Source of the DNA: Mesorhizobium sp. WSM2240
Lineage (GTDB): Bacteria > Pseudomonadota > Alphaproteobacteria > Rhizobiales > Rhizobiaceae
Length of the DNA: 64,000 nt
Reading direction: 5' to 3'
Assembly (NCBI RefSeq): GCF_040438645.1
Contig: NZ_CP159253.1
Span: forward strand, 3,224,001-3,288,000
Shown: in pieces, positions 1 through 64,000 of the stretch
Numbering within the stretch: position 1 is the first letter of the stretch
Layout: each line of letters begins with the position of its first letter
Position numbers and translations under genes: made by a program
Notes under the pieces: generated by a model
What the model saw: only the letters and a program-made list of their open reading frames with translations
Database searches by the model: none
What the model was told of the DNA's origin: nothing

Positions 1-1137
1 GACGCTGCGGACCTGGCCGACCAGTCCATGGCCGGAAATCCGCTCGCTCAGCATCTGCGCGAAATAAGGCCCGGTGTCGGTCTTGACCCGTTCTATCAGC
101 CCTTCCCGCTCGATGATTTCAAGATTCTTGAGAGCGACCGCACAGGCCACCGGATGACCGGAATAGGTATAGCCGTGATAGAACTCGCCGCCCTTCTCGA
201 CCAGCGTGGAGGCGATCCTGTCGCCGACCAGCAGCGCCGAAAGCGGCTGGTAACCCGAGGTCAGCGCCTTGGCGGTGGTGATCGTATCCGGCTCGATGCC
301 GAAGGTCTGGGCGGCGAACCATTCGCCCGTCCGGCCATAACCGGTGATGACCTCGTCGAGCATCAGCAGCACGTCATATTTGCGGCAGATACGCTGGATT
401 TCCGGCCAATAGCTCGCCGGCGGGATCTTTACGCCGCCCGCTCCCATGATCGGCTCGCCGATGAAGGCGGCGACATTATCTGCTCCGGCTTCCAGGATGG
501 CGTCCTCGACGGCTTTGGCCGCGCGCACGCCGAAATCGTGGTCGCTTTCGCCCGGCAGCACGAGCTCATACGCGTAGGGCATCATCACATGGACGATGTT
601 GGGAACCGCCCCGCCAAGCTGGCTGTGCATGCCGTCCATGCCACCGAGCGACGTTCCCGCCACTGTGGAGCCGTGATAGGCCATGGTCCGCGAGATGATG
701 CGGTTCTTCTGGGGCTTGCCTTCGAGCACCCAGTAGTGGCGGACCAGCCGCAGCGCCGTGTCGTTGGCCTCCGATCCGGACGAGCCGTAAAACACCTGAT
801 TGATGTTCGTCGGCGCGATCTCGGCAAGCTTCCTTGCAAGCAGAACCGGCGTCGGCGTCGAGCATTTGAAGAAGGAATTGTAATAGGGAAGCTCCTTCAT
901 CTGCGCATAGGCGGCCTCAGCGAGTTCGTTGCGGCCGTAGCCGATGTTCACGCACCAAAGGCCGGCCATGCCGTCGAGCAGCTCATTGCCCTCCGAATCA
1001 TAGATGAACGGCCCGTCGGCACGGGTGATCATGCGGCTGCCAGCGCCGCGCAATTCCTTGTGGTCCGTGAACGGGTGAATGTGATGGGCGGAGTCGATCG
1101 CCTGCAGCTGCGACAGCGAATAATTCTGGTAAGTCAT
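1..1137 (-). CDS. Class III PLP aminotransferase, C-terminus cut by window edge
   Basis: A fold-type I aminotransferase that moves an amino group between an amine or omega-amino acid and a 2-oxo acid in the cytoplasm. The 379 visible codons start with MTYQNYSLSQLQAIDSAHHI. They contain the PLP-phosphate loop GSSGSEAN (residues 118-125), the cofactor-binding Asp in LMLDEVITGYGRTG, and the Schiff-base Lys290 in TTAKALTSGY. About 75 residues of a usual ~455 should lie beyond position 1. The N-terminal HHIHPFTD segment resembles putrescine- or beta-alanine-pyruvate aminotransferases. The substrate cannot be fixed from sequence. It is the left-most of four minus-strand genes ahead of the divergent methyltransferase operon, with an MFS transporter 207 bp upstream, so it may handle an imported amine. 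Confidence 0.9.
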   Translation of the reverse strand, partial: MTYQNYSLSQLQAIDSAHHIHPFTDHKELRGAGSRMITRADGPFIYDSEGNELLDGMAGLWCVNIGYGRNELAEAAYAQMKELPYYNSFFKCSTPTPVLLARKLAEIAPTNINQVFYGSSGSEANDTALRLVRHYWVLEGKPQKNRIISRTMAYHGSTVAGTSLGGMDGMHSQLGGAVPNIVHVMMPYAYELVLPGESDHDFGVRAAKAVEDAILEAGADNVAAFIGEPIMGAGGVKIPPASYWPEIQRICRKYDVLLMLDEVITGYGRTGEWFAAQTFGIEPDTITTAKALTSGYQPLSALLVGDRIASTLVEKGGEFYHGYTYSGHPVACAVALKNLEIIEREGLIERVKTDTGPYFAQMLSERISGHGLVGQVRSV

Positions 1138-1344
1138 GGAGTTGTTCCTTCCAGTTGAATCGATCCGGCAACAGCCGGGATGGAATTCAACGGAAGGCGG
1201 GCGGCGAATAGCCGATGCGGGCGCAAAGCCGCAGCAGCTCGGCATGCAGCGTCCGCCGCGAGGGCGTCACGGCGCTGGTCGGCCTTGCAGGATAAGCCAT
1301 GGAAGCGAGCATCACGGCAGTCTAGTCGACGTTTCAGTCCGCGT

Positions 1345-2508
1345 TCAAGCCGGACCGCGACGGACGCTGCTGGCGATCGCCAGGGCGAGGCACAGCACGC
1401 CAAGCAAAATCGGCAGTCCGCGCGTACCCAGAACATCCATTGCAGCGCCCGTTGCGGGCGGCACCGTGATGCCGCCAATGCCCCACATCAGCGAAAACGC
1501 CGCATTGCCCGCGACCAGCATCGCGCCTGAGAATTTCTCGCCGAGTTCGATGATCGTCATTGTGTAGATGCCGTAGGAGACGGCGCCCCAGACAAACACG
1601 AACGGCCAGACAAGCGGCGTCTCGATGAGGAAGGGCAGCGCGGCGCATCCGAGTGCCGCCGCCCAGGTGCAGGCGAGCCGCACGCTTCGCGCCGTCAGCC
1701 GCTCCGCAAGCAGGCCTAGCGGCACCTGCAGGGCGATGTTGCCGGCGATCATCACTGAAAGCAGCGCAGCCATCGTGGCTTCGGCGATGCCGTATTCAAT
1801 CCCGTACACAGGCAGCAGCGCAAGCACGCCCTGTTCGAAGCCCGCGGCCACAACGACGGCAAACAGGAGCAGCCAGGCGAGCGGCACAAAACCGAGTACG
1901 GAAACCTGATGGCCGGTCTCGTCGAACTTCGGCAACCGCTTGAGCACCAAAGCCAGGCAGGCGCCGCAAACGACAAAAGCGACGATCCCGACGAGAAACG
2001 GCGGCCAGCCATACGAGCCAACGGCGAGCAGGCACAGCGGACCGGCCGCGAACCCAGCCGAGATGATGGTCGTATAGACGCCCATGACACGGCCGCGCCG
2101 TGCCGGCGGCGCAAGCGCAATCATCCAGACTTCGCTCAGGACGTAGAGCGGATTGGTCACCAGACCGAGCAGGAAACGGAGAAGGAACCAGGCATAGACG
2201 TCCTGCGTCCACCCGATCAAAGCAAGCGTCACGGCCGAGAGGACCGCGCAGCTCAGCGCCGTCCGCCCCGCGCCGAAACGCCGGGCAAGCCAGGGAACGA
2301 GCGGCGAGGAAACGATGAACCCTATCGGCGTCATCGCTGCCGACAGGCCGATCAGGCTCGGCGAAATGCCTTGGCGCTGCAGGATGAAGCTCAGCAGTGG
2401 ATATGTCAGGCCCTGTGCGATGGCGAACACCGAAACCGTCGCGATGACGCCGGCAATGGCGGCCCAGTCCGCCCTGGCTTCGCTGCCGCTGGATTCCGTC
2501 GCGACCAT
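1345..2508 (-). CDS. MFS transporter
   Basis: An inner-membrane major facilitator of 387 residues, a normal length for about 12 transmembrane helices. Hydrophobic segments run throughout, for example VIATVSVFAIAQGLTYPLLS near the N-terminus. Loop motifs such as WLARRFGAGRTAL and PPARRGRVMGVYTTI are typical MFS inter-helix loops. Overall it resembles YcaD-like permeases, whose substrates are poorly known. It lies between the aminotransferase and a DUF72 gene on the same strand, with 118 bp on the upstream side. Context suggests uptake or efflux of an amine or amino acid, which is inference only. Confidence 0.85.
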   Translation of the reverse strand: MVATESSGSEARADWAAIAGVIATVSVFAIAQGLTYPLLSFILQRQGISPSLIGLSAAMTPIGFIVSSPLVPWLARRFGAGRTALSCAVLSAVTLALIGWTQDVYAWFLLRFLLGLVTNPLYVLSEVWMIALAPPARRGRVMGVYTTIISAGFAAGPLCLLAVGSYGWPPFLVGIVAFVVCGACLALVLKRLPKFDETGHQVSVLGFVPLAWLLLFAVVVAAGFEQGVLALLPVYGIEYGIAEATMAALLSVMIAGNIALQVPLGLLAERLTARSVRLACTWAAALGCAALPFLIETPLVWPFVFVWGAVSYGIYTMTIIELGEKFSGAMLVAGNAAFSLMWGIGGITVPPATGAAMDVLGTRGLPILLGVLCLALAIASSVRRGPA

Positions 2509-2626
2509 GGTTGTTTTCCACTAAAAAGCCGGGCGTGCGCCAGCGGCCGGACGGTCCTGCTACCGGTTTCGAAACGGGAACGGAAGTGCCGGACCGGAAA
2601 ACCCTTTGCACCAGCGCGTCGAGGGA

Positions 2627-3391
2627 TCAGTCCTTGCCCAGAAGCGCCAGCAGCTTTTCCGCATCGGCGGGCGCTGCGCTCTTCACGTCATTGTCGAAGA
2701 AGCACCACACGTCGCGGCCCTCTCGAAACCACTTCCGGATGTGCTTCGCCCAGCCCTTGAGCGCGGCATCGGAATAGCTGCCATGGTAGCGGCCGCTCGG
2801 CCCATGGTTGCGGACATAGACCCAGTCCGCCGTCACCTCCAGGGGCGCGGGAGCAGACGCATGATCGGAGAGACAGAGCGAGATATTGTGGTCGCGCAAC
2901 AGATCGAAAACCGACGCCTCATACCAACTCGCATGACGAAACTCGAAGCAGTAGCGGCGCGACCGCTTCAGCCTCTTCAGGAATGTCGCCAGGCGTTCGC
3001 GGTCGGCGCGCATCTGCGGCGGAAGCTGGAAGAGAACGGGTCCGGCCTTATGCCGAAGCAGGTCGATTCGGTCATCAAGCAGCTTCAACGAATTGTCATC
3101 CACCAGAAGCCGCTTGAAATGGGTGAGGAAGCGCGACGCCTTCCAGGTGAAGCGGAACTCGTCCGGCGTGGTGTCGAACCAGCCCTGCACTGCCTTCGGC
3201 GTCGGCGTTCGGTAGAACGGCGCATTCAACTCGGTGGCGCCGAAGCGCGAGGCATAGTAGCTGAGCGCATCCTTCTTCCGCACTCCCTGCGGATAGAACG
3301 GACCCCACCAATCGGCGTAGTGCCAGCCGGAGGTGCCGATGCGCAGTTCGCCGGCGCGATTACCCGTCGCTTTCTTCCTAGCTTTGTCCAT
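2627..3391 (-). CDS. DUF72 domain protein (YecE-like)
   Basis: A predicted cytoplasmic TIM-barrel protein of 254 residues in the DUF72/YecE family, whose biochemical role is not established. Recognisable family blocks are RIGTSGWHYADWWGPFYP near the N-terminus, RFTWKASRFLTHFKR, and CFEFRHASWY, with a FFDNDVKSAAP-type ending. A TTG at 3409 would add six residues, but the ATG at 3391 looks the more natural start; neither has a strong ribosome site. It sits between the MFS transporter and the SolA-like oxidase on the same strand. Nothing in the sequence ties it to methyl metabolism. Confidence 0.85.
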   Translation of the reverse strand: MDKARKKATGNRAGELRIGTSGWHYADWWGPFYPQGVRKKDALSYYASRFGATELNAPFYRTPTPKAVQGWFDTTPDEFRFTWKASRFLTHFKRLLVDDNSLKLLDDRIDLLRHKAGPVLFQLPPQMRADRERLATFLKRLKRSRRYCFEFRHASWYEASVFDLLRDHNISLCLSDHASAPAPLEVTADWVYVRNHGPSGRYHGSYSDAALKGWAKHIRKWFREGRDVWCFFDNDVKSAAPADAEKLLALLGKD

Positions 3392-3430
3392 TGACGATGA
3401 ACGCGGCAACCACCGATTGGTGGCAGCCGT

Positions 3431-4561
3431 TCAGCCAGCAAACCGCCCGATCGCAAACCGGCTAATGTCGTGCCGCGTCCGGCCGTCGATCGCCAGATCG
3501 GCCAGCACCTCGCCGATGACGCTCGCGAACTTGTAGCCATGGCCCGAGCAGGGCGACGCGATGACGATGCGCGGGTCGGCTGGCGAAAGATCGATGACGA
3601 AATCCTCGTCCGGCGTCTTCGTATAGATGCATGTGCGCATCTTCTTGAGCGAGCCGGCGGCCGCCGGCAGATAGTCTTCGAGGAAATCGTGCATCCGCTT
3701 CTCGTCGGCCGGGCCCGCGTCCTGTCTGGCGTCGCCAGCCTGCGTCCAAGTTCCGCTGCCATGGTGCGAGGCGCATTTGAAGCCGCTGCCCGAGAAATCC
3801 GGAAAGCCGTAGGCGATGTCGTGTTCGCCATCGATTATGAATACCGGCAATTTGCCCAGGCGCACCGCGTCGGGTTCGCGCGGCTCGAACCAGCACAGCA
3901 CCTGCCGGCTGAGCGTCAGGTGCGGCTTCAATTCGGGAACGAGTTCCGCGATCCATGGGCCGGCGGCGATCACCGCGCTTGCGGCTTCGATCACGCGATC
4001 CTGCAGCACGATCCGCACGCCGCTAGAGGTCGGTTCGACGCCAAGCACAGGCGTGTTCACGAGCATTTCCGCGCCCGCCGCCCTTGCCAGCTTCAGATGC
4101 AACGAATTGGCGAGTTCCGGCTGCAGGAAACCGCCATCAGGCTGCCACACGGCAGAATAGTCGTTCGGCAGCGTGAATTGCGGATGACGCTTTGCGATCT
4201 CGCCTGCGGCGAGCACTTCATGCTCCAGGCCATGCATCTGGCTTGCTGCCAGCGACCCCTCGACGATGACGCTGCCCGGTTTGCCGATTTCGAGGACGCC
4301 GGTGACGGTCAGCACCTTTTCTTCGGCGAGCCGTTCCAGTTCTCGCCAGTTCTCATAGGCGCGCCGGGCGAGCGGCACGTAACTGGGATGCTCGAAATAG
4401 CCGAGCCGTATCGCGCGGGACTCGCCATGCGACGAGCCGCGGTCATGGCCGGGCTCGAATTGCTCAATTCCCAGAACCCGCTTTCCCCGTCGCGAAAGAT
4501 GGAACAGCGATGCACTTCCCATCGCGCCCAGGCCGATGACAACAACATCATAGGCGGTCAA
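3431..4561 (-). CDS. solA: Monomeric sarcosine oxidase / N-methyl-L-tryptophan oxidase family
   Basis: A flavoenzyme that oxidises an N-methyl amino acid to the amine plus formaldehyde and hydrogen peroxide. Its 376 residues match the usual length. The N-terminal Rossmann motif is VVVIGLGAMGSA, followed by the flavin-site segment RGSSHGESRAIRLGY. Cys311 in RTCIYTKTPDEDFV is placed as the cysteine that carries covalent FAD in MSOX/SolA, and Lys262 matches the oxygen-activating lysine. The C-terminal GHGYKFASVIGEVLADL block is also typical. It is divergent from the mttB-1 operon, with 116 bp between starts, so the two may share control. Sarcosine, N-methyltryptophan or pipecolate cannot be told apart by eye. 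Confidence 0.88.
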   Translation of the reverse strand: MTAYDVVVIGLGAMGSASLFHLSRRGKRVLGIEQFEPGHDRGSSHGESRAIRLGYFEHPSYVPLARRAYENWRELERLAEEKVLTVTGVLEIGKPGSVIVEGSLAASQMHGLEHEVLAAGEIAKRHPQFTLPNDYSAVWQPDGGFLQPELANSLHLKLARAAGAEMLVNTPVLGVEPTSSGVRIVLQDRVIEAASAVIAAGPWIAELVPELKPHLTLSRQVLCWFEPREPDAVRLGKLPVFIIDGEHDIAYGFPDFSGSGFKCASHHGSGTWTQAGDARQDAGPADEKRMHDFLEDYLPAAAGSLKKMRTCIYTKTPDEDFVIDLSPADPRIVIASPCSGHGYKFASVIGEVLADLAIDGRTRHDISRFAIGRFAG

Positions 4562-4677
4562 TCCGCTTCCCCTCCGGCATGTCGCTTCCCTCGCGCTAGT
4601 GGTCGCCGCCTCCGCAATGATGGCGAGACCGCCGGTCCATTATGCCGTCGAAATCCCGCATTGCCACGAGGAAGTCC

Positions 4678-6252
4678 ATGACCGCTGCCCTTCATCCCGC
4701 CGAACAGGCGCCCGCCGGCCGCGCCCGCCACGGCGGACGTGCCGGCAAGCGCGCAGGCGGCGGATCGGCCTTCGAGCAGCCGCCCTTCCGCCAGCTGAAG
4801 ATTCCGTTCGCCCCGACGAAGATCATTTCCGACGATCAGCTCGAATCGATCCACCTCGCATCGCTGCGAGTGCTCAAGGAGATCGGCGTCGACGTGCTGC
4901 ACGATGAGGCGCGCCGCATCATGAAGGCTCATGGCGCAGATGTGCGCGAGGGCAGCGAGCGCGTTCGCTTCGACAGCGACATGATCCTGGAACTAATCGC
5001 GCATTGCCCGTCCGAATTCACGCTGCATGCCCGCAATCCCGAGCACAATGTCCGTTTTGGGGGCAACAATCTCGTCCTGTCACAGATGGCGTCGGCGCCG
5101 AATTGCTCCGACCTCGACCGCGGCCGCCGGCCAGGCAATCAGGAGGATTTCCGCAACTTCCTGAAACTGGCGCAGATCCACAACATCCTGAATACCACCG
5201 GCGGCTATCCCGTCGAGCCGGTGGATATCCATCCGTCGGTGCGCCATCTCGAATGCATCCGCGATCTGGCGACGCTGACCGACAAGGTGTTTCACATCTA
5301 TTCGCTAGGCAAGGAGCGCAATGTCGACGGCATCGAGATCGCCCGCATCGCTCGCGGCATTTCCCGCGAGCAGCTGCAGGATGAGCCGTCGGTCTACACC
5401 ATCATCAACACCAATTCGCCGCTAAAGCTCGACATTCCTATGCTGGAAGGCATCATCCAGATGTCGGGCAATGGCCAGGTCGTCATCGTCACGCCCTTCA
5501 CACTGTCGGGCGCCATGGCTCCGGTCACCATCGCCGGCGCACTTGTGCAGCAGAATGCCGAAGCGCTGTCCGGTATCGCCTTCGCTCAGATGGTGAAAAA
5601 GGGCGCGCCTGTCGGCTACGGTGGCTTTACCTCCAATGTCGACATGAAGTCGGGCGCGCCGGCTTTCGGCACGCCGGAATACATGAAGGCGCAACTGGTC
5701 GGCGGCCAACTGGCGCGCCGCTACAATATCCCCTACCGCACTTCCAATACATGCGCCGCCAATGCAGTCGACGCGCAGGCTGCCTATGAGAGCGTGTTCT
5801 CGCTATGGGGCGCGATTCAGGCGGGCGCCAACTTCATGCTGCATGGCGCAGGCTGGCTCGAAGGTGGGCTTCGCTGCTCCTACGAAAAGACGATCCTCGA
5901 CATCGATCTCCTGCAGATGGTGGCGGAGTTCCTGACGCCGCTCGACCTGTCGGAGAACGCGCTGGCGGTCGATGCCATCCGCGATGTCGGGCCAGGCGGG
6001 CATTTCTTCGGTACCCAACATACGCAGGACCGCTACAAGACCGCTTTCTATTCGCCGATCATTTCGGACTGGCGCAACTTCGAGACCTGGGCGGAAGCCG
6101 GTTCGCCCACGGCCGCGGAAAAAGCCAATCGCATCTGGAAAGAGCGGTTGGCGACCTACGAAAAGCCCTACATGGACCCGGCAATCGCCGAGGAGTTGGA
6201 TGCCTTTGTCGAAAAGCGCCGGCTCGAAGGCGGCGCGCCGACGGATTTTTGA
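4678..6252 (+). CDS. MttB-family (trimethylamine methyltransferase-like) protein 1, non-pyrrolysine
   Basis: A 524-residue TIM-barrel methyltransferase of the MttB superfamily (COG5598). Members move a methyl group from a quaternary amine to a cob(I)alamin-bound corrinoid protein; the non-pyrrolysine branch includes glycine-betaine, proline-betaine and carnitine enzymes. Supporting blocks are LTDKVFHIYSLGKERN, INTNSPLKLD, VIVTPFTLSGAMAPVT, and the C-terminal CAANAVDAQAAYES and GAGWLEGGL. There is no in-frame TAG, so it is not pyrrolysine-dependent. The ATG at 4678 is chosen because GAGGAAG precedes it; an upstream ATG at 4642 lacks such a site. The N-terminal ~40 residues are Arg/Gly/Ala rich, as in the second copy. 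No corrinoid gene is adjacent, so it presumably uses the one at 22203. The substrate is unknown. Confidence 0.9.
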   Translation: MTAALHPAEQAPAGRARHGGRAGKRAGGGSAFEQPPFRQLKIPFAPTKIISDDQLESIHLASLRVLKEIGVDVLHDEARRIMKAHGADVREGSERVRFDSDMILELIAHCPSEFTLHARNPEHNVRFGGNNLVLSQMASAPNCSDLDRGRRPGNQEDFRNFLKLAQIHNILNTTGGYPVEPVDIHPSVRHLECIRDLATLTDKVFHIYSLGKERNVDGIEIARIARGISREQLQDEPSVYTIINTNSPLKLDIPMLEGIIQMSGNGQVVIVTPFTLSGAMAPVTIAGALVQQNAEALSGIAFAQMVKKGAPVGYGGFTSNVDMKSGAPAFGTPEYMKAQLVGGQLARRYNIPYRTSNTCAANAVDAQAAYESVFSLWGAIQAGANFMLHGAGWLEGGLRCSYEKTILDIDLLQMVAEFLTPLDLSENALAVDAIRDVGPGGHFFGTQHTQDRYKTAFYSPIISDWRNFETWAEAGSPTAAEKANRIWKERLATYEKPYMDPAIAEELDAFVEKRRLEGGAPTDF

Positions 6253-6260
6253 GGTTTGAA

Positions 6261-6644
6261 ATGAAGATGAAGCCAATCAACGCCCCGGACGCCCCGCAAC
6301 CGCTGGGCGGCTATGTCCAGGCGATGGAAGTCACCGGCGCGACGCGAATTCTCTATATCAGCGGCCAGATTCCGGAGACGATCGACGGCAAGGTGCCCGA
6401 ACGCTTCGAGGATCAGGCGCGCCTGGTCTGGCGGAACGTCATTGCGCAGTTGCACGCCGCCGACATGACGCTCGACAACCTGGTCAAGGTGACCATCTTC
6501 CTGTCCGACCGGCAGTATACCGCCGACTACCGCAAAGTCCAGCAGGAGGTGCTCCAAGGCCGGCTGATCGGGCTGACGACGATCATCACCGGCATTTTCG
6601 ACGAAAAATGGCTGCTGGAGATCGAAGCCATCGCCGCCGCCTGA
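6261..6644 (+). CDS. RidA/YjgF-family protein
   Basis: A small cytoplasmic protein of 127 residues in the Rid superfamily. RidA proper hydrolyses reactive enamine/imine intermediates to ketones plus ammonia; other subfamilies have different or unknown activities. The sequence keeps the family core ILYISGQIPE, LVWRNVIAQLHAA and LVKVTIFLSDR, but the end (WLLEIEAIAAA) differs from archetypal RidA, so the catalytic Arg cannot be assigned. It begins 8 bp after the mttB-1 stop and is followed after 47 bp by an amine-oxidising flavoprotein. A role in clearing imines made during amine oxidation is plausible but inferred. Confidence 0.85.
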   Translation: MKMKPINAPDAPQPLGGYVQAMEVTGATRILYISGQIPETIDGKVPERFEDQARLVWRNVIAQLHAADMTLDNLVKVTIFLSDRQYTADYRKVQQEVLQGRLIGLTTIITGIFDEKWLLEIEAIAAA

Positions 6645-6691
6645 CCGGCCTCATTTCCTGAATCGATTTACGCACAAACGGACGCAATTTC

Positions 6692-9268
6692 ATGAAATCC
6701 CACGCAAAAGCGGTTGTCATCGGCGGCGGCGTCGTCGGCGCTTCGGTTCTCTTCCACCTTGCCAGGGCCGGCTGGACCGACGTCATGTTGATCGAGCGCT
6801 CGGAACTGACCTCGGGCTCATCCTGGCATGCAGCAGGCGGCTTCCATACCCTGAACGGCGATCCCAATGTCGCCAAGCTCCAGGCCTACACCGTGCAACT
6901 GTACAAGGAACTGGAGGAGATTTCCGGACAGTCCTGTGGCCTGCATCTCACCGGCGGTGTGATGATGGCCGACACGCCGGAGCGTATGGATTTCCTGCGC
7001 CTGACCCATGCCAAGGGCCGCTATCTCGGCATGGAGACCGAGTTGATCACGCCATCCGAGGCCAAGGCGATGTTCCCGCTGATGGACGAGACGAATTTCG
7101 TCGGCGCCATGTGGGATCCTGTCGAGGGCCATCTCGATCCGTCGGGCACCACACATGCTTACGCCAAGGCGGCGAAGAAGCTCGGCGCCGAAATCGTGCT
7201 GCGCAACCGGGTCGTAGAGCTTACGCAAGAGGTCGACGGCACCTGGAACGTCATCACCGAGCAAGGCACGGTGAAGGCCGAGCATGTCGTGAATTGCGGC
7301 GGCCTGTGGGCGCGCGAGATCGGCCGCATGGCCGGGCTGGAACTGCCGGTGCTCGCGATGGAGCACATGTATCTGCTGACAGAGCCGATGCCGGAGGTCG
7401 AGGAATTCAACCGCTCGACCGGCCGCGAGATGATCGGCGTCATCGACTTCAAGGGCGAGATCTATACCCGGCAGGAGCGCAACGGAGTTTTGCTCGGCAC
7501 CTACGAGAAAGCGGCCAAGCCGTGGTCGCCGGTGGAAACGCCGTGGAGCTTCGGCCATGAATTGCTGGCGCCCGATCTCGATCGCATTGCGCCGTCGCTG
7601 GAAGTCGGCTTCCGCCATTTTCCGGGCATCGAGAAAGCTGGCATCAAGCAGATCATCAACGGCCCCTTCACCTTCGCGCCTGATGGCAACCCGCTGGTCG
7701 GCCCGGTGCAGGGCCTGACCAATTACTGGACCGCCTGCGCCGTCATGGCGGGTTTTTCGCAGGGCGGCGGCGTCGGCCTGGCGCTGTCCAACTGGATGGT
7801 GCACGGCGATCCCGGCTTCGACGTCTGGGGCATGGACGTTGCCCGCTTCGGTGAATGGGCGACGCTGCGCTACACCAACGCCAAGGTGCGCGAAAACTAT
7901 TCTCGCCGCTTCTCGATCCGCTTTCCTAATGAGGAGCTGCCGGCGGCCAGGCCGGCGCAGACGACGCCACTCTACGATACGATGGTGGCAAACAACGCGA
8001 TCATGGGTGATAGCTGGGGTCTCGAAACTCCGCTCTGGTTCGCGCCGAAGGGCACGGAACCCAAGGACATTGTGTCTTTCCATCGCTCCAACGATTTCGA
8101 GCATGTCGGCAATGAAGTGCGCGCGACGCGTGAGCGCGTCGGCGTCACCGAAATCGCCAATTTCGCGAAATACGAAGTCGCCGGACCGGGCGCGGAGGAT
8201 TTCCTCAACCGGCTGATGACCAACCGTATGCCGAAGGCCGGACGCATCGTGCTTACGCCGATGCTGAACGAGTTCGGCAGGCTGATCGGCGACTTCACGA
8301 TCGCCAAAGCGGCGGAAGAGCGCTTCATGATCTTTGGTTCTTCCGCCGCGCAGAAATACCATATGCGCTGGTTCGAACGGCACCTGCCCAAGGACGGCTC
8401 GGTCCGGCTGCACCGCTTCGACCAGACGCTGGTGGGGCTGTCTATCGCCGGCCCACGCGCTCGCGATGTGCTAGCCAAGCTGGTCGATGCCGATGTCTCG
8501 AACAAGGCGTTCCGTTTCATGGACTTCCGCGAGATGGCGGTCGGCGGCGCGCCCTGCATGGTTAACCGCGTCACCTATACCGGCGATCTCGGTTACGAAA
8601 TCTGGATGGCGCCGGCCTATCAGCGGCTGGTCTATGCGGCGATCAAGCAGGCCGGTGAGGAATTCGGCATCGTCGATTTTGGCATGCGCGCGCTGCTGTC
8701 GATGCGGCTCGAGAAGAACTTTCCGACATGGTTCCGCGAGTTGCGGCCGATCTACGGCGTGTTCGAAGGTTCGATGGACCGCTTCATCAAGCTGGACAAG
8801 AACGATTTCATCGGCCGCGAGCAGGCGGCCAAGGAGCAGGCGGAAGGCCCGAAACTGCGCCGCGTTTCCTTCGTGGTCGATGCCGTCGATGCCGATGTGA
8901 TGGGCGATGAGCCAATCTGGGCGAAGATTTCGACCGACTATGGCACGGTCGAGAAGCCGCACGGCTTCGGCGCGCCGCGGTTCGACACCGGCGGCAAAGA
9001 GGTACGCGGGTCGGTAGCGGCCAACGGCAATGATTCCTCCGGCATCCGCGGCATTGTCGATGGAGATTGGCGGGTGGTCGGCTGGGTCACGTCCGGCGGC
9101 TACGCGCACTACGTCCAGAAATCCATGGCGCAGGGCTATGTCCCGGCAGCCCTTGCCGAAAACGAGAGCGAGGGCATGTTCGAGATCGAGATTCTCGGGC
9201 GCCGGCGGCCGGCCCGCATCAACATTGCCCCGCCCTTCGACCCGAGCGGCGAAAAGATGCGAAGCTGA
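6692..9268 (+). CDS. FAD-dependent dimethylglycine/sarcosine dehydrogenase-like, GcvT fusion (copy 1)
   Basis: An 858-residue fusion of an N-terminal DAO-type FAD domain and a C-terminal GcvT-like folate domain, the layout of dimethylglycine and sarcosine dehydrogenases. These oxidise an N-methyl group and pass the one-carbon unit to THF as methylene-THF. The dinucleotide motif GGGVVG is at residues 11-16. WHAAG at 45-49 carries His46, the position of the covalent flavin His in relatives. The C-terminal half has the GcvT signature pieces YTGDLGYEIWM and DFGMRALLSMRLEKNF. It lies in the mttB-1 operon and could act on the product of MttB demethylation. Substrate choice is inferred. Confidence 0.88.
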   Translation: MKSHAKAVVIGGGVVGASVLFHLARAGWTDVMLIERSELTSGSSWHAAGGFHTLNGDPNVAKLQAYTVQLYKELEEISGQSCGLHLTGGVMMADTPERMDFLRLTHAKGRYLGMETELITPSEAKAMFPLMDETNFVGAMWDPVEGHLDPSGTTHAYAKAAKKLGAEIVLRNRVVELTQEVDGTWNVITEQGTVKAEHVVNCGGLWAREIGRMAGLELPVLAMEHMYLLTEPMPEVEEFNRSTGREMIGVIDFKGEIYTRQERNGVLLGTYEKAAKPWSPVETPWSFGHELLAPDLDRIAPSLEVGFRHFPGIEKAGIKQIINGPFTFAPDGNPLVGPVQGLTNYWTACAVMAGFSQGGGVGLALSNWMVHGDPGFDVWGMDVARFGEWATLRYTNAKVRENYSRRFSIRFPNEELPAARPAQTTPLYDTMVANNAIMGDSWGLETPLWFAPKGTEPKDIVSFHRSNDFEHVGNEVRATRERVGVTEIANFAKYEVAGPGAEDFLNRLMTNRMPKAGRIVLTPMLNEFGRLIGDFTIAKAAEERFMIFGSSAAQKYHMRWFERHLPKDGSVRLHRFDQTLVGLSIAGPRARDVLAKLVDADVSNKAFRFMDFREMAVGGAPCMVNRVTYTGDLGYEIWMAPAYQRLVYAAIKQAGEEFGIVDFGMRALLSMRLEKNFPTWFRELRPIYGVFEGSMDRFIKLDKNDFIGREQAAKEQAEGPKLRRVSFVVDAVDADVMGDEPIWAKISTDYGTVEKPHGFGAPRFDTGGKEVRGSVAANGNDSSGIRGIVDGDWRVVGWVTSGGYAHYVQKSMAQGYVPAALAENESEGMFEIEILGRRRPARINIAPPFDPSGEKMRS

Positions 9269-9277
9269 GATATTGCG

Positions 9278-10648
9278 ATGGCCGAACGAAGCACAGCGGG
9301 AGGGTTCGGCCGCCACCGCAAGATCATGCCGTTCGAACACGGCGACGGCACCGGCGGGATTTCCGACCTCCACCGCCAGTCCCGCGAGAAGGCGGCCTCG
9401 CTCAACCAGCATGCTCTCGGCTATGGCGAAACCGCCGAAGCCGAGTGGCGCGCGGCCGGCATTGCCGACCCCGACCTGCCGGCCATGCGCAAATACCGAC
9501 TGGAACGCATCCGTGCTGAACTGAAGCGCCGCGACTATGCCGGCGCGCTCCTCTATGATCCCGTCAACATCCGCTACGCCACCGATAGCACCAACATGCA
9601 GCTCTGGGTCGCGCACAATCCGACCCGCCATTGCTTCGTCGCCACCTACGGACCGGTGGTGCTGTTCGATTATTTTTCCTGCGAGCATCTCTCGGATCAT
9701 TCGGGGGTGGTGGACGAGGTGCGTCCTGCCGTTTCGTGGATTTATCTCTACGGCGGCGAACTGTCGGTCAAGCGCGTGCAGCGATGGGCGGCCGGCATCG
9801 CCGATCTGATCCGGGAGCATGGCGGCGGAAACAAGCACATTGCTGTCGACCATATCGATCATGAGGGCGTCGCGGAGCTTGCCCGGCTCGGAGTGTCGGT
9901 CGGCAATGGTGAGGCCGTTATGGAGAATGCGCGGTTGATAAAATCACCCGACGAGATTCTCTGCATGCGCCGCGCCATCGTCTCCTGCGAGGCCGCGATG
10001 GCCGAGATGGAGGCTGCGCTGAAACCGAGCATTTCGGAAAACGAGCTGTGGGCGGAACTGCATCGCGGCAACATCGCCCGCGGCGGCGAATGGATCGAGA
10101 CGCGGCTGCTGTCGTCCGGTCCGCGCACCAATCCGTGGTTCCAGGAGTGCTCGTCGCGGATGATCGAAGCCGGCGACCTCGTCGCCTTCGACACGGACCT
10201 GATCGGCCCCCACGGCTTCTGCGCCGATCTGTCTCGCACCTGGTTGTGCGGCGACGTCAAACCGACCGACGAACAGCGCGACCTGTTCCGCATCGCCGCC
10301 GACCAGATCGCGTTCAACATCGATCTGATGCGCCCCGGCACATCGTTTCGCGACCTCGTCGAATGCTCAAAGATTCCGCCAGCGGACTGTTTTCCGGCGC
10401 GCTACGGCGTGCTTTATCATGGCGTCGGGCTGGCCGACGAATACCCGACCCTGCCGCATGCCGGTGACTGGACCGATGACACGCCGGACGGCGTGCTCGA
10501 ACCAGGGATGGTGCTGTGCGTCGAAAGCTATATCGGCCGGCTCGGCGGGCGCGAAGGCGTCAAGATCGAGGAGCAGGTGCTGATCACCGAAACCGGACCC
10601 GAGCAGCTTTCGCGCTACCCGCTCGATGCGGGGCTCATCGCCGGCTGA
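9278..10648 (+). CDS. M24-family metalloprotein, DddP-like (DMSP lyase/creatinase fold)
   Basis: A 456-residue creatinase/aminopeptidase-P fold protein, most like DMSP lyase DddP, which splits dimethylsulfoniopropionate into DMS and acrylate. From memory of DddP, its metal ligands are Asp295, Asp297, Asp307, His371, Glu406 and Glu421. The equivalents here are Asp305, Asp307, Asp317, His381, Glu416 and Glu431, a constant +10 offset. The proposed catalytic Tyr366 and Asp377 also match Tyr376 and Asp387. Shared blocks include RYATDSTNMQLW and GGEWIETRLLSSGPRTNPWF. It starts 9 bp after the FAD-GcvT gene. A hydrolase or lyase acting on a betaine-like compound is an alternative. It overlaps the convergent downstream gene by 34 bp. 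Confidence 0.75.
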   Translation: MAERSTAGGFGRHRKIMPFEHGDGTGGISDLHRQSREKAASLNQHALGYGETAEAEWRAAGIADPDLPAMRKYRLERIRAELKRRDYAGALLYDPVNIRYATDSTNMQLWVAHNPTRHCFVATYGPVVLFDYFSCEHLSDHSGVVDEVRPAVSWIYLYGGELSVKRVQRWAAGIADLIREHGGGNKHIAVDHIDHEGVAELARLGVSVGNGEAVMENARLIKSPDEILCMRRAIVSCEAAMAEMEAALKPSISENELWAELHRGNIARGGEWIETRLLSSGPRTNPWFQECSSRMIEAGDLVAFDTDLIGPHGFCADLSRTWLCGDVKPTDEQRDLFRIAADQIAFNIDLMRPGTSFRDLVECSKIPPADCFPARYGVLYHGVGLADEYPTLPHAGDWTDDTPDGVLEPGMVLCVESYIGRLGGREGVKIEEQVLITETGPEQLSRYPLDAGLIAG

Positions 10649-11448
10649 TCGATTTTTGCCAGCGTGGCCCTCAGCCTTGCCAGGAGACTATCGGACGTGC
10701 TTGCCGAGGCGATATAGGGCAAGCCCTTGCGCCGCGTCGTCCAGCCGACGACCTGCACTTCTGAAGCCGCCCGCTCGAAGCGCAGCGCCATGGCCCAGCT
10801 TCGGCAATCGACAGTGCAGAGATCGGCCCGACCTTCGGCAACGGCGACAATCGAAGCACGATGGGCGCCGGTCTCGACCCGTTCGGAAAAGATTTCGAGA
10901 TTTTCCCCCATCGCCTGCAGATCGCGCGTTAGCGCAATGATGCCCGACATGGAGTCGCTGCTGTTGAAGGCGAAGCGCCGGTTGCGCACGAGATCGAACG
11001 GAATGACGGCGCATCCGTTGGATGGAGGCGATGCTTGCGGCTGCCCTTCACTCCGCCGCATCAGTATCGCGCTCGAATAAAACTCCCCCTGCCCGCCTTC
11101 GAACCCGTCATAACTCGGTTGGCCGATCACCTTAACATGCCGTGACAGCCCCTGCTCCATCGGCCCCCAGCAGGTCTGGGCGAAGAGCAACTGCGGATGC
11201 AGCCAGAGCGCGCGAAAGTCGAGTTCGTCGGGTGGCAGACTTGCCGGGTCCGGCGTCAGGATTGCACCGTCCAGGCTCCGAATGCCGCCCGGCACAGGCA
11301 GCAGATCCGCGTTGCGCCGAACCAGACTTTCCCGCGTGTTCACGCCTGCGGCGCGAAACGCCTCGCGCAGCCGCGTCCATTCGGCATCGGTCTCGGCCCG
11401 GCTTTCGGGCCAGTCATACATCGGCAAGGCGGCTATGAATTCGCTCAT
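10615..11448 (-). CDS. PhnD/SsuA-like substrate-binding-fold protein without signal peptide
   Basis: A 277-residue protein resembling the periplasmic-binding fold of phosphate/phosphonate ABC systems (PhnD family). Suggestive blocks are LLFAQTCWGPM, GCAVIPFDLVRNRRFAFNSS and the DSMSGIIAL loop. No signal peptide or lipobox is seen, and no ABC permease or ATPase is adjacent, so it may be a cytoplasmic binding or sensor protein. An upstream extension to 11640 would run into the desaturase gene and is rejected in favour of the ATG at 11448. Its 3' end overlaps the convergent DddP-like gene. The ligand is unknown. Confidence 0.65.
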   Translation of the reverse strand: MSEFIAALPMYDWPESRAETDAEWTRLREAFRAAGVNTRESLVRRNADLLPVPGGIRSLDGAILTPDPASLPPDELDFRALWLHPQLLFAQTCWGPMEQGLSRHVKVIGQPSYDGFEGGQGEFYSSAILMRRSEGQPQASPPSNGCAVIPFDLVRNRRFAFNSSDSMSGIIALTRDLQAMGENLEIFSERVETGAHRASIVAVAEGRADLCTVDCRSWAMALRFERAASEVQVVGWTTRRKGLPYIASASTSDSLLARLRATLAKIDQPAMSPASSG

Positions 11449-11494
11449 GCGCTCATATCGACTGCTGAATGGGGCAGATGCAAGCCGCTGCAGC

Positions 11495-12508
11495 TCATTC
11501 CTTCGGCGGCTCGGCCGGCACGGGAACGGTGCCGAGGCCATGCACGGACCGGCCGCGAACACGCGGCTTGAAGGCACGGCCGGCCTCCGGCGCGCGGCGC
11601 AGCACCGGATGCACCACCGGCTCCTTGGCGCGGAAGGCATATGCCTTCAACAGCGCGAAATAGCTTGGGAACACATAGCCCCTGTTCATCGCAATCCACT
11701 CCTCGCGCCGCTCGGCAAACAGCTTCGGCAGGCGGTACCATGCCACTGTCGGGCTCTTGTGGTGCACGAGATGTAGATTGTTGTTCAGGAACAGGAAGGC
11801 GAGTGGTGAATTTTCGACGATGATCGTGCGCCCGTCCGGCCGCTCCGACCATTGGTGCTCGGCAAAGGTGCGCAGCGAAATCAGGGACTGCCCCAGCCAG
11901 ACCGGCACCAGGATGTAGAGCCAGAGCGGTATCCCAAAGACGACAATGACGATCGGCAGCACGATCGCGAGACCCGCCGCATGCAGCAGCCATGCCTTGC
12001 GCACAGCGCGGTCGCCCGCGGCGATCAGTTTCGCTTCGGCGAGCAGGAAACCTGCCGTGCCAAGCACCGGTCCGAGCACGAACCGGCCGATCATCGTATT
12101 GTTCACGGCAAGCAGCGTCTTCAGCGCCGCCGGCAGCTCCCGGTGCTGCCAGAGAGCCTGATAATAGCTTTCCGGATCGTCGAACGGATCGGTTAGGCTC
12201 TCGTCGGCATGATGGCGCAGATGCAGCGCCCGGAAACGCCGGAACGGATAGACCAGCCCGATCGGCAGGCCGACCAGCGCTTCATTGATCCAGAGTTTTC
12301 GGGTCGGGTGGCCGTGCGCGGCTTCATGCATCAAGGACGACTGCATCGCCAGAAGCACGCCAAGCACGAAAAGGGAGACGACTGGATAGGCCGGCCACAA
12401 GAAGAATGCCGCCCCCGCCCAGGAGGCATAGGTCGCGGCGATCAGCCCCACCGTCGGCCATTCAATAGCCGGTGCCCCGCTTCGCCGCTTGCCTGCAATT
12501 CTCGCCAT
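11495..12508 (-). CDS. Membrane fatty-acid desaturase family protein
   Basis: An integral-membrane di-iron desaturase/hydroxylase of about 337 residues. All three histidine boxes are visible: HEAAHGH (residues 61-67), HLRHH (96-100) and HLVHH in the C-terminal third. Hydrophobic segments lie before the first box and between the second and third. The family inserts double bonds or hydroxyls into acyl chains or related lipids using oxygen, so it supports an aerobic lifestyle. The ATG at 12508 gives a compact protein; in-frame starts up to 12601 would add up to 31 residues. It lies upstream of the PhnD-like gene on the same strand, 46 bp away. The lipid substrate is unknown. Confidence 0.85.
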   Translation of the reverse strand: MARIAGKRRSGAPAIEWPTVGLIAATYASWAGAAFFLWPAYPVVSLFVLGVLLAMQSSLMHEAAHGHPTRKLWINEALVGLPIGLVYPFRRFRALHLRHHADESLTDPFDDPESYYQALWQHRELPAALKTLLAVNNTMIGRFVLGPVLGTAGFLLAEAKLIAAGDRAVRKAWLLHAAGLAIVLPIVIVVFGIPLWLYILVPVWLGQSLISLRTFAEHQWSERPDGRTIIVENSPLAFLFLNNNLHLVHHKSPTVAWYRLPKLFAERREEWIAMNRGYVFPSYFALLKAYAFRAKEPVVHPVLRRAPEAGRAFKPRVRGRSVHGLGTVPVPAEPPKE

Positions 12509-12729
12509 GCGCTCGACCACTACCCCAGTCGCCGGAGTGCAAATCACTCCTGACATGAGATTGTCAGCAGGGCCGGCCAACTTCAACGAGACAACGCGCA
12601 CAGTGTGTTGATATTGCGCATCTTCAGCAGCAGATGTTATGAATTGTAAACAAACGTGCGAATTTTTGTTCCGCCGCGGGCGGGATGTATGGCCTTCAAA
12701 GAAATTTTTGACCCGATCGGGAGGTGAAA

Positions 12730-13581
12730 TTGGACAAGCGTGATTTGTCAGGAGTATTCCGCCAGCGCCTCAAAACACTTGTTCAGCGCGCGGGGATCAA
12801 TCAGTCGGCCTTCGCGGAGTCGGTCGGCATCGACCGCTCGGCGCTGTCGCAACTGCTTTCCGGCGCCACCACCCGCCTTCCCCGCGCCGAGACGCTGCTG
12901 ACGATTGCTGCCGAGCACCGCGTTTCGCTCGACTGGCTGATGGGGCTCAGCCAGGATGAAGCGCTCACCGGCGAGATCCGCGCCAGCCTCGAAATAGAGG
13001 AGGCCCATGGCGGCTTCGACCGAACCTTGCTGGCCAAATGGCATGGCGAGGCTGTGGGCACAAAAATCCGCTATGTGCCGGCCGGCATCCCCGACCTTCT
13101 GCGCACTGAGGCGTTGATCGACTACGAGTCGGACATCTCCAATAGAAACCGGGAAACCCAGGCCGACGAAACGCAGTACCGCATCGATTACAACCGCCGG
13201 CCTGAGACCGACATGGAGGTCTGCATGCCACGGCATACTCTGGAAATATTCGCACTCGGACTCGGCGTGTGGGACGGATTTCCCGATACGGCGCGGCGTG
13301 AGCAGCTCGAGCACATGGCGACGCTGCTCGACGACCTCTACCCGACTTTCCGCCTGTTCCTTTACGACGGGCGCATGCGCTATTCTGTGCCCTATACGAT
13401 CTTCGGACCTTACCGCGCAGCGATCTATGCAGGCGATATGTATATCGTGCTGAACGCCACTCAGCCGATCCGGGCGCTGACCCGGCATTTTGACGATTTA
13501 ATCCGGGCCGCCGAAATCAATGCGCACGAGGCAGCGGCGTTCGCCCGGAACCTCTCGAAAACGGCGCTTTCAGCAGCATAG
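12730..13581 (+). CDS. XRE-family transcriptional regulator
   Basis: A DNA-binding regulator of 283 residues. The N-terminal helix-turn-helix is LVQRAGINQSAFAESVGIDR followed by SALSQLLSG, typical of the XRE/Cro class. The remaining ~200 residues form a conserved-looking domain without a recognised cupin motif. A GTG at 12724 is in frame, but it is part of the GGGAGGTG ribosome site. The TTG at 12730, about five bases downstream of that site, is the better start. The 5' region (12602-12723) is AT-rich for this genome and probably holds its promoter. It is followed by the BHMT-like gene after 93 bp, but that gene has its own operator-like palindrome. Confidence 0.8.
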   Translation: MDKRDLSGVFRQRLKTLVQRAGINQSAFAESVGIDRSALSQLLSGATTRLPRAETLLTIAAEHRVSLDWLMGLSQDEALTGEIRASLEIEEAHGGFDRTLLAKWHGEAVGTKIRYVPAGIPDLLRTEALIDYESDISNRNRETQADETQYRIDYNRRPETDMEVCMPRHTLEIFALGLGVWDGFPDTARREQLEHMATLLDDLYPTFRLFLYDGRMRYSVPYTIFGPYRAAIYAGDMYIVLNATQPIRALTRHFDDLIRAAEINAHEAAAFARNLSKTALSAA

Positions 13582-13616
13582 GGATGGTCTTCGGCAAGCA
13601 CGCTCTCCATTGACTG

Positions 13617-13644
13617 GACATAAAGACTTGTTTATATCGTTATC
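13617..13644. promoter_or_regulatory. Palindromic operator, copy A (inverted relative to copy B at 28730)
   Basis: An imperfect palindrome at 13617-13638 with 10-bp arms (GACATAAAGA and TGTTTATATC, 8 of 10 paired) around CT. It is followed by GTTATC at 13639-13644. Read on the minus strand, the 28 bases match the element at 28730-28757 at all but two positions. It lies 30 bp before the ATG of the BHMT-like gene, a normal place for a repressor site. ArsR-type SAM-cycle regulators (SahR/SamR) are known to use AT-rich palindromes near methionine genes, which makes them candidate binders. That link is inferred. Confidence 0.7.
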
Positions 13645-13674
13645 CTTCTGGAAGTACTCAAAGGCGATTTTACC

Positions 13675-14697
13675 ATGACCAATCCGATCGACGCGCTGCT
13701 GGCCGAAAAGGGCGTCCTGCTCGCGGACGGCGCGACGGGCACCAATCTGTTCGGCATGGGCCTGGAAGCCGGCGAAGCGCCGGAACTCTGGAACGAAACC
13801 GCTCCGGAAAAGATCACAGCGCTGCACCAGAATTTCGTCGACGCCGGCGCCGACATCATCCTCACCAATTCTTTCGGCGGCACCCGTCACCGGCTGAAGC
13901 TGCATCATGCGCAGGACCGGGTGCACGAGTTGAACAAGCGCGCGGCCGAGATTGCACGAAGCGTCGCCGACAAGGCCGGGCGCAAGGTCATCGTCGCGGG
14001 CTCCGTCGGCCCGACCGGCGAACTGCTCCAGCCGCTCGGCGCGATGACCTATGACGAGGCGGTCGACGCCTTTTCCGAGCAGATAAGAGGCCTGAAGGAA
14101 GGCGGCGCCGAAATCGCCTGGATCGAGACAATGTCCGCGCCTGACGAAGCCAAGGCCGCCGCGCAGGCGGCGATCGACGCGGGCATGCCTTACACCTACA
14201 CGGTTTCGTTCGACACCGCCGGCCGCTCGATGATGGGCCTTGCGCCGAAAGACATTCACGGCGTCGCCGAAGGGCTTCCCGAAAAGCCGGTCGCGGTCGG
14301 CGCCAATTGCGGCGTCGGCGCGTCCGACATCCTGTCGTCGCTGCTGGATATGACCGGCGCCAAGCCGGAGGCGACGGTGATCGTCAAGGGAAATTGCGGC
14401 ATCCCGGAGTTTCGCGGCACGGAAATCCATTATTCCGGCACGCCGGAACTGATGGCCGACTACGTCAGGCTGGCGGTTGATGGCGGCGCAAAGATCGTCG
14501 GCGGCTGCTGCGGCACCTCGTTCCAGCATCTTGCGGCGATGCGCCATGCGCTCGACGCGCACCGGAAGTCGGCCCGCCCGACGGTCGAAACGATCGTCGA
14601 GCGCATCGGCCCGCTGCGCAACAAGACCGCCGACAAGAGCGGCGGCACCGGGGAAACCGCGGACGCGCGACGCGAGCGCCGCCGCGCACGGGCCTGA
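13675..14697 (+). CDS. Betaine-homocysteine S-methyltransferase-like enzyme
   Basis: A zinc-dependent methyltransferase of 340 residues that transfers a methyl group from a donor (betaine in named relatives) to homocysteine, giving methionine. The N-terminal LLADGATGTNLF and ILTNSFGG are family blocks. The zinc cysteines lie in VGANCGVGAS and GGCCGTS. The Arg-rich tail of ~30 residues (ending RRERRRARA) is unusual and resembles the basic tails on the corrinoid methyltransferase and RACo proteins of this window. The operator-like palindrome 30 bp upstream links it to the gene at 28775. It may consume betaine directly or drain methyl groups from the corrinoid network. Confidence 0.87.
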   Translation: MTNPIDALLAEKGVLLADGATGTNLFGMGLEAGEAPELWNETAPEKITALHQNFVDAGADIILTNSFGGTRHRLKLHHAQDRVHELNKRAAEIARSVADKAGRKVIVAGSVGPTGELLQPLGAMTYDEAVDAFSEQIRGLKEGGAEIAWIETMSAPDEAKAAAQAAIDAGMPYTYTVSFDTAGRSMMGLAPKDIHGVAEGLPEKPVAVGANCGVGASDILSSLLDMTGAKPEATVIVKGNCGIPEFRGTEIHYSGTPELMADYVRLAVDGGAKIVGGCCGTSFQHLAAMRHALDAHRKSARPTVETIVERIGPLRNKTADKSGGTGETADARRERRRARA

Positions 14698-14725
14698 TAC
14701 CGGTCCGGACTCCGGTCCCTCCTCG

Positions 14726-15166
14726 CTAGCCATCGCGCATCGCTTCGGTGAGCACGCGGTGGTAGTGCTGTTCGCGTTCTTCCAGCCATGTGTAAGCCTG
14801 CGGCCAGCTTGCAGGATCGGTGATGGGGAGCGGCCAGTTGGTCAGATAGCAGCAGCCCTCATAGCCGCGCAGGCTCGCGCCCAGAGCCTGGCCGAGATCG
14901 GGTTCATAGGCGGACAGGCGGTTCGCCGTGGTCGCGAAGCGTTCTCCCCGCTGACCTCGGACGAAAAGGCCGACGCTTCGATTCGTTAGGTACAGCGAGA
15001 GGACAAGATCGTCCGACACTCGCCGCCAACGCGAATAAAGACTGCCATGTTCGATCCGGACGTCCTTCCGGTGGGCGATGTAGCCGTTCCAGAAGGTCTT
15101 GATCTCGGCAGCGGATATCGAGCGCAGCCCGGTCCGCGCGATATCCCATTCGTCAAGATGCGCCAT
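14726..15166 (-). CDS. Conserved hypothetical protein
   Basis: A 146-residue soluble protein starting MAHLDEWDIARTGLRSISAA. It has an aromatic-rich, mixed-charge composition and ends HYHRVLTEAMRDG; no domain, signal peptide or membrane segment is recognised. Its start overlaps the end of the upstream glutamine-amidotransferase gene by 14 bp on the same strand, so the two are almost certainly cotranscribed and may work together. Codon use looks like that of its neighbours. Function is unknown. Confidence 0.7.
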   Translation of the reverse strand: MAHLDEWDIARTGLRSISAAEIKTFWNGYIAHRKDVRIEHGSLYSRWRRVSDDLVLSLYLTNRSVGLFVRGQRGERFATTANRLSAYEPDLGQALGASLRGYEGCCYLTNWPLPITDPASWPQAYTWLEEREQHYHRVLTEAMRDG

Positions 15167-15902
15167 GGCTAATCCGCGATTGTTCAGCGGACTCGATCAT
15201 CCGCGTGCTTTGTGCCGTCGTGAAGAGCGTTTCGAGGAAGCGAACGAACCAGGCGGCCTGATGCTCGTCATGTAGCTGCTGCAGCCGCAACTGCTCTTCC
15301 TTCGACTGAACACCCGGCAGACCGTAGCGGGACGATCCGTTCTGCATCCGTGCAAAACCAGAAGGCGTCATCTCAGCGTGGAACTGAAAGCCGTAGACAT
15401 TTTCGCCGAACCTGAAGGCCTGGTTCGGAAAAAGGTCGCTGGATGCCAGAAGCGTCGCGCCCGACGGAAGGTCGAGGCCGTGCCAGTGCGATTGTGCGAC
15501 ATGCAGCGGCCTCGTTAGGAAATCGTTCGCCCCAGGTGACGGCCTGATTTCATAATAACCGAACTCGTGCACATTGCTTTCCGGCGGGCCGACATGGGCG
15601 CCAAGATGATGGGCGATCTGCTGCGCGCCGAGGCATAGCCCTAACATCGGGACGTTCCATTTGAGGCATCGATCGACGAACGCATACTGATCGCCAAGGA
15701 AGGCATGCACATCGGTATCGAAGGCGTTGAAGAGGCCGCCGAAGATCACGCAGCCTGCCACGTCCGACCGATCCGACGGCAGCGACTCGCCCGCGAACGG
15801 CCGCACGCTCCTCGCCGCAATCCCATTACTGTTCATGAACGTTGCCACCCGGTCGTCCTCCGGCCCATCGTCGTGGCGCAGCAGAATCACGTTGGCGGAC
15901 AT
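15153..15902 (-). CDS. Class I glutamine amidotransferase domain protein
   Basis: A 249-residue GATase-1 fold protein that would release ammonia from glutamine or act as a gamma-glutamyl hydrolase. The nucleophile elbow is visible as MLGLCLGAQQ, and the catalytic His is in YGFQFHAEMT with the following Glu, so the Cys-His-Glu triad is intact. The sequence resembles stand-alone GMP-synthase-like amidotransferases of unknown substrate. It overlaps the following hypothetical gene by 14 bp. No synthetase partner is nearby. Some relatives hydrolyse gamma-glutamyl-amines, which would suit a methylamine setting, but nothing here proves that. Confidence 0.82.
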   Translation of the reverse strand: MSANVILLRHDDGPEDDRVATFMNSNGIAARSVRPFAGESLPSDRSDVAGCVIFGGLFNAFDTDVHAFLGDQYAFVDRCLKWNVPMLGLCLGAQQIAHHLGAHVGPPESNVHEFGYYEIRPSPGANDFLTRPLHVAQSHWHGLDLPSGATLLASSDLFPNQAFRFGENVYGFQFHAEMTPSGFARMQNGSSRYGLPGVQSKEEQLRLQQLHDEHQAAWFVRFLETLFTTAQSTRMIESAEQSRISHGAS

Positions 15903-15955
15903 CGGCTTTCTCCCATTCGGATCGAAAGGATATCACGGCCAAACTCGACGCAATC

Positions 15956-15991
15956 AAAAAAGGCCGGCGGGGACAAACGCCCTCGCCGGCC
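15956..15991 (-). terminator. Rho-independent terminator of the vWA/sigma operon
   Basis: On the minus strand an 8-bp G+C stem (GGCCGGCG pairing with CGCCGGCC at 15984-15991 and 15962-15969) is followed by a run of six T residues. It lies 73 bp downstream of the vWA gene stop. Confidence 0.85.
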
Positions 15992-16063
15992 CGCCTCACC
16001 CGCCCATCGGCCATGCCCCAGCTTAGATCGGCCGCCCGATCGAAAGGCACGCCGTCATCGCCG

Positions 16064-18097
16064 CTACCGCTTGCCGCTGTCCAGCGCCGAGGCAAGGCGC
16101 ACCAGCGAGAGGAATTCCGACCTGTAGCCGTAAGGATCGGCTCCACGTGCGGCGGCGGCGATTTCGATGATCCTGTCGTAGGAGAGCTTTTCCGTCTGGT
16201 CGGCGTTGCGCAGCTTCTGGCCGAACGCAGCAACTGCAACCGAGAAGCGCTGGTCCTCGCTGGCGGCCGCAAGCGACGGCGCCTCGTTGGCTGTCGTCAC
16301 CGGCGTGGTGATCAGCTTCGACACGTCGCCGTCCGGTAGCTTGTAGCGGATCTTCACGAAGGCATATTCCCCGGCATTGCCGACGCGTGACGGATGGCTG
16401 GCAGTGGCCGAACCGTAGCGCAGATCATCGATCATCACCGCCGGGCTACCCTTCGGCGTGATCTCGTAGATCGCGGTCACAGAATGACCGGAGCCGATCT
16501 CGCCGGCATCCACTCGGTCGTTGTTGAAATCTTCGCGCTTCAAGGCACGGGTTTCGTAGCCGATCAGGCGATACTCCGAGACCTTCGCGGGATTGAACTC
16601 GACCTGGATTTTAACGTCTTTGGCGATCGGAAACAGCGTCGAGGAGGCATCCTGCACCAGGACCTTCTCGGCTTCGGCGAGCGTGTCGATATAGGCCGCG
16701 GTGCCGTTGCCGTTCTGGGCGATGGTCTGCATCATCTGGTCGTTGAGGTTGCCGCGGCCGAAGCCGAACACCGACAGGAACACGCCGCTTTCGCGCTTTT
16801 CCTCAATCAGCCGCTTCAGTTCGTCGTCGTCGCTTTGGCCGACATTGAAGTCGCCGTCGGTGGCGAGCATGACCCGGTTGACCCCGCCTTCGACGAAGGA
16901 TTTTTCAGCGAGCCGGTATGCCTCGCGGATGCCGGCCTCGCCGGCCGTGGAGCCTCCGGGTGTTAGGGTGTCGATCGCCTGAAGGATTTTATCGCGTTCG
17001 GATACCCTGGTCGGCTCGAGCACGGTTCCGGCCGCACCCGCATAGGTGACGATCGAGACGGTATCGTCGGGCTTGAGTTTGCCGACCAGAAGCCGGAAGG
17101 CCGAGCGCAGCAGCGGCAGCTTGTCCTGTTCGTTCATCGAGCCGGAAACGTCGATGAGGAAGACAAGATTGGCCTTGGGCTGCTCGGCCGGCTTCACGTC
17201 GAAACCCTTGATCGCAACATGCATCAGCCTGGTGTGATCATTCCACGGCGTCGGCATGACGGTCACCGTCGGGTTGAACGGGGTTTCGGCGGTTTCCGGG
17301 CCTTTCCAGTTGTAGGGGAAATAGTTGATCATCTCCTCGACACGCACCGTGTCGGGCTGCGGCAGGATGCCTTCCTTCAGCGAACGCCGAACGAAGGAAT
17401 AGGACGCGGTGTCGACGTCGACGGAAAAGGTCGAGACTGGGGTTTCCAGCGCGGACCGGACCGGATTGGTCTCGAATTGCTGGACGCGGTCATTGGATTC
17501 CTCCATCGGCGGCAAATACTGGTCGGAAGGCGTCGACGCCATGCGGTCGGGCATCGAGCCCGAATTGCCGGCAAAACCGACCGCGCCGAGCGGTGCTGCG
17601 CTTTCGGCCGCCGGCGCAGGTATTGCCGTAGCACCCTTGTTCTGCCGTTGGGTGACAGCCGGCGCAGGCTTCGGGGCCGATTGCGGTTCGGCGGACAAGC
17701 GAGCGACTTCCCTCTCGGCGTCGGCCTCGCGCCTTTCGCGCTGCATTGCCGGGCGCGTCGCCGGCGTTTCGGCGACCTCGCGATCCGCGCCGAACACGAA
17801 AGGCGATTCGGGGCGGTCAATCAGATAAAACGTGGCGTAGCCGGCGATCGGCAAAGCAAGCAAAGTCGCAAGCGCCGGTGTTGCATAAAGCTTCTTCCGC
17901 ATCATCCCGTTCCAGAGTTGTTGTATCCGGTCGGTGAGACGAAGACCCGGCCGCGATCCTTGGGCCGGGGCGGAAGAATTTTCGAGGTCGTAAGCGGCGA
18001 GCGCCGCCTGCAGCGCGCACAACTTCGCGTCACGGCCAGGAGGCGGCGCGGAGATCGTCCGCAGCATGTCGAGTTCGTCGTTGTTCGCCATGGTCAC
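16064..18097 (-). CDS. von Willebrand factor A domain protein, single membrane anchor (YfbK-like)
   Basis: A 677-residue protein. Residues 1-68 are a hydrophilic, presumably cytoplasmic head; residues about 70-93 form one transmembrane helix; then comes a periplasmic Ala/Pro/Gln/Glu linker. A vWA domain follows, with the metal-site motif LVFLIDVSGSMNEQ (DxSxS), and a C-terminal DUF3520-like region ends the protein. The preceding block (YFPYNWKGPETAETPFNPTV) is characteristic of the YfbK family. Its start overlaps the ECF sigma-factor gene by 4 bp. Because no conventional anti-sigma gene is present, the cytoplasmic head could serve that role, making this a surface-sensing signalling pair. That is inference. 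Confidence 0.87.
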   Translation of the reverse strand: MTMANNDELDMLRTISAPPPGRDAKLCALQAALAAYDLENSSAPAQGSRPGLRLTDRIQQLWNGMMRKKLYATPALATLLALPIAGYATFYLIDRPESPFVFGADREVAETPATRPAMQRERREADAEREVARLSAEPQSAPKPAPAVTQRQNKGATAIPAPAAESAAPLGAVGFAGNSGSMPDRMASTPSDQYLPPMEESNDRVQQFETNPVRSALETPVSTFSVDVDTASYSFVRRSLKEGILPQPDTVRVEEMINYFPYNWKGPETAETPFNPTVTVMPTPWNDHTRLMHVAIKGFDVKPAEQPKANLVFLIDVSGSMNEQDKLPLLRSAFRLLVGKLKPDDTVSIVTYAGAAGTVLEPTRVSERDKILQAIDTLTPGGSTAGEAGIREAYRLAEKSFVEGGVNRVMLATDGDFNVGQSDDDELKRLIEEKRESGVFLSVFGFGRGNLNDQMMQTIAQNGNGTAAYIDTLAEAEKVLVQDASSTLFPIAKDVKIQVEFNPAKVSEYRLIGYETRALKREDFNNDRVDAGEIGSGHSVTAIYEITPKGSPAVMIDDLRYGSATASHPSRVGNAGEYAFVKIRYKLPDGDVSKLITTPVTTANEAPSLAAASEDQRFSVAVAAFGQKLRNADQTEKLSYDRIIEIAAAARGADPYGYRSEFLSLVRLASALDSGKR

Positions 18098-18660
18098 ACT
18101 TCCCCGGCCGAGCGCGTGAGCAGCTTCAGCCGTTTCTTCGCTTCATGGATGTGCCAGGAAACCGTCGCCTCCGCGCAGGCCATCGCGTCGGCCGCCGCCG
18201 CGTGGCTGAGCCCCTCGCCATAGACCAGAAGCACCGCATCGCGCTGCTTGTCGGGCAGTTCGCGCACCGCCGCCCAGAGCCGCTCGGCCTGGCCGTCGGG
18301 CTCCGGGATCGCTTCGCCGCCGATCAGCATATGGACGCCGAAGGCCTGCACCTTCACCGCCTCGCGGGCGCTCTTGCGCATCATGTCGCGACCAGCGTTC
18401 AGCGTCAGGGCGTAGAGCCATGTCGTGAACGCGGCCCCGCCGCGGTAGGAGCGGATCGTCCGGCCGAGACGCGCACAGACTTCCTGCGCAATGTCTTCGG
18501 CGTCGGCCCTGCGGCCGCACCAGCGGTAGGCGACGCGATAGACGAAATCATAGTGCCTTTCGACCAGTTGGCCGAAAGCCGCCCTGTCGCCGTCCCCCGC
18601 CCGCCCGATCAGTTCCTGGTCGGAGGCTTCTTCGCTTTGTTCCAGCATCATCGCCATCAT
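18094..18660 (-). CDS. ECF-family RNA polymerase sigma factor
   Basis: A 188-residue group IV sigma factor. Region 2 includes HYDFVYRVAYRWCGRRADAE and EDIAQEVCARLGRTI with the DNA-melting segment FTTWLYALTLNAGRDMMRK. Region 4 is LPDKQRDAVLLVYGEGLSHA followed by the recognition helix ATVSWHIHEAKKRL. Length and layout are normal. Several ATGs at the N-terminus (MMAMM) make the exact start uncertain by a few codons. It is the first gene of a two-gene operon with the vWA protein. Upstream lies a repeat-rich 700-bp gap. Confidence 0.9.
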   Translation of the reverse strand: MMAMMLEQSEEASDQELIGRAGDGDRAAFGQLVERHYDFVYRVAYRWCGRRADAEDIAQEVCARLGRTIRSYRGGAAFTTWLYALTLNAGRDMMRKSAREAVKVQAFGVHMLIGGEAIPEPDGQAERLWAAVRELPDKQRDAVLLVYGEGLSHAAAADAMACAEATVSWHIHEAKKRLKLLTRSAGEV

Positions 18661-18789
18661 CGCATGGTGGACGAAACGATTGCGGCGTTCCTTGGGGTGG
18701 CGGGAAGAATTATTTTTGGCGGGGGCTTTGTCTCCCCCTTGCGGATGAGATTGGCGCGCGCTTCATCATCGCCGTGCCGGTTTTCAGCA

Positions 18790-18868
18790 GGGGACAGTTT
18801 ACTTTTTTCCGCACGCGCGAACCTCTCGGCTGCCGCGCCTTTCCGCGGAAAGAAAGTAAACTGTCCCC
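18790..18868. repeat. REP-like palindromic element
   Basis: A near-perfect inverted repeat. GGGGACAGTTTACTTT at 18790-18805 is exactly complementary to 18853-18868, and pairing continues inward for about seven more bases with one bulge. Such elements with these ends are seen in many proteobacterial genomes and are often mobilised by REP-associated tyrosine transposases; none is encoded here. Confidence 0.75.
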
Positions 18869-19358
18869 GGCACATACCTCTCCGTTGCCACGCTGCGTTT
18901 CCGCCCCTGGCCATTGACCCTTCGACAAGCTCAGGGTGAGGTAGTCGGGAAGACGGGCGGGCAAGAAAGCACCGCACGAATTCGTAAAAAGAACAGGCAC
19001 TCCCATGCCCGCCCGTCCGGTGTCTGTCGCCACATCGACCGGCCACGCGCCCCGCTCCATGTTCTTTCCATGGACAATGACGCGCGGATGATCCGCCTTC
19101 CTTGCACGAAGCATTGACGCTTCGCATCGGGAATGCCGGCCCGTCGGACGCCCTCGGAGCCATGGGTTCCGATCCCATGGCGGGAGGTCACCGCCGCCCT
19201 TCCTGATACCCGGTGCGCACCAGGTCCCGCCAGAACGGTCAGGAGATTATGCGCGACGGATAGGGGGTGAGGCATAAATTTCGCGTATTTTTCTCGTCAG
19301 CCATTGAAATGACAGCATTATTTCCGCTGCCGCCGGGTGGTTTATCCACGAAGCCGAT
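18869..19358. other. Non-coding gap with a short dispersed repeat
   Basis: About 490 bp without a convincing gene. ACCCTTCGACAAGCTCAGGG at 18917-18936 is a short hairpin-forming repeat common in proteobacterial intergenic DNA. The rest (18941-19358) shows no ORF with a ribosome site, no RNA gene and no clear terminator. Confidence 0.5.
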
Positions 19359-20048
19359 CTAAAGGCCAACGAACGCGGCCATGTGGAAGGCCTGCTCGTC
19401 GGCCGGATAGCGGTATTCCGTCCCATACGGGCAGGCGTTGCGGTTGAGGCAGCCACCGTCACGGCACAGCGCACCATCCGGCCTGCGGACATGCGACAGG
19501 CAGGCCTCGTGGGCGAATCCGGCCTCCGAATGAGCTCCGACCGGACAGGCTTTCAGGCAAGGTTTTCCAACACATAGATCGCAAAGATGAATCGGAATCT
19601 CAGGCGGAGGAATGGCGAGATCGGTCTCGAACAGCAGCGCGCCGCGATAGGCGTGCCAGAGGCCGTATTGCGGGTGCATCAGGATGCCGAGCGGCGACGG
19701 CTTCAGGCCCTCGGCGCGCATCGCCCATTGCTGGAACGGCAGGTAAGGCTTGTCGGACGGTGAAGCGGCTCGCGCGCCGAATTCTTCCGCAACCTCGCCG
19801 ATGATCTGGCGCGACCATGTGTCGAGCGGGTTTTTCAGGCCGGCCGGCTGGCTTTCACGCCAGCGCAGGAAGTGCGGCCATGGCGCCGACCCCGCCTGGC
19901 CAATGAGGAGAACGGATCTGGCGGGGGCTCCTAAGGGGCCGAGCGGGGCGGATTCATCGTCGTTGAAATTGAAACCGCCGCGCAGGATGAGACCGTGCGC
20001 GGAAAGAGCGGTAGAAATCTGACCCGCAATATCTTGAGGCGTTTCCAC
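19359..20048 (-). CDS. 4Fe-4S cluster protein related to the epoxyqueuosine reductase C-terminal domain
   Basis: A 229-residue soluble iron-sulfur protein. Two cysteine clusters are visible: CDLCVGKPCLKACPVGA, a classic CxxCxxxxCxxxCP ferredoxin motif, and a second set C-x-C in GALCRDGGCLNRNACPYGTE. The upstream half (WPHFLRWRESQP, PYLPFQQWAMRAEGLKPSP) resembles uncharacterised ferredoxin-like proteins near QueG, but it is too short to carry the QueG cobalamin domain. It could be an electron carrier. It is isolated on the minus strand, flanked by repeat elements on both sides, and its 5' end lies 3 bp from the RIME-like palindrome. Function is unknown. Confidence 0.7.
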   Translation of the reverse strand: METPQDIAGQISTALSAHGLILRGGFNFNDDESAPLGPLGAPARSVLLIGQAGSAPWPHFLRWRESQPAGLKNPLDTWSRQIIGEVAEEFGARAASPSDKPYLPFQQWAMRAEGLKPSPLGILMHPQYGLWHAYRGALLFETDLAIPPPEIPIHLCDLCVGKPCLKACPVGAHSEAGFAHEACLSHVRRPDGALCRDGGCLNRNACPYGTEYRYPADEQAFHMAAFVGL

Positions 20049-20050
20049 TG

Positions 20051-20174
20051 CCCCTCATCCCCCTGCCGGGACCTTCTCCCCGTAAAGTGACGGGGAGAAG
20101 GAGGCGGGCCGCAACGTGACCGCTTCCCCTTCTCCCCGTTCACGGGGAGAAGGTCCGGGCAGGGGGATGAGGGG
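20051..20174. repeat. RIME-like intergenic palindrome
   Basis: A 124-bp element with outer arms CCCCTCATCCCCCTGCC (20051-20067) and their exact complement at 20158-20174. Two inner hairpins are each built from CCTTCTCCCCG and its complement (20072-20101 and 20128-20153). This layout matches the rhizobial intergenic mosaic elements (RIME) and can fold as a cruciform. A further CCCTCGCTTCGCTCG-type repeat lies at 20222-20260. Positions 20261-20369 hold nothing recognisable. Confidence 0.8.
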
Positions 20175-20369
20175 CGACGCGACAATGAAAGCCCTATGTT
20201 GCATCACTCGGAGAGTACCCCACCCTCGCTTCGCTCGTCACTCGCCCCCTCAAAAGGGGCAACCAGCCGCACGACATTACCCCTTCTCGTCTGGATTGCG
20301 GAATGCCGATCTCCAGACTTCCTTGTGAATGATGTTAGCGACTTTAGCCCCGCCTGCATCGGGCTCCTT

Positions 20370-21944
20370 TCAAGTGAAGGCGTCGGGCATGGACTCCTTC
20401 TTCTTCGCGATGAAGTCCTTCAAGCCGTCTTCGATGTCCTGGTCGAGCGGCGGCGCTTCGTAGGTCTCGAGCCAGCGCCGAGCGAGCTCGTTGGCGCGCT
20501 GCGGCGCGGTCTTCTGGCCCTCGGCAAGCCACTGCTCGTAGGAATTGTTGTCGGCGATCGACGAGCGGTAGAAGGCGGTCTGGAAATTGGCCTGCGTATG
20601 GTCGCAGCCGAGATAGTGGCTGCCGGGGCCGACCTGGCGGATGGCGTCCATCGCCTGGCCGTTTTCCGAAAGATCGACACCCTCGGCGAATTTCTGCGTC
20701 ATGCCGAGCTGGTCGATGTCCATCATGAACTTTTCGTAGCAGGAGGCCAGTCCGCCTTCGAGCCAGCCGGCCGAATGCAAGACGAAGTTGGTGCCCGCCA
20801 GAATGGTCGAGTTCAGAGTATTGGCGCTTTCATAGGCCGCTTGCGCGTCCGGCACCTTGGAAGCGCAGAGCGAACCGCCGGTGCGGAACGGCAGGCCAAC
20901 ACGGCGGGCGAGCTGGGCCGCACCATAGGAGACAAGCGACGGCTCCGGCGTACCGAAAGTCGGCGCGCCCGACTGCATGGAGATCGACGAAGCAAAAGTG
21001 CCGAACAGCACCGGCGCGCCGGGCCGGATAAGCTGCGTAAGCGACGCGCCGGCAAGCACTTCAGCCAGGACCTGCGTCAGCGTGCCGGCGACCGTCACCG
21101 GGCTCATCGCGCCGGCCAGGATGAAGGGCGTGACGATGCAGGCCTGGTTGTTGCGGGCATAGACTTTCAGCGCGCCAAGCATCGTCTCGTCGAACACCAT
21201 CGGCGAATTGGCGTTGATCAGGCTGGTCAAAACCGTGTTGTCGCCGACGAACTGGTCGCCGAACAGGATCTTGGCCATCGCGACCGTGTCCTCGGCGCGC
21301 TCAGGCGCGGTGACAGAGCCCATGAACGGCTTGTCCGAATATTTGATGTGCGAATAGATCATGTCGAGGTGGCGTTTGTTCACCGGCACGTCGACCGGCT
21401 CGCACACGGTGCCGCCCGAATGATGGATGGACGGCGCCATATAGGCGAGTTTCACGAAATTGCGGAAATCCTCGATCGTGGCGTAGCGGCGGTTGCCGTC
21501 GAGGTCGCGCACGAAGGGCGGCCCGTAGACCGGCGCGAAAACCGTGCCCTTGCCGCCGATCTCGACCGAACGGGCGGGATTGCGGGCATGCTGGGTGTAG
21601 CTGGAAGGCGCGGTCTTGAGCAGTGCGCGGCACAGGCCCTTCGGGAAATGCACGCGCTCGCCCCTGATATCGGCGCCGGCTTGCCTGAACAGCGCAAGCG
21701 CCTCGGCGTCGTCGCGGAACTCGATGCCGATCTCTTCGAGCACGGTGTCGGCATTGGCCTCGATGAGCGCCAGGCCTTCCTCGTCGAGCACTTCATAGAC
21801 GTTGATCTTGCGCTTTATGTAGGTGAGCTGCGTGCCGGGACCGCCGCCCGAACGGGCCGCCCGCCTGGCCGCGGCGCCGCCGCTCGCGGCGCGCCCTCGC
21901 CGTGAATTGGAGGCTTCCTGCTCGGACAAGCGGTTCTCTTCCAT
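20370..21944 (-). CDS. MttB-family (trimethylamine methyltransferase-like) protein 2, non-pyrrolysine
   Basis: A second 524-residue MttB-superfamily methyltransferase, clearly a different subfamily from copy 1. Blocks include VLEEIGIEFRDDAEALALFR, NANSPMVFDE, CIVTPFILAGAMSPVTVAGT, the C-terminal CASKVPDAQAAYESANTLN and HSAGWLEGGLASCYEK. No in-frame TAG occurs. It probably moves a methyl group from a quaternary amine to the corrinoid protein whose gene starts 259 bp away on the opposite strand. The ATG at 21944 has AAGGA eight bases upstream and is preferred to the ATG at 21953, which lies inside that site. The N-terminus (~residues 15-40) is a basic Arg/Gly/Ala stretch. Glycine betaine or proline betaine are reasonable but unproven substrates. 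Confidence 0.9.
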   Translation of the reverse strand: MEENRLSEQEASNSRRGRAASGGAAARRAARSGGGPGTQLTYIKRKINVYEVLDEEGLALIEANADTVLEEIGIEFRDDAEALALFRQAGADIRGERVHFPKGLCRALLKTAPSSYTQHARNPARSVEIGGKGTVFAPVYGPPFVRDLDGNRRYATIEDFRNFVKLAYMAPSIHHSGGTVCEPVDVPVNKRHLDMIYSHIKYSDKPFMGSVTAPERAEDTVAMAKILFGDQFVGDNTVLTSLINANSPMVFDETMLGALKVYARNNQACIVTPFILAGAMSPVTVAGTLTQVLAEVLAGASLTQLIRPGAPVLFGTFASSISMQSGAPTFGTPEPSLVSYGAAQLARRVGLPFRTGGSLCASKVPDAQAAYESANTLNSTILAGTNFVLHSAGWLEGGLASCYEKFMMDIDQLGMTQKFAEGVDLSENGQAMDAIRQVGPGSHYLGCDHTQANFQTAFYRSSIADNNSYEQWLAEGQKTAPQRANELARRWLETYEAPPLDQDIEDGLKDFIAKKKESMPDAFT

Positions 21945-22044
21945 CGAAATCATCCTTAGAAATCAAGCAATCCGCGCCTGATGGCGCCTTTGCCCGGATC
22001 GTAGCCATGCCCCTTTAGCGAAACGGCCCGCCAGCGCCAAGCAC

Positions 22045-22111
22045 TGTCGCAAAATCGACAAGAAATACGCCCTAAACCCCGGTCGCTTTCTTTTTGCAGG
22101 AAGTCGCAAAT
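22045..22111. promoter_or_regulatory. TGTCGCAAA-type regulatory sites between mttB-2 and the corrinoid gene
   Basis: The divergent promoter region holds TGTCGCAAAATCGACA at 22045-22060, a 5-bp-arm inverted repeat. A second half-site, GTCGCAAAT, is at 22103-22111, with GTCGCTTTC at 22082-22090. The same core appears before the GlxA-type regulator and before the FAD-GcvT gene ending at 39465. It may bind that regulator. Confidence 0.55.
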
Positions 22112-22202
22112 CAGCTATGGATTTGCCGTGCTTGCACGATAGGTATTGGTGCGAATTTCTGGGCCGCCGGGAATGATTGCCCGCGGACGCGAGGAGCCTG
22201 AC

Positions 22203-22898
22203 ATGTCCGATGACGAGATCATCCTTTCCGAACTCACCGATGACGAACTCGTGCAGCAGATGCACGACGACCTTTATGACGGTCTAAAGGAAGAGATCGA
22301 GGAAGGCACCAACATCCTTCTGGAGCGCGGCTGGGCGCCCTACAAGGTGCTGACCGAAGCGCTCGTCGAAGGCATGCGCATCGTCGGCGAGGACTTTCGC
22401 GACGGCATTCTGTTCGTTCCCGAAGTGCTGCTTTCGGCCAATGCGATGAAGGCCGGCATGGCGATCCTTCGCCCGCTGCTTGCCGCCACCGGCGCGCCCA
22501 AGCAGGGCAAGATGGTGATCGGCACGGTCAAAGGCGACATCCACGACATCGGCAAGAACCTCGTCGGCATGATGATGGAGGGCGCGGGCTTCGACGTCAT
22601 CGACCTCGGCATCAACAACCCGGTCGAGAAATATCTCGACGCGATCGAAGAGCACAAGCCGGACATCATCGGCATGTCGGCGCTTCTGACCACCACCATG
22701 CCCTACATGAAGGTCGTGATCGACACGATGAAGGAAAAGGGCATTCGCGACGACTATGTCGTGCTGGTCGGCGGCGCTCCGCTCAACGAGGAATTCGGCA
22801 AGGCCGTGGGCGCAGACGCCTATTGCCGCGATGCGGCTGTGGCGGTGGAGACCGCCAAGGACTTCATGAAGCGCAAGCACAACGTGCGCGCCGCCTGA
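22203..22898 (+). CDS. Methyl-accepting corrinoid (B12-binding) protein
   Basis: A 231-residue methyl carrier of the MtbC/MttC/MtgC class. The N-terminal ~95 residues form the four-helix cap domain (ERGWAPYKVLTEALVEGMRI, FVPEVLLSANAMKAGMAIL). The C-terminal Rossmann domain binds cobalamin through Asp112-x-His114-x-x-Gly117 in GTVKGDIHDIGKNLVG, with the later SALLTTTMPYM and VGGAPLNEEF blocks. His114 is the lower cobalt ligand. It receives the methyl group from an MttB protein and delivers it to THF through the enzyme at 28775. It is the only corrinoid carrier seen, so both MttB proteins may share it. The ATG at 22203 follows GAGGAG. Confidence 0.95.
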   Translation: MSDDEIILSELTDDELVQQMHDDLYDGLKEEIEEGTNILLERGWAPYKVLTEALVEGMRIVGEDFRDGILFVPEVLLSANAMKAGMAILRPLLAATGAPKQGKMVIGTVKGDIHDIGKNLVGMMMEGAGFDVIDLGINNPVEKYLDAIEEHKPDIIGMSALLTTTMPYMKVVIDTMKEKGIRDDYVVLVGGAPLNEEFGKAVGADAYCRDAAVAVETAKDFMKRKHNVRAA

Positions 22899-22929
22899 TA
22901 CGCGGATATATCTTAAGACGGTCAGCCGA

Positions 22930-23076
22930 TCAGTTGGCGACGTCTTCGACCGCCTGCTCCGTGGCGTTGACGGTGTTGGAAGCATCCCTCCCAACGCCGC
23001 GGATCGTATTGGCGCAGGCCGCAACCACCAAGGCGCATGCCAGGATGGCGGCAATCGGTGCAAAGCGCGGTTTCAT
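22930..23076 (-). CDS. Entericidin A/B-family small lipoprotein
   Basis: A 48-residue secreted lipoprotein: a basic start MKPRFAP, a hydrophobic stretch, and a lipobox around Cys21 in LVVAACANTIRGVGRD. The mature part, about 28 residues, matches entericidin-like peptides, which in enterics form an antidote/toxin pair linked to cell lysis under stress; in alphaproteobacteria the role is unclear. The ORF is small but has a clear start and stop. It lies on the opposite strand between the corrinoid gene and the DUF1638 gene, with stops 31 bp from the former, so it interrupts the otherwise plus-strand order. Confidence 0.85.
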   Translation of the reverse strand: MKPRFAPIAAILACALVVAACANTIRGVGRDASNTVNATEQAVEDVAN

Positions 23077-23141
23077 GGACTGTGGCTCCCTCGTTGACTA
23101 GATAAGGCCGACAGGAACGAATTCGAAACAGAAGTGGTTCC

Positions 23142-23783
23142 ATGACGACCACGCGCAAAGGCAGACAAAACAAGGACGAAAAGCTGCTGGTCATCGCCTG
23201 CGGCATGCTCGCGCGTGAGGTGCTCGCCGTGAAGGAGCAGTTGGCGCTCAACCATCTCGAACTGACCTGCCTGCCGGCCGAGTTCCACTACTATCCCGAC
23301 AGAATTCCGCCTGCCATGGACAAGGCGATCACCGAGGCGAAGGCGGAAGGCTACAGCCGCATCTTCGTCGGATACGCCGATTGCGGAACCGGCGGGATGC
23401 TCGATGCAGTTTGCGAGAAACACGGCGTCGAGCGCATGGCCGGCGCGCATTGCTTTGCCTTTTATCAGGGCAACGCCGCCTTCGAGGCAGCCGGCGACCG
23501 CGACATGCTGGCCTTCTACATGACCGATTTTCTGTGCCGGCAGTTCGAGGCGTTCTTCATCAAGCCGCTCGGCCTCGATCGCCATCCCGAACTCGCCGCG
23601 GACTATTTCGGAAATTACGAGAAGCTCGTCTATCTCGCGCAGACGGACAATCCCGAACTGGACAAGGTCGCCGAAGAAGCAGCCGAAATGCTCGGCCTCG
23701 CCTATGAAAAGCGCTTCACCGGCTACGGCGATTTGCCCCCGGCGTTGGAGAAGGCGGCATCGACATCCGGGAGAGCAGTATGA
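23142..23783 (+). CDS. DUF1638 domain protein
   Basis: A 213-residue soluble protein of the DUF1638 family. The N-terminal LLVIACGMLAREVLAVKEQL and the block GYADCGTGGMLDAVCEKHGV are characteristic, and conserved Cys residues (CGM, DCGTGG) suggest a metal or cofactor site. The family recurs beside MttB and corrinoid proteins, but no activity is established as far as I know. Here it follows the corrinoid gene in the same direction with only the small antisense lipoprotein between. It overlaps the next gene by 4 bp. A role in corrinoid or methyl transfer is inferred from context alone. Confidence 0.85.
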   Translation: MTTTRKGRQNKDEKLLVIACGMLAREVLAVKEQLALNHLELTCLPAEFHYYPDRIPPAMDKAITEAKAEGYSRIFVGYADCGTGGMLDAVCEKHGVERMAGAHCFAFYQGNAAFEAAGDRDMLAFYMTDFLCRQFEAFFIKPLGLDRHPELAADYFGNYEKLVYLAQTDNPELDKVAEEAAEMLGLAYEKRFTGYGDLPPALEKAASTSGRAV

Positions 23784-24130
23784 CGGTCAAGCGAATCGTA
23801 GCCAACATCGCTACCGACGATATCGGACGCGCCAACGCCTTTTACGAAGAGTTGCTCGGCCTGCGTCTGGTCATGGATCTTGGATTCATTGCGACCTTTG
23901 CCGCCGACGGGAAGATGACTCCACAAATCGGCATCGCGACCGAAGGCGGGTCAGGCACGCTCGTGCCCGACCTGTCGATCGAGGTGGACGATGTCGACGA
24001 GGTGCACCGGCGAGCCGTCGAGAAAGGTCTGACGATCGAATACGGCCCGGTGAACGAGCCTTGGAATGTGCGGCGCTTCTACACCCGTGATCCCTTTGGC
24101 CGGCTCGTCAACATTCTCATGCACCTGTAG
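23780..24130 (+). CDS. VOC (glyoxalase/bleomycin-resistance fold) protein
   Basis: A 116-residue protein of the vicinal oxygen chelate superfamily, starting MTVKRIVANIATDDIGRANA and ending GRLVNILMHL, both typical. The superfamily uses a metal-bound His/Glu site for isomerase, dioxygenase or binding roles. His74 in EVHRRAVEKG and Glu residues near the centre could contribute, but a full metal site is not assured. Its ATG overlaps the DUF1638 stop (ATGA), so the two are translationally coupled. The substrate is unknown. Confidence 0.82.
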   Translation: MTVKRIVANIATDDIGRANAFYEELLGLRLVMDLGFIATFAADGKMTPQIGIATEGGSGTLVPDLSIEVDDVDEVHRRAVEKGLTIEYGPVNEPWNVRRFYTRDPFGRLVNILMHL

Positions 24131-24191
24131 GCCAACACGAAAACAGCCGGATTCCTCAGGCGAGGTCGCGGCAAATCCGGAGCATTCATCC

Positions 24192-24770
24192 ATGAAAATC
24201 CGCGTGTGGCTTCTCGCCGCCCTCCTCGCTCTTCCGGGCACCCATGTCCATGCCGACGGCGTGGTGCAGAAGCTGATCACGCCGGCCGACAAGACGCGGC
24301 TGGAGAACTATGAGGCGACGCGCAAGGAGGCGCTGGAGGAAGCGAAGGCCGGCGCGCCGGCTGACGTGGCCGAACTGGACAGGATTCTCGCCGACCCGCC
24401 GCTCCCGTTTGCGGATTTCGACATGGTGGGCGACTGGCAATGCCGCACGATCAAGGCCGGCGGGCTCGCCGAGCTGGTAGTCTATGGCTGGTTCAAATGC
24501 CGCGTTTCCGACGACGGCTCGGGCTGGATGCTGGAGAAGGTGAGCGGTTCGCAACGCACCAAGGGCCGCTTCTACACGGAGAGCGACACCCGCCTGATCT
24601 ATCTCGGCTCGTTCCATATCGCCGGAGACCCGGCCAAGCCCTACGGCAGCGGCCCCGAAAGCGATCAGGTCGGCTACGCCTTTCGCACTGGACCGCTGGC
24701 CTGGCGGATCGAATTTCCGGCGCCATACTACGAATCCAAGCTCGATGTCCTCGAATTCCGCCGCCAATAA
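24192..24770 (+). CDS. DUF4893 exported protein
   Basis: A 192-residue protein with a clear signal peptide (MKIRVWLLAALLALPGTHVHA, residues 1-21). The mature domain contains two lone Cys residues, DWQCRTIKAGG and WFKCRVSDDGSGW, that could form a disulfide in the periplasm. The WQCRTIK, LIYLGSFHIAGD and GYAFRTGPLAWRIEFP blocks identify it as the DUF4893 family, whose function is unknown. It starts 61 bp after the VOC gene; whether it belongs to that operon is unclear. Confidence 0.8.
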   Translation: MKIRVWLLAALLALPGTHVHADGVVQKLITPADKTRLENYEATRKEALEEAKAGAPADVAELDRILADPPLPFADFDMVGDWQCRTIKAGGLAELVVYGWFKCRVSDDGSGWMLEKVSGSQRTKGRFYTESDTRLIYLGSFHIAGDPAKPYGSGPESDQVGYAFRTGPLAWRIEFPAPYYESKLDVLEFRRQ

Positions 24771-24909
24771 GCGCCTTGCTGTTGCAATTGCATCGCAGCG
24801 ACCGCAAATTTGACTTGTTATTGGTCATGTCATCAAGGTTTAACCCCCGCACGGCAGAATGGGGTCGGGTACCGCATGGGCTTGCGGCTTTTCGGGTTGA
24901 GACGGGCGT

Positions 24910-25569
24910 ATGAGAGCTGAAATGAAGGGATTCGAGGCGGGCCAGATCGAAGGGGCCCCCATGCGGCGCAGGCCGCGCCGACTATCCCAGCTTTTCGCAC
25001 AGCTTTCCCGCGACGCCGACGGCCGGGTGACGCTGGGCTCGATACGCGACGCGCTCGGCGACCGCAGCTTCGCCGCCCTCCTGGTTCTCTTCGCCGCCTT
25101 CAACCTTCTGCCCCTGCCGCCCGGCGCCTCCGCCATTCTCGGCCTGCCGCTGCTGATCATCTCGGCGCAGATGATGTATGGCAGCAAACGCGTCTGGCTA
25201 CCGCGCTTCGTCGCCGAAAAGTCGCTGACGGCCGAGCAGTTCCGCTCGATCATGGAGCGGGTGGTGCCGCGTCTCGTCAGCCTGGAAAAATACGTCACAC
25301 CACGCTACTGGCCGTTCTGGCGCAAGCGCGGCGACCGCATCATCGGCACCATCGCCTTTCTGCTGGCGGTCATCGTGACTTTGCCCATTCCACTCGGCAA
25401 CTGGCTGCCGGCCTTCGCCACCGCACTGCTCGGACTGGCTCTGTCGGAGCGCGACGGCATCTTGTTTGCGATCGGCAGCGTCGTCGCCATAGTGTCTGTA
25501 GCCGTCATCGTCTTCGTCATCGGCGCGGCCGGCGCAGCCACCCAGGCCGTCTGGGGATGGATGGTTTAA
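24910..25569 (+). CDS. ExoD-family exopolysaccharide synthesis protein
   Basis: A 219-residue inner-membrane protein of the ExoD family, named from a rhizobial gene linked to exopolysaccharide production and alkali tolerance. About four hydrophobic segments are seen: SFAALLVLFAAFNLLPLPPG, AILGLPLLIISAQMMYG, TIAFLLAVIVTLPIPLGN and the long C-terminal SVVAIVSVAVIVFVIGAAG. The block LLPLPPGASAILGLPLL is diagnostic. In-frame ATGs at 24910 and 24922 are both possible starts. No polysaccharide operon is adjacent. Biochemical function is not established for the family. Confidence 0.87.
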   Translation: MRAEMKGFEAGQIEGAPMRRRPRRLSQLFAQLSRDADGRVTLGSIRDALGDRSFAALLVLFAAFNLLPLPPGASAILGLPLLIISAQMMYGSKRVWLPRFVAEKSLTAEQFRSIMERVVPRLVSLEKYVTPRYWPFWRKRGDRIIGTIAFLLAVIVTLPIPLGNWLPAFATALLGLALSERDGILFAIGSVVAIVSVAVIVFVIGAAGAATQAVWGWMV

Positions 25570-25645
25570 GCGTGCGGTAAGGCTGCGGTGCGATAGTTCG
25601 GATCGTCCCCGGCAGCGGGCTGACCCGAAACCATCGCGATCTGCA

Positions 25646-26428
25646 GTGATGATATCCGACCTAAAACGCGAACAGATTGTCATGGTGACCGAAGGCGGCC
25701 CGCATATATGGGCGATCGTCAATGCGGTTTCCGACCGGTTTGGGCCGGTGACAGTCATTCTCGAAACGCCGGAATCGAAGTCGCAACTTTTGCGACGGCG
25801 GGCCCGCAGACAGGGCTGGATTTCGGTCGCGGGGCAGGTCGGCACCATGCTTTTGACCAAGCTCGGCAAGCGCCTGTTCGCCAGGCGTGCTGACGCGATC
25901 GCCGCCGAAGGTGGGCTGGAAACCGCGCCGCGCGCCGGTCAGGCGATCGTCCAGGTGCCTTCCGCCAATTCGCCTGAATTCCTGCAGGCAATCGAGATAG
26001 CCGCGCCGAAAGTCGTGTTCCTCGCCGGCTGCCGGATGCTGTCCAGGCAAACGCTGGCGGCGATGCCCTGCCCGGTTCTCAATTACCATGCCGGCATCAC
26101 TCCGAAATATCGCGGCATGAATGGCGGCTACTGGGCGCTGGCAAAAGGCGACGCGGAGAATTTTGGAGCGACGGTTCATCTGGTCGATGCCGGCGTCGAT
26201 ACCGGAGCCGTTTTGCACCAGGTGCGCGGCAGCCCCAAACCCGGCGACAATCTGATGCTCTACCCGCTGCGGCTTGCGGCCCTCTCCCGCGAAATCTGCA
26301 TTTCGGCTATCGAGGAAACGCTCGCCGGAAGGCTCGATCCAATCGAAACCGGCCTGCCCTCCAGCCAGTGGTATCACCCGCCGATCTGGAGCTATTTGTG
26401 GACCGGGCTGCGCCGCGGCATCTGGTAG
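25646..26428 (+). CDS. Formyltransferase-fold protein
   Basis: A 260-residue cytoplasmic protein with the folate-dependent formyltransferase fold. The key segment is VLNYHAGITPKYRGMNGGYW; in true enzymes an Asn-x-His-x-n-Pro-x-Arg-Gly motif positions 10-formyl-THF, and here Asn, His, Pro and RG are all present. The later VHLVDAGVDTGAVL also matches, including the Asp of the catalytic triad. It may formylate an amino sugar or amino acid, or act on another one-carbon substrate. It is not methionyl-tRNA formyltransferase because the C-terminal domain is missing. The N-terminal 90 residues are divergent. It stands alone, with 76 bp before it. Confidence 0.8.
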   Translation: MMISDLKREQIVMVTEGGPHIWAIVNAVSDRFGPVTVILETPESKSQLLRRRARRQGWISVAGQVGTMLLTKLGKRLFARRADAIAAEGGLETAPRAGQAIVQVPSANSPEFLQAIEIAAPKVVFLAGCRMLSRQTLAAMPCPVLNYHAGITPKYRGMNGGYWALAKGDAENFGATVHLVDAGVDTGAVLHQVRGSPKPGDNLMLYPLRLAALSREICISAIEETLAGRLDPIETGLPSSQWYHPPIWSYLWTGLRRGIW

Positions 26429-26547
26429 AATTTCCGCGATATTCCCGTTGTGTTTTTGCGACGCGATCGCGCGTCGCATTTGAATGCGCGCGCGTCGTCT
26501 CATAACAAGCAGGCCGACGGTGCTTGCGGCAATGCTCCAGACACCTA

Positions 26548-26641
26548 GAGCCCGGTTCATTCCGAAGGATCGGAATGGGCTCCAGGCAATTACTAGGCCG
26601 CATGATCGGCCCGTAAAGTCCGCAACTTTTCGGGATCATGC
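26548..26641. repeat. Rhizobial intergenic palindromic repeats
   Basis: Two hairpin-forming units. The first, 26548-26582, has GAGCCC and CATTCCG arms with their complements. The second has GCATGATC at 26600-26607 paired with GATCATGC at 26634-26641. The second contains the CGGGATCATGCTCTA end found in many rhizobial intergenic repeats. It ends 19 bp before the next start codon, so it lies in the 5' untranslated region of the methyl-metabolism operon. Confidence 0.6.
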
Positions 26642-26660
26642 TCTAAATCGAGTGAGTTGA

Positions 26661-26963
26661 ATGGCCGACCTGATCATCGTCTACTGGCGCGACATTCCCG
26701 CGCAGGTCATCGTCAAGAAGGGCCGGCAGAACGCCAAGCGCGAACTGCCGCTGCGCTTCACCGAGGCGATCGACATGGCGGCGATGCGGTCTGGCGCGGC
26801 CGAAACGGACGCCTATCTGGCCGAATGGCGCAAGGCCGATCCGGTGCCGGTCGGCGACGATCTCGAAGCGGAAGCCGAAAAGGCGGCGGCCGACCTCGAT
26901 GCGCAATATGACCGGGAGCGACTGGTCGCTCTCGCCAAGGCAGGCGGCAAGGCAGATGTCTGA
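26661..26963 (+). CDS. Small protein of the so-called virulence factor family (PF13769-like)
   Basis: A 100-residue protein starting MADLIIVYWRDIPAQVIVKK. The N-terminal half (RWRDIPAQ-like block, PLRFTEAIDMAAMR) is the family core; the C-terminal half is acidic and probably helical. Databases call this family a virulence factor, but no such role is apparent. Here it heads the MetV-MetF-methyltransferase-RACo gene set and overlaps the MetV gene by 8 bp, so it is probably an accessory of methyl-THF metabolism. Its mechanism is unknown. Confidence 0.8.
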   Translation: MADLIIVYWRDIPAQVIVKKGRQNAKRELPLRFTEAIDMAAMRSGAAETDAYLAEWRKADPVPVGDDLEAEAEKAAADLDAQYDRERLVALAKAGGKADV

Positions 26964-27606
26964 TACCCAGCCGATTTCCACTACGGCCGCGGGGCCGGCC
27001 AACGGCGTACAAGTCGTGCCGCCGGCAGCTTCCGGCGGCGTGACCCAGGCCACAGTGGTCAGCCGTACGGCGCCCAAGACGGCCTACAGGCCGGCCGACG
27101 TGTCGCCGCAGCGGCGCGTGCAACGCTCCTATTCAGTGCGGCTGTGGGCGGTGCGCCACAGCAGAGCGCTGGAATGGTTTTACGCCCGCTTCGCCGACAT
27201 GTTCCTGATGCTGCATCCGCTTTGGAAGAGCATCGGCTACAGCCGCGTCGAAGCCCCCATCACATTCGTGGAAAAGCGCGTTAAGGGCTTCATGTTCGAC
27301 TGCCGCATGTGCGGCCAGTGCATTCTTTCCTCGACCGGCATGTCGTGCCCGATGAACTGCCCCAAGCAGTTGCGCAATGGCCCTTGCGGCGGCGTGCGCG
27401 CCAACGGCAATTGCGAGGTCGAGCCGGACATGCCCTGCGTCTGGGTCAAGGCCTGGGAAGGCTCGCGCAACATGGTTCACAGCGACGCGATCCTGAATGT
27501 GCAGAAGCCGGTCGACCAGTCGCTTCGCGAAACATCCGCGTGGCTCCGCGTCACCGCGCAGGCGGCAGCAGCGCGCGAAGCCGCCAAGGCAAAGGTGTCG
27601 GCATGA
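26956..27606 (+). CDS. MetV-like (methylenetetrahydrofolate reductase C-terminal domain) protein
   Basis: A 216-residue protein with a cysteine-rich C-terminal half. CRMCGQCILSSTGMSCPMNC is followed by KQLRNGPCGGVRANGNCEVE. This resembles MetV, the partner subunit of MetF in acetogens, where it carries a metal or iron-sulfur site needed for activity. The N-terminal ~55 residues are low complexity. The ATG at 26956 is chosen because it overlaps the upstream gene by 8 bp; an extension to 26899 would overlap it far more. It overlaps metF by 4 bp. It likely forms a MetVF complex that interconverts methyl-THF and methylene-THF. Confidence 0.85.
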   Translation: MSDTQPISTTAAGPANGVQVVPPAASGGVTQATVVSRTAPKTAYRPADVSPQRRVQRSYSVRLWAVRHSRALEWFYARFADMFLMLHPLWKSIGYSRVEAPITFVEKRVKGFMFDCRMCGQCILSSTGMSCPMNCPKQLRNGPCGGVRANGNCEVEPDMPCVWVKAWEGSRNMVHSDAILNVQKPVDQSLRETSAWLRVTAQAAAAREAAKAKVSA

Positions 27607-28694
27607 TCGACCGTCAGCTCGACGAGAACCCCGCCGGCATAGATCTGCCGCTCGATCCCCTGCCCGGCCACTCCTCGCGCGGCAGGCTGGAGCGGGTGCT
27701 GAGGCGCGGCGAATTCGCGGTGACGACGGAACTCAATCCGCCGGACAGCGCCGATCCCGAAGACGTTTACAACCGCGCCAAGGTCTTCGACGGCTGGGTG
27801 GACGCCATCAACGCCGTCGACGCCTCCGGCGCCAATTGCCACATGTCGTCGGTCGGCATCTGCGCGCTCCTGACACGCATGGGCTATGCGCCGATCATGC
27901 AGATTGCCTGCCGCGACAAGAACCGCATCGCGATACAGGGCGACGTGCTCGGCGGTGCGGCGATGGGCGTCGCCAACATGCTCTGCCTAACCGGCGACGG
28001 CGTGCAGGCCGGCGACCAGCCGGGCGCCAAGCCGGTGTTCGACCTCGACTGCATGTCGCTGCTCGAAACCATCCGCATCATGCGCGACAACGGCAAGTTC
28101 CTTTCGGGGCGCAAGCTGACGACGCCGCCACAGGTCTTCCTTGGCGCCGCGATCAATCCGTTTGCGCCGCCCTATGATTTCCGTCCCTACCGGCTGGGCA
28201 AGAAGATCGCCGCCGGTGCGCAGTTCGTGCAGAGCCAGTACTGCTTCGACGTGCCGATGTTCCGCACCTACATGCAGCGTGTTCGCGATCTCGGCTACAC
28301 CGAGCAGTGCTTCATCCTGTGCGGGGTCGGGCCACTGGCCTCGGCCAAGACCGCCAAATGGATCCGCTCCAACGTGCCGGGCATCCATATCCCCGATGCG
28401 ATCATCAAGCGGCTGGAGGGCGCTCAGGACCAGAAGAAGGAAGGCAAGCGTCTCGCCATCGACATCATCAACGAAGTCAAGGAGATACCGGGTGTCTCGG
28501 GCATTCATGTGATGGCCTACCGACAGGAAGAGTACGTTGCCGAGATCGTGGACGAATCGGGCGTGCTGAAGGGCCGCCGGCCGTGGAGGCGCGAAATCCG
28601 CCGCGACGATCAGATGGTGGCGGACCGCCTCGACCACATCCTGCACGACGAAATCGTCGAGACGCAATCTGACCTGGTGAAGACCGCGCATTGA
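27603..28694 (+). CDS. metF: Methylenetetrahydrofolate reductase (MetF family)
   Basis: A 363-residue flavoprotein with the MetF TIM barrel. The N-terminal segment EFAVTTELNPPDSADPEDVY carries the catalytic-type Glu, and NMLCLTGDGVQAGD matches the folate/flavin loop. SQYCFDVPMFRTYM is the family QxxFD-like block. It is longer than E. coli MetF (~296) and closer to the MetV-dependent form. Its ATG overlaps the MetV stop. In a demethylation pathway the likely direction is oxidation of methyl-THF to methylene-THF for assimilation or further oxidation; the biosynthetic direction for methionine is equally possible chemically. Confidence 0.9.
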   Translation: MIDRQLDENPAGIDLPLDPLPGHSSRGRLERVLRRGEFAVTTELNPPDSADPEDVYNRAKVFDGWVDAINAVDASGANCHMSSVGICALLTRMGYAPIMQIACRDKNRIAIQGDVLGGAAMGVANMLCLTGDGVQAGDQPGAKPVFDLDCMSLLETIRIMRDNGKFLSGRKLTTPPQVFLGAAINPFAPPYDFRPYRLGKKIAAGAQFVQSQYCFDVPMFRTYMQRVRDLGYTEQCFILCGVGPLASAKTAKWIRSNVPGIHIPDAIIKRLEGAQDQKKEGKRLAIDIINEVKEIPGVSGIHVMAYRQEEYVAEIVDESGVLKGRRPWRREIRRDDQMVADRLDHILHDEIVETQSDLVKTAH

Positions 28695-28729
28695 ACGCGG
28701 AACGATCACCATTGGCTTGAATCGAAATA

Positions 28730-28757
28730 GATAACGATATAAAGAAGTCTTTATATC
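28730..28757. promoter_or_regulatory. Palindromic operator, copy B
   Basis: A perfect inverted repeat at 28736-28757: arm GATATAAAGA, a 2-bp AG centre, then the exact complement TCTTTATATC. It is preceded by GATAAC at 28730-28735. It ends 17 bp before the start codon at 28775 and just before the GGAGAG ribosome site, so a bound protein would block transcription. The inverted copy at 13617-13644 differs at only two of 28 positions. An ArsR-family SAM-cycle repressor is a reasonable binder, inferred from site type and target genes. Confidence 0.8.
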
Positions 28758-28774
28758 TTTTGGAGAGAGATCAC

Positions 28775-29749
28775 ATGACCCGCACAATCGTCGCCTCGGC
28801 GACCCGAGAGATCATCATCGGCTTCGATCAGCCCTTCTGCGTGATCGGCGAGCGCATCAATCCGACCGGCAGGAAGAAGCTCGCGGCGGAAATGGTCGTG
28901 GGTAATTTCGAGACCGTCATCAAGGACGCGCTGGAGCAGGCCGCCTGCGGCGCGACGATGCTCGACGTCAACGCCGGCGTGACCGCGGTCGACCCCAATG
29001 CGACGGAGCCGGCGCTTTTGGTGCAGACGCTGGAGATCGTGCAGAACCTGGTCGACCTGCCGCTCTCGATCGACAGCTCGGTCTCAGCGGCGATCGAGGC
29101 GGCGCTGAAGGTGGCCAAAGGCCGCCCGCTGGTCAATTCGGTGACCGGCGAAGAGGAGAAGCTGGAAGCCATCCTGCCGCTGATCAAGAAATACAATGTT
29201 CCGGTCGTCGCCATCTCCAACGACGAGACCGGTATCTCCATGGATCCGGATGTACGCTTCGCAGTGGCGAAGAAGATCGTCGAGCGCTGCGCCGATTTCG
29301 GCATTCCGTCGCATGACGTAGTCGTCGACCCGCTGGTCATGCCGATCGGCGCGCTGGGCGACGCCGGCCGCCAGGTGTTCGCGCTGCTGCGCCGCCTTCG
29401 CGAGGAACTCAAGGTCAACACGACCTGCGGCCTGTCGAATATCTCTTTCGGCCTGCCGCACCGCCACGGCATCAATGCCGGCTTTATCCCGATGGTGATC
29501 GGCGCAGGCATGACCTCGGCGATCATGAACCCGGTTCGCCCGCAGGAAATGGAAGCCGTGCGCGCCGCCAACGTGCTCAACGGCACCGACGCCAACTGCA
29601 CGACCTGGATCAAGACCTACAAGGACTACAAGCCGGCCGAAGGCGGCCACCCGGTCGCAGCGCCGGTTGCGGTCAATGCGCCGGGCGAAGGCGCTTCCAA
29701 TGGCGGACGCCGCCGCGGCGGCCGCGAGGCGCGGATGGCGCGGGGGTGA
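28775..29749 (+). CDS. Methyltetrahydrofolate:corrinoid methyltransferase
   Basis: A 324-residue pterin-binding TIM-barrel enzyme related to AcsE, MtvA-type proteins and the folate domain of MetH. It moves the methyl group between the corrinoid protein and THF. Folate-site blocks are clear: VIGERINPTGRKKLA, MLDVNAGV, LPLSIDSS, PLVNSVTGEEE and GLSNISFGLP. The C-terminal ~45 residues form an extra Pro/Ala/Gly tail ending in Arg-rich sequence, like those on other proteins of this pathway here. A TTG at 28760 is in frame, but the ATG at 28775 behind GGAGAGAG is preferred. It has its own operator, so it is expressed separately from metF. Confidence 0.92.
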   Translation: MTRTIVASATREIIIGFDQPFCVIGERINPTGRKKLAAEMVVGNFETVIKDALEQAACGATMLDVNAGVTAVDPNATEPALLVQTLEIVQNLVDLPLSIDSSVSAAIEAALKVAKGRPLVNSVTGEEEKLEAILPLIKKYNVPVVAISNDETGISMDPDVRFAVAKKIVERCADFGIPSHDVVVDPLVMPIGALGDAGRQVFALLRRLREELKVNTTCGLSNISFGLPHRHGINAGFIPMVIGAGMTSAIMNPVRPQEMEAVRAANVLNGTDANCTTWIKTYKDYKPAEGGHPVAAPVAVNAPGEGASNGGRRRGGREARMARG

Positions 29750-29815
29750 TCAGATAGGATTGCGCCCTACGTTGCGGAAGAGCGCAGCGTACGAACTCCG
29801 GAAAATCGGCATGCA

Positions 29816-31915
29816 ATGAACCCGCCCCCGAACATAACCGACCCTCTGGTCCTGTTCATGCCGTCCGGCAAGCGCGGGCGGTTCCCGGTCGGCACGCCGA
29901 TCCTCGATGCCGCGCGCTCGCTGGGCGTCTATGTGGAAAGCGTGTGCGGTGGGCGCGCGACGTGCGGGCGCTGTCAGGTCGAGGTTCAGCAAGGCAATTT
30001 CGCCAAGCACAAGATCGTCTCTTCCAACGACCACATCTCGCCGAAGGGCGCCAAGGAAGAGCGCTATGAGCGCGTTCGCGGCCTGGCCGACGGACGCCGC
30101 CTCTCCTGCTCCTCGATGATCCTCGGCGATCTGGTGATCGACGTCCCGCAGGACACGGTCATCAACGCGCAAACCATCCGCAAGGCCGCGACCGATCGTG
30201 TCATCGAACGCAATGCCGCGGTGCAGCTCTGCTATGTCGAAGTCGACGAGCCCGATATGCATAAGCCGCTTGGCGATCTCGATCGCCTGAAAGCGGCGCT
30301 GGAGAAGGACTGGGGCTGGAAGGACCTGCTGATCTCGCCGCACCTGATCCCGCGGGTCCAGAAAATCCTGCGGACCAAGCTGCCGAACCAGCCGGAGCTG
30401 AGCGAAGGCAAATGGGGCGTCACGGCGGTCGTCCACCGCGACATGGACTCGTCGCGGCCCTTCATCATCGATCTGTTCCCGGGGCTGAAAAACGAAGCCT
30501 ACGGCATTGCCTGCGACATCGGCTCGACGACGATCGCAATGCACCTGGTTTCGCTGCTGTCGGGCCGCATCGCCGCTTCCTCCGGCACATCGAACCCACA
30601 GATCCGCTTCGGCGAGGATCTGATGAGCCGCGTCTCCTACGTGATGATGAACCCGGACGGCCGCGAGGCGATGACGCAGGCCGTGCGCGAGGCGGTCAAC
30701 GGGCTGATCGGCAAGGTCTGCAAGGAAGGCAATGTCGACCGCCACGACATTTTCGACTGCGTCTTCGTCGGCAATCCGATCATGCACCATCTGTTCCTCG
30801 GCATCGATCCGACCGAACTCGGGCAGGCCCCCTTCGCACTGGCGGTCTCCGGCGCGCTGCAATACTGGGCGCACGAGATCGACATCGACGTCAATCGCGG
30901 CGCGCGGCTCTATCTGTTGCCCTGCATCGCCGGCCATGTCGGGGCGGATGCCGCCGGCGCGACGCTGTCGGAAGGCCCTTATCGTCAGGACAGCATGATG
31001 CTTCTGGTCGATGTCGGCACCAATGCCGAGATCGTGCTCGGCAACCGGGACCGTGTAGTCGCCGCCTCCTCTCCGACCGGGCCGGCCTTCGAAGGCGCCG
31101 AGATCTCGTCCGGCCAGCGCGCGGCGCCCGGCGCGATCGAACGCGTGCGCATCGATCCGGAAACGCTGGAGCCCAAATACCGCGTCATCGGTTCGGAACT
31201 CTGGTCGGACGAAGCCGGATTCGAAGAAGCCGTCCGGGCAACGGGCGTCACCGGCATCTGCGGCTCGGCGATCATCGAAGTGGTCGCGGAAATGTATCTT
31301 TCCGGTATCATTTCGGAAGACGGCGTCATCGACGGTGCGCTGGCCGGGAGAAGCCCGCGCATCATCCAGAACGGGCGGACTTTCTCCTATCTGCTGCGTG
31401 ACGGCGAGCCCCGGCTGACTGTGATGCAGAACGACGTGCGCGCCATCCAGCTCGCCAAAGCCGCGCTCTATGCTGGCGTCAAGCTTTTGATGGAAAAGCA
31501 GGGCATCGACCATGTCGACACGATCCGCTTTGCCGGCGCCTTCGGCTCATTCATCGACCCGAAATACGCGATGGTGCTGGGCCTGATCCCCGATTGCGAC
31601 CTGGCCGAGGTCAAGGCTGTCGGCAACGCCGCCGGTACAGGCGCGCTGATGGCGCTCCTGAACCGTAACCACCGCCGCGAGATCGAACAGGCAGTGAACC
31701 GGATCGAAAAGATCGAGACCGCGCTCGAGCCGAATTTCCAGCAGATCTTCATCAACGCCATGGCGCTGCCCAACAAGGTCGATCCGTTCCCGAAGCTCGG
31801 CAGCCAGGTCAAGCTGCCGCCGCGAAAGACCGTCGGCGAGAGCGGCGTGGCCGGCGACGCGACACCGCGCCGGCGCTCGCGCGAGGATCGCGACGCACGG
31901 CGCTCCAGAGGATAG
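29816..31915 (+). CDS. RACo-type reductive activator of corrinoid proteins (2Fe-2S + ASKHA ATPase)
   Basis: A 699-residue protein that uses ATP to drive one-electron reduction of inactive cob(II)alamin back to cob(I)alamin. The N-terminal ferredoxin-like domain has cysteines 44, 50, 53 and 98 (ESVCGGRATCGRC and LSCSSM). The C-terminal DUF4445/ASKHA region has CDIGSTTIAM, LVDVGTNAEIVLGN and TGICGSAIIEV nucleotide-site blocks, then FAGAFGSFIDPKYA. The tail is basic. An aerobe especially needs such an activator because Co(I) oxidises readily. It starts 66 bp after the methyltransferase gene and is likely cotranscribed. Electron donor unknown; no dedicated ferredoxin reductase is adjacent. Confidence 0.93.
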   Translation: MNPPPNITDPLVLFMPSGKRGRFPVGTPILDAARSLGVYVESVCGGRATCGRCQVEVQQGNFAKHKIVSSNDHISPKGAKEERYERVRGLADGRRLSCSSMILGDLVIDVPQDTVINAQTIRKAATDRVIERNAAVQLCYVEVDEPDMHKPLGDLDRLKAALEKDWGWKDLLISPHLIPRVQKILRTKLPNQPELSEGKWGVTAVVHRDMDSSRPFIIDLFPGLKNEAYGIACDIGSTTIAMHLVSLLSGRIAASSGTSNPQIRFGEDLMSRVSYVMMNPDGREAMTQAVREAVNGLIGKVCKEGNVDRHDIFDCVFVGNPIMHHLFLGIDPTELGQAPFALAVSGALQYWAHEIDIDVNRGARLYLLPCIAGHVGADAAGATLSEGPYRQDSMMLLVDVGTNAEIVLGNRDRVVAASSPTGPAFEGAEISSGQRAAPGAIERVRIDPETLEPKYRVIGSELWSDEAGFEEAVRATGVTGICGSAIIEVVAEMYLSGIISEDGVIDGALAGRSPRIIQNGRTFSYLLRDGEPRLTVMQNDVRAIQLAKAALYAGVKLLMEKQGIDHVDTIRFAGAFGSFIDPKYAMVLGLIPDCDLAEVKAVGNAAGTGALMALLNRNHRREIEQAVNRIEKIETALEPNFQQIFINAMALPNKVDPFPKLGSQVKLPPRKTVGESGVAGDATPRRRSREDRDARRSRG

Positions 31916-31943
31916 CAGCGGTCAGAGGCTGAGGGCCTCGTTC

Positions 31944-31964
31944 AACTCGTTTGCACATGAATGT
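31944..31964 (+). promoter_or_regulatory. Putative promoter element of first DUF1127 gene
   Basis: A sequence beginning AACTCGTTTGCA and ending GAATGT that closely resembles the element at 32357-32376 before the second DUF1127 gene. It lies 165 bp before the first gene. Confidence 0.4.
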
Positions 31965-32042
31965 GTCCGCCGCGCATACGCGCTGCGACGCCAGCGTGAA
32001 ACCGCTCACATTCAAATTTTTTCCGTTCGGCTACCGAGGGAC

Positions 32043-32067
32043 CTGCTTCGCCAAGCTAGCGAAGCAG
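32043..32067. other. Hairpin in the leader of the first DUF1127 gene
   Basis: A perfect 9-bp stem, CTGCTTCGC at 32043-32051 pairing with GCGAAGCAG at 32059-32067, around a 7-base loop. No T-run follows, so it is not a standard terminator of the RACo operon. It may be an RNA structure or processing signal. Confidence 0.45.
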
Positions 32068-32128
32068 AGACTGCGGTTTCCCGCGCCCCGGGGGAACTGC
32101 GCACCACAAAAGGTCATCGGAGGCCAAT

Positions 32129-32314
32129 ATGTTGATACTCGACGAGATCGCCCGGTTAGGCGAGGCATTGAAAAGAGCCCGCCGCTACCGACAGACCATC
32201 CGGGAAATGAACGCCCTGCCGCCGGAAATCCAGAAGGATATCGGCTGGCCGGCTCGCCGCGCATCGCAGGGCGGCAGCCATTTCCAGTCGGCTTACTGGA
32301 AGTCGCTGCGCTGA
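32129..32314 (+). CDS. DUF1127 small basic protein, copy 1
   Basis: A 61-residue protein with an N-terminal helix (MLILDEIARLGEALKRARRY) and the DUF1127 core MNALPPEIQKDIGWP. Family members in alphaproteobacteria are small Arg-rich proteins linked to RNA turnover, phosphate and carbon metabolism and stress. A strong GGAGG site precedes the ATG. Its C-terminus (HFQSAYWKSLR) is almost the same as in copy 2, pointing to a recent tandem duplication. Confidence 0.9.
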   Translation: MLILDEIARLGEALKRARRYRQTIREMNALPPEIQKDIGWPARRASQGGSHFQSAYWKSLR

Positions 32315-32356
32315 GCGCCTGGCGCATCCTGGATCGGCCTAGATCGGCGCGACTGG

Positions 32357-32376
32357 AACTCATTTGCATGCAAATG
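32357..32376 (+). promoter_or_regulatory. Putative promoter/operator of second DUF1127 gene
   Basis: CATTTGCATGCAAATG at 32361-32376 is a perfect 16-bp palindrome, preceded by AACT. The 21 or so bases resemble 31944-31964, so the duplicated genes kept a shared control element. It is 119 bp before the second gene. Confidence 0.5.
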
Positions 32377-32495
32377 TTTCAGTCTTGAAACCAAAAGGCT
32401 TTTCGCTGAAATCATTCTGAAACATAGGCGGCGCATTGATCCGCCGCCATCACGCGGAAAGCTCCGTGCCGGTGGACATTCGAGGGAGATTTGCC

Positions 32496-32681
32496 ATGTC
32501 CATATTCGACGAAATCGGACGCTTCGGCGCGGCGCTCAGGAAAGCCCGCCGCAACAGCCAGGCGATCCGCGAGATGAACGCGCTGCCGCCGGAACTGCAA
32601 AAGGATATCGGCTGGCCGGCGACCCAGGGCTCGCGAAGCGGAGCGCATTTCAGCTCGGCCTACTGGAAGTCGCTGCGCTGA
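32496..32681 (+). CDS. DUF1127 small basic protein, copy 2
   Basis: A 61-residue paralogue of the protein at 32129, with about two-thirds identity. It starts MSIFDEIGRFGAALRKARR and carries MNALPPELQKDIGWP and the shared ending SSAYWKSLR. The true start is the ATG at 32496 behind GAGGGAG, not the in-frame codon at 32436. No terminator separates it clearly from the convergent LysR gene, whose stop is 38 bp away. Confidence 0.9.
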   Translation: MSIFDEIGRFGAALRKARRNSQAIREMNALPPELQKDIGWPATQGSRSGAHFSSAYWKSLR

Positions 32682-32718
32682 GTCCCGGGAGCCGGAAGCG
32701 CCCAGAGACTGCGTCGCG

Positions 32719-33618
32719 TCAGAACTTGCCGGTCTCGCGAAACACTTCGAAGGCGGCGCGGATATGGTCGGCGGCGGCTTTCACCGGCGCCGACGCGTCC
32801 GGCGAAACGAACATGGCCAGGCTGTAGCTGCCGATCTCCGGCAGGCCGTCCTTCGGGCCGAGTTCCACCATATCGCAGCCGATAAAGGACTTCGGCAGTG
32901 GCGCGACCGCGAGATCGGCCAGGATGGCCGAACGCTGGCCGGTGGTGTGGGCGCTCATATAGGCGACGCGGTAGTTGCGCCCTTCCCGCCCCAGCGCCTC
33001 GAGTGCGCCGGCCCGCCATGCGCAGCCTTCTTCCCACATCGAAACCGGCAGCGGCTCGCGCATGTGTGCGCAACCGCCCTTGGCGCCGGCCCAGACGATC
33101 GGCTCGGTGAGCAGCACTTCGGCCCCGGACATGGAAGTCTTGTAGGAATTGGTGACCAGCGTGATGTCGAGCGCGCGGTCGTCCATGCGCCGGCGCAGAT
33201 TGACGCTCTGGTCGATGGTGACGTCGACGGCGATCGAAGGATGGGTCTGCGCAAAGCGCTTCAGGACGTGCGGCAGCACACGCTCGCCATAATCGTCAGG
33301 CGAGCCGAGCCGCACAACGCCGGTAATGTCCGGCACGATGAACTTGGAGACCGCCTCGCGATTGACCGCGAGCAGCCGCCTCGCGTAGCCGAGCAGCATT
33401 TCGCCGTCGGTGGTGAGCGCCACCGAGCGCGCATCGCGCGAAAACATCGAGCGGCCGAGAATGTCCTCGAGTTTCTTGATCTGCATGGATACGGCCGACG
33501 GCGTGCGGAACACCGCATTGGCGGCGGTCGTGAAGCTGCCGGTCTCGGCGATGGCGACAAAGGTGCGCAACACGTCGAGATCGAGCAGTGGCAGGGGGTG
33601 ATTGAGCGGGGCGTTCAT
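32719..33618 (-). CDS. LysR-family transcriptional regulator
   Basis: A 299-residue LysR regulator. The N-terminal winged helix-turn-helix is LRTFVAIAETGSFTTAANAV followed by RTPSAVSMQIKKLED. The rest is the usual effector-binding domain with VRLGSPDDYGERVLPHVLK. The ATG at 33618 gives the conventional N-terminus; an upstream start at 33636 would add six residues. It is divergent from the third DUF1127 gene, with a LysR-type box between them (33669-33683), so it likely controls that gene and itself. The effector is unknown. Confidence 0.92.
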   Translation of the reverse strand: MNAPLNHPLPLLDLDVLRTFVAIAETGSFTTAANAVFRTPSAVSMQIKKLEDILGRSMFSRDARSVALTTDGEMLLGYARRLLAVNREAVSKFIVPDITGVVRLGSPDDYGERVLPHVLKRFAQTHPSIAVDVTIDQSVNLRRRMDDRALDITLVTNSYKTSMSGAEVLLTEPIVWAGAKGGCAHMREPLPVSMWEEGCAWRAGALEALGREGRNYRVAYMSAHTTGQRSAILADLAVAPLPKSFIGCDMVELGPKDGLPEIGSYSLAMFVSPDASAPVKAAADHIRAAFEVFRETGKF

Positions 33619-33668
33619 CGCGTCCGGTTCCTTCAAATTTTCTGATCGAAACCATCATTTCATTTCGA

Positions 33669-33683
33669 TTGATTGAACATCAA
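33669..33683. promoter_or_regulatory. LysR-type binding box
   Basis: TTGATTGAACATCAA is a 15-bp inverted repeat with 5-bp arms and fits the T-N11-A rule of LysR sites. It lies midway between the divergent LysR gene and the third DUF1127 gene. Confidence 0.55.
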
Positions 33684-33753
33684 TTCGGGCAGATAGTCAA
33701 CAGCGTGAAAAGGGTCCTGGAGCAGATCGGGACCCGAACCAAAGGAGACTAAT

Positions 33754-33939
33754 ATGTCCATCCTCTCGACGATCGGCCGCATTGCCGCCGAATACAGCGC
33801 CGCCCGCAGCCGTTATCTGACCGAACGGCAGGTTCGCTCGCTGCCCGCGGAAATCCAGAAGGACATCGGTTGGCCCGACGCCTATGCGACGCCGCGCACG
33901 CCGCGCTTTCAGTCCGGCTCATGGGCCGGAGACAAGTAA
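33754..33939 (+). CDS. DUF1127 small basic protein, copy 3
   Basis: A 61-residue DUF1127 protein, more diverged than the tandem pair: MSILSTIGRIAAEYSAARSR, then LPAEIQKDIGWPDAYATP, ending SGSWAGDK. The QKDIGWP core is intact. An AAAGGAG site precedes the ATG. It is divergent from the LysR gene and ends with a strong terminator, so it forms its own short transcript. Confidence 0.88.
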   Translation: MSILSTIGRIAAEYSAARSRYLTERQVRSLPAEIQKDIGWPDAYATPRTPRFQSGSWAGDK

Positions 33940-33958
33940 ATATGTGTGACCAAGACAC

Positions 33959-34002
33959 GCCTGCCGGACTCTCCCAAGTGAATCCGGCAGGCTTTTTCTT
34001 TT
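33959..34002 (+). terminator. Rho-independent terminator after DUF1127 copy 3
   Basis: A perfect 10-bp stem, GCCTGCCGGA at 33959-33968 and its complement at 33983-33992, is followed by TTTTTCTTTT. It starts 20 bp after the stop codon. Confidence 0.93.
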
Positions 34003-34063
34003 GTCGGCTTTCCTCGCAAGACCAGCGGCGGAGCCATGCGCCGCGCGCATGACGCATCTGAAC

Positions 34064-34156
34064 AAGTCGCATAGCTGGTTAAGTTCCTTAATAGAACATT
34101 GTTTTTGTTCATTTTTCAGGCGAAACACTGGCCCCGATGTCGCAATAGATGTCGCA
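34064..34156 (+). promoter_or_regulatory. Direct repeats of the GTCGCA-type element
   Basis: GATGTCGCA occurs at 34136-34144 and again at 34148-34156, spaced 12 bp start to start. A related AAGTCGCATA is at 34064-34073. They lie in the 350-bp gap before the 45-residue ORF and share the core of sites at 22045, 34564 and 42094. The rest of the gap shows no gene. Confidence 0.5.
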
Positions 34157-34289
34157 TTTCATATCAAACGCTTCGCTTTCGCCGCTTAATTTTACTGCAA
34201 TTGCCAACTATATCAGCGCTGTCAAAACGAGTTGCCCCACTCCATCAAGCGAAGGCACCCCGTGTAACCAGAATGCATGGAGAAGTGTC

Positions 34290-34427
34290 GTGAAATTCCT
34301 GTCCCGCATGTTCGGCAAGCACCGCGAAATGAACCTGACCACCGCGCTCGAGCGCCAGCGCCTCGACCGCACGATGCCCGGCCAGTCCGGCGCAGTCGCG
34401 GCAGCGCGCCTCGGCTTCATAGCCTGA
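34290..34427 (+). CDS. Small 45-residue ORF, unknown function
   Basis: A short ORF from a GTG start with GGAGAAG four bases upstream, ending 21 bp before a clear terminator. The product begins MKFLSRMFGKHREMNLTTAL and ends AAARLGFIA. It is basic at the N-terminus with a likely amphipathic helix; no family is recognised. An internal ATG at 34308 is an alternative start. The paired control elements upstream and the terminator downstream suggest a real transcript, which might also be a regulatory RNA. Confidence 0.55.
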   Translation: MKFLSRMFGKHREMNLTTALERQRLDRTMPGQSGAVAAARLGFIA

Positions 34428-34448
34428 GCGATCTAAAGATGAATAAAC

Positions 34449-34490
34449 ACCGCCGTCTTGGCCCCGCTGGTCAGGGTGGCGGTTTTGTTT
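34449..34490 (+). terminator. Rho-independent terminator after the 45-residue ORF
   Basis: A 6-bp stem, ACCGCC at 34449-34454 with GGCGGT at 34478-34483, around a GC-rich loop. It is followed by a T-rich run (TTTGTTT). Confidence 0.75.
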
Positions 34491-34553
34491 TGCGCGAAGT
34501 GCTTTCCGCCGCTGCAACCACCGCATACATGATCGGCCTCTAATTAGCCGGAA

Positions 34554-34581
34554 TGCGACCTATGTCGCAAATAAATTTGCG
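34554..34581. promoter_or_regulatory. Overlapping inverted repeats before the GlxA-type regulator
   Basis: TGCGAC-ctat-GTCGCA (34554-34569) overlaps CGCAAAT-aa-ATTTGCG (34566-34581), the latter with perfect 7-bp arms. Both include the ATGTCGCAAAT core found elsewhere in the window. They lie about 40 bp before the start codon, consistent with autoregulation. Confidence 0.65.
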
Positions 34582-34621
34582 CTGTGGCCGCGTAGCCGAT
34601 TGACAGCGCTAGGTTTTCCTG

Positions 34622-35683
34622 ATGACGCTAGTCCGATCGCGACATCCTGTTCGCGTCATCCGGGTTTTGCGTGAGGCTGCCGTGAACGCAACAAAGCATC
34701 CCATCAAGCGCTCGCTTGTGTTCTTCCTTGTTCCCGATTTCACCATGATCGCCTTCGCGACGGCGCTCGATCCGCTGCGGTCGGCCAACCGCATGCTGGG
34801 CTATGAGGCCTATCGCTGGCGGCTTGCGAGTATCGACGGCAAGCCGGTCCGCGCCTCGAACTATGTCGAATGCGCTGTCGACACCTCCCTGGAGGACGAA
34901 CGCAGGAAGATGTCGGGTCCTGACCGTCCGTCCATGGTGGTGGTGTGCAGCGGCGTCAATGTCGAGAAATATCAGAACCGGTCGGCCTTCGCCTGGCTGC
35001 GCGAGGAATACAATCGCGGCGTGGCGATCGGCGGGCTTTGCACCGGCGCACATATATTGGCGTCCGCCGGGCTCCTGTCGAACAAGCGCTGCGCCATCCA
35101 TTGGGAAAACCTGCCGGGCTTTTCCGAAGCTTTCCCGAAGGCCAACGTCTTTGCCGACCTGTTCGAGGTCGACCAGAACATCTACACCTGCGCCGGCGGC
35201 ACCGCCGCGCTCGACATGATGCTGAAGCTGATCGGCGACGATTTCGACGACAACCTCGTCAACCGCGTTTGCGAGCAGGTGCTGACCGACCGCGTCCGCA
35301 GCCCGACCGATCGCCAGCGGCTGCCGCTCAGGGCGCGGCTGGGCGTGCAGAACTCCAAGGTGCTGACCATCATCGAACTGATGGAGGCGCACTTGTCGGA
35401 GCCGCTGTCGCTGATCGAGATCGCCGACCATGTCGACCTGTCGCGACGCCAGATCGAACGCCTGTTCCGCACCGAGATGGGCCGCTCGCCGGCGCGCTAC
35501 TATCTCGAGATTCGCCTCGATCGGGCGCGTCACCTGCTGATCCAGTCTTCCATGCCGGTGGTGGAGGTGGCGGTGGCCTGCGGGTTCGTCTCGGCCTCGC
35601 ATTTCTCCAAATGCTACCGCGAGCTTTATGCGCGCTCACCGCAGCAGGAGCGGATTGATCGCAAGCAATTGCTGGCAGCTTAG
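34622..35683 (+). CDS. GlxA-family (GbdR-like) AraC-type transcriptional regulator
   Basis: A 353-residue regulator with an N-terminal DJ-1/PfpI-like sensor domain and a C-terminal AraC helix-turn-helix. The sensor has VAIGGLCTGAHILASAGLL with Cys at the nucleophile-elbow position. The DNA-binding part is LSLIEIADHVDLSRRQIERL and VVEVAVACGFVSASHFSKCY, two clear HTH motifs. Proteins of this class control catabolism of glycine betaine, carnitine, arginine and related amines. The first ATG is used; a GTG at 34682 would give a shorter N-terminus. It is an attractive regulator for the methylamine genes of this window, but its targets are inferred. Confidence 0.92.
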   Translation: MTLVRSRHPVRVIRVLREAAVNATKHPIKRSLVFFLVPDFTMIAFATALDPLRSANRMLGYEAYRWRLASIDGKPVRASNYVECAVDTSLEDERRKMSGPDRPSMVVVCSGVNVEKYQNRSAFAWLREEYNRGVAIGGLCTGAHILASAGLLSNKRCAIHWENLPGFSEAFPKANVFADLFEVDQNIYTCAGGTAALDMMLKLIGDDFDDNLVNRVCEQVLTDRVRSPTDRQRLPLRARLGVQNSKVLTIIELMEAHLSEPLSLIEIADHVDLSRRQIERLFRTEMGRSPARYYLEIRLDRARHLLIQSSMPVVEVAVACGFVSASHFSKCYRELYARSPQQERIDRKQLLAA

Positions 35684-35820
35684 AGACCTTTGATAATTCT
35701 ACTCCGGCGGCCACCTGACGCAGTTTTCTCCGCTTCCGGTGCTCACGGACCCAAACGTCCGCTCCGGTTCTCGAAAACCACGCCATCTGGCTCGCCGGAG
35801 CGAAATTCTAAAAGGTCTCT
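35682..35820. other. Long inverted repeat between convergent genes
   Basis: AGAGACCTTT at 35682-35691 is exactly complementary to 35811-35820. The left arm overlaps the regulator stop codon, and the right arm ends three bases before the stop of the ABC ATPase gene on the other strand. It could form a long stem that acts as a two-way terminator. Confidence 0.5.
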
Positions 35821-35823
35821 TGG

Positions 35824-36609
35824 CTACTTCCCTTCCACGCTGCGCATTGCCTCCACGCGGATCTCCTCGGTCAGCCGCGCCTTCAGCGCCGAAAATTCCG
35901 GGCTCGTCTTGATCGTGTAGTGGCGCGGATGCGGAAGGTCGACCGCCACGTCCGACTTGATCCGGCCCGGCCGGGCGCTCATCACCAGAACGCGCGACGC
36001 CATGAAGATCGCCTCCTCAATGTCGTGGGTGACGAAGACGACAGTCTTTCGCTCGCGCTCCCAGATGCCGAGCAATAATTCCTGCATCAGCCCTCGCGTC
36101 TGGTTGTCGAGCGCGCCGAAGGGCTCGTCGAGCAGGAGGATTTCGGGTTCGTTGGCCAGCGCGCGGGCGATTGCCGTGCGTTGCTGCATGCCGCCCGACA
36201 ATTGCTTCGGCCAGTGGTTTTCGAAGCCTTTCAGACCGACCTTGTCGATATAGGAGGCGACGATCTCGTCCTGCTGTCTGCGCGGCAGGCCTTTTTCGCG
36301 CAGTCCGAAGGCGATGTTCTGGGCGACGGTGAGCCATGGGAAGAGCGTGTAGGACTGGAACACCATGCCGCGATCGCGGCCTGGGCGTGTCACCACCCGC
36401 CCGTCTAGCTTGACCTGGCCGGTGCTGGGCTGGTCGAGACCGGCGACGATCCTGAGCAAGGTCGACTTTCCGCACCCTGACGGACCGAGGATGGTGATGA
36501 AATCATTGGCGGCGACCCGAAGATCAGCCGGTTCGAGCGCCCGCACCGGCGCACCCCCGTGCACCCCCGGAAAGGTGCGGGAGAGGTTTTCGACGACGAG
36601 CTTGCTCAT
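35824..36609 (-). CDS. ABC transporter ATP-binding protein (nitrate/sulfonate/taurine class)
   Basis: A 261-residue cytoplasmic ATPase. Walker A is ILGPSGCGKSTLLR, the signature is QLSGGMQQRTAIARAL, and Walker B is ILLLDEPFGALDNQTR, followed by the switch His in VVFVTHDIEEA. It belongs to the NitT/TauT (SsuB/TauB) class. Its ATG overlaps the permease stop by 4 bp. With the permease and binding protein it forms a complete importer. Confidence 0.93.
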   Translation of the reverse strand: MSKLVVENLSRTFPGVHGGAPVRALEPADLRVAANDFITILGPSGCGKSTLLRIVAGLDQPSTGQVKLDGRVVTRPGRDRGMVFQSYTLFPWLTVAQNIAFGLREKGLPRRQQDEIVASYIDKVGLKGFENHWPKQLSGGMQQRTAIARALANEPEILLLDEPFGALDNQTRGLMQELLLGIWERERKTVVFVTHDIEEAIFMASRVLVMSARPGRIKSDVAVDLPHPRHYTIKTSPEFSALKARLTEEIRVEAMRSVEGK

Positions 36610-37382
36610 GCCAGCCTCCAGGGGAAAAGCCAGCGGTTGAGCGCCTTGAAGGCGAAATCCGAGATCAGGCCGATGATGCCGATGACGATGATGCCGAAGA
36701 TGATCTGCCCCGTAGCCAGCAACGCCTGGCTGTTGATGATCATGTAGCCGATGCCGGAGGAGGCGCCGATAAGCTCGGCGACGATGACGTAAGTCCAGGC
36801 CCAGCCGAGCACGAGGCGCAGTATCTCGGCGATCTCAGGCGCGTTTGCCGGCATCATAACCCGCCTGACAATGCCGGAATCGGTGGAACCCAGCGTATAG
36901 GCGGCTTCGACAAGCTCGCGCCTGGTGTTTCCGACCGCGACCGCGACCATCAGGATGATCTGGAACAGCGAGCCTATGATGATGACGAGCAGTTTTTGGG
37001 TTTCGCCAATGCCCGCCCACAGAATGAGAAGCGGAATGAACGCAGACGCGGGCAGATAGCGGGCAAAGGAGACGAAGGGTTCGAAGAATGCCTCGACGGG
37101 CTTGTAGGCGCCCATCATTATGCCGAGCGGCACGGCGACGACCGCCGCCAGGACGAAGCCGCCGACCACGCGCCAGATCGTCATGCCGATGTCGAACAGA
37201 AAACCCTGCTCGGCGAGCAGGTTCCAGCCGTCGGCGAGCATGGTCAGCGGATCGGCGAGAAAGGTCTGCGAGACATAACCCCCGAGCGTAGCCACCGACC
37301 ACCCGGCGATGAAGAGGACAAAGAACGAGATGCCGAGCGCGAACCGGGCCGCTTGTCCGACGGGTTGCAGTGGACGGAACAT
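36606..37382 (-). CDS. ABC transporter permease (nitrate/sulfonate/taurine class)
   Basis: A 258-residue inner-membrane permease with about six helices. The cytoplasmic coupling motif is visible as FAPE-like ANAPEIAEILRLVLGWAWTY. The N-terminal helix is FALGISFFVLFIAGWSVATL, and ASAFIPLLILWAGIGETQKL is a family hallmark. It lies between the binding-protein gene (83 bp upstream, separated by a terminator) and the ATPase (4-bp overlap). Confidence 0.92.
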   Translation of the reverse strand: MFRPLQPVGQAARFALGISFFVLFIAGWSVATLGGYVSQTFLADPLTMLADGWNLLAEQGFLFDIGMTIWRVVGGFVLAAVVAVPLGIMMGAYKPVEAFFEPFVSFARYLPASAFIPLLILWAGIGETQKLLVIIIGSLFQIILMVAVAVGNTRRELVEAAYTLGSTDSGIVRRVMMPANAPEIAEILRLVLGWAWTYVIVAELIGASSGIGYMIINSQALLATGQIIFGIIVIGIIGLISDFAFKALNRWLFPWRLA

Positions 37383-37407
37383 CGATCGCTCACTTTATTG
37401 GCTCGTG

Positions 37408-37441
37408 AAAACCCGAAGGCCGCGCTACGGGCGCGGCCTTC
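37408..37441 (-). terminator. Terminator/attenuator between binding-protein and permease genes
   Basis: On the minus strand an 11-bp perfect stem, GAAGGCCGCGC at 37431-37441 (read in reverse) and its complement at 37415-37425, is followed by GGGTTTT. It lies just after the binding-protein stop, so it would let that gene be expressed above the permease and ATPase. Confidence 0.8.
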
Positions 37442-37465
37442 GAGCAGGATGAGGTGATAGCGGCG

Positions 37466-38419
37466 TCAGTTTGCTCCGACAACGCTCTTGTCGACTATGC
37501 TGTTGATATCCGGCACTTCCTTGATAATGCCGATCTCTTTCAGGAGCGCCCCGGCTTCCTTGGAAAACGCCTGCAGTTCGCCCGAGAAAAACTCCTTGTT
37601 CTCCTCCGGTCCCTGCCAGCGCAGATATTGCGCCGATTTGCCGAACTGTTCGCCCGACTGCTTCACGTCCGCGCCCATGATCTCATATGCCTCGTCCTGC
37701 CTGGTCGCGATGAATTCCAGCGCCTCGAAATAGCTGGCGGCAAGCGCCTTGGCGGCATCCGGGTTGGCTTCCAGAAAAGCCGGCGTGCAGCCGACCGTGT
37801 CCATGATCATCGGATAGTCGAGCGTAGTGGCGATGATCTTGCCGGCTTCGGGTTTCTCGCGCACGCTCGACAGATATGGCTCGTAGGTCATCGCCGCGTC
37901 GGTCTGGCCGGCGAGGAAGGCCTGCGCCGCCGGTCCCGGCTCAAGATTGACGACGTTCACGTCCTTCACCGAAAGACCGTTCTTACTGAGGAACCAGGCG
38001 AGCGTGAAATAGGGCGCGGTGCCGGGCGCGGAAGCGGCGACGGACTTGCCCTTCAGTTCGGCGATCGAGTTGATATCGTTGCGAACGACCATGCCGTCGG
38101 CGCCATAGGATTTGTCGAGCTGAAAAATCTGCTTGGCGGGCACGCCATTGGCGTTCCACACGATCCAGGTCTCGACCGTCGTGGCGGCGCACTGAATGTC
38201 GCCAGACGCCATTGCGAGGTGGCGGCTGGCCTGCGGAATCTTCTTCAACGTAACGTCGAGCCCGTGCTTCTCGAAAATGCCGGCTTCCTTCGCCAGCGTC
38301 AGCGGCGCGAAGCCGGTCCAGCCGCTCAGGCCAAGTGTAAGCGCCGTATCGGCCATGGCCGGCAGCGGAATGCAGATCGCAAGCGCCATTGCGGCGCCGA
38401 AAATTGCGCTCTTCTTCAT
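37466..38419 (-). CDS. ABC transporter substrate-binding protein (NitT/TauT family)
   Basis: A 317-residue periplasmic protein with a signal peptide (MKKSAIFGAAMALAICIPLP, cleaved after AMA). The mature part has TLGLSGWTGFAPLTLAKEAG and KGKSVAASAPGTAPYFTLAW, typical of the SsuA/TauA/NrtA-like group. The ligand is unknown; this class takes nitrate, sulfonates, taurine, thiamin precursors and related anions, some of them zwitterions. First gene of the importer, with the GlxA-type regulator at the far end. A link to methylated substrates is suggested only by position. Confidence 0.92.
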   Translation of the reverse strand: MKKSAIFGAAMALAICIPLPAMADTALTLGLSGWTGFAPLTLAKEAGIFEKHGLDVTLKKIPQASRHLAMASGDIQCAATTVETWIVWNANGVPAKQIFQLDKSYGADGMVVRNDINSIAELKGKSVAASAPGTAPYFTLAWFLSKNGLSVKDVNVVNLEPGPAAQAFLAGQTDAAMTYEPYLSSVREKPEAGKIIATTLDYPMIMDTVGCTPAFLEANPDAAKALAASYFEALEFIATRQDEAYEIMGADVKQSGEQFGKSAQYLRWQGPEENKEFFSGELQAFSKEAGALLKEIGIIKEVPDINSIVDKSVVGAN

Positions 38420-38523
38420 GGAGTTCCCCTTTGATTGGTTCTCTTGCGATTTGTCAGGATGGCCGCATGGTTGTCAACGCGTTCGCGGGAGCATCCTGAT
38501 CTCGGCCAGGGAGCCGGAGGCGC

Positions 38524-39366
38524 TCACCTGTCCTCCCACATCCACGAGCGGTCGCGCCAGAGCTTTTCGCCGATCATGCAGTCATAGCCGGGCGCTGCCT
38601 GCGCCAATCGTACCGGCGGATGCGCGGCCTCCTCGCGCATTCGCTCCGAGGAGCCGCCGGCCAGTTCCAGCACCAGCTTGCGGCGCACCGCCTCGGGGAA
38701 CTGCGACCAGTCGTTGACCGGGATCATGAAGGCGCCCGGCCCGCCGATCACGCAGTCCTGGTAGTAAAGATCGAGATTTTCGACGTCATAGGCGCTGGAC
38801 AAGCCGGCATTGGTCATCAGCGGCAGGCCGTTGATGGTGATGCCTTGCGCGATCAGCGCGTCGCGCGCGCCGGTCACCGGCGAGCCCTGATTGTTGGGTC
38901 CGTCGCCGGAAATGTCGATGACGCGCTTCATGCCCTGAAAGCCGCTCTCGGCGAAGAGATCGCCGCCGAATTCCAGCGCGCCCGAAATCGAGGTGCGCCG
39001 CGCGCTGCTCGGCGGCTTGGCCGAAAGCTGGCGAACGAAGCGCTCGGCGTCTGACCGGGTCGCGATCGCCGTCCACGGCACAACGATCTGCTGCGTGGTC
39101 CAGCCTGCCCATTCGACGTAGGTGACGGCGATCCGGCCATGCACGCCCGCGGCGATCGCCTCGATAACGCGGTCATGGGTTAGCGCCGCGGCGTAGCCTT
39201 GGCGCTGGATCTCCAACTCGTCGGGCGACATGGAGAGCGAGACGTCGACGGCCAGAACAAGCTCGACGTCGACCTGCTCGGCGCTTTGTGCCTGGGGCGC
39301 AAGAAGAAGGCTCAGCGCAAAAGCCGCGCTGCCGAAAAGGCGCCGTCCTCGTGCCAGCCGAGACAT
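38524..39366 (-). CDS. DUF1194 exported vWA-like protein
   Basis: A 280-residue protein with a signal peptide (LFGSAAFALSLLLAPQAQSA). It has a vWA-like fold whose metal site is VELVLAVDVSLSMSPDE (DxSxS). DUF1194 blocks include YVEWAGWTTQQIVVPWTAI, RVIDISGDGPNNQGSPV and the C-terminal GYDCMIGEKLWRDR. It is probably periplasmic. Function unknown; relatives are common in Rhizobiales. It is followed, on the same strand upstream, by the FAD-GcvT gene 98 bp away. Confidence 0.85.
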   Translation of the reverse strand: MSRLARGRRLFGSAAFALSLLLAPQAQSAEQVDVELVLAVDVSLSMSPDELEIQRQGYAAALTHDRVIEAIAAGVHGRIAVTYVEWAGWTTQQIVVPWTAIATRSDAERFVRQLSAKPPSSARRTSISGALEFGGDLFAESGFQGMKRVIDISGDGPNNQGSPVTGARDALIAQGITINGLPLMTNAGLSSAYDVENLDLYYQDCVIGGPGAFMIPVNDWSQFPEAVRRKLVLELAGGSSERMREEAAHPPVRLAQAAPGYDCMIGEKLWRDRSWMWEDR

Positions 39367-39464
39367 GGCGCGAGGTTACGCGAAAAACGCCGGATGAAAA
39401 AGCTGCCTGGCGGAATTTGCCGGCTGGGCCTTTCACGATTTTGCGAGCGCTTGTGGCCGTCCCA

Positions 39465-42026
39465 TCAGGTCCGCGGTTTCAGACTCTCCGGGTCGTAGAG
39501 CGGCTTGTAGCCGACCGCAGCGACCTCGACCGGATAGGTCTCGCCGAAATATTCGACAGCCAACCTGCGGCCCTCTTGGCAGTACGCCCATGGAAGGTAG
39601 GCGAGCGCGATGTTCTTGCCGATGGTCGGGCCGTAGGCGACCGAGGTGGTGAAGGAGCGGCGGCCGAGTTCGTCGACCAGCGCCTCACCGGTTTCGGGGT
39701 CCATCACCGGCATCGTGCCGACAGGATAGCGGGCGATGCCCTTGGAATCCCGATTGTCCGTCATGACCAGTGTGCAGAGCATGGCCGGCTGATGTTCGCG
39801 GGCGCGGTACTCCAGATGCTTTTCTTTGCCGCGGAAATCGGCCTCCTTGACCTTCGGGCGTGCAAGATCGGCCTCCAGCAGATTGTACTCGGTCAGCAGG
39901 TCAGCATTCTGCAGGCGCAGGCTCTTTTCCATGCGGCGCGAGTTGGCGTAGGTCTCGACGCCGAACGCCATTACGCCGGTCGACCGCAGCGCGTCCCAGA
40001 CGGCAAGCCCGTCCTCGTAGCGCATGTGCAGTTCCCAGCCCTGCTCTCCGACATAGGAGATGCGGAAGGCCGTCACATCCTTGCCTGCGATCCTGATCGG
40101 CTTGATAGCGGCGAAGGCAAAATTCTCCGGCGAGAGCCCGTCCGGGTTCTCGACGACCTTCTGCAGCGTCGTACGTGCGTTCGGTCCCCAGATGCCGATG
40201 GTGACGTATTTTTCGGTCACATCGGTGACCGTAACGTTGAAACCTTTGTCTTCCGCCACCCTGCGGATGTAGTGGAAGTCGCGCGGCCCGGCGTCCGCGC
40301 CGTCAATCACGCGGCAGCGGTCGGCCATGCGGATCACGGTGAGATCCGCGCGCACCATGCCCTCGTCATCGAGGAAATGCGTGTAGATGCCCTTGCCGAT
40401 ATTTGCGTCGCCGCCGATCTTCGCTGCGCACAGCCACTCCATCAGCGCGACATGGTCCGGGCCTTCGACATCGATGATGGCGAAATGCGACAGGTTCACG
40501 ATGCCGCAATCCTCGCTCATGGCGAGATGCTCGGCATTGGAGACGCGCCAAAAATGGCGGTTGTCCCACTCGTTTTCGCGCACCGGCACGCGGTTGCCGT
40601 ACTTTTCCAGCAGATGCTCGTTGGCGGCATAGCCATGGGCGCGCTCCCAGCCGCCCAGTTCCATGAAGTATCCGCCGAGTTCCTTCTCGCGCTCGAAGAA
40701 TGGCGAGCGGCGAATGCTACGGCCCTTGGAGAAGGGCTCGCGCGGATGCACCGCCGGATTGTAGACTTTCTGCGCCGTCTCCGTGCAGCGGTCCCAGATG
40801 AACTGCTCCGTCGTCTGATGCGGATAGAAGCGGGCGTAATCGATCTGGTGGTGGTCGATTTCGGTGCGCCCATCCGTCATCCAGTCGGCAATGAGCTTGC
40901 CCATGGCGGGACCGTCCTTGACCCAGATCGCGACGGCGTACCAGAGCCCCCTCACCTTCTGGCTCTCGCCCATGGAGGGGCCGCCATCCGTTGTCACCTG
41001 CAGCAGCCCGTTGAAGGAATGGCTCTCATTGTAGCCCAGTTCGGCCAGGATCGGCGTCAGCTCCATGGCGCGTTCGAGCGGCTCGATGATCTGCTCCATG
41101 TCAAGGTCGCGCTGCGAGGGCGAAAGGCGAGCCTGGTTCTTCTCCAGAATGTCGCGCGGATGGCAGAGGCGCGGGTTGGTCTCTTCGTAATAGCCCCACT
41201 CGATCTGCCCGCCTTCAGCGGTCTTGGGATCGCCGGTGTCGCGCATATAGGCCGAGTTGCCCTGGTCGCGCAGCAGCGGCCAGCCGATCTCCTTGCCGGT
41301 ACCGGCGAACTCGGTATAGGGGCCGAAGAAGGTGAGCGGGTGGTCGATCGGCATCACCGGCAGGTCCTCGCCCGCCATTTCCGCGATTAGCCGGCCCCAG
41401 ATACCGGCGCAGACCACCACATAATCCGCTTCGATTGTGCCACGGTCGGTCACCACGCCCTTGATGCGGCCGTTCTCGATGACGAGCGACCTGGCGGACG
41501 TGTTTGCGAAGGCCTTGAGCTTTCCGGAGGCCTCCGCCTGGTCGACCAGCTTGCCTGCAACCGTCTGCGAACGCGGGATGACGAGACCGGCATCGGGATC
41601 CCACAGGCCGCCCTGCACCATCTGTTCTTCGATCAGCGGGAATTTTTCCTTGATCTCGGCCGGCTCGATCAGGCGCGCACGAGTACCGAAGGCCTTCGCC
41701 GAGGCCACCTTCCGTTTGATCTCCTCCATGCGATCATCGTCGCCGACGCGCGCGACCTCGAGCCCACCGATGCGCGCGTAGTGACCCATCTTCTCGTAGA
41801 AATCGATGGAATAGAGCGTCGTCCAGCAGGACAGGAAGTCGTGGCTGGTCGTGTAGCAGAAGTCGGAGGCATGCGCTGTCGAGCCTATGTCGGTCGGGAT
41901 GCCGGACTTGTCGATACCGACGATATCGTCCCAGCCGCGCTCGATCAGATGATGGGCGACGGATGCGCCGACAATACCGCCCAGCCCGATGACGACGACT
42001 TTCGCTCTTGACGGAAACTCTGCCAT
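39465..42026 (-). CDS. FAD-dependent oxidase/dehydrogenase with GcvT domain (copy 2)
   Basis: An 853-residue DAO+GcvT fusion, more diverged than copies 1 and 3. The dinucleotide motif GLGGIVG is at residues 14-20. The flavin-linkage block, WHAAG in the others, is GSTAHASDF here, with His52 kept. The central region LLQVTTDGGPSMGESQKVRG and the C-terminal YVGEQGWELHMRYEDGLAV confirm the GcvT half. It should remove an N-methyl group and hand it to folate, perhaps from a different substrate. The perfect repeat 68 bp upstream (42094-42110) matches the putative regulator core. Confidence 0.85.
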   Translation of the reverse strand: MAEFPSRAKVVVIGLGGIVGASVAHHLIERGWDDIVGIDKSGIPTDIGSTAHASDFCYTTSHDFLSCWTTLYSIDFYEKMGHYARIGGLEVARVGDDDRMEEIKRKVASAKAFGTRARLIEPAEIKEKFPLIEEQMVQGGLWDPDAGLVIPRSQTVAGKLVDQAEASGKLKAFANTSARSLVIENGRIKGVVTDRGTIEADYVVVCAGIWGRLIAEMAGEDLPVMPIDHPLTFFGPYTEFAGTGKEIGWPLLRDQGNSAYMRDTGDPKTAEGGQIEWGYYEETNPRLCHPRDILEKNQARLSPSQRDLDMEQIIEPLERAMELTPILAELGYNESHSFNGLLQVTTDGGPSMGESQKVRGLWYAVAIWVKDGPAMGKLIADWMTDGRTEIDHHQIDYARFYPHQTTEQFIWDRCTETAQKVYNPAVHPREPFSKGRSIRRSPFFEREKELGGYFMELGGWERAHGYAANEHLLEKYGNRVPVRENEWDNRHFWRVSNAEHLAMSEDCGIVNLSHFAIIDVEGPDHVALMEWLCAAKIGGDANIGKGIYTHFLDDEGMVRADLTVIRMADRCRVIDGADAGPRDFHYIRRVAEDKGFNVTVTDVTEKYVTIGIWGPNARTTLQKVVENPDGLSPENFAFAAIKPIRIAGKDVTAFRISYVGEQGWELHMRYEDGLAVWDALRSTGVMAFGVETYANSRRMEKSLRLQNADLLTEYNLLEADLARPKVKEADFRGKEKHLEYRAREHQPAMLCTLVMTDNRDSKGIARYPVGTMPVMDPETGEALVDELGRRSFTTSVAYGPTIGKNIALAYLPWAYCQEGRRLAVEYFGETYPVEVAAVGYKPLYDPESLKPRT

Positions 42027-42093
42027 TTGCCCGCGACTCCGAGGTGTTTTGCGGCCGGACTATAGGGCGATGCGGCGGCAGGGTTGAAGCCTG

Positions 42094-42110
42094 TTTGCGA
42101 CATTCGCAAA
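42094..42110. promoter_or_regulatory. TTTGCG-n5-CGCAAA operator before FAD-GcvT copy 2
   Basis: TTTGCG at 42094-42099 and CGCAAA at 42105-42110 form a perfect inverted repeat. Read on the minus strand it contains ATGTCGCAAA, the core shared with the sites at 22045, 34136 and 34564. It lies 68 bp before the start of the flavoprotein gene. Confidence 0.6.
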
Positions 42111-42234
42111 ACGCCGCGCGACGACACGCCCGGCGTTTGCCGCGCGGGGTTAATCTTAACGGAACCTCAACGGCTCCGGTTAACTCTTTACCGGGCTTTC
42201 GGTGGTAGGAACGGTCCGGGCGGGAGGCGAAGAC

Positions 42235-43968
42235 ATGAGCATGGCAGCGCAGCAGGGAAAGATTGCCGGACGGGCGGCGTGGACCGCATCGCCGCTGATC
42301 ATCATGGGGCTGGCGCTCGCGCTCGTGCCGGTCCTGCTCCTGTTTCCGCTGCGTGTCCCCATTGGGCCGATGTATTGGGACGTCTTCATCTACTACGACG
42401 CCGCCAACCGCATCTTCGAAGGCCAGGTTCCGGTCAACGACTTCTTCACGCCGGTCGGGCCGCTCGGTTACTACCTCTTCGCGGGCTGGCTCGCGCTGTT
42501 CCCCAACGGCGCGCCGACGCTGTTGGCGCACTGGTCGCTGCTTGCCGTAACCGCGCCGCTGATGGCGTTGGTGATCCGGCAGGTCGACGCGCGATCCCGC
42601 ACGACCGCCTACGCCTTGCTGATTCCATTCCTGATCTTCGCGCTGCTGCCGTTCAACAGCCGTGAGTTCTACCCGTTCCCGGGTTCCGACGGCTTCGGCA
42701 TCTACAACCGACAGATCTGTCAGATGCTCTACGTGCTGGTTGCGGCGCTGATGTTCGTGCGCAGCCCTCGCCTCCTTGCGCTGATCGTCGCCTTGGCGAT
42801 GACGGCACTGTTCTTCCTGAAGATCACCGGCTTCGTGTCGGGTGCGATCATCTGCCTGTTCGCTTTCATGGCGGGCCGCGTTCCGCTCCGCCTTGCGCTT
42901 GCAGCCGCAGGCTCGTTTGTCGCGATGCTGGCGGCGCTGGAAGTCACCTCCGGGCTGGTCAGCCACTATATCCACGACATTCTGGCGCTGGTGGAGATGA
43001 ACAGCGGCAGCCTGGCGCCGCGTTTTCTGCAGGCGATGTCGCATACGTTCGGCGTTCTTCTGCCCGGAGGAGCGCTGATCCTGCTTCTGATCTGGTCGGG
43101 CCGGGAAAAGCTCGCCACCCGCCTCGTCGCGATCCGCGCCGAGCGCAGCGCTGCCTCGATCGCAAAATTCCTCGACAACGACGCCTTCTGGCTCGCCGTC
43201 GTGCTTTTCGCCGGCATCACCTTCGAGACGCAGAACACCGGCAGCCAGGCGATGATCTTCGTCTGGCCGGTGATCCTTTCGATTGTGATGCGATCGGGCT
43301 CGCTGATGGCCAAGCCGAAACTTTTGATCGTGACTTTCGTGCTTGCGGCGGCTGTGGCGCTGCCGCCGGCCATCAACACGATCGAGCGCGCGGCGCGCGC
43401 CTATGCCGGGTCGGTCAAGAACTTCCCGCTGGAGCACACCCATTTGAAATCGCTCGGTGCGGTCTCTATGCGCGGCGATGTGCTTGCGCGTTCAGGAAAC
43501 ATGATCGACTTCTATCCGGCCCACCGCGCCGTCTATGAAGAAATCGTCCGGATGGGCGAACTGCCGAGCTTCATCCTCTATTCCGATTTCGACTTCCAGA
43601 TCACGCATCTGAAGGCGATCGACCGCGCTGTCGACAGCATCAGGGCGCTGGAGGCCGAGAAGGGCGTGCGCTTCGAGACGGTCATGGCGCTCAACTTCGT
43701 CAATCCGTTCCCGTGGCTGATGGACAGGAGCGCGCCGAAGCACGTCGCCATCGGCGCCGACCCGACGCGCGCGGTGCCGCCGCCCGGCCCGCTGGAGGCG
43801 GATTCCATCCGCGAAACGGATCTGATCCTGCACCCGAAATGCCCGCCGACTACGGCGAATGCAGCGCTTCTGGAGCTCTACGCGCCAATGATGGCCGAGC
43901 ACCCCAAGATCGCGCTCGATGCCTGCTACGACGCGTATGTGCATCCGAAGTTTGCGGGGAAGCTGTAG
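42235..43968 (+). CDS. Multi-pass membrane protein, GT-C-like glycosyltransferase
   Basis: A 577-residue integral-membrane protein with about 10 helices, for example MGLALALVPVLLLFPLRVP. The first loop, YWDVFIYYDAANRIFEGQVP, contains the acidic pair expected of GT-C enzymes that use polyprenyl-phosphate sugars. The C-terminal ~150 residues are soluble. The start at 42235 follows GGGAGG; an extension to 42202 lacks a better site. It is convergent with the DprE1-like/UbiA operon, so it may use the sugar donor made there. The acceptor is unknown. Confidence 0.7.
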   Translation: MSMAAQQGKIAGRAAWTASPLIIMGLALALVPVLLLFPLRVPIGPMYWDVFIYYDAANRIFEGQVPVNDFFTPVGPLGYYLFAGWLALFPNGAPTLLAHWSLLAVTAPLMALVIRQVDARSRTTAYALLIPFLIFALLPFNSREFYPFPGSDGFGIYNRQICQMLYVLVAALMFVRSPRLLALIVALAMTALFFLKITGFVSGAIICLFAFMAGRVPLRLALAAAGSFVAMLAALEVTSGLVSHYIHDILALVEMNSGSLAPRFLQAMSHTFGVLLPGGALILLLIWSGREKLATRLVAIRAERSAASIAKFLDNDAFWLAVVLFAGITFETQNTGSQAMIFVWPVILSIVMRSGSLMAKPKLLIVTFVLAAAVALPPAINTIERAARAYAGSVKNFPLEHTHLKSLGAVSMRGDVLARSGNMIDFYPAHRAVYEEIVRMGELPSFILYSDFDFQITHLKAIDRAVDSIRALEAEKGVRFETVMALNFVNPFPWLMDRSAPKHVAIGADPTRAVPPPGPLEADSIRETDLILHPKCPPTTANAALLELYAPMMAEHPKIALDACYDAYVHPKFAGKL

Positions 43969-44012
43969 CGGGAAAATAGCACTCGGCAACCAGATCGTCC
44001 ACGGTACCGGCC

Positions 44013-44047
44013 CAAAAGCAAACGGCCGGAGCATAGCCCCGGCCGTT
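44013..44047 (-). terminator. Terminator of the polyprenyl-sugar operon
   Basis: AACGGCCGG at 44021-44029 pairs perfectly with 44039-44047. On the minus strand it is followed by TTTGCTTTTGGG. It lies 24 bp beyond the aminotransferase stop codon. Confidence 0.75.
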
Positions 44048-44070
44048 CTCGCAACAGGTGAAATCCCGCC

Positions 44071-45543
44071 CTACTTCACCTGGCTTTTGACGAAATCCTT
44101 CACGATCGAGACGATACCGCGCGACAATAGGCTGTCGAGCGCGTCGACAAAGCGGTCGACATGTTCGGACTGGCAGATCAGCGGCGGCTCCAGCCTGATT
44201 ACGTTGCGGTTGTATTCGGTAAAGGCAACGAGCACGTCGTAATCACGCAGCAGCAGCGCTCCGACGAACCCGGAAAGCGAGCCTTTCAGCTTGTCGTCGA
44301 GCACGCTGACGATCGGCCGCAGCACCATGGGCAGTGTCTGCGAGAAATCGTGGAACTCAAGCCCGACCATTAACCCCTTGCCGCGCACATCCTTGATGAT
44401 CTTAGGATATTTCGCTTGCAGCGCCTGCAGCCTGTCCAGCAGATAGGCGCCGGTTGCGGCCGCGTTGTCGATCAATCCCTCGTCGTAAAGCACGTTGAGG
44501 GCCTCGATTGCGGTGATCGAAGCTTCACCGATGCCGCCGAAGGTAGCCGCCGCATGGATCATGGCGGTCTTCGGCGTGCCGTAGGCTTTCATATAGACCT
44601 CACGGCTGGCGATCATGGCGCCGACGGCCGACTTGCCGCCGCCCAGCGACTTCGCCAGCGCGGTGACGTCCGGCACGACGCCGTAATGCTCAAAGGCGTA
44701 GAAGCGGCCGGAGCGGCCGAGACCGCACTGCACTTCGTCTGCGACCCAGAGCACGCCGTACTGGTCGCAGAGCGCGCGCAGCTTCTGCCAGTATTCAGCC
44801 GGCGCCTGGACGATGCCGCCGCCGCCCTGGATGGTTTCAAGGACGATGACGCCGATCGCCGGATCGGATTTGAATGCCGCCTCGACCGCATCTATGTCGG
44901 CGAAGGGCACGCGCACCGTGTTGTCGGTCAGCTTGAAGTCGCCGCGGTAAAGCTGGCCGTCGGTGATCGAGAGCACGCCCTTGGTCTTGCCGTGGAAGGA
45001 ATTCTCCGCATAGACGATCTTCGAGCGCTTCGGGCCGGCGGCGCGCTCGGCGACCTTGATCGCCGCTTCCATGGCTTCCGAGCCCGACGAGCCGAGGAAT
45101 ACCATGTCGAGGTTGCCGGGCGAGCACTGTGCGAGGTTATGCGCGAGTGCGGCTGCATATTGCGACATGAAGGCGATCGCAATCTCGTGGCGCTTCTCGT
45201 CCTGGAATTTCTTGCGCGCTTCGAGAATGCGCGGATGGTTATGCCCGAAGGCAAGCGAACCGAAACCGCCGAAAAAGTCGAGAATCTTGCGACCGTTCTG
45301 GTCGACATAGAACATGCCTTCGGCGCTCTCGACCTTCACCTTGTGAAAGCCGAGCAGCTTCATGAAATGCAGCTGCCCCGGATTGAGATGCGTCTTGAAC
45401 AGCTCCGTCGTCGTGGCGAGGTCCATCGCCTTCGCGGCCTCGACGCTGATCAGGTCCGGCTTTGCGATAGCATCGGGCGAAAGCGAAGGTGCGTTCACCA
45501 CCGCGCGGGGATAGCTCGTCTCAGGCTTGGTCATGATGTTCAT
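44071..45543 (-). CDS. Class III PLP aminotransferase in the glycan cluster
   Basis: A 490-residue fold-type I aminotransferase. The phosphate loop is FLGSSGSEAMEAAIKVAERA, the cofactor Asp is in LWVADEVQCGLGRSGRF, and the Schiff-base Lys is in VTALAKSLGGGKSAVGAM. The C-terminus is extended (~40 residues) relative to ornithine or acetylornithine enzymes. Last gene of a five-gene operon with DprE1-like and UbiA proteins, 9 bp after the SDR gene. It may make an amino-sugar or other amino-modified lipid; substrate unproven. It may be an independent amino-acid enzyme that happens to lie here. Confidence 0.88.
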   Translation of the reverse strand: MNIMTKPETSYPRAVVNAPSLSPDAIAKPDLISVEAAKAMDLATTTELFKTHLNPGQLHFMKLLGFHKVKVESAEGMFYVDQNGRKILDFFGGFGSLAFGHNHPRILEARKKFQDEKRHEIAIAFMSQYAAALAHNLAQCSPGNLDMVFLGSSGSEAMEAAIKVAERAAGPKRSKIVYAENSFHGKTKGVLSITDGQLYRGDFKLTDNTVRVPFADIDAVEAAFKSDPAIGVIVLETIQGGGGIVQAPAEYWQKLRALCDQYGVLWVADEVQCGLGRSGRFYAFEHYGVVPDVTALAKSLGGGKSAVGAMIASREVYMKAYGTPKTAMIHAAATFGGIGEASITAIEALNVLYDEGLIDNAAATGAYLLDRLQALQAKYPKIIKDVRGKGLMVGLEFHDFSQTLPMVLRPIVSVLDDKLKGSLSGFVGALLLRDYDVLVAFTEYNRNVIRLEPPLICQSEHVDRFVDALDSLLSRGIVSIVKDFVKSQVK

Positions 45544-45552
45544 CAGGCTCTC

Positions 45553-46560
45553 CTATTCGGCCGGAACTTGGGATGCGACCACTGCATGGCCGTCTTTCTT
45601 GGCGCGGTATTCCTTGTAGGCGGCGATCAGCATGTCCTCGTCGCGGTATTGCGGCACCCAGCCGAGATCGCGCTTGCCCTTCGACACGTCGAGCACGCAC
45701 TCCTCGTCGGCGATGAGGTACTGCTCCGGATCCATCAGCGGCATGTTCATCAAGTCGAGCAGGTCGAGCGTGCGCTTGACCGCCCAGCCCGGTGTCGGAA
45801 TGAGGATCGACTTCGAGCCTGCGTGCTTGACGAGATCGCCGAGCAACCTCTTCACCGGCGGCGGATTGAGCGAGCCGAGATTGTAGGCCTCGTTCGGCAC
45901 ACCGGCCTTCCAGGCGAGTCGAGCGGCCTCGGCACAATCGAACACAGAGATGAACTGGTATGGATTTTTGCCCGAGCCGATCATCGGCACCGGAAGGTTC
46001 CAGTCGATCAGCTTGAACAGCTTCTCCAGAATGCCGAGACGGCCAGGGCCGATGATCAGGCGCGGCCGGAACAGCGAGATGCTCATACCCTTCTCGCGCC
46101 ACTCGGCGGCGAGTTCCTCTGTCTTCAGCTTCGACAGGCCATACTCGCCCAGCGGCGCGACCGGATGATCCTCAGTCATCGGAAAGGTGACCGTGTGGCC
46201 GTAGATCATGTCCGTGGTGAAGTGGACGAGGCGCGGTGCCCCGGCCTTGGACATGGCCTGGATGATGTTTTCCGTGCCGTGATAGTTCACCGGGAAGAAG
46301 AAGTCGTGCCGCTTGGCCCGCACCTGGATCGGCGACAGCATCTTGGCCGACAGGTTGTAGACCATGTCATCGGCACGGATGCCGACATTGGCCACGGAAT
46401 CCGGATCAGTGACATCGCAGGTGACGAAACGGGCATGGCGGTAATGCGCCACATCGCTCTTGACGATGTCGGCGACGATGACCTCCTGGCCGTCGGCAAG
46501 AAGTTTCGGCGCCAGATGACGGCCGACGAAGCCGTCGCCTCCAAAAATGATGTGTCTCAT
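45553..46560 (-). CDS. Extended SDR NAD-dependent epimerase/dehydratase
   Basis: A 335-residue Rossmann-fold sugar-nucleotide-type enzyme. The NAD motif is IIFGGDGFVGRHL. The catalytic Tyr and Lys are in GEYGLSKLKTEE (YxxxK), with the Thr of HFTTDMIYG nearby. It would oxidise, reduce or epimerise a sugar. It is an extended SDR, so it is not an obvious copy of mycobacterial DprE2, a classical SDR, yet it sits where DprE2 would be expected. It overlaps the SMR gene by 4 bp. Confidence 0.88.
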   Translation of the reverse strand: MRHIIFGGDGFVGRHLAPKLLADGQEVIVADIVKSDVAHYRHARFVTCDVTDPDSVANVGIRADDMVYNLSAKMLSPIQVRAKRHDFFFPVNYHGTENIIQAMSKAGAPRLVHFTTDMIYGHTVTFPMTEDHPVAPLGEYGLSKLKTEELAAEWREKGMSISLFRPRLIIGPGRLGILEKLFKLIDWNLPVPMIGSGKNPYQFISVFDCAEAARLAWKAGVPNEAYNLGSLNPPPVKRLLGDLVKHAGSKSILIPTPGWAVKRTLDLLDLMNMPLMDPEQYLIADEECVLDVSKGKRDLGWVPQYRDEDMLIAAYKEYRAKKDGHAVVASQVPAE

Positions 46561-46988
46561 TGCGCAAGCTCACTGGTTTGAAGGGGGGTTGAAGGGGCGG
46601 CGGCAAGCTCCTCATGGCCGCGCCCGCTCTGGGCGATCAGCACCGTGCCGACGCAGATGAAGCCGATGCCGGCGATGCGCCAGGCGTTGAGATCCTCACG
46701 GAAGACGAAATAGGCGAAGACCGCGACCGCCACATAGGCGAGGCTGAGGAAGGGATAGGCGAAGGAAAGCTCGACCTTGGACAGCACGTAGAGGTGCGAC
46801 GCCATCGAGATGACGAAGGTCGCGAGGCCAAGGAACACCCAGGGGCTGAACACGATCTGCAACAGCTTGATCACCGGGTTGACCCCGGCGAACGAGATCG
46901 GACCGAGCGTCATCATGCCGTGCTTCAGCATCAGCTGCGCCGCGGCGTTGGTCATCACCGTGAAAAGTATGAACGCAATGTACTTCAT
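46557..46988 (-). CDS. SMR/EamA-like small membrane transporter
   Basis: A 143-residue membrane protein with four helices: MKYIAFILFTVMTNAAAQLM, a middle helix, FAYPFLSLAYVAVAVFAYF and IAGIGFICVGTVLIAQ. ArnE/ArnF-type members of this superfamily flip polyprenyl-phosphate amino sugars across the inner membrane. The ATG at 46988 is used; an extension to 47060 lacks support. Position between DprE1-like and epimerase genes suggests it flips the lipid-linked sugar made here. The C-terminal ~20 residues are soluble. Confidence 0.85.
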   Translation of the reverse strand: MKYIAFILFTVMTNAAAQLMLKHGMMTLGPISFAGVNPVIKLLQIVFSPWVFLGLATFVISMASHLYVLSKVELSFAYPFLSLAYVAVAVFAYFVFREDLNAWRIAGIGFICVGTVLIAQSGRGHEELAAAPSTPLQTSELAQ

Positions 46989-47056
46989 GTCTTCATCAAC
47001 CCTCGCCTTTGATGATTTTTGGAACAGCGCCTGACTGGAGGATGATCCAAAACGGG

Positions 47057-48412
47057 TCACTCGGCCGCATGCGCGAGCGCCTCACCCCTATCCAGCAAAA
47101 CCCGTGCCGTCCTTGCCCAGAGGTCGGACATGAACGCCGGATCGCGAACCGCCTCGAGTTCGCGCCAGTCTGGAAACGATGCGGCGAAAACCTCCGCGCC
47201 CATGCGCGCGTCCTTGTAGGGATTGACCGCGCCGCCCGCGTCGACCGTGATGGCGTCGAGCTCCTTCAACAGAGCGAGCGTCGCGGCGCCGCGATCGGGA
47301 AAGTCGAGCGTCAGCGTGTAACCGGGACGCGCAAACGAAAGCAGGCCAGGCGAGCGTGCCGCGCCGAAACGCTTCAGCACCGTAAGGAATGAACCCTGCC
47401 CGGCCGCGCGAGCCGCGGCGAGCAGCGCCGGGATAACTGTCCGCGCCGCCTCGTCGGGCACGACGCTCTGATGCTGGAACAGCCCCCGCGGACCGTAGAG
47501 CCTGTTCCAGTTCGAGACGCCGTCGAGCGGAAAGAAGAAGCCTTGGTGACCCGTCTGCCACACGCCGCGGGCGCTCCCTTTGCGCCAGCGATAGGCTGCG
47601 TTGAATGCCGTAAGGAACGGACGGTTGAGCACGGTGAAGGGCGGCTGGAACGGCACCGAAAGCCTGGCCTGCGCCGTTTTCGCCTCGCGCGCGCCATATC
47701 TGGCGTGATTGCCGGTGATCATCAGCCCCCTGCCCGCCCCTGCTCCGCCTGCAAGCTGGTCGATCCAGGCGACCGCATATTCATTGTCGCGGTCTGCCGC
47801 TTCGGCGAGATCGAAATATTCGGCGAGGCCGCCGAATGACTTTATCTCCTCCATCACGTCGAGCGAGGGAACTGGCATCAGCCGGAGCCTAGCCGAGAGA
47901 ATGATGCCGGTAAGGCCCATCCCGCCGATCGTGGCCGCGAACAGGCGCGGATTGGCGGACGCCGAGCACTCATAAGTTCTGCCGTCAGAACGCAGCAGCG
48001 TGAACGAGACGACATGGCAGCCGAAACTGCCGCGGCGGTGATGGTTCTTGCCGTGCACGTCGTTGGCGATGGCCCCGCCCAGCGTCACGAACTGCGTGCC
48101 GGGCACGACCGCGGGGAAATAGCCATGCGGCGCGGCGTAAGCGATGATCTCGCTGAGCAGCGTACCGGCTTCCGCTTCGATCACGCCGGTCTGCGGGTCG
48201 AAGCCAAGAATGCGGTTCAGCGACCGCATGTCGGCGACGCTCCCGGCACCGTTCTGGCAGGAATCGCCATAGGAGCGGCCATTGCCGTAGGGCAGTATCG
48301 CGCCCTCGCCCGCGCCGCCGCTTTTCAGGAGCGCAATGGCTTGCGCCGCCGACACAGCGCGCCGCGCCGGCGGGTTCGTCCGGCCGAAGCTATGGTAGGC
48401 TACGGCGCTCAT
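47057..48412 (-). CDS. DprE1-like FAD-linked oxidoreductase (decaprenylphosphoryl-ribose 2-oxidase family)
   Basis: A 451-residue PP-loop/FAD_binding_4 oxidase closely resembling mycobacterial DprE1, which oxidises decaprenylphosphoryl-ribose at C2 in arabinan synthesis. The FAD loop YGNGRSYGDSCQNG and the HGKNHHRRGSFG block (His120, Lys122) match. Lys400 in VNPYKDARM matches the DprE1 catalytic Lys418. The cysteine that benzothiazinone drugs bind (Cys387) is replaced by Thr368 in PGYTLTLDF. Its ATG overlaps the UbiA stop by 4 bp. The substrate is likely a polyprenyl-phosphoryl pentose, inferred from the neighbour. Confidence 0.88.
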   Translation of the reverse strand: MSAVAYHSFGRTNPPARRAVSAAQAIALLKSGGAGEGAILPYGNGRSYGDSCQNGAGSVADMRSLNRILGFDPQTGVIEAEAGTLLSEIIAYAAPHGYFPAVVPGTQFVTLGGAIANDVHGKNHHRRGSFGCHVVSFTLLRSDGRTYECSASANPRLFAATIGGMGLTGIILSARLRLMPVPSLDVMEEIKSFGGLAEYFDLAEAADRDNEYAVAWIDQLAGGAGAGRGLMITGNHARYGAREAKTAQARLSVPFQPPFTVLNRPFLTAFNAAYRWRKGSARGVWQTGHQGFFFPLDGVSNWNRLYGPRGLFQHQSVVPDEAARTVIPALLAAARAAGQGSFLTVLKRFGAARSPGLLSFARPGYTLTLDFPDRGAATLALLKELDAITVDAGGAVNPYKDARMGAEVFAASFPDWRELEAVRDPAFMSDLWARTARVLLDRGEALAHAAE

Positions 48413-49845
48413 GCCAAGCCCGCGATCAGGAGCATGGCGCCGCCGGCAGTGGCGACAAGTTGGCTGCGCCAGTCACGGATGATGAACACGACCGGATCGT
48501 CATGCATTTCGTCGCGCCGCGCCAGAATCCAGATGCGCATGGTGAGATAGAGAACGATCGGCGCCAGCGGCCACACCATCCACGGATGCGGATAGAGTTC
48601 GCGTACGGCGGCGCTGTCGATATAAAGCGCCAGAACCAGCGCCGACGAGAACGCCGAGGCCATGCCGGCCTGGGCGACTACGTCCTGGTCCTCGGCACGA
48701 TAACCGCGCCCAGCGATCCGCTCTCCCTGCACAAGGTCGGAAGCGCGAAGCTCGACGAAGCGCTTCACCAGCGCCAGCGACAGGAAGAAGAAGGTCGAGA
48801 AAGCGAGCAGCCAGAACGACACATCGACACCGGTCGCCGCCGCTCCGGCGAGGAGCCGCATTGTATAAAGGAACGCGAGCATCAGGACGTCGAGCAGCAG
48901 CATGCGCTTGACCGACAGCGAATAGGCGGTGGTGGCGACGAGATACGCTGCCAGCACCGCCATGAACAGCGCCGGCAGGAACGCCGCGGTAGCAAAGCTT
49001 ATGCACAAGAGCACGGCGACGGACGCCATTCCGAACGGCATCGACAAGACACCACTGGCGAAGGGGCGGTTGCGTTTGGTCGGGTGCTTGCGGTCGAGCG
49101 TCAGGTCGAAGAAGTCGTTGACGATGTAGATCGCCGATGCGGCGGTGCTGAACGACACGAAGGCCAGCGCGCAGGCGAGCAGCATCGGAATGTTGAAATA
49201 TTCGTGCGACAGCACCATCGGCACCGCGATCAGTGCGTTCTTCAGCCATTGATGGACGCGCAGCATTTTAAGCACGGTCTTGAAGCTCGGCTTCTGGACG
49301 TCGATCTTCTCCGACCCGTGCGCGGCCTGCCAGCGGGCCGCATGCCGGTCCGGTGCGACGACGATCGCCGCGCGGGCGGCGTCGAAGACCTTCAGATCGT
49401 GACGGCTGTTGCCGGCATAGTCGAAGCCGCCGTCGCCATAGGCCTCCACGAGAGCCGCGCGCTTGCGTCCGGAAGTCAGATTGTGCAGGCCGTCGGTTGC
49501 CATCACGGCATCGAAGAGGCCGAGATGCGCGGCGATGGCGTCGGCAAATTTGCGCGGTGTGCCGGTGCACAGGATTATCATGCGGCCGGCGGCACGCTCG
49601 TCGCGAAGCCTTGAAAGCACGGTGTCGCGGTAGGGCAGAGAGGCCGGGTCGATGTCGACGCGGGCGGCGATCGCCTGTTTCAGCACCGCCGGGCCGCGCG
49701 CCGCCCAGAACGGCACCAGGAAGAGAAACAGCGGGTTCTTCCTGATGAGCAGGAACAACCCTTCCCAGAGCAAATCGCCGGCAATAAGCGTCCCGTCCAG
49801 GTCGACCGCAAGCGGCGCCGCATTCTTATCCGACCGCGCATCCAT
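48409..49845 (-). CDS. HAD phosphatase-UbiA prenyltransferase fusion (DPPR-synthase-like)
   Basis: A 478-residue fusion. Residues ~12-190 are a HAD phosphatase: AVDLDGTLI with nucleophile Asp15, CTGTPRKFADAI, and the GNSRHD motif. Residues ~195-478 are a UbiA membrane prenyltransferase with about eight helices. The UbiA motif is NDFFDLTLDRKHPTKRNRP; the DRxHPTKR form is that of decaprenyl-phosphate phosphoribosyltransferase (Rv3806c). It could attach ribose-5-phosphate from PRPP to polyprenyl phosphate, then remove the 5-phosphate with its own HAD domain, doing in one protein what mycobacteria do with two. First gene of the operon. Confidence 0.88.
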   Translation of the reverse strand: MDARSDKNAAPLAVDLDGTLIAGDLLWEGLFLLIRKNPLFLFLVPFWAARGPAVLKQAIAARVDIDPASLPYRDTVLSRLRDERAAGRMIILCTGTPRKFADAIAAHLGLFDAVMATDGLHNLTSGRKRAALVEAYGDGGFDYAGNSRHDLKVFDAARAAIVVAPDRHAARWQAAHGSEKIDVQKPSFKTVLKMLRVHQWLKNALIAVPMVLSHEYFNIPMLLACALAFVSFSTAASAIYIVNDFFDLTLDRKHPTKRNRPFASGVLSMPFGMASVAVLLCISFATAAFLPALFMAVLAAYLVATTAYSLSVKRMLLLDVLMLAFLYTMRLLAGAAATGVDVSFWLLAFSTFFFLSLALVKRFVELRASDLVQGERIAGRGYRAEDQDVVAQAGMASAFSSALVLALYIDSAAVRELYPHPWMVWPLAPIVLYLTMRIWILARRDEMHDDPVVFIIRDWRSQLVATAGGAMLLIAGLA

Positions 49846-50002
49846 GTCAGAAAGCCCCGTTTGTTTCCCGCCGCGCCGTTTGCCGGCGTCTTGTGCGGGT
49901 ATAGCGGCAACAGGGCTATGGAAGGTTAAACGGGCGGCGGTAAACCATTGCGTGCGCCGGTATTTCGGGCGTCGTGCTTAAGGTCGGGTTATCGGAAACG
50001 AT

Positions 50003-50030
50003 AAAAAGGCCGGACAAAATTGTCCGGCCT
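50003..50030 (-). terminator. Rho-independent terminator of the small exported protein gene
   Basis: AGGCCGGACAA at 50007-50017 pairs with its exact complement at 50020-50030 around a 2-bp centre. On the minus strand it is followed by TTTTT. It lies 21 bp beyond the stop codon of the gene at 50052. Confidence 0.92.
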
Positions 50031-50051
50031 CGAATTGAATGTCGGTGAGCA

Positions 50052-50312
50052 TTACTTGACGCGGGCAACGCCGCCCGAAATCTCGATCGTCTCCGAGCCG
50101 GTCAGCGCCTGGCGGTCACCATTGGGCATGGTGACAAAGCAGCCGCCCTGGCAAAATTCGACCGTTTCGCCGCCGCCGAGCGCAAGCTCGGTCTTGTTGC
50201 CGCCCTCGGTGACGATCAGCGTGCGCGGCTCGGAGTCCAGATTGACCGCGCTGGCGCCGAAGGCCGTGGTGCCCAGGCAAAGAAGGGCGGCAGTTGCGAT
50301 CACAGACTTCAT
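50052..50312 (-). CDS. Small exported protein of unknown function
   Basis: An 86-residue protein with a signal peptide (MKSVIATAALLCLGTTAFGA). The mature ~65 residues hold two cysteines, EFCQGGCFVTMPNG, spaced C-x3-C, that could form a disulfide or bind metal in the periplasm. The ATG at 50312 is chosen as the natural signal-peptide start; an ATG one codon upstream and an extension to 50357 are also possible. A strong terminator follows. No family recognised. It stands alone between the glycan operon and the MscS gene. Confidence 0.8.
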   Translation of the reverse strand: MKSVIATAALLCLGTTAFGASAVNLDSEPRTLIVTEGGNKTELALGGGETVEFCQGGCFVTMPNGDRQALTGSETIEISGGVARVK

Positions 50313-50444
50313 CATCTCATTATCGGTGTTGCCACCGCCTCTGGTTGCATTGAGCAAGGCATTCCCGCTCTTGCAGCGACCTTATAGGAGTTCGAAGCTG
50401 AACCGCAACTGAATGCCGCATTCATGCCATGATTGCTGGCCGAC

Positions 50445-52940
50445 CTAATTCGGGTCCGGCTTGCGGCGTTTGCGTCTCGACGCCGGCGGCGGCATTGCCT
50501 TCTCCTCGAGCGCCTTGGCCAGTTCGAAATGCTCAGCTTCCAGCTTGTCATCGTCGATCGGCCATTTCTCCGCCGGTGGTTCCCGTTTCAGGTGGACATC
50601 GCGCTGCGGGAATGGGATTTCGATGTTCTCGCGCGCGAAAGCTTCGAGAATCGCGAACCGGACATCGTTCTGCACGATGATGCCGTTGCTTACGTCAGCC
50701 AGGAAAACTCTGATCTCGAAGTCCAGCGATGAGTCACCGAAGGCCGAAAAGAGAACGAAGGGCTCCGGATTTTTCAGCACAAGCGGATGGTTGCTTGCAA
50801 TGTCGAGCAAGATCTCATGGACCCGCTTCGCATCCGACCCATAGCCCACACCTACCGGAATCTCGATGCGTCCGAGCTTGTTGCGGTGCGTCCAGTTGCC
50901 GACAGCGCTATTGATCAGTTCCGAATTCGGCAGGATGACGGTCTGGCGCTGAAACGTCTCGATCTCGGTGGCGCGCACGCTGATCTTCTTGACCGTGCCG
51001 GAAACGGGGCCGGCCACGATCCAGTCGCCGGCCTTGAACGGACGCTCGGCGAGCAGGATCAGGCCCGACACGAAATTGGAGACGACGTTCTGCAGGCCGA
51101 AGCCGATGCCGAGCGACAGGCCGCCGGCGATCAGGGCGAAGTTGGAAAGATCGATGCCGGCAGCAGAGACGCCCATCAGGGCGGCGATTGCCAGACCGGC
51201 ATAGCCGACCACTGTCCTTATCGAATTGCGAACGCCGGCATCCACCTTGCCGCGCGCCATGACCGAGCCGTCGAGCCATCCCTGGAACCAGCGGGTCAGG
51301 AAATAGCCTAGTATGAAAACCAGGATGCCCCAGAAAATTCCGGTGAACGAGAGGGTGAAGGAGCCAATCCGGATGCCGGTCACGGCCTTGTAGACCCAGG
51401 CCTGGATGTCGCCGGGCTGGAACCCCCAGAGGAACAGGATGAGCGGCACGCCAACGACAAGGATGAGAATGTTGATGGCGATGCTGACCACCAGCGCAAG
51501 CTGGTCCAGCGTCGCTGGGTCGAGGCTAAACCTGCTCTCGAAGCGCCGGCCAAGCGTGGTGCTGGCGAAAGCGCCCTCCTCCGCCACCGCCCCGGCGGAC
51601 AGGAAGCCGATATACATGGTGGCGAGCACCGCGCCGGTGACCACGATCTGCGCCGAAAGAAAGCGGGCAAAGCCGATATAGCCTAGCAGGGCAGCCACGA
51701 TGGTGACGCCGCCGAGCAGGAACAGGACGGCGCTCAGCAACGGATGCCAGCGCCTCGGCCGGCCGTCCTCGCCGGTGAAAGGCCGCACCAGCCCTATGAG
51801 CACGACCAGAATCCCGGTAAGCACCGTCGCGATCAGGCTTTCGCCGACGGTAAGCGACAGCGGCGAATCCAGAACGGAATAGACCGTGCTCAGGAACACG
51901 TCGATACCGGTGAAGATTGCGGTCGCCGAAACCAGCCACAGCAACAGCCTGGCGGCGTGGGTGTCGACCGCGATGAGCCGCCAGTTGGGCAGACGCGGCG
52001 AAAGCACCGAACTTCCGAGCCTGTAAACGAAGAAGACCAGCCCGATGACGATGAAGAGCGATGTCATCATCGTGCCGATGTCGCCCCACAGCACACCGAA
52101 ATAGTCGTAGAGCAGATAGGTCGCGGCGAGGAAGACGGCCAAGGCTGCCGTCGGCACCAGCGTCGACCAGAACGCCACCGACAGACGACTGAGATAGGAC
52201 GGCGTTTCGATGTCGCCGTCCGCCACGAACAGGCGGCCGAACAGCCTCCTGCCGCCGATCAAAAGGATCGCGGCCGCAAGCAGCGCGAAAAATGTGGCGA
52301 AGAGAACCGAACGCAGCTTGAACTGGACGACGAAGCGAAGCCAGGACGATACGGTGCGGTAAAGCTCCGTGATCTCGCCTCGCGCGGCCTCGGCCACCTC
52401 GCCCGCCAGCGCCGTACCTATGTCGTAGCGCCGAGTCAGCAGCCTTGAGAAGAGCTCTCGACGCATCTCCGTGATACGCGTGATCAGCGCGTTTATCCGG
52501 ATCGACTGATCCTCGGCAACGCCGAGCGCTGCATTGATCTCTGCCTTTTCCGCCATCAGAGCCTGGCGCTCGCGGGCGACGAGATCCGGCTCAGGCGGCT
52601 GGCCCTCGGCCGGAGCCGGTCCCAACTGATCAAGACGGGCGTTGATCTCGGCCAGCCGCGGCCTGAACGCGACGCTGCTCTGGAGCAACTGGTGCTCCGC
52701 CTCTTCGAGCTGCAGGCGCGTATCGACGAGGCGCGCATCGTCTTCGGAATTTGCGGCGATCTGCTTTTCGAGCAGATCGGTTCGCTGACGCAGGCTGTCC
52801 ATGACCGCCCGCTGTTTCGTGACGATCGCCGAGCCGTTCTGCGCCAGACTCTGCGAGCCAGTCGGAAACGCCAGCGCCGAAAGCGCCAGCAAAATCAGCG
52901 CGAGAAGGGATCGGGAAAGGAAAACCGGCATCATCTCCAT
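50445..52940 (-). CDS. Large MscS-family mechanosensitive channel (DUF3772 domain)
   Basis: An 831-residue inner-membrane channel of the MscK-like size class. After a signal peptide (SRSLLALILLALSALAFPTG) comes a periplasmic coiled-coil-rich DUF3772 region of ~200 residues, then about 10 helices. The MscS pore helix and beta domain follow, with SNFALIAGGLSLGIGFGLQN and VSNFVSGLILLAERPFKAGD. The C-terminus is basic (RRKRRKPDPN). It releases solutes on sudden osmotic down-shift. Several ATGs at the start (52940, 52934, 52931) are possible; the extension to 53081 is unlikely. Divergent from soxB with 188 bp between. Betaines are common osmolytes, so proximity may be meaningful or chance. Confidence 0.9.
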   Translation of the reverse strand: MEMMPVFLSRSLLALILLALSALAFPTGSQSLAQNGSAIVTKQRAVMDSLRQRTDLLEKQIAANSEDDARLVDTRLQLEEAEHQLLQSSVAFRPRLAEINARLDQLGPAPAEGQPPEPDLVARERQALMAEKAEINAALGVAEDQSIRINALITRITEMRRELFSRLLTRRYDIGTALAGEVAEAARGEITELYRTVSSWLRFVVQFKLRSVLFATFFALLAAAILLIGGRRLFGRLFVADGDIETPSYLSRLSVAFWSTLVPTAALAVFLAATYLLYDYFGVLWGDIGTMMTSLFIVIGLVFFVYRLGSSVLSPRLPNWRLIAVDTHAARLLLWLVSATAIFTGIDVFLSTVYSVLDSPLSLTVGESLIATVLTGILVVLIGLVRPFTGEDGRPRRWHPLLSAVLFLLGGVTIVAALLGYIGFARFLSAQIVVTGAVLATMYIGFLSAGAVAEEGAFASTTLGRRFESRFSLDPATLDQLALVVSIAINILILVVGVPLILFLWGFQPGDIQAWVYKAVTGIRIGSFTLSFTGIFWGILVFILGYFLTRWFQGWLDGSVMARGKVDAGVRNSIRTVVGYAGLAIAALMGVSAAGIDLSNFALIAGGLSLGIGFGLQNVVSNFVSGLILLAERPFKAGDWIVAGPVSGTVKKISVRATEIETFQRQTVILPNSELINSAVGNWTHRNKLGRIEIPVGVGYGSDAKRVHEILLDIASNHPLVLKNPEPFVLFSAFGDSSLDFEIRVFLADVSNGIIVQNDVRFAILEAFARENIEIPFPQRDVHLKREPPAEKWPIDDDKLEAEHFELAKALEEKAMPPPASRRKRRKPDPN

Positions 52941-53128
52941 GCGACTCAAGTGGGCCCGACAGTGATAGAGACGGCTGGCAAGCGCGGCAAGCGCGGCATC
53001 ACGGCGATGGCAGGACAGCAATCGGGCGAAAGGAGTCGGCCTTATGAAAAGCCATGGCGCAATATTGGCTTTGACACACAAGCCGTGCCACTAGTGTGCG
53101 CCATCGCCCGAACCGGAAGACATGATCC

Positions 53129-54388
53129 ATGGCGGAATATTCGGCCCTTTCGCTTCTCAAAAACGCGCTGACGGGAAACCGCGACTGGAAGCCGGCCTGG
53201 CGAAAGCCGGACCCGAAACCTTCCTATGACGTGATTGTCGTCGGAGGCGGCGGTCACGGCCTCTCGACAGCCTATTACCTGGCCAAGGAACACGGCATCA
53301 CCAATGTCGCCGTCGTGGAAAAGGGATGGCTGGGGTCCGGCAATGTCGGCCGCAACACAACAATCGTGCGCTCCAACTACCTGTATCCGCAGAGCATCCG
53401 CTTCTACGAGCACTCGATGCGGCTGTGGGAGAACCTGTCGCACGACCTCAACTACAATGTGATGTTCTCGCAGCGCGGCATCCTCAACCTCGCCCATACG
53501 CCGGCCCAGTTCGACGACTACGCGCGCCGCGGCAACGCTATGCGTCACGGCGGCGGCGACGCCGAACTGCTCAATCCCGACCAGATCGCCAGGCTCTATC
53601 CCGGTCTCGACGTCTCGGCTTCGGCGAGGTTCCCGGTGGTAGGTGGGCTGCTGCAGCCCAAGGCCGGCACGGCGCGCCATGACGCCGTGGCCTGGGGCTA
53701 TGCCCGCGGCGCGGACCGGCGGGGCGTCGACATCATCGAGAATTGCGAGGTCACTGGCTTCCTGCGCGACGGCGACCGCATCACCGGCGTAACTACGAGC
53801 CGGGGTGAAATCCGCGCCGCCAAGGTGGCGGTGGCAGTGGCGGGCAGTACTGGCCACGTCATGAAGCTAGCCGGGATCGACAAGCTGCCGATCGAAAGCC
53901 ATCTGCTGCAGGCGTTCGTGTCGGAATCGCTGAAGCCGATCCTGCCCGGCGTCATCACCTGGGGCGGCGGACATCTTTACGTCTCGCAGTCCGACAAGGG
54001 CGGGCTGGTCTTCGGCGGCGACCTCGACGGCTACAATAGCTATGCGCAGCGCGGAAACCTGCCGCTGGTCGAGGAGGTGATGAGCGAATTGCTCGCCATG
54101 TTCCCGGCCTTTGCTCGGGTAAGGCTGCTGCGCTCCTGGGGCGGCGTCATGGACATGTCGATGGACGGCTCGCCGATCATCACCACCGGCCCCCTGCCCG
54201 GCATGTATCTGAATTGCGGCTGGTGCTACGGCGGCTTCAAGGCGACGCCGGCTTCCGGCTGGTGCTTTGCCCACACCATAGCCCGCGACGAACCGCACGA
54301 GATCAATGCGCCGTTCACGCTCGACCGTTTCCATCGCGGCATACTCATCGACGAAAAAGGCCAGGGCCCGACGCCCAAGCTTCATTAG
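53129..54388 (+). CDS. soxB: Sarcosine oxidase subunit beta
   Basis: A 419-residue flavoprotein, the catalytic beta subunit of heterotetrameric sarcosine oxidase. The complex oxidises sarcosine to glycine with transfer of the methyl carbon to THF and formation of H2O2. The Rossmann motif is VIVVGGGGHGLSTAYYLA. His184 in TARHDAVAWGYARGA is the position of the covalent FMN His. The RNTTIVRSNYLYP block is diagnostic. GGAAGA precedes the ATG. First gene of soxBDAG. Confidence 0.96.
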   Translation: MAEYSALSLLKNALTGNRDWKPAWRKPDPKPSYDVIVVGGGGHGLSTAYYLAKEHGITNVAVVEKGWLGSGNVGRNTTIVRSNYLYPQSIRFYEHSMRLWENLSHDLNYNVMFSQRGILNLAHTPAQFDDYARRGNAMRHGGGDAELLNPDQIARLYPGLDVSASARFPVVGGLLQPKAGTARHDAVAWGYARGADRRGVDIIENCEVTGFLRDGDRITGVTTSRGEIRAAKVAVAVAGSTGHVMKLAGIDKLPIESHLLQAFVSESLKPILPGVITWGGGHLYVSQSDKGGLVFGGDLDGYNSYAQRGNLPLVEEVMSELLAMFPAFARVRLLRSWGGVMDMSMDGSPIITTGPLPGMYLNCGWCYGGFKATPASGWCFAHTIARDEPHEINAPFTLDRFHRGILIDEKGQGPTPKLH

Positions 54389-54400
54389 GCACATCAGCAG

Positions 54401-54703
54401 ATGCTCATAAATTGTCCTTATTGCGGCCCGCGCGACCTTTCAGAATTCAGCTATCAGGGCGACGGCTACCGCACCCGTCCCGATCCGGCCTCGACCGACC
54501 AGGCCGAGTGGAACGCCTATGTCTACGACCGGGTCAACGTGGCAGGCGACCACAACGAGATCTGGCAGCATGCAGGCGGCTGCCGGGCGCATCTGCGGGT
54601 CACGCGCAACACGCTGACCCACAAGATCACCAGCGTCGGTTTTGCCCGCGACGAACGCCACAAAAAGCCGCACGGCCACCGCCGGACGGGAGCGCATTCA
54701 TGA
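54401..54703 (+). CDS. soxD: Sarcosine oxidase subunit delta
   Basis: A 100-residue zinc-binding subunit. LINCPYCGPRDLSEF carries the Cys-x2-Cys pair and IWQHAGGCRAHLRVTRNT the partner His and Cys. Length is usual. It starts 12 bp after soxB and overlaps soxA by 4 bp. It has a structural role in the tetramer. Confidence 0.95.
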   Translation: MLINCPYCGPRDLSEFSYQGDGYRTRPDPASTDQAEWNAYVYDRVNVAGDHNEIWQHAGGCRAHLRVTRNTLTHKITSVGFARDERHKKPHGHRRTGAHS

Positions 54704-57693
54704 GTCCGCGCCGCAGCCAGACCGGCGGTCGCGTCGACCGGATGCGCACGATCCGCTTCACCTTCGACGGCCGGCCGTTTACCGGGCACGCCGGCGATAC
54801 GCTGGCCTCGGCGCTGCTCGCCAATGGTGTCACGCTGTTCGGGCGCTCGTTCAAATATCACCGCCCGCGCGGCGTGCTGACGGCCGGCGTCGACGAGCCG
54901 AACGCCTTGGTGACGGTGCTTCACGGCGAAGTGCGCGAGCCGAACATTCCGGCGACCATGCTGGAGATCTATGACGGGCTGACAGCAGTCAGCCAGAACC
55001 GCTTTCCCACGCTGGCCTTCGACCTCGGCGCGGCCAACCAGCTCGGCGGCAAGGTTCTCGGCGCCGGCTTCTACTACAAGACTTTCATGGGACCGGTGTT
55101 CGGACCGCTGAAGGGCACCCGCTTCTGGATGTTCTGCGAATATTTCATCCGCCGCGCGGCGGGCCTCGGCCGCGCCGGCATCGCCCGGGACCCCGCGCGC
55201 TACGAGCGCATGAATGCCTTCTGCGACGTCCTGGTGGTCGGCTCCGGCCCGGCCGGGTTGATGGCCGCGAAGGCCGCGGCCGACAGCGGCGCCCGGGTCA
55301 TCCTGGCCGAACTCGAGCCGAAATTCGGCGGCGCCGCCAACTGGTCGGACGAGACGATCGACGGCATGGCCGCGGCGGAATGGGCAGCGACCATGGTGCG
55401 CGACCTGAAGGCGCGCGACAATGTCCGGCTGCTGCCGCGCACCACCGTCTGGGGCTATTACGACGACAACAACATGGCCGCGCTGGAGCGCGTCACCGAC
55501 CACAAGAGCGCGCCCGGCAAAGGCGAGCCGCGCCACCGCCACTGGGCGATCCGCGCCGGATCGGTGGTGCTGGCGACTGGCGCGTTCGAGCGGCCGCTGG
55601 TTTTCCCGGGCAATGACCGCCCCGGCGTCATGCTTGCGGGCGCCGCCGAGCGCTACGCTAACGAATTCGGCATCCTGCCCGGCCAGAAGGTGGCGCTGTT
55701 CGTAAACAATGACGCCGCCTATCGCGCCGCTTCGACGCTGAGGAAGGCCGGCGCGGAAATCGCAGCGATCGTCGACGTACGCGATGAAATTTCGGCCGCG
55801 GCGCAGGAGATCGCCGAGAAAGCCGGCTGCGAATTGCTGCGCGGCCATGCCGTTGTCGCGACCGAAGGCGGCAGGCATGTCTCGGGCATCAAGGTGCAGA
55901 AATTCGATCTCTCGAACGGAGCGCTGTCGGGCGACGCGCGCCATCTCGATGCTGACTGCCTGCTGGTCTCGGGCGGCTGGTCGCCGGTCATCCATCTGGC
56001 GAGCCAGGCCGGCCTGAAGCCGGAATGGAACGAAGACCTGCAGGCTTTCCTGCCGCCGAAGCCGACGCAAAACTGGGTCGGAGCGGGCGCGTTCAACGGA
56101 CGCTTCACCACCGCCGAGACGCTTGCCGAAGGCCTTGCCGCCGGCCTGTCGGCCGCCGGTTCGCCTGGCCGGATCGAATCCATACCCGAAGTCGAAGCGC
56201 CGGCGTTAGACCCGCAGCCGGCTCCGGTGTTCGAGATCAGGGCCAAGGGCAAGGCCTTCGTCGACTTGCAGCACGACGTGACCGCCGACGACGTCCGGCT
56301 CGCCTACAAGGAAGGCTTCGTCTCGGTCGAGCACCTGAAGCGCTACACGACGCTCGGCATGGCGACCGACCAGGGCAAGACATCCAACGTGCCCGGCATC
56401 GCCATCATGGCCGATGCGCAGGGCAAGCCCATCTCGGATGTCGGTACGACGCGGTTCCGCCCGCCCTTCGCGCCGGTATCGCTCGGCGCTCTGGCCGCCG
56501 AACGATACGGCGAGGTGAAGCCCGAACGGCTCACCCCGATGCATGACTGGCATGTCGAGAACGGGGCGTCCATGTATGCCGCCGGCCTCTGGCATCGGCC
56601 GGCGATCTATGGCCTCGCTGGCGAAATGATCGAGCAGGCCTATGTGCGCGAAGCGAAGACGACGCGCGAGGCGGCAGGCATCGTCGATGTCTCGACGCTC
56701 GGCAAGATCGCCGTGCAGGGTCCGGACGCCGCCGATTTCCTCGACCGCGTCTACACCAACGTGTTTTCCACGCTTGCCGTCGGCAAGGCGCGCTACGGCC
56801 TGATGCTGCGCGAGGACGGCATCGCGCTCGACGACGGCACGACCTGGCGGCTCGGCAACGACGACTTCCTGATGACGACCACGACCGCCAACGCTGGCAA
56901 GGTTATGCAGCACCTCGAATATCTGCTTGATGTGGTCTGGCCCGAACTCAGGGTGCAGCTTACGTCGGTCACAGATCAATGGGCGGGCGCGGCGATCGGC
57001 GGGCCCAGGGCGCGGGAAATCCTGGCGTCATGTGTCACCGGGACGGCGGTCGACAATGAGGCGCTGCCCTTCATGGGCATCGTGCATGGCGAGATTGACG
57101 GCGCGCCGGTGATGATCTGCCGGCTCTCCTTCTCCGGTGAGATGGCCTTCGAGGTCTATTCCGGCGCCGGTCACGGCATGCATGTCTGGGAAGCGCTGAT
57201 CAAGGCCGGCAAGCCTTTCGGCATGGTTTGCTACGGGCTGGAGGCTCTCGGCACGATGCGCATCGAGAAGGGCCATGTCACCGGCGCGGAGATCGACGGC
57301 CGCACCACCGCGCGCGACCTCGGCCTCGACTGGATGCTGTCGAAGAAAAAACCGTTCGTGGGCTCGATGATGATGGACCGCGAAGGCCTCGCCGACGAGG
57401 ACCGGATGCGTCTGGTCGGCGTCATCGCGCTCGACAACCGGCCGCTCAATGGCGGTGCGCATATCGTCGAGGAGGCCAACGAGGCCGAGCCGAGGAATTC
57501 GATCGGCCACATCACCGCGGTCTGCTATTCGCCGGCTCTTGGCAAGTATATCGGCCTGGCGCTGGTCAGGGGCGGCAAAAAGCGGATCGGCGCCCGCGCC
57601 TTTGTCTCCGACCCGCTGAGAAAACGCTTCGGCCCGGTCGAGATCGTCAGCAACCACTTCTTCGATCCCGAAGGGAAACGCATGCATGGTTGA
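54700..57693 (+). CDS. soxA: Sarcosine oxidase subunit alpha
   Basis: A 997-residue subunit. It has an N-terminal Fer2-like domain (RFTFDGRPFTGHAGDTLASA, FKYHRPRGVLTAG), then a NAD-binding domain with VLVVGSGPAGLMAAKAA, and a C-terminal GcvT-like folate domain from about residue 610 (HRPAIYG, LSFSGEMAFEVYSG). It binds NAD, and THF accepts the methyl carbon. The true start is the ATG at 54700 that overlaps the soxD stop; the open frame extending back to 54214 is a shadow of soxD. It overlaps soxG by 8 bp. Confidence 0.96.
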   Translation: MSPRRSQTGGRVDRMRTIRFTFDGRPFTGHAGDTLASALLANGVTLFGRSFKYHRPRGVLTAGVDEPNALVTVLHGEVREPNIPATMLEIYDGLTAVSQNRFPTLAFDLGAANQLGGKVLGAGFYYKTFMGPVFGPLKGTRFWMFCEYFIRRAAGLGRAGIARDPARYERMNAFCDVLVVGSGPAGLMAAKAAADSGARVILAELEPKFGGAANWSDETIDGMAAAEWAATMVRDLKARDNVRLLPRTTVWGYYDDNNMAALERVTDHKSAPGKGEPRHRHWAIRAGSVVLATGAFERPLVFPGNDRPGVMLAGAAERYANEFGILPGQKVALFVNNDAAYRAASTLRKAGAEIAAIVDVRDEISAAAQEIAEKAGCELLRGHAVVATEGGRHVSGIKVQKFDLSNGALSGDARHLDADCLLVSGGWSPVIHLASQAGLKPEWNEDLQAFLPPKPTQNWVGAGAFNGRFTTAETLAEGLAAGLSAAGSPGRIESIPEVEAPALDPQPAPVFEIRAKGKAFVDLQHDVTADDVRLAYKEGFVSVEHLKRYTTLGMATDQGKTSNVPGIAIMADAQGKPISDVGTTRFRPPFAPVSLGALAAERYGEVKPERLTPMHDWHVENGASMYAAGLWHRPAIYGLAGEMIEQAYVREAKTTREAAGIVDVSTLGKIAVQGPDAADFLDRVYTNVFSTLAVGKARYGLMLREDGIALDDGTTWRLGNDDFLMTTTTANAGKVMQHLEYLLDVVWPELRVQLTSVTDQWAGAAIGGPRAREILASCVTGTAVDNEALPFMGIVHGEIDGAPVMICRLSFSGEMAFEVYSGAGHGMHVWEALIKAGKPFGMVCYGLEALGTMRIEKGHVTGAEIDGRTTARDLGLDWMLSKKKPFVGSMMMDREGLADEDRMRLVGVIALDNRPLNGGAHIVEEANEAEPRNSIGHITAVCYSPALGKYIGLALVRGGKKRIGARAFVSDPLRKRFGPVEIVSNHFFDPEGKRMHG

Positions 57694-58273
57694 CCAGCTT
57701 TCACCGCTTGAGCCGGTCTGGCGGCCGGGCTCGCACGGCAATTTCGCCGCGGGCGTCGGCGTGATCCTGAGCGAAACCCAGCCGGGTTCTATCGTGCAGG
57801 TCGCCGCCTGGCCGGGCGAGGAAAAGGGTTTGATGGCTGCTATCCGGACCGTCGCCGGCCTGGCGCTGCCCGATGGCGCGGGCGGCGGCGTCTTCACCGA
57901 GGAGAAGGCGGCGTTCGGCTTCGCGCCCGGCAAATTCCTGGTCGTCGATCAGGCCGAGGGGCTCTTCGCAACGCTCAGCGCCGCGATCACCAGCGAAGTA
58001 GGAACCGTCACCGACCTGTCGCATGGGCGTACCGCGATCCGCATTGCCGGCCCGAAAGCCGAATGGGTGCTGGCCAAATTCTTCGCCATCGATTTTTCGC
58101 TGACCGCATTCCCGGTTGGCGCCGGCCGCTCCACCGTGCATCACGACATCTTCGCGCAGATCCAACGGACCGGCGCGAGCCAGTTCGACCTTTATGTCTT
58201 CCGCTCCTTCGCGCGGGCGCTCTGGAACGCTCTGTGCCACGCGAGCGAGGAAGTCGGCTACGAAGTGAGGTAG
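57686..58273 (+). CDS. soxG: Sarcosine oxidase subunit gamma
   Basis: A 195-residue subunit, start MVDQLSPLEPVWRPGSHGNF. The DLSHGRTAIRIAGPKAEWVL and DLYVFRSFARALWNAL blocks match SoxG, a GcvT-related fold without catalytic residues. It completes soxBDAG. No glyA or purU follows, unlike many sox operons; the next gene is 173 bp away with no recognisable terminator between. Confidence 0.94.
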   Translation: MVDQLSPLEPVWRPGSHGNFAAGVGVILSETQPGSIVQVAAWPGEEKGLMAAIRTVAGLALPDGAGGGVFTEEKAAFGFAPGKFLVVDQAEGLFATLSAAITSEVGTVTDLSHGRTAIRIAGPKAEWVLAKFFAIDFSLTAFPVGAGRSTVHHDIFAQIQRTGASQFDLYVFRSFARALWNALCHASEEVGYEVR

Positions 58274-58446
58274 GATTTTTCCGCGTGCCGGCGGTCGTGG
58301 AGGCGAACCTGCACGGCTCGGATCATGCGGAAGATTTGACAAAGGTACTTCGAGAGGTCGCCGCTGATTGGCACCGATACCAGGTAGTGCTAGCATGGAT
58401 TTTTCTTGCTTGAGGTGCAACCCACGAGATTAGTCGGACAAAAACG

Positions 58447-58974
58447 ATGGCCAAGAGAAATGGATTTCCAACCTGTTTTCTCATGAGCATTGCCTTATTG
58501 ACCATGCCGGAGATGGCCGCCGCCGAGCCAACCAAGGATATCGTCGTCTTCGATTTTGAGATGATGGATTCGAGTGCGGCATCCGGAATTATTCCTCAGG
58601 ATGAACGCGATACAAAATACCTGGCCGAGTCTACGCAAGTCGCAAAGAATCATCTGCTGTCGACGGGAATATACAAGATTGTCGATGCAAAACCGGCTGC
58701 AGCGGAAATTGCCAAGGCCGGTGAGCTGAGGCGCTGTAGCGGCTGCGAAGCGGCGATTGCATCGAAGCTCGGCGGTGAACTGGCCATGACCGGTATCGTT
58801 AACAGGATCAGCCGGACCGAGTATGAGATGCTGATAAAGGTGGTGGACGCCGCCACGGGATCGCCTGTGGCCGTCGGCTATACGGGATTACGTATGGGGG
58901 CAAACTACGCATGGCCGCGCGGCGCCAAATGGCTGATGGAAAAGCGCGTTGTGGCCAGCCTGACCAACAAATAG
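58447..58974 (+). CDS. DUF2380/DUF3280-like exported protein
   Basis: A 175-residue protein with a signal peptide (FPTCFLMSIALLTMPEMAAA). The mature part has KDIVVFDFEMMDSSAA, ELRRCSGCEAAIASKLGGEL with a Cys-x2-Cys pair, and WPRGAKWLMEKRV. These match periplasmic DUF2380/DUF3280 proteins often found near methylotrophy or PQQ-dependent oxidation genes. Function unknown. Its base use is slightly more AT-rich than its neighbours (for example TATACGGGATTACG at 58878), a weak hint of a different origin. It lies between soxG and the convergent nitroreductase gene. Confidence 0.72.
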   Translation: MAKRNGFPTCFLMSIALLTMPEMAAAEPTKDIVVFDFEMMDSSAASGIIPQDERDTKYLAESTQVAKNHLLSTGIYKIVDAKPAAAEIAKAGELRRCSGCEAAIASKLGGELAMTGIVNRISRTEYEMLIKVVDAATGSPVAVGYTGLRMGANYAWPRGAKWLMEKRVVASLTNK

Positions 58975-59005
58975 AACTGCGCAGTTCGATCTGAGTGTTG
59001 GAGAT

Positions 59006-59716
59006 CTATCCCGCGAACTTCACCCACTCTTCCTGCGGGGCGCGTTCCGTGCGCAGGTCGTTCTCGGGTTTGGTCGCGTCTTCGTAGCCTAGCGCCATGC
59101 CGCAGACGACGATCTCCTCGTCGGGAATGTTCAGCACCGGGCGGATCTGCCGATGATAAGGCGCGAAGGCAGCCTGCGGACAAGTGTGCAGGCCCCTGCC
59201 CCGCGCGGCGACCATGATGTTCTGCAGGAACATGCCGTAGTCGATCCACGATCCCTGGTTGAGGCGGCGGTCGATGGTGAAGATCATGCCGACCGGCGCG
59301 TCGAAGAAGACAAAGTTGCGGTCATGCTGCGCGCGCATCTGGTCGACATCGCGCTTGCCGATGCCGAGATGGCCGTAGAGCGCGAAACCGACGGCGCGAC
59401 GCCTGGTCAGATAGGGTTCGAAGAACTGGTCGGGATAGTAGCGGTACTCGTCCCACTTTGCCTTTTCGGCGCGGATGCCGGAATTGAGGACTGCGTCGGC
59501 GATGCGCGCCTTCGTCTCGCCGGTTGTCACATAGACTTTCCAGGGCTGCATGTTGGTGCCCGAGGGCGCGCGGGCGGCGACCTCGAGGATGGCGCGGATT
59601 GTCGCCTCGTCGACCGGGTCCGGCAGGAAGGCGCGCACCGATCGGCGCGAGGTGATCGCTTCGTCAACGATCGCCGTCTCGTCCAGGTCCAGGGTTCTGT
59701 TTTCCGGCGCCAGCAT
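59006..59716 (-). CDS. Nitroreductase family protein
   Basis: A 236-residue FMN-dependent oxidoreductase. SRRSVRAFLPDPVDEATI and RAPSGTNMQPWKVYVTTGE are the FMN-binding blocks, and the C-terminal CGMALGYEDATKPEN is also typical. It could reduce nitro groups, quinones or enones with NAD(P)H. The ATG at 59716 is the real start; the open frame continues to 60364 only as a shadow of the XRE-cupin gene. It is divergent from that regulator gene, 120 bp away. Confidence 0.88.
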   Translation of the reverse strand: MLAPENRTLDLDETAIVDEAITSRRSVRAFLPDPVDEATIRAILEVAARAPSGTNMQPWKVYVTTGETKARIADAVLNSGIRAEKAKWDEYRYYPDQFFEPYLTRRRAVGFALYGHLGIGKRDVDQMRAQHDRNFVFFDAPVGMIFTIDRRLNQGSWIDYGMFLQNIMVAARGRGLHTCPQAAFAPYHRQIRPVLNIPDEEIVVCGMALGYEDATKPENDLRTERAPQEEWVKFAG

Positions 59717-59836
59717 GGATTGTCCCTTCGCAATGCGGCTCACATAGGAATTGAGCGCCGGATTTGCACCAGACCCGCGAGTCTCGCAAGCATTACCTGC
59801 ATTGCGTGAAATAAAGCTTGAAAATTTCATTGTCCT

Positions 59837-60475
59837 ATGGCTCATGAAATTTCGGCAGAAATTTTCATGGGCGCTCTGATGGAAGCCGACTGGCTGGAGA
59901 CGGATGAACGAAGAATAGCGCGCTCCGACAGGATGCTTGCGGCCGACATCCGGGCGCTGCGCAAGGCGCGTGGCCTGACGCTCGCCGAGATCGGGCTGAA
60001 GCTCCGCCGCTCGGTGGGCTGGCTGAGCCAGGTGGAGCGCGGCCTCTCCGCGCCCTCGCTGGCCGACCTCCGCGCCTTTGCCGAATTGTTCGGCGTCCCC
60101 GTCAGTCTGTTCTTCGCTCATGACGCTCCCGACGACCGCGAGCGCGGCGTGATCGTGCGCGCCGGCCGCCGCCGTTCCCTTGGCACAGCCGAATCCGGCC
60201 TGGTGGAGGAACTTCTGTCGCCCGATCTCGGCGGTAGTTTCGAAGTGCTGCGCTCGGTGTTCGCGCCGGGCGCGGAGATGAAGGCCGCCGCCAACAGGCC
60301 GACCGAGGAGGCGGGATACGTGGTTTCGGGCACTTTCGACTTGGAGATCGCCGGAACATGGCACCGGCTTGGCGAAGGCGACAGCTTCCGCTTCGCCAAC
60401 AAGCCGTTCCGCTGGCGCAATCCGGACGCTGAGCCGGCGGTCGTGATCTGGGTGGTTTCGCCGCCTGTCTATTGA
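59837..60475 (+). CDS. XRE-cupin transcriptional regulator
   Basis: A 212-residue regulator. The N-terminal HTH is ADIRALRKARGLTLAEIGLK and GWLSQVERGLSAPSLADLRA; the C-terminal cupin is TEEAGYVVSGTFDLEIAGTW followed by GEGDSFRFANKPFRWRN. This class often controls amine, amino-acid and polyamine catabolism, with the cupin sensing a small molecule. It starts 21 bp before the FAD-GcvT gene, on which it may act. Starts at the second or third ATG (59867, 59879) are also possible. Confidence 0.9.
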   Translation: MAHEISAEIFMGALMEADWLETDERRIARSDRMLAADIRALRKARGLTLAEIGLKLRRSVGWLSQVERGLSAPSLADLRAFAELFGVPVSLFFAHDAPDDRERGVIVRAGRRRSLGTAESGLVEELLSPDLGGSFEVLRSVFAPGAEMKAAANRPTEEAGYVVSGTFDLEIAGTWHRLGEGDSFRFANKPFRWRNPDAEPAVVIWVVSPPVY

Positions 60476-60496
60476 TTAAAGCGTTGGGAGAGAGAA

Positions 60497-62947
60497 ATGG
60501 CCGAAATTCCATCGACGGCGCGCGTGGTGATCATCGGCGGCGGCGCGGTCGGCGTTTCGTCGCTCTACCATCTGGCCAAGGCCGGCTGGACCGACTGCGT
60601 GCTTCTTGAGAAGAACGAGCTGACCTCCGGCTCGACCTGGCATGCCGCCGGCAATGTGCCGACTTTCTCGTCGTCCTGGTCGCTGATGAACATGCAGCGC
60701 TATTCGGCCGGGCTTTATCGCGGGCTGGCGGCGGAAGTCGACTATCCGATGAATTATCACGTCACCGGCTCGCTGCGGCTGGCGCACTCGAAGGAACGCA
60801 TGCGCGAATTTCAGCGCGTGAAGGGCATGGGCCGCTACCAGGGGATGGATATCGACGTGGTCGGCGTCGACGACATCAAGGGCCGTTATCCCTTCATCGA
60901 GACGCATGAACTCCAGGGCGCCCTATACGATCCGAGCGACGGCGACATAGACCCGGCACAGTTGACGCAGGCGCTGGCGAAGGGCGCACGCGACATGGGC
61001 GCTAAGATCGTCCGCTTCTGTCCGGTCGGCGGCGTGCGGCGCGAAAACGGCGAATGGGTCATCGAAACGCCGAAGGGCGAAATTCGTTGCGAGTATGTCG
61101 TTAACGCCGCTGGTTACCGCGCACGCGAAGTCGGAAAAATGTTCGGGCGCGACGTGCCGATGATGGTGATGAGCCATCAGTATATTCTCTTCGACGAAAT
61201 TCCCGAACTGGCGGCACGGTCGAAGGAGCACGGCAAAAAACTGCCGCTGCTGCGCGACGTCGATACGTCATACTATCTGCGCCAGGAAAAGAACGGCATG
61301 AATCTCGGCCCCTACGAGAAGAACTGCCGGGCGCACTGGGCGACCCACAACGACCCGATGCCGGAGGATTTTTCCTTCCAGCTTTTCCCGGACGATCTGG
61401 AACGGCTGGAATGGTACCTGAACGACGCCATCGCCCGCGTGCCGATCCTTGGCACAGCGGGTCTCTCCAAGGTCATCAACGGGCCGATCCCCTATGCGCC
61501 GGACGGCAATCCGCTGATCGGGCCGATGCCCGGCGTGCCCAACGCCTTCGAGGCCTGTGTCTTCACTTTCGGCATCGCGCAGGCCGGCGGCGCGGGAAAA
61601 GTGCTGGCCGAATGGGTGACGGAGGGCCAGACCGAGTGGGACATGTGGTCTTGCGACCCGCGCCGCTTCACTGCCTTCGCATCCGACCTGGACTACTGCG
61701 TGGCCAAGGGCATGGAAGTCTACGGCCACGAATATGCAATCCATTTTCCGCACCACGCCTGGCCGGCCGGGCGCGGCAAGAAGCTGTCGCCGATCCATGA
61801 TCGCATCGCCGCGCTCGGCGCGCAGTTCAACGCCTATAATGGCTGGGAGCGGGCTACATGGTTCGCAAAACCTGGCGACGATACGTCGGAGGAATCCACC
61901 CAGACATTCACGCGCGATGGGCCATGGCAGAAGCGCATTCGCGAAGAATGCCTGGCGGTACGCGACGACGCCGGAATTCTCGACCTGCCCGGCTTCTCCC
62001 GTTACCGGCTGCAAGGCCCCGGCGCGCGCGAGTGGCTGTCGTCGCTGATCACGGGCGTCGTCCCGAAACCCGGCAAGATCGGGCTCGGCTATTTCGCCGA
62101 CGACAAGGGCCGCATCGTCACCGAAATGTCGATCATGGCGCTCGACGAGGATTTCTTCTTCCTCATCACCGCCTCGGTTGCGGAGTTGCACGATTTCGAG
62201 TGGCTTCAGAAGCATTTGCCGCAAGAGACTCAAATCACGCTGCAAAACTCGACCGACGCCTTCGCCTGCCAGATCCTGTCCGGGCCGAATGCACGAAAAA
62301 TCCTGGCCGAAGTGACCGATGCCGACCTCTCGCTGCCATGGCTGTCGCACCAGTCCTGCCAGATAGAAGGCCGGTGGCTTCAGCTCGTCCGCGTCTCGTT
62401 CGCGGGCGAACTCGGCTGGGAACTCCACACCAAGATCGACGACACGGCGGCGGTTTTCGATGCCGTCTGGGCGGCCGGCCAGAAGCACGGACTAAAGCCG
62501 TTCGGCATGTTCGCGCTGGATTCGCTCCGGCTGGAGAAGGGTTATCGCGCCTGGAAGCAGGATCTTTCGACCGACTACACCATCCTGCAGGGCGGGCTGG
62601 AACGCTTTGTCAAATGGGACAAGCCGGACTTCATAGGCAAGGCGGCGCTGCAGAACGAGAAGCAGCAGGGCGTGAAAAAGCGGTTCGTCACGCTGGTGGT
62701 GGCAGCAGGCGATTGCGACGCGCCCTATATGTCGACGCTCTGGCATGATGGAAAAATCGTGGGCGAGACGACGTCAGGAGGATTTGGCCACATAGTGGAC
62801 AAATCGATTGCGCTCGGCATGATCCGCGCCGATCTGGCCGTACCAGGGACGAGGGTCGAGGTGGAGATTTTCGGCGAGAATTTCCCTGCGGTCGTGCAGG
62901 AAGACCAGCCGCTCTGGGATCCGAGAAATGAAAGGCTGCGTGCATGA
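60497..62947 (+). CDS. FAD-dependent dimethylglycine/sarcosine dehydrogenase-like, GcvT fusion (copy 3)
   Basis: An 816-residue DAO+GcvT fusion. The dinucleotide motif GGGAVG is at residues 14-19, and WHAAG at 48-52 holds the flavin-linking His49. GcvT blocks are SFAGELGWELHTKIDD and FGMFALDSLRLEKGYRAWKQ. It is clearly related to copy 1 but shorter by 42 residues. It should demethylate an N-methyl compound to give methylene-THF or formaldehyde. It overlaps the next gene by 4 bp, so demethylation and homocysteine methylation are coupled in one operon. Confidence 0.88.
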   Translation: MAEIPSTARVVIIGGGAVGVSSLYHLAKAGWTDCVLLEKNELTSGSTWHAAGNVPTFSSSWSLMNMQRYSAGLYRGLAAEVDYPMNYHVTGSLRLAHSKERMREFQRVKGMGRYQGMDIDVVGVDDIKGRYPFIETHELQGALYDPSDGDIDPAQLTQALAKGARDMGAKIVRFCPVGGVRRENGEWVIETPKGEIRCEYVVNAAGYRAREVGKMFGRDVPMMVMSHQYILFDEIPELAARSKEHGKKLPLLRDVDTSYYLRQEKNGMNLGPYEKNCRAHWATHNDPMPEDFSFQLFPDDLERLEWYLNDAIARVPILGTAGLSKVINGPIPYAPDGNPLIGPMPGVPNAFEACVFTFGIAQAGGAGKVLAEWVTEGQTEWDMWSCDPRRFTAFASDLDYCVAKGMEVYGHEYAIHFPHHAWPAGRGKKLSPIHDRIAALGAQFNAYNGWERATWFAKPGDDTSEESTQTFTRDGPWQKRIREECLAVRDDAGILDLPGFSRYRLQGPGAREWLSSLITGVVPKPGKIGLGYFADDKGRIVTEMSIMALDEDFFFLITASVAELHDFEWLQKHLPQETQITLQNSTDAFACQILSGPNARKILAEVTDADLSLPWLSHQSCQIEGRWLQLVRVSFAGELGWELHTKIDDTAAVFDAVWAAGQKHGLKPFGMFALDSLRLEKGYRAWKQDLSTDYTILQGGLERFVKWDKPDFIGKAALQNEKQQGVKKRFVTLVVAAGDCDAPYMSTLWHDGKIVGETTSGGFGHIVDKSIALGMIRADLAVPGTRVEVEIFGENFPAVVQEDQPLWDPRNERLRA

Positions 62948-63849
62948 CCAAAATAGTACTGACGGATGGCGGCATGGGCCAGGAGCTGTTGCGCCGGTCC
63001 AAAACACCGCCGACGCCGCTATGGTCGGCCAGGGTGCTGATGGACGAGCCGGACATCGTGCGTGACCTTCATGCCGAGTTCATTCGCGCCGGAGCCCGCG
63101 TCATCACGCTCAACACCTATTCGGCGACGCCCGAACGGCTGGCCCGCGAAGGCGTTGCCGACATGTTCAAGCCGCTGCAGAAGCGCGGGATCGATCTGGC
63201 AAAGGCTGCCCGCGACGAGGCGGGCGACGCGGCAATCGCAGGCTGCCTGCCGCCACTTTTCGGCAGCTATCATCCGGAACTGACGATCTCATTCGATGAA
63301 ACCCTCGACATCTATCGCCGGATCGTCGCCGAGGAAGTCGACCACGTGGACCTGTTCCTGTGCGAAACCATGGCTTCCGCCGAGGAAGCGCGCGCCGCGG
63401 TCACCGCAGCCGTCGAAAGCGGCAAGCCTGTCTGGGTGTCATGGACGCTCGCCGACCATGGCGCGCCGCGGCTGCGGAGCGGCGAGACGCTTGCAGCGGC
63501 CTCGGCTGCCCTCCGCGACTTGCCGGTAGCCGCGCGGCTGATCAATTGCTGCCGGCCCGAAGTCGTGGATGCCGCGCTGTCCGATCTCGCCTCACTTGGC
63601 GGAAGGGTCGGCGCCTACGCCAACGGATTCACCTCCGTCGATGCCCTGAAGCATGGCGGGACGGTCGAGGTACTTCATGCGCGCCATGATCTCGACGGGC
63701 CTGCCTACGCGGAATTCGCTGTCGGTTGGGCGAAGGCCGGAGCCGCCATCGTTGGCGGTTGCTGCGAAGTCGGTCCCGAGCATATCGCCGCCCTGCGCGA
63801 CAGCCTGCAAAACAACAATATCGAGATCGTCGGAGCATTCGATGCCTAA
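62944..63849 (+). CDS. Homocysteine S-methyltransferase family protein
   Basis: A 301-residue zinc methyltransferase of the MHT/BHMT group. VLTDGGMGQELLRRS, ITLNTYSATPERLA and FLCETMASAEEARA are family blocks. The zinc cysteines are in ARLINCCRPE and IVGGCCEVGPEH. Its donor is unknown; S-methylmethionine, dimethylsulfonium compounds or betaine are all known donors in the family. It is shorter than the protein at 13675 and lacks the Arg tail. It overlaps genes on both sides (4 bp upstream, 8 bp downstream). Confidence 0.88.
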   Translation: MTKIVLTDGGMGQELLRRSKTPPTPLWSARVLMDEPDIVRDLHAEFIRAGARVITLNTYSATPERLAREGVADMFKPLQKRGIDLAKAARDEAGDAAIAGCLPPLFGSYHPELTISFDETLDIYRRIVAEEVDHVDLFLCETMASAEEARAAVTAAVESGKPVWVSWTLADHGAPRLRSGETLAAASAALRDLPVAARLINCCRPEVVDAALSDLASLGGRVGAYANGFTSVDALKHGGTVEVLHARHDLDGPAYAEFAVGWAKAGAAIVGGCCEVGPEHIAALRDSLQNNNIEIVGAFDA

Positions 63850-64000
63850 ACCTTCGGAACGCATTTCCGGCATCACCCCCTCCGGCAAGGACGGCTGGGA
63901 GGTCCATTTCGCCGCCATGAATCGCAAGCAGGCCGGCGAGGACATCATCATGCTGTCGGTCGGTGATCATGATTTCGACACGCCCGCTGAGACCGTCGAG
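63842..64000 (+). CDS. Class I/II aminotransferase, N-terminus only
   Basis: Only 53 codons are visible before the window ends. MPKPSERISGITPSGKDGWE and MLSVGDHDFDTPAETV match the start of aspartate/aromatic-type PLP aminotransferases, including the substrate-loop Gly and Asp (SVGDHDFDTP). It overlaps the methyltransferase gene by 8 bp and so belongs to the operon that starts at 59837 or 60497. Confidence 0.75.
   Translation, partial: MPKPSERISGITPSGKDGWEVHFAAMNRKQAGEDIIMLSVGDHDFDTPAETVE

What the first reader, a model, noticed from the sequence alone, without database searches (positions are those of the whole stretch)
4678..10648. An undescribed four-gene operon: MttB, RidA, FAD-GcvT flavoprotein and DddP-like M24 enzyme
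Spacings of 8, 47 and 9 bp suggest one transcript. It combines a corrinoid-type demethylase, an imine-handling protein, an oxidative demethylase and a lyase/hydrolase of the DddP fold. I do not know of a described pathway with this set. A plausible reading is stepwise breakdown of one multi-methylated molecule: MttB removes one methyl, the flavoprotein removes others, the M24 enzyme splits the carbon skeleton, and RidA clears an imine.
Basis: inference. Interest (0 to 1): 0.8.

Follow-up and report, generated by a model that had tools for sequence, protein, structure and literature searches.

The report
Betaine-demethylation operon with DddP-like enzyme
A Mesorhizobium-like bacterium carries a gene set that probably strips methyl groups one by one from a quaternary amine such as a plant betaine, and a relative of the marine DMSP-cleaving enzyme DddP, with no known substrate, often travels with that set.

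Summary
The four genes, coordinates and spacings (8, 47, 9 bp) are confirmed. The conserved core is not the four-gene set but an MttB plus FAD-GcvT pair: 82 of 88 family genomes with the MttB orthologue have the flavoprotein downstream. The M24 gene is present in 45 of those 82 and recurs with the pair in Roseibium, Ahrensia, Kiloniella and Rhodobiaceae loci. The Rid-like gene is a local extra (5 of 60 loci) and lacks the RidA arginine in all 7 copies seen. The M24 protein keeps the published DddP metal and catalytic residues but misses the DddP family cut-off and lies in another clade than a solved DMSP lyase. The window also supplies what MttB needs: the genome's only methyltransferase-type corrinoid protein found, MtgD-, MtgE-, RACo-, DUF1638- and MetF2-like genes, SolA, sarcosine oxidase genes and two more FAD-GcvT genes. 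That module is published (PMC12478193), which also proposes that several MttB proteins share one MtgC; its main text does not contain M24 or DddP. Best reading: stepwise demethylation of a quaternary amine, with a DddP-fold metalloenzyme as accessory. The substrate and the M24 reaction are unproven.

The parts
4678..6252 (+). MttB1, non-pyrrolysine MttB-superfamily methyltransferase (524 aa)
   Evidence: PF06253 667.6 bits; open frame without amber codon; PDB relatives 4yyc 383 bits, glycine betaine methyltransferase 9yce 330 bits
6261..6644 (+). Rid-like protein (127 aa), Leu in place of the RidA Arg105
   Evidence: PF01042 71.2 bits; alignment; residue check in 7 copies, 5 Leu and 2 Met
6692..9268 (+). 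FAD-GcvT flavoprotein of the dimethylglycine dehydrogenase type (858 aa)
   Evidence: DAO, FAO_M, GCV_T, GCV_T_C; human DMGDH 5l46 574.6 bits
9278..10648 (+). DddP-like M24 metalloenzyme (456 aa)
   Evidence: 4rzy 368.5 bits; 44% identity over 408 columns, Trp110, Asp305, Asp307, Asp317, Tyr376, His381, Asp387, Glu416, Glu431 aligned with DddP residues 95, 295, 297, 307, 366, 371, 377, 406, 421
3431..4561 (-). SolA, divergent from MttB1 (116 bp apart): N-methyltryptophan oxidase family
   Evidence: NF008425 449.8 bits, cut-off 257; also divergent from MttB1 in 5 of 60 loci
13675..14697 (+). MtgE-like homocysteine methyltransferase (annotated betaine-homocysteine methyltransferase)
   Evidence: NF005718 564.3 bits, cut-off 338; second-best MetH-model piece in the genome
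20370..21953 (-). MttB2, the better MtgB (glycine betaine) candidate
   Evidence: 4yyc 951 bits, 2qne 427 bits, 9yce 425.8 bits
22146..22898 (+). MtgC-like corrinoid protein
   Evidence: B12-binding and B12-binding_2; NF047996 214 bits, below its cut-off of 370; only methyltransferase-type one of three PF02310 matches
23142..23783 (+). DUF1638 protein
   Evidence: PF07796 88 bits
27309..28694 (+). MetF2-like methylenetetrahydrofolate reductase family protein
   Evidence: PF02219 109.5 bits
28760..29749 (+). MtgD-like methyl-THF:corrinoid methyltransferase
   Evidence: NF005719 393.5 bits, cut-off 259
29816..31915 (+). RACo/RamA-type corrinoid activase
   Evidence: RACo_C_ter 297 bits, Raco_middle, RACo_linker, Fer2
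39465..42026 (-). second FAD-GcvT flavoprotein
   Evidence: GCV_T, DAO, FAO_M, GCV_T_C
53129..58273 (+). sarcosine oxidase genes: DAO protein 53129-54388 (SoxB candidate), SoxA 54214-57693, SoxG 57686-58273
   Evidence: DAO 240.3 bits; TIGR01372 1473.9 bits, cut-off 1164; PF04268 30.8 bits, cut-off 21
60497..62947 (+). third FAD-GcvT flavoprotein
   Evidence: DAO, GCV_T, GCV_T_C, FAO_M

Best explanation
The operon is a stepwise N-demethylation unit that plugs into the one-carbon machinery encoded in the same window. MttB1 moves one methyl from a quaternary amine (probably a betaine other than, or besides, glycine betaine) to the Co(I) of the MtgC-like corrinoid protein. The MtgD-like protein passes it to tetrahydrofolate, or the MtgE-like protein to homocysteine. 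The FAD-GcvT enzyme oxidises a methyl of the resulting tertiary (perhaps also secondary) amine to methylene-THF; SolA or sarcosine oxidase can take the last one. The M24 protein is an accessory dinuclear-metal enzyme with a DddP-type active site that acts on a zwitterionic substrate or product of the same route by C-N (or C-S) bond cleavage. The Rid-like protein is a lineage-specific extra and probably not an RidA deaminase. Shown: gene order, conservation, families, active-site residues, presence of the corrinoid module, no MetH or MetE above cut-off in the genome. Inferred: one transcript, direction of methyl flow, substrate class, the M24 reaction.
For: MttB1 and FAD-GcvT adjacent in 82 of 88 genomes; 45 of the 82 also carry M24; M24 has FAD-GcvT upstream on the same strand within 15 kb in 49 of 55 genomes; 46 of 80 named M24 loci have both. 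Neighbour context is clustered on the M24 tree (14 label changes against 28.7 in shuffles, near-copies help this). M24 keeps the DddP metal ligands and catalytic residues (residues named in passages of PMC4108388). The corrinoid module is in the window, and a Ruegeria version of it demethylates glycine betaine and makes methionine (PMC12478193). SolA divergent from MttB1 here and in 5 of 60 loci.
Against: No substrate evidence. FAD-GcvT at 75% or more also stands without MttB1 in 7 of 40 fetched regions (two of these at contig ends), so it is not tied to one substrate. M24 is missing from 37 of 82 pair genomes, and 23 of 80 named M24 loci have neither partner on the same strand. In G211 the MttB1 gene lies on another contig than FAD and M24. 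An M24 paralogue in this genome sits beside a hydrolase and an Opp-type binding protein, not beside demethylases. The MtgC-like protein is below the NCBIfam MtgC cut-offs.
Confidence: 0.55

Rival explanations
1. Ordinary glycine betaine catabolism with redundancy: MttB1 is a second MtgB, FAD-GcvT is dimethylglycine dehydrogenase, and M24 is a hydrolase that feeds N-methylglycines into the same node.
For: The paper on Ruegeria found two MttB proteins raised on glycine betaine, choline and carnitine. FAD-GcvT is closest to DMGDH and sarcosine oxidase genes are in the window. An M24 paralogue at 43% in this genome neighbours a GbdR-like regulator and a hydrolase whose best PDB match is N-carbamoylsarcosine amidohydrolase.
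Against: MttB2 beside the corrinoid gene is the better MtgB match (427 against 330 bits). M24 resembles DddP (368.5 bits) far more than creatinases (23.7-30.9 bits) and keeps the DddP base.
Confidence: 0.25
2. The M24 gene is a passenger: only the MttB1 plus FAD-GcvT pair works together, and M24 has an unrelated role such as peptide cleavage.
For: The neighbours keep their order with or without M24. Within the genus M24 diverges more than its operon partners (76% against 87-97%). A glycosyltransferase-like gene sits between FAD and M24 in some Mesorhizobium.
Against: M24 recurs with MttB and FAD-GcvT in other orders and lineages (Roseibium, Ahrensia, Kiloniella, Rhodobiaceae), and a second M24 type lies between the pair in G050, G169 and G283. 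Gene order M24 next to the pair survives insertions.
Confidence: 0.13
3. M24 is a true DMSP lyase (DddP), and the operon handles DMSP.
For: Metal ligands, Tyr366 and Asp377 conserved.
Against: 464.8 bits against a cut-off of 600; RlDddP falls in another clade with SH-aLRT 100. FAD-GcvT and MttB partners act on methylated amines in the known cases.
Confidence: 0.05

Closest known systems
MtgBCDE glycine betaine demethylase and split methionine synthase of Ruegeria pomeroyi, with RamA, DUF1638 and MetF2 (PMC12478193, parts 1-4 of 6 seen)
   Same: Counterparts of MtgB, C, D, E, RamA, DUF1638 and MetF2 are all in this window; no MetH or MetE above cut-off in the genome. The paper already proposes several MttB proteins on one MtgC.
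   Different: Here a second, distinct MttB is paired with a FAD-GcvT and an M24 gene; the main text has no occurrence of M24, peptidase, DddP or RidA.
DddP DMSP lyase (RlDddP 4rzy, RdDddP 4b28)
   Same: Fold family, nine checked active-site residues, 44% identity to RlDddP over 408 columns
   Different: Below the family cut-off, separate clade, demethylase gene context
Dimethylglycine dehydrogenase (human 5l46, rat 4p9s)
   Same: Domain order over residues 2-844; WHAAG histidine identical (its role as covalent FAD site is recalled)
   Different: 858-residue bacterial form with an extra stretch before the last matched segment (query 745-793 unmatched); substrate untested
Non-pyrrolysine MttB enzymes MtgB, MtpB, MtcB, MtyB, MthB
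   Same: PF06253, no amber codon, dedicated corrinoid partner
   Different: Aerobic alphaproteobacterial host; substrate unknown; the listed enzymes were seen in passages only
RidA imine deaminases
   Same: PF01042 fold
   Different: Arg105 replaced by Leu or Met in 7 of 7 copies

Membership tests
DddP DMSP lyase | NCBIfam NF043017 curated cut-off of 600 bits | tested here: not met
   464.8 bits
DddP DMSP lyase | Six metal ligands plus Tyr366 and Asp377 | tested here: met
   All identical in the window protein; among 108 rows Asp377 in 102, Tyr366 in 108 (residues named)
DddP DMSP lyase | Same clade as characterised DddP | tested here: not met
   RlDddP in a 7-row clade (SH-aLRT 100), window in a separate 19-row clade (99); one reference only, a fragment on a long branch, quick search
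DddP DMSP lyase | DMS release from DMSP | not testable with these tools
   Needs the enzyme
Creatinase / ectoine hydrolase (M24) | Closest similarity to creatinase or DoeA | tested here: not met
   Creatinases 23.7-30.9 bits, DoeA model 42.9 bits, against 368.5 and 464.8 for DddP
MttB superfamily | PF06253 domain over most of the protein | tested here: met
   667.6 bits, residues 17-518 of 524
MttB superfamily | Cognate corrinoid protein and methyl acceptor enzymes in the genome | tested here: met
   MtgC-, MtgD-, MtgE- and RACo-like genes in the window
MtgB (glycine betaine methyltransferase) | Glycine betaine as substrate | tested here: inconclusive
   MttB1 matches MtgB structures less well than MttB2 does (330 against 427 bits); no pocket comparison made
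Dimethylglycine dehydrogenase | DAO, FAO_M, GCV_T and GCV_T_C domains in that order | tested here: met
Dimethylglycine dehydrogenase | Oxidation of dimethylglycine | not testable with these tools
   Needs the enzyme
RidA imine deaminase | Active-site arginine (Arg105, recalled) | tested here: not met
   Leu or Met in 7 of 7 copies
SolA N-methyltryptophan oxidase | NCBIfam NF008425 curated cut-off of 257 bits | tested here: met
   449.8 bits
MtgBCDE split methionine synthase and betaine demethylase | Separate corrinoid, pterin, homocysteine and MttB modules, no full MetH | tested here: met
   Five MetH-model matches, none over cut-off; the best three are the MtgC-, MtgE- and MtgD-like genes of this window; one MetE-model match at 68.7 bits, cut-off 929.95

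The most novel reading that the evidence does not exclude
A betaine-degrading route that couples corrinoid demethylation, folate-linked oxidative demethylation and a DddP-type metal-dependent elimination on one zwitterionic onium carboxylate, so that the large group of DddP-like M24 proteins outside the DMSP-lyase clade would be betaine lyases rather than DMSP lyases or peptidases.
Probability: 0.2. Interest if true: 0.75.

Novelty: new variant of a known kind. Interest (0 to 1): 0.5.

Why it matters
Many DddP-like M24 proteins carry names such as Xaa-Pro dipeptidase, and one is named DddP in a Mycolicibacterium (which scored 7999 relatives and was capped there). This gene context ties one clade of them to quaternary-amine demethylation and, through the shared corrinoid protein, to methionine synthesis. 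It makes the function of that clade testable with a short list of betaines, and could show how Mesorhizobium and its kin use plant or algal betaines as methyl, carbon and nitrogen sources.

Tried and rejected
Rejected: M24 as a true DddP (score and clade); as creatinase or ectoine hydrolase (scores); Rid as RidA (arginine lost); the four-gene set as the conserved unit (Rid rare, M24 optional). A guess that the substrate is hypaphorine, from the SolA neighbour, found no support: one search listed 12 of 210 papers and the word hypaphorine occurs in none of the 12. Rfam scan of the window: no match at gathering threshold. Ticak 2014, wanted for MtgB pocket residues, is not held, and passages of PMC12155760, PMC8604678 and PMC9842639 gave none, so the MttB1 pocket was not compared. 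Clustering of all ORFs without a coding filter was too noisy and was redone with a codon-position filter. Gene models in other genomes come from that simple rule, not from a gene finder. No structure prediction was run.

Dropped before counts or otherwise to be told: one partial MttB row (G095, 78%, residues 133-524; FAD-GcvT is next to it) was left out. In one search, 10 of 55 genomes with M24 lack the MttB1-FAD pair at the cut-offs used. Some of the 37 pair genomes counted as lacking M24 hold a more distant copy (for example G283, 44%). In one search, 63 of 98 labelled rows were used: 6 with short contigs were dropped and close Mesorhizobium-type rows were thinned to 1 in 6. In one search, L077 (Kiloniella) counts as 'none' although MttB and FAD-GcvT lie beside it on the other strand. 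Of 40 fetched family regions 3 are the same records as named loci. The Fisher values are not probabilities, since genomes are related. The 108 rows include repeats of the same record.
Full report
Observation. No terminator-like site on that strand lies in a gap. The genome is Mesorhizobium-like: the same-genus genome G001 has a contig of the same length (289,122 bases) as the Mesorhizobium camelthorni record that gave L066. The four genes show dN/dS of 0.04-0.24 against two relatives.

What is conserved. I anchored 80 named loci on the M24 gene (the best 80 of 584) and searched 297 genomes of the family for FAD-GcvT, M24 and MttB1. Of the 80 named loci, 46 have MttB1 and FAD-GcvT on the same strand, 1 MttB1 alone, 4 FAD-GcvT alone, 6 were too short and 23 had neither; one of the 23, Kiloniella L077, has both on the other strand. 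In the family set 88 genomes have MttB1 at 75% or more; 82 of them have FAD-GcvT (75% or more) downstream on the same strand, median gap 111 bp; 45 of the 82 hold M24 at 59% or more, 37 do not. Of 55 genomes with that M24, 49 have FAD-GcvT upstream on the same strand within 15 kb, two of them (G179, G292) a 66-68% copy. Rid was found in 6 of 80 named loci, and in 5 of 60 loci with MttB1 at 70% or more. So the pair is the core, M24 a frequent partner and Rid a local extra. PhnD-like, desaturase, XRE and MtgE-like genes mostly keep their places whether or not M24 is there. In some Mesorhizobium a glycosyltransferase-like gene lies between FAD-GcvT and M24, so the order survives interruption.

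The M24 enzyme. Its best solved relatives are DddP enzymes (368.5 bits; creatinases 23.7-30.9), with 44% identity to RlDddP over 408 columns. The six metal ligands and Tyr366 and Asp377 named in PMC4108388 (passages) are present, as is Trp95 (its role recalled). Among 108 rows Asp377 is kept in 102 and Trp95 in 103. It misses the DddP cut-off. On a 63-row tree RlDddP sits in a 7-row clade (SH-aLRT 100) of which 5 rows have neither partner and 1 has MttB, while the window's 19-row clade (99) has FAD-GcvT near every row and MttB near all but 2. Limits: one DddP reference, a fragment on a long branch, and a quick search. A second M24 type, 43% identical and with Trp95 to Phe and Asp377 to Gly, lies between MttB1 and FAD-GcvT in G050, G169 and G283. 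Two M24 types in one kind of operon argue for a real functional link; the loss of the base in the second type shows that the chemistry need not be the same.

The demethylases. MttB1 has no in-frame amber codon and matches MtgB less well than MttB2 does (330 against 427 bits). MttB2 is the near twin of structure 4yyc (951 bits; from Sinorhizobium meliloti by recall) and lies beside the corrinoid gene, so it is the better MtgB candidate and MttB1 may have another substrate. FAD-GcvT is of the dimethylglycine dehydrogenase type, but at 75% or more it also stands without MttB1 in 7 of 40 fetched regions, two of them at contig ends. SolA, above its curated cut-off, is divergent from MttB1 here and in 5 of 60 loci.

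The island. The same window encodes an MtgC-like corrinoid protein, DUF1638, MetF2-, MtgD- and MtgE-like proteins and a RACo-type activase, sarcosine oxidase genes and two more FAD-GcvT enzymes. The genome has three B12-binding domains by PF02310; the other two belong to methylmalonyl-CoA mutase and a radical SAM protein. So the five MttB proteins must share one carrier, which is what PMC12478193 proposes for genomes with up to seven. MetH and MetE models do not reach their cut-offs; the three best MetH pieces are the MtgC-, MtgE- and MtgD-like genes of this window. This fits the dual glycine betaine demethylase and methionine synthase of PMC12478193 (parts 1-4 of 6 and two term searches), where MtgC and MtgD mutants lose both functions.

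Mechanism. Most likely MttB1 to MtgC to MtgD (methyl-THF, then MetF2) or to MtgE (methionine); then FAD-GcvT to methylene-THF; then SolA or sarcosine oxidase. The M24 step is the open one. A DddP-type site is thought to bind a carboxylate at the metals and to place a base near the alpha carbon, which would suit a small onium carboxylate, the same class as MttB substrates; that is inference. Against elimination, an M24 paralogue in this genome (43%) sits with a GbdR-like regulator, a hydrolase whose best PDB match is N-carbamoylsarcosine amidohydrolase, and an Opp-type binding protein, which favours hydrolysis.

Novelty. The corrinoid part is known. The repeated tie of MttB and FAD-GcvT to a DddP-like M24 clade does not show in the listings of seven searches of a library that lacks most subscription journals; most listed papers were not opened. 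I call it a new variant of a known kind.

Noticed in passing
window 13675-31915: Counterparts of a complete MtgCDE, RamA, DUF1638 and MetF2 corrinoid module plus MttB2, in a genome without MetH or MetE above cut-off.
   Followed up: yes
window 39465-42026 and 53129-63849: Two further FAD-GcvT genes, sarcosine oxidase genes and a second homocysteine S-methyltransferase-like gene (62944-63849): much of the 64 kb looks like a demethylation island.
   Followed up: partly
L144, L145, L146 (G283, G050, G169): A second M24 type with Trp95 to Phe and Asp377 to Gly lies between MttB1 and FAD-GcvT; in G050 and G169 both M24 types flank the flavoprotein.
   Followed up: partly
window 9278-10648 against L066: Within the genus M24 is only 76% identical while operon partners are 87-97% and MtgE 99%; it is 87% identical to the copy in L148 (another genus), which hints at replacement in one line.
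   Followed up: partly
L160:1326-5508 (G000:C1 about 3483825-3488007): The same genome has a second MttB plus FAD-GcvT pair (46% and 60% identical) near an Opp/Dpp-type fused ATPase gene.
   Followed up: no
L159:3040-7571 (G000:C1 about 1865039-1869570): Another MttB (56% to MttB2) followed by an Opp-type binding protein and an enolase-superfamily protein.
   Followed up: no
L162:3001-7950 (G000:C1 about 1356500-1361449): The M24 paralogue lies between a GbdR-like regulator gene and genes for an isochorismatase-fold hydrolase and an Opp-type binding protein.
   Followed up: partly
window 10615-13581: A PhnD-like protein, a fatty-acid-desaturase-family protein and an XRE regulator keep their place beside the operon in many genomes, with or without M24; their role is unknown.
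   Followed up: partly
window 42202-43968: A 588-residue ORF with no Pfam or NCBIfam match, next to the second FAD-GcvT gene.
   Followed up: no
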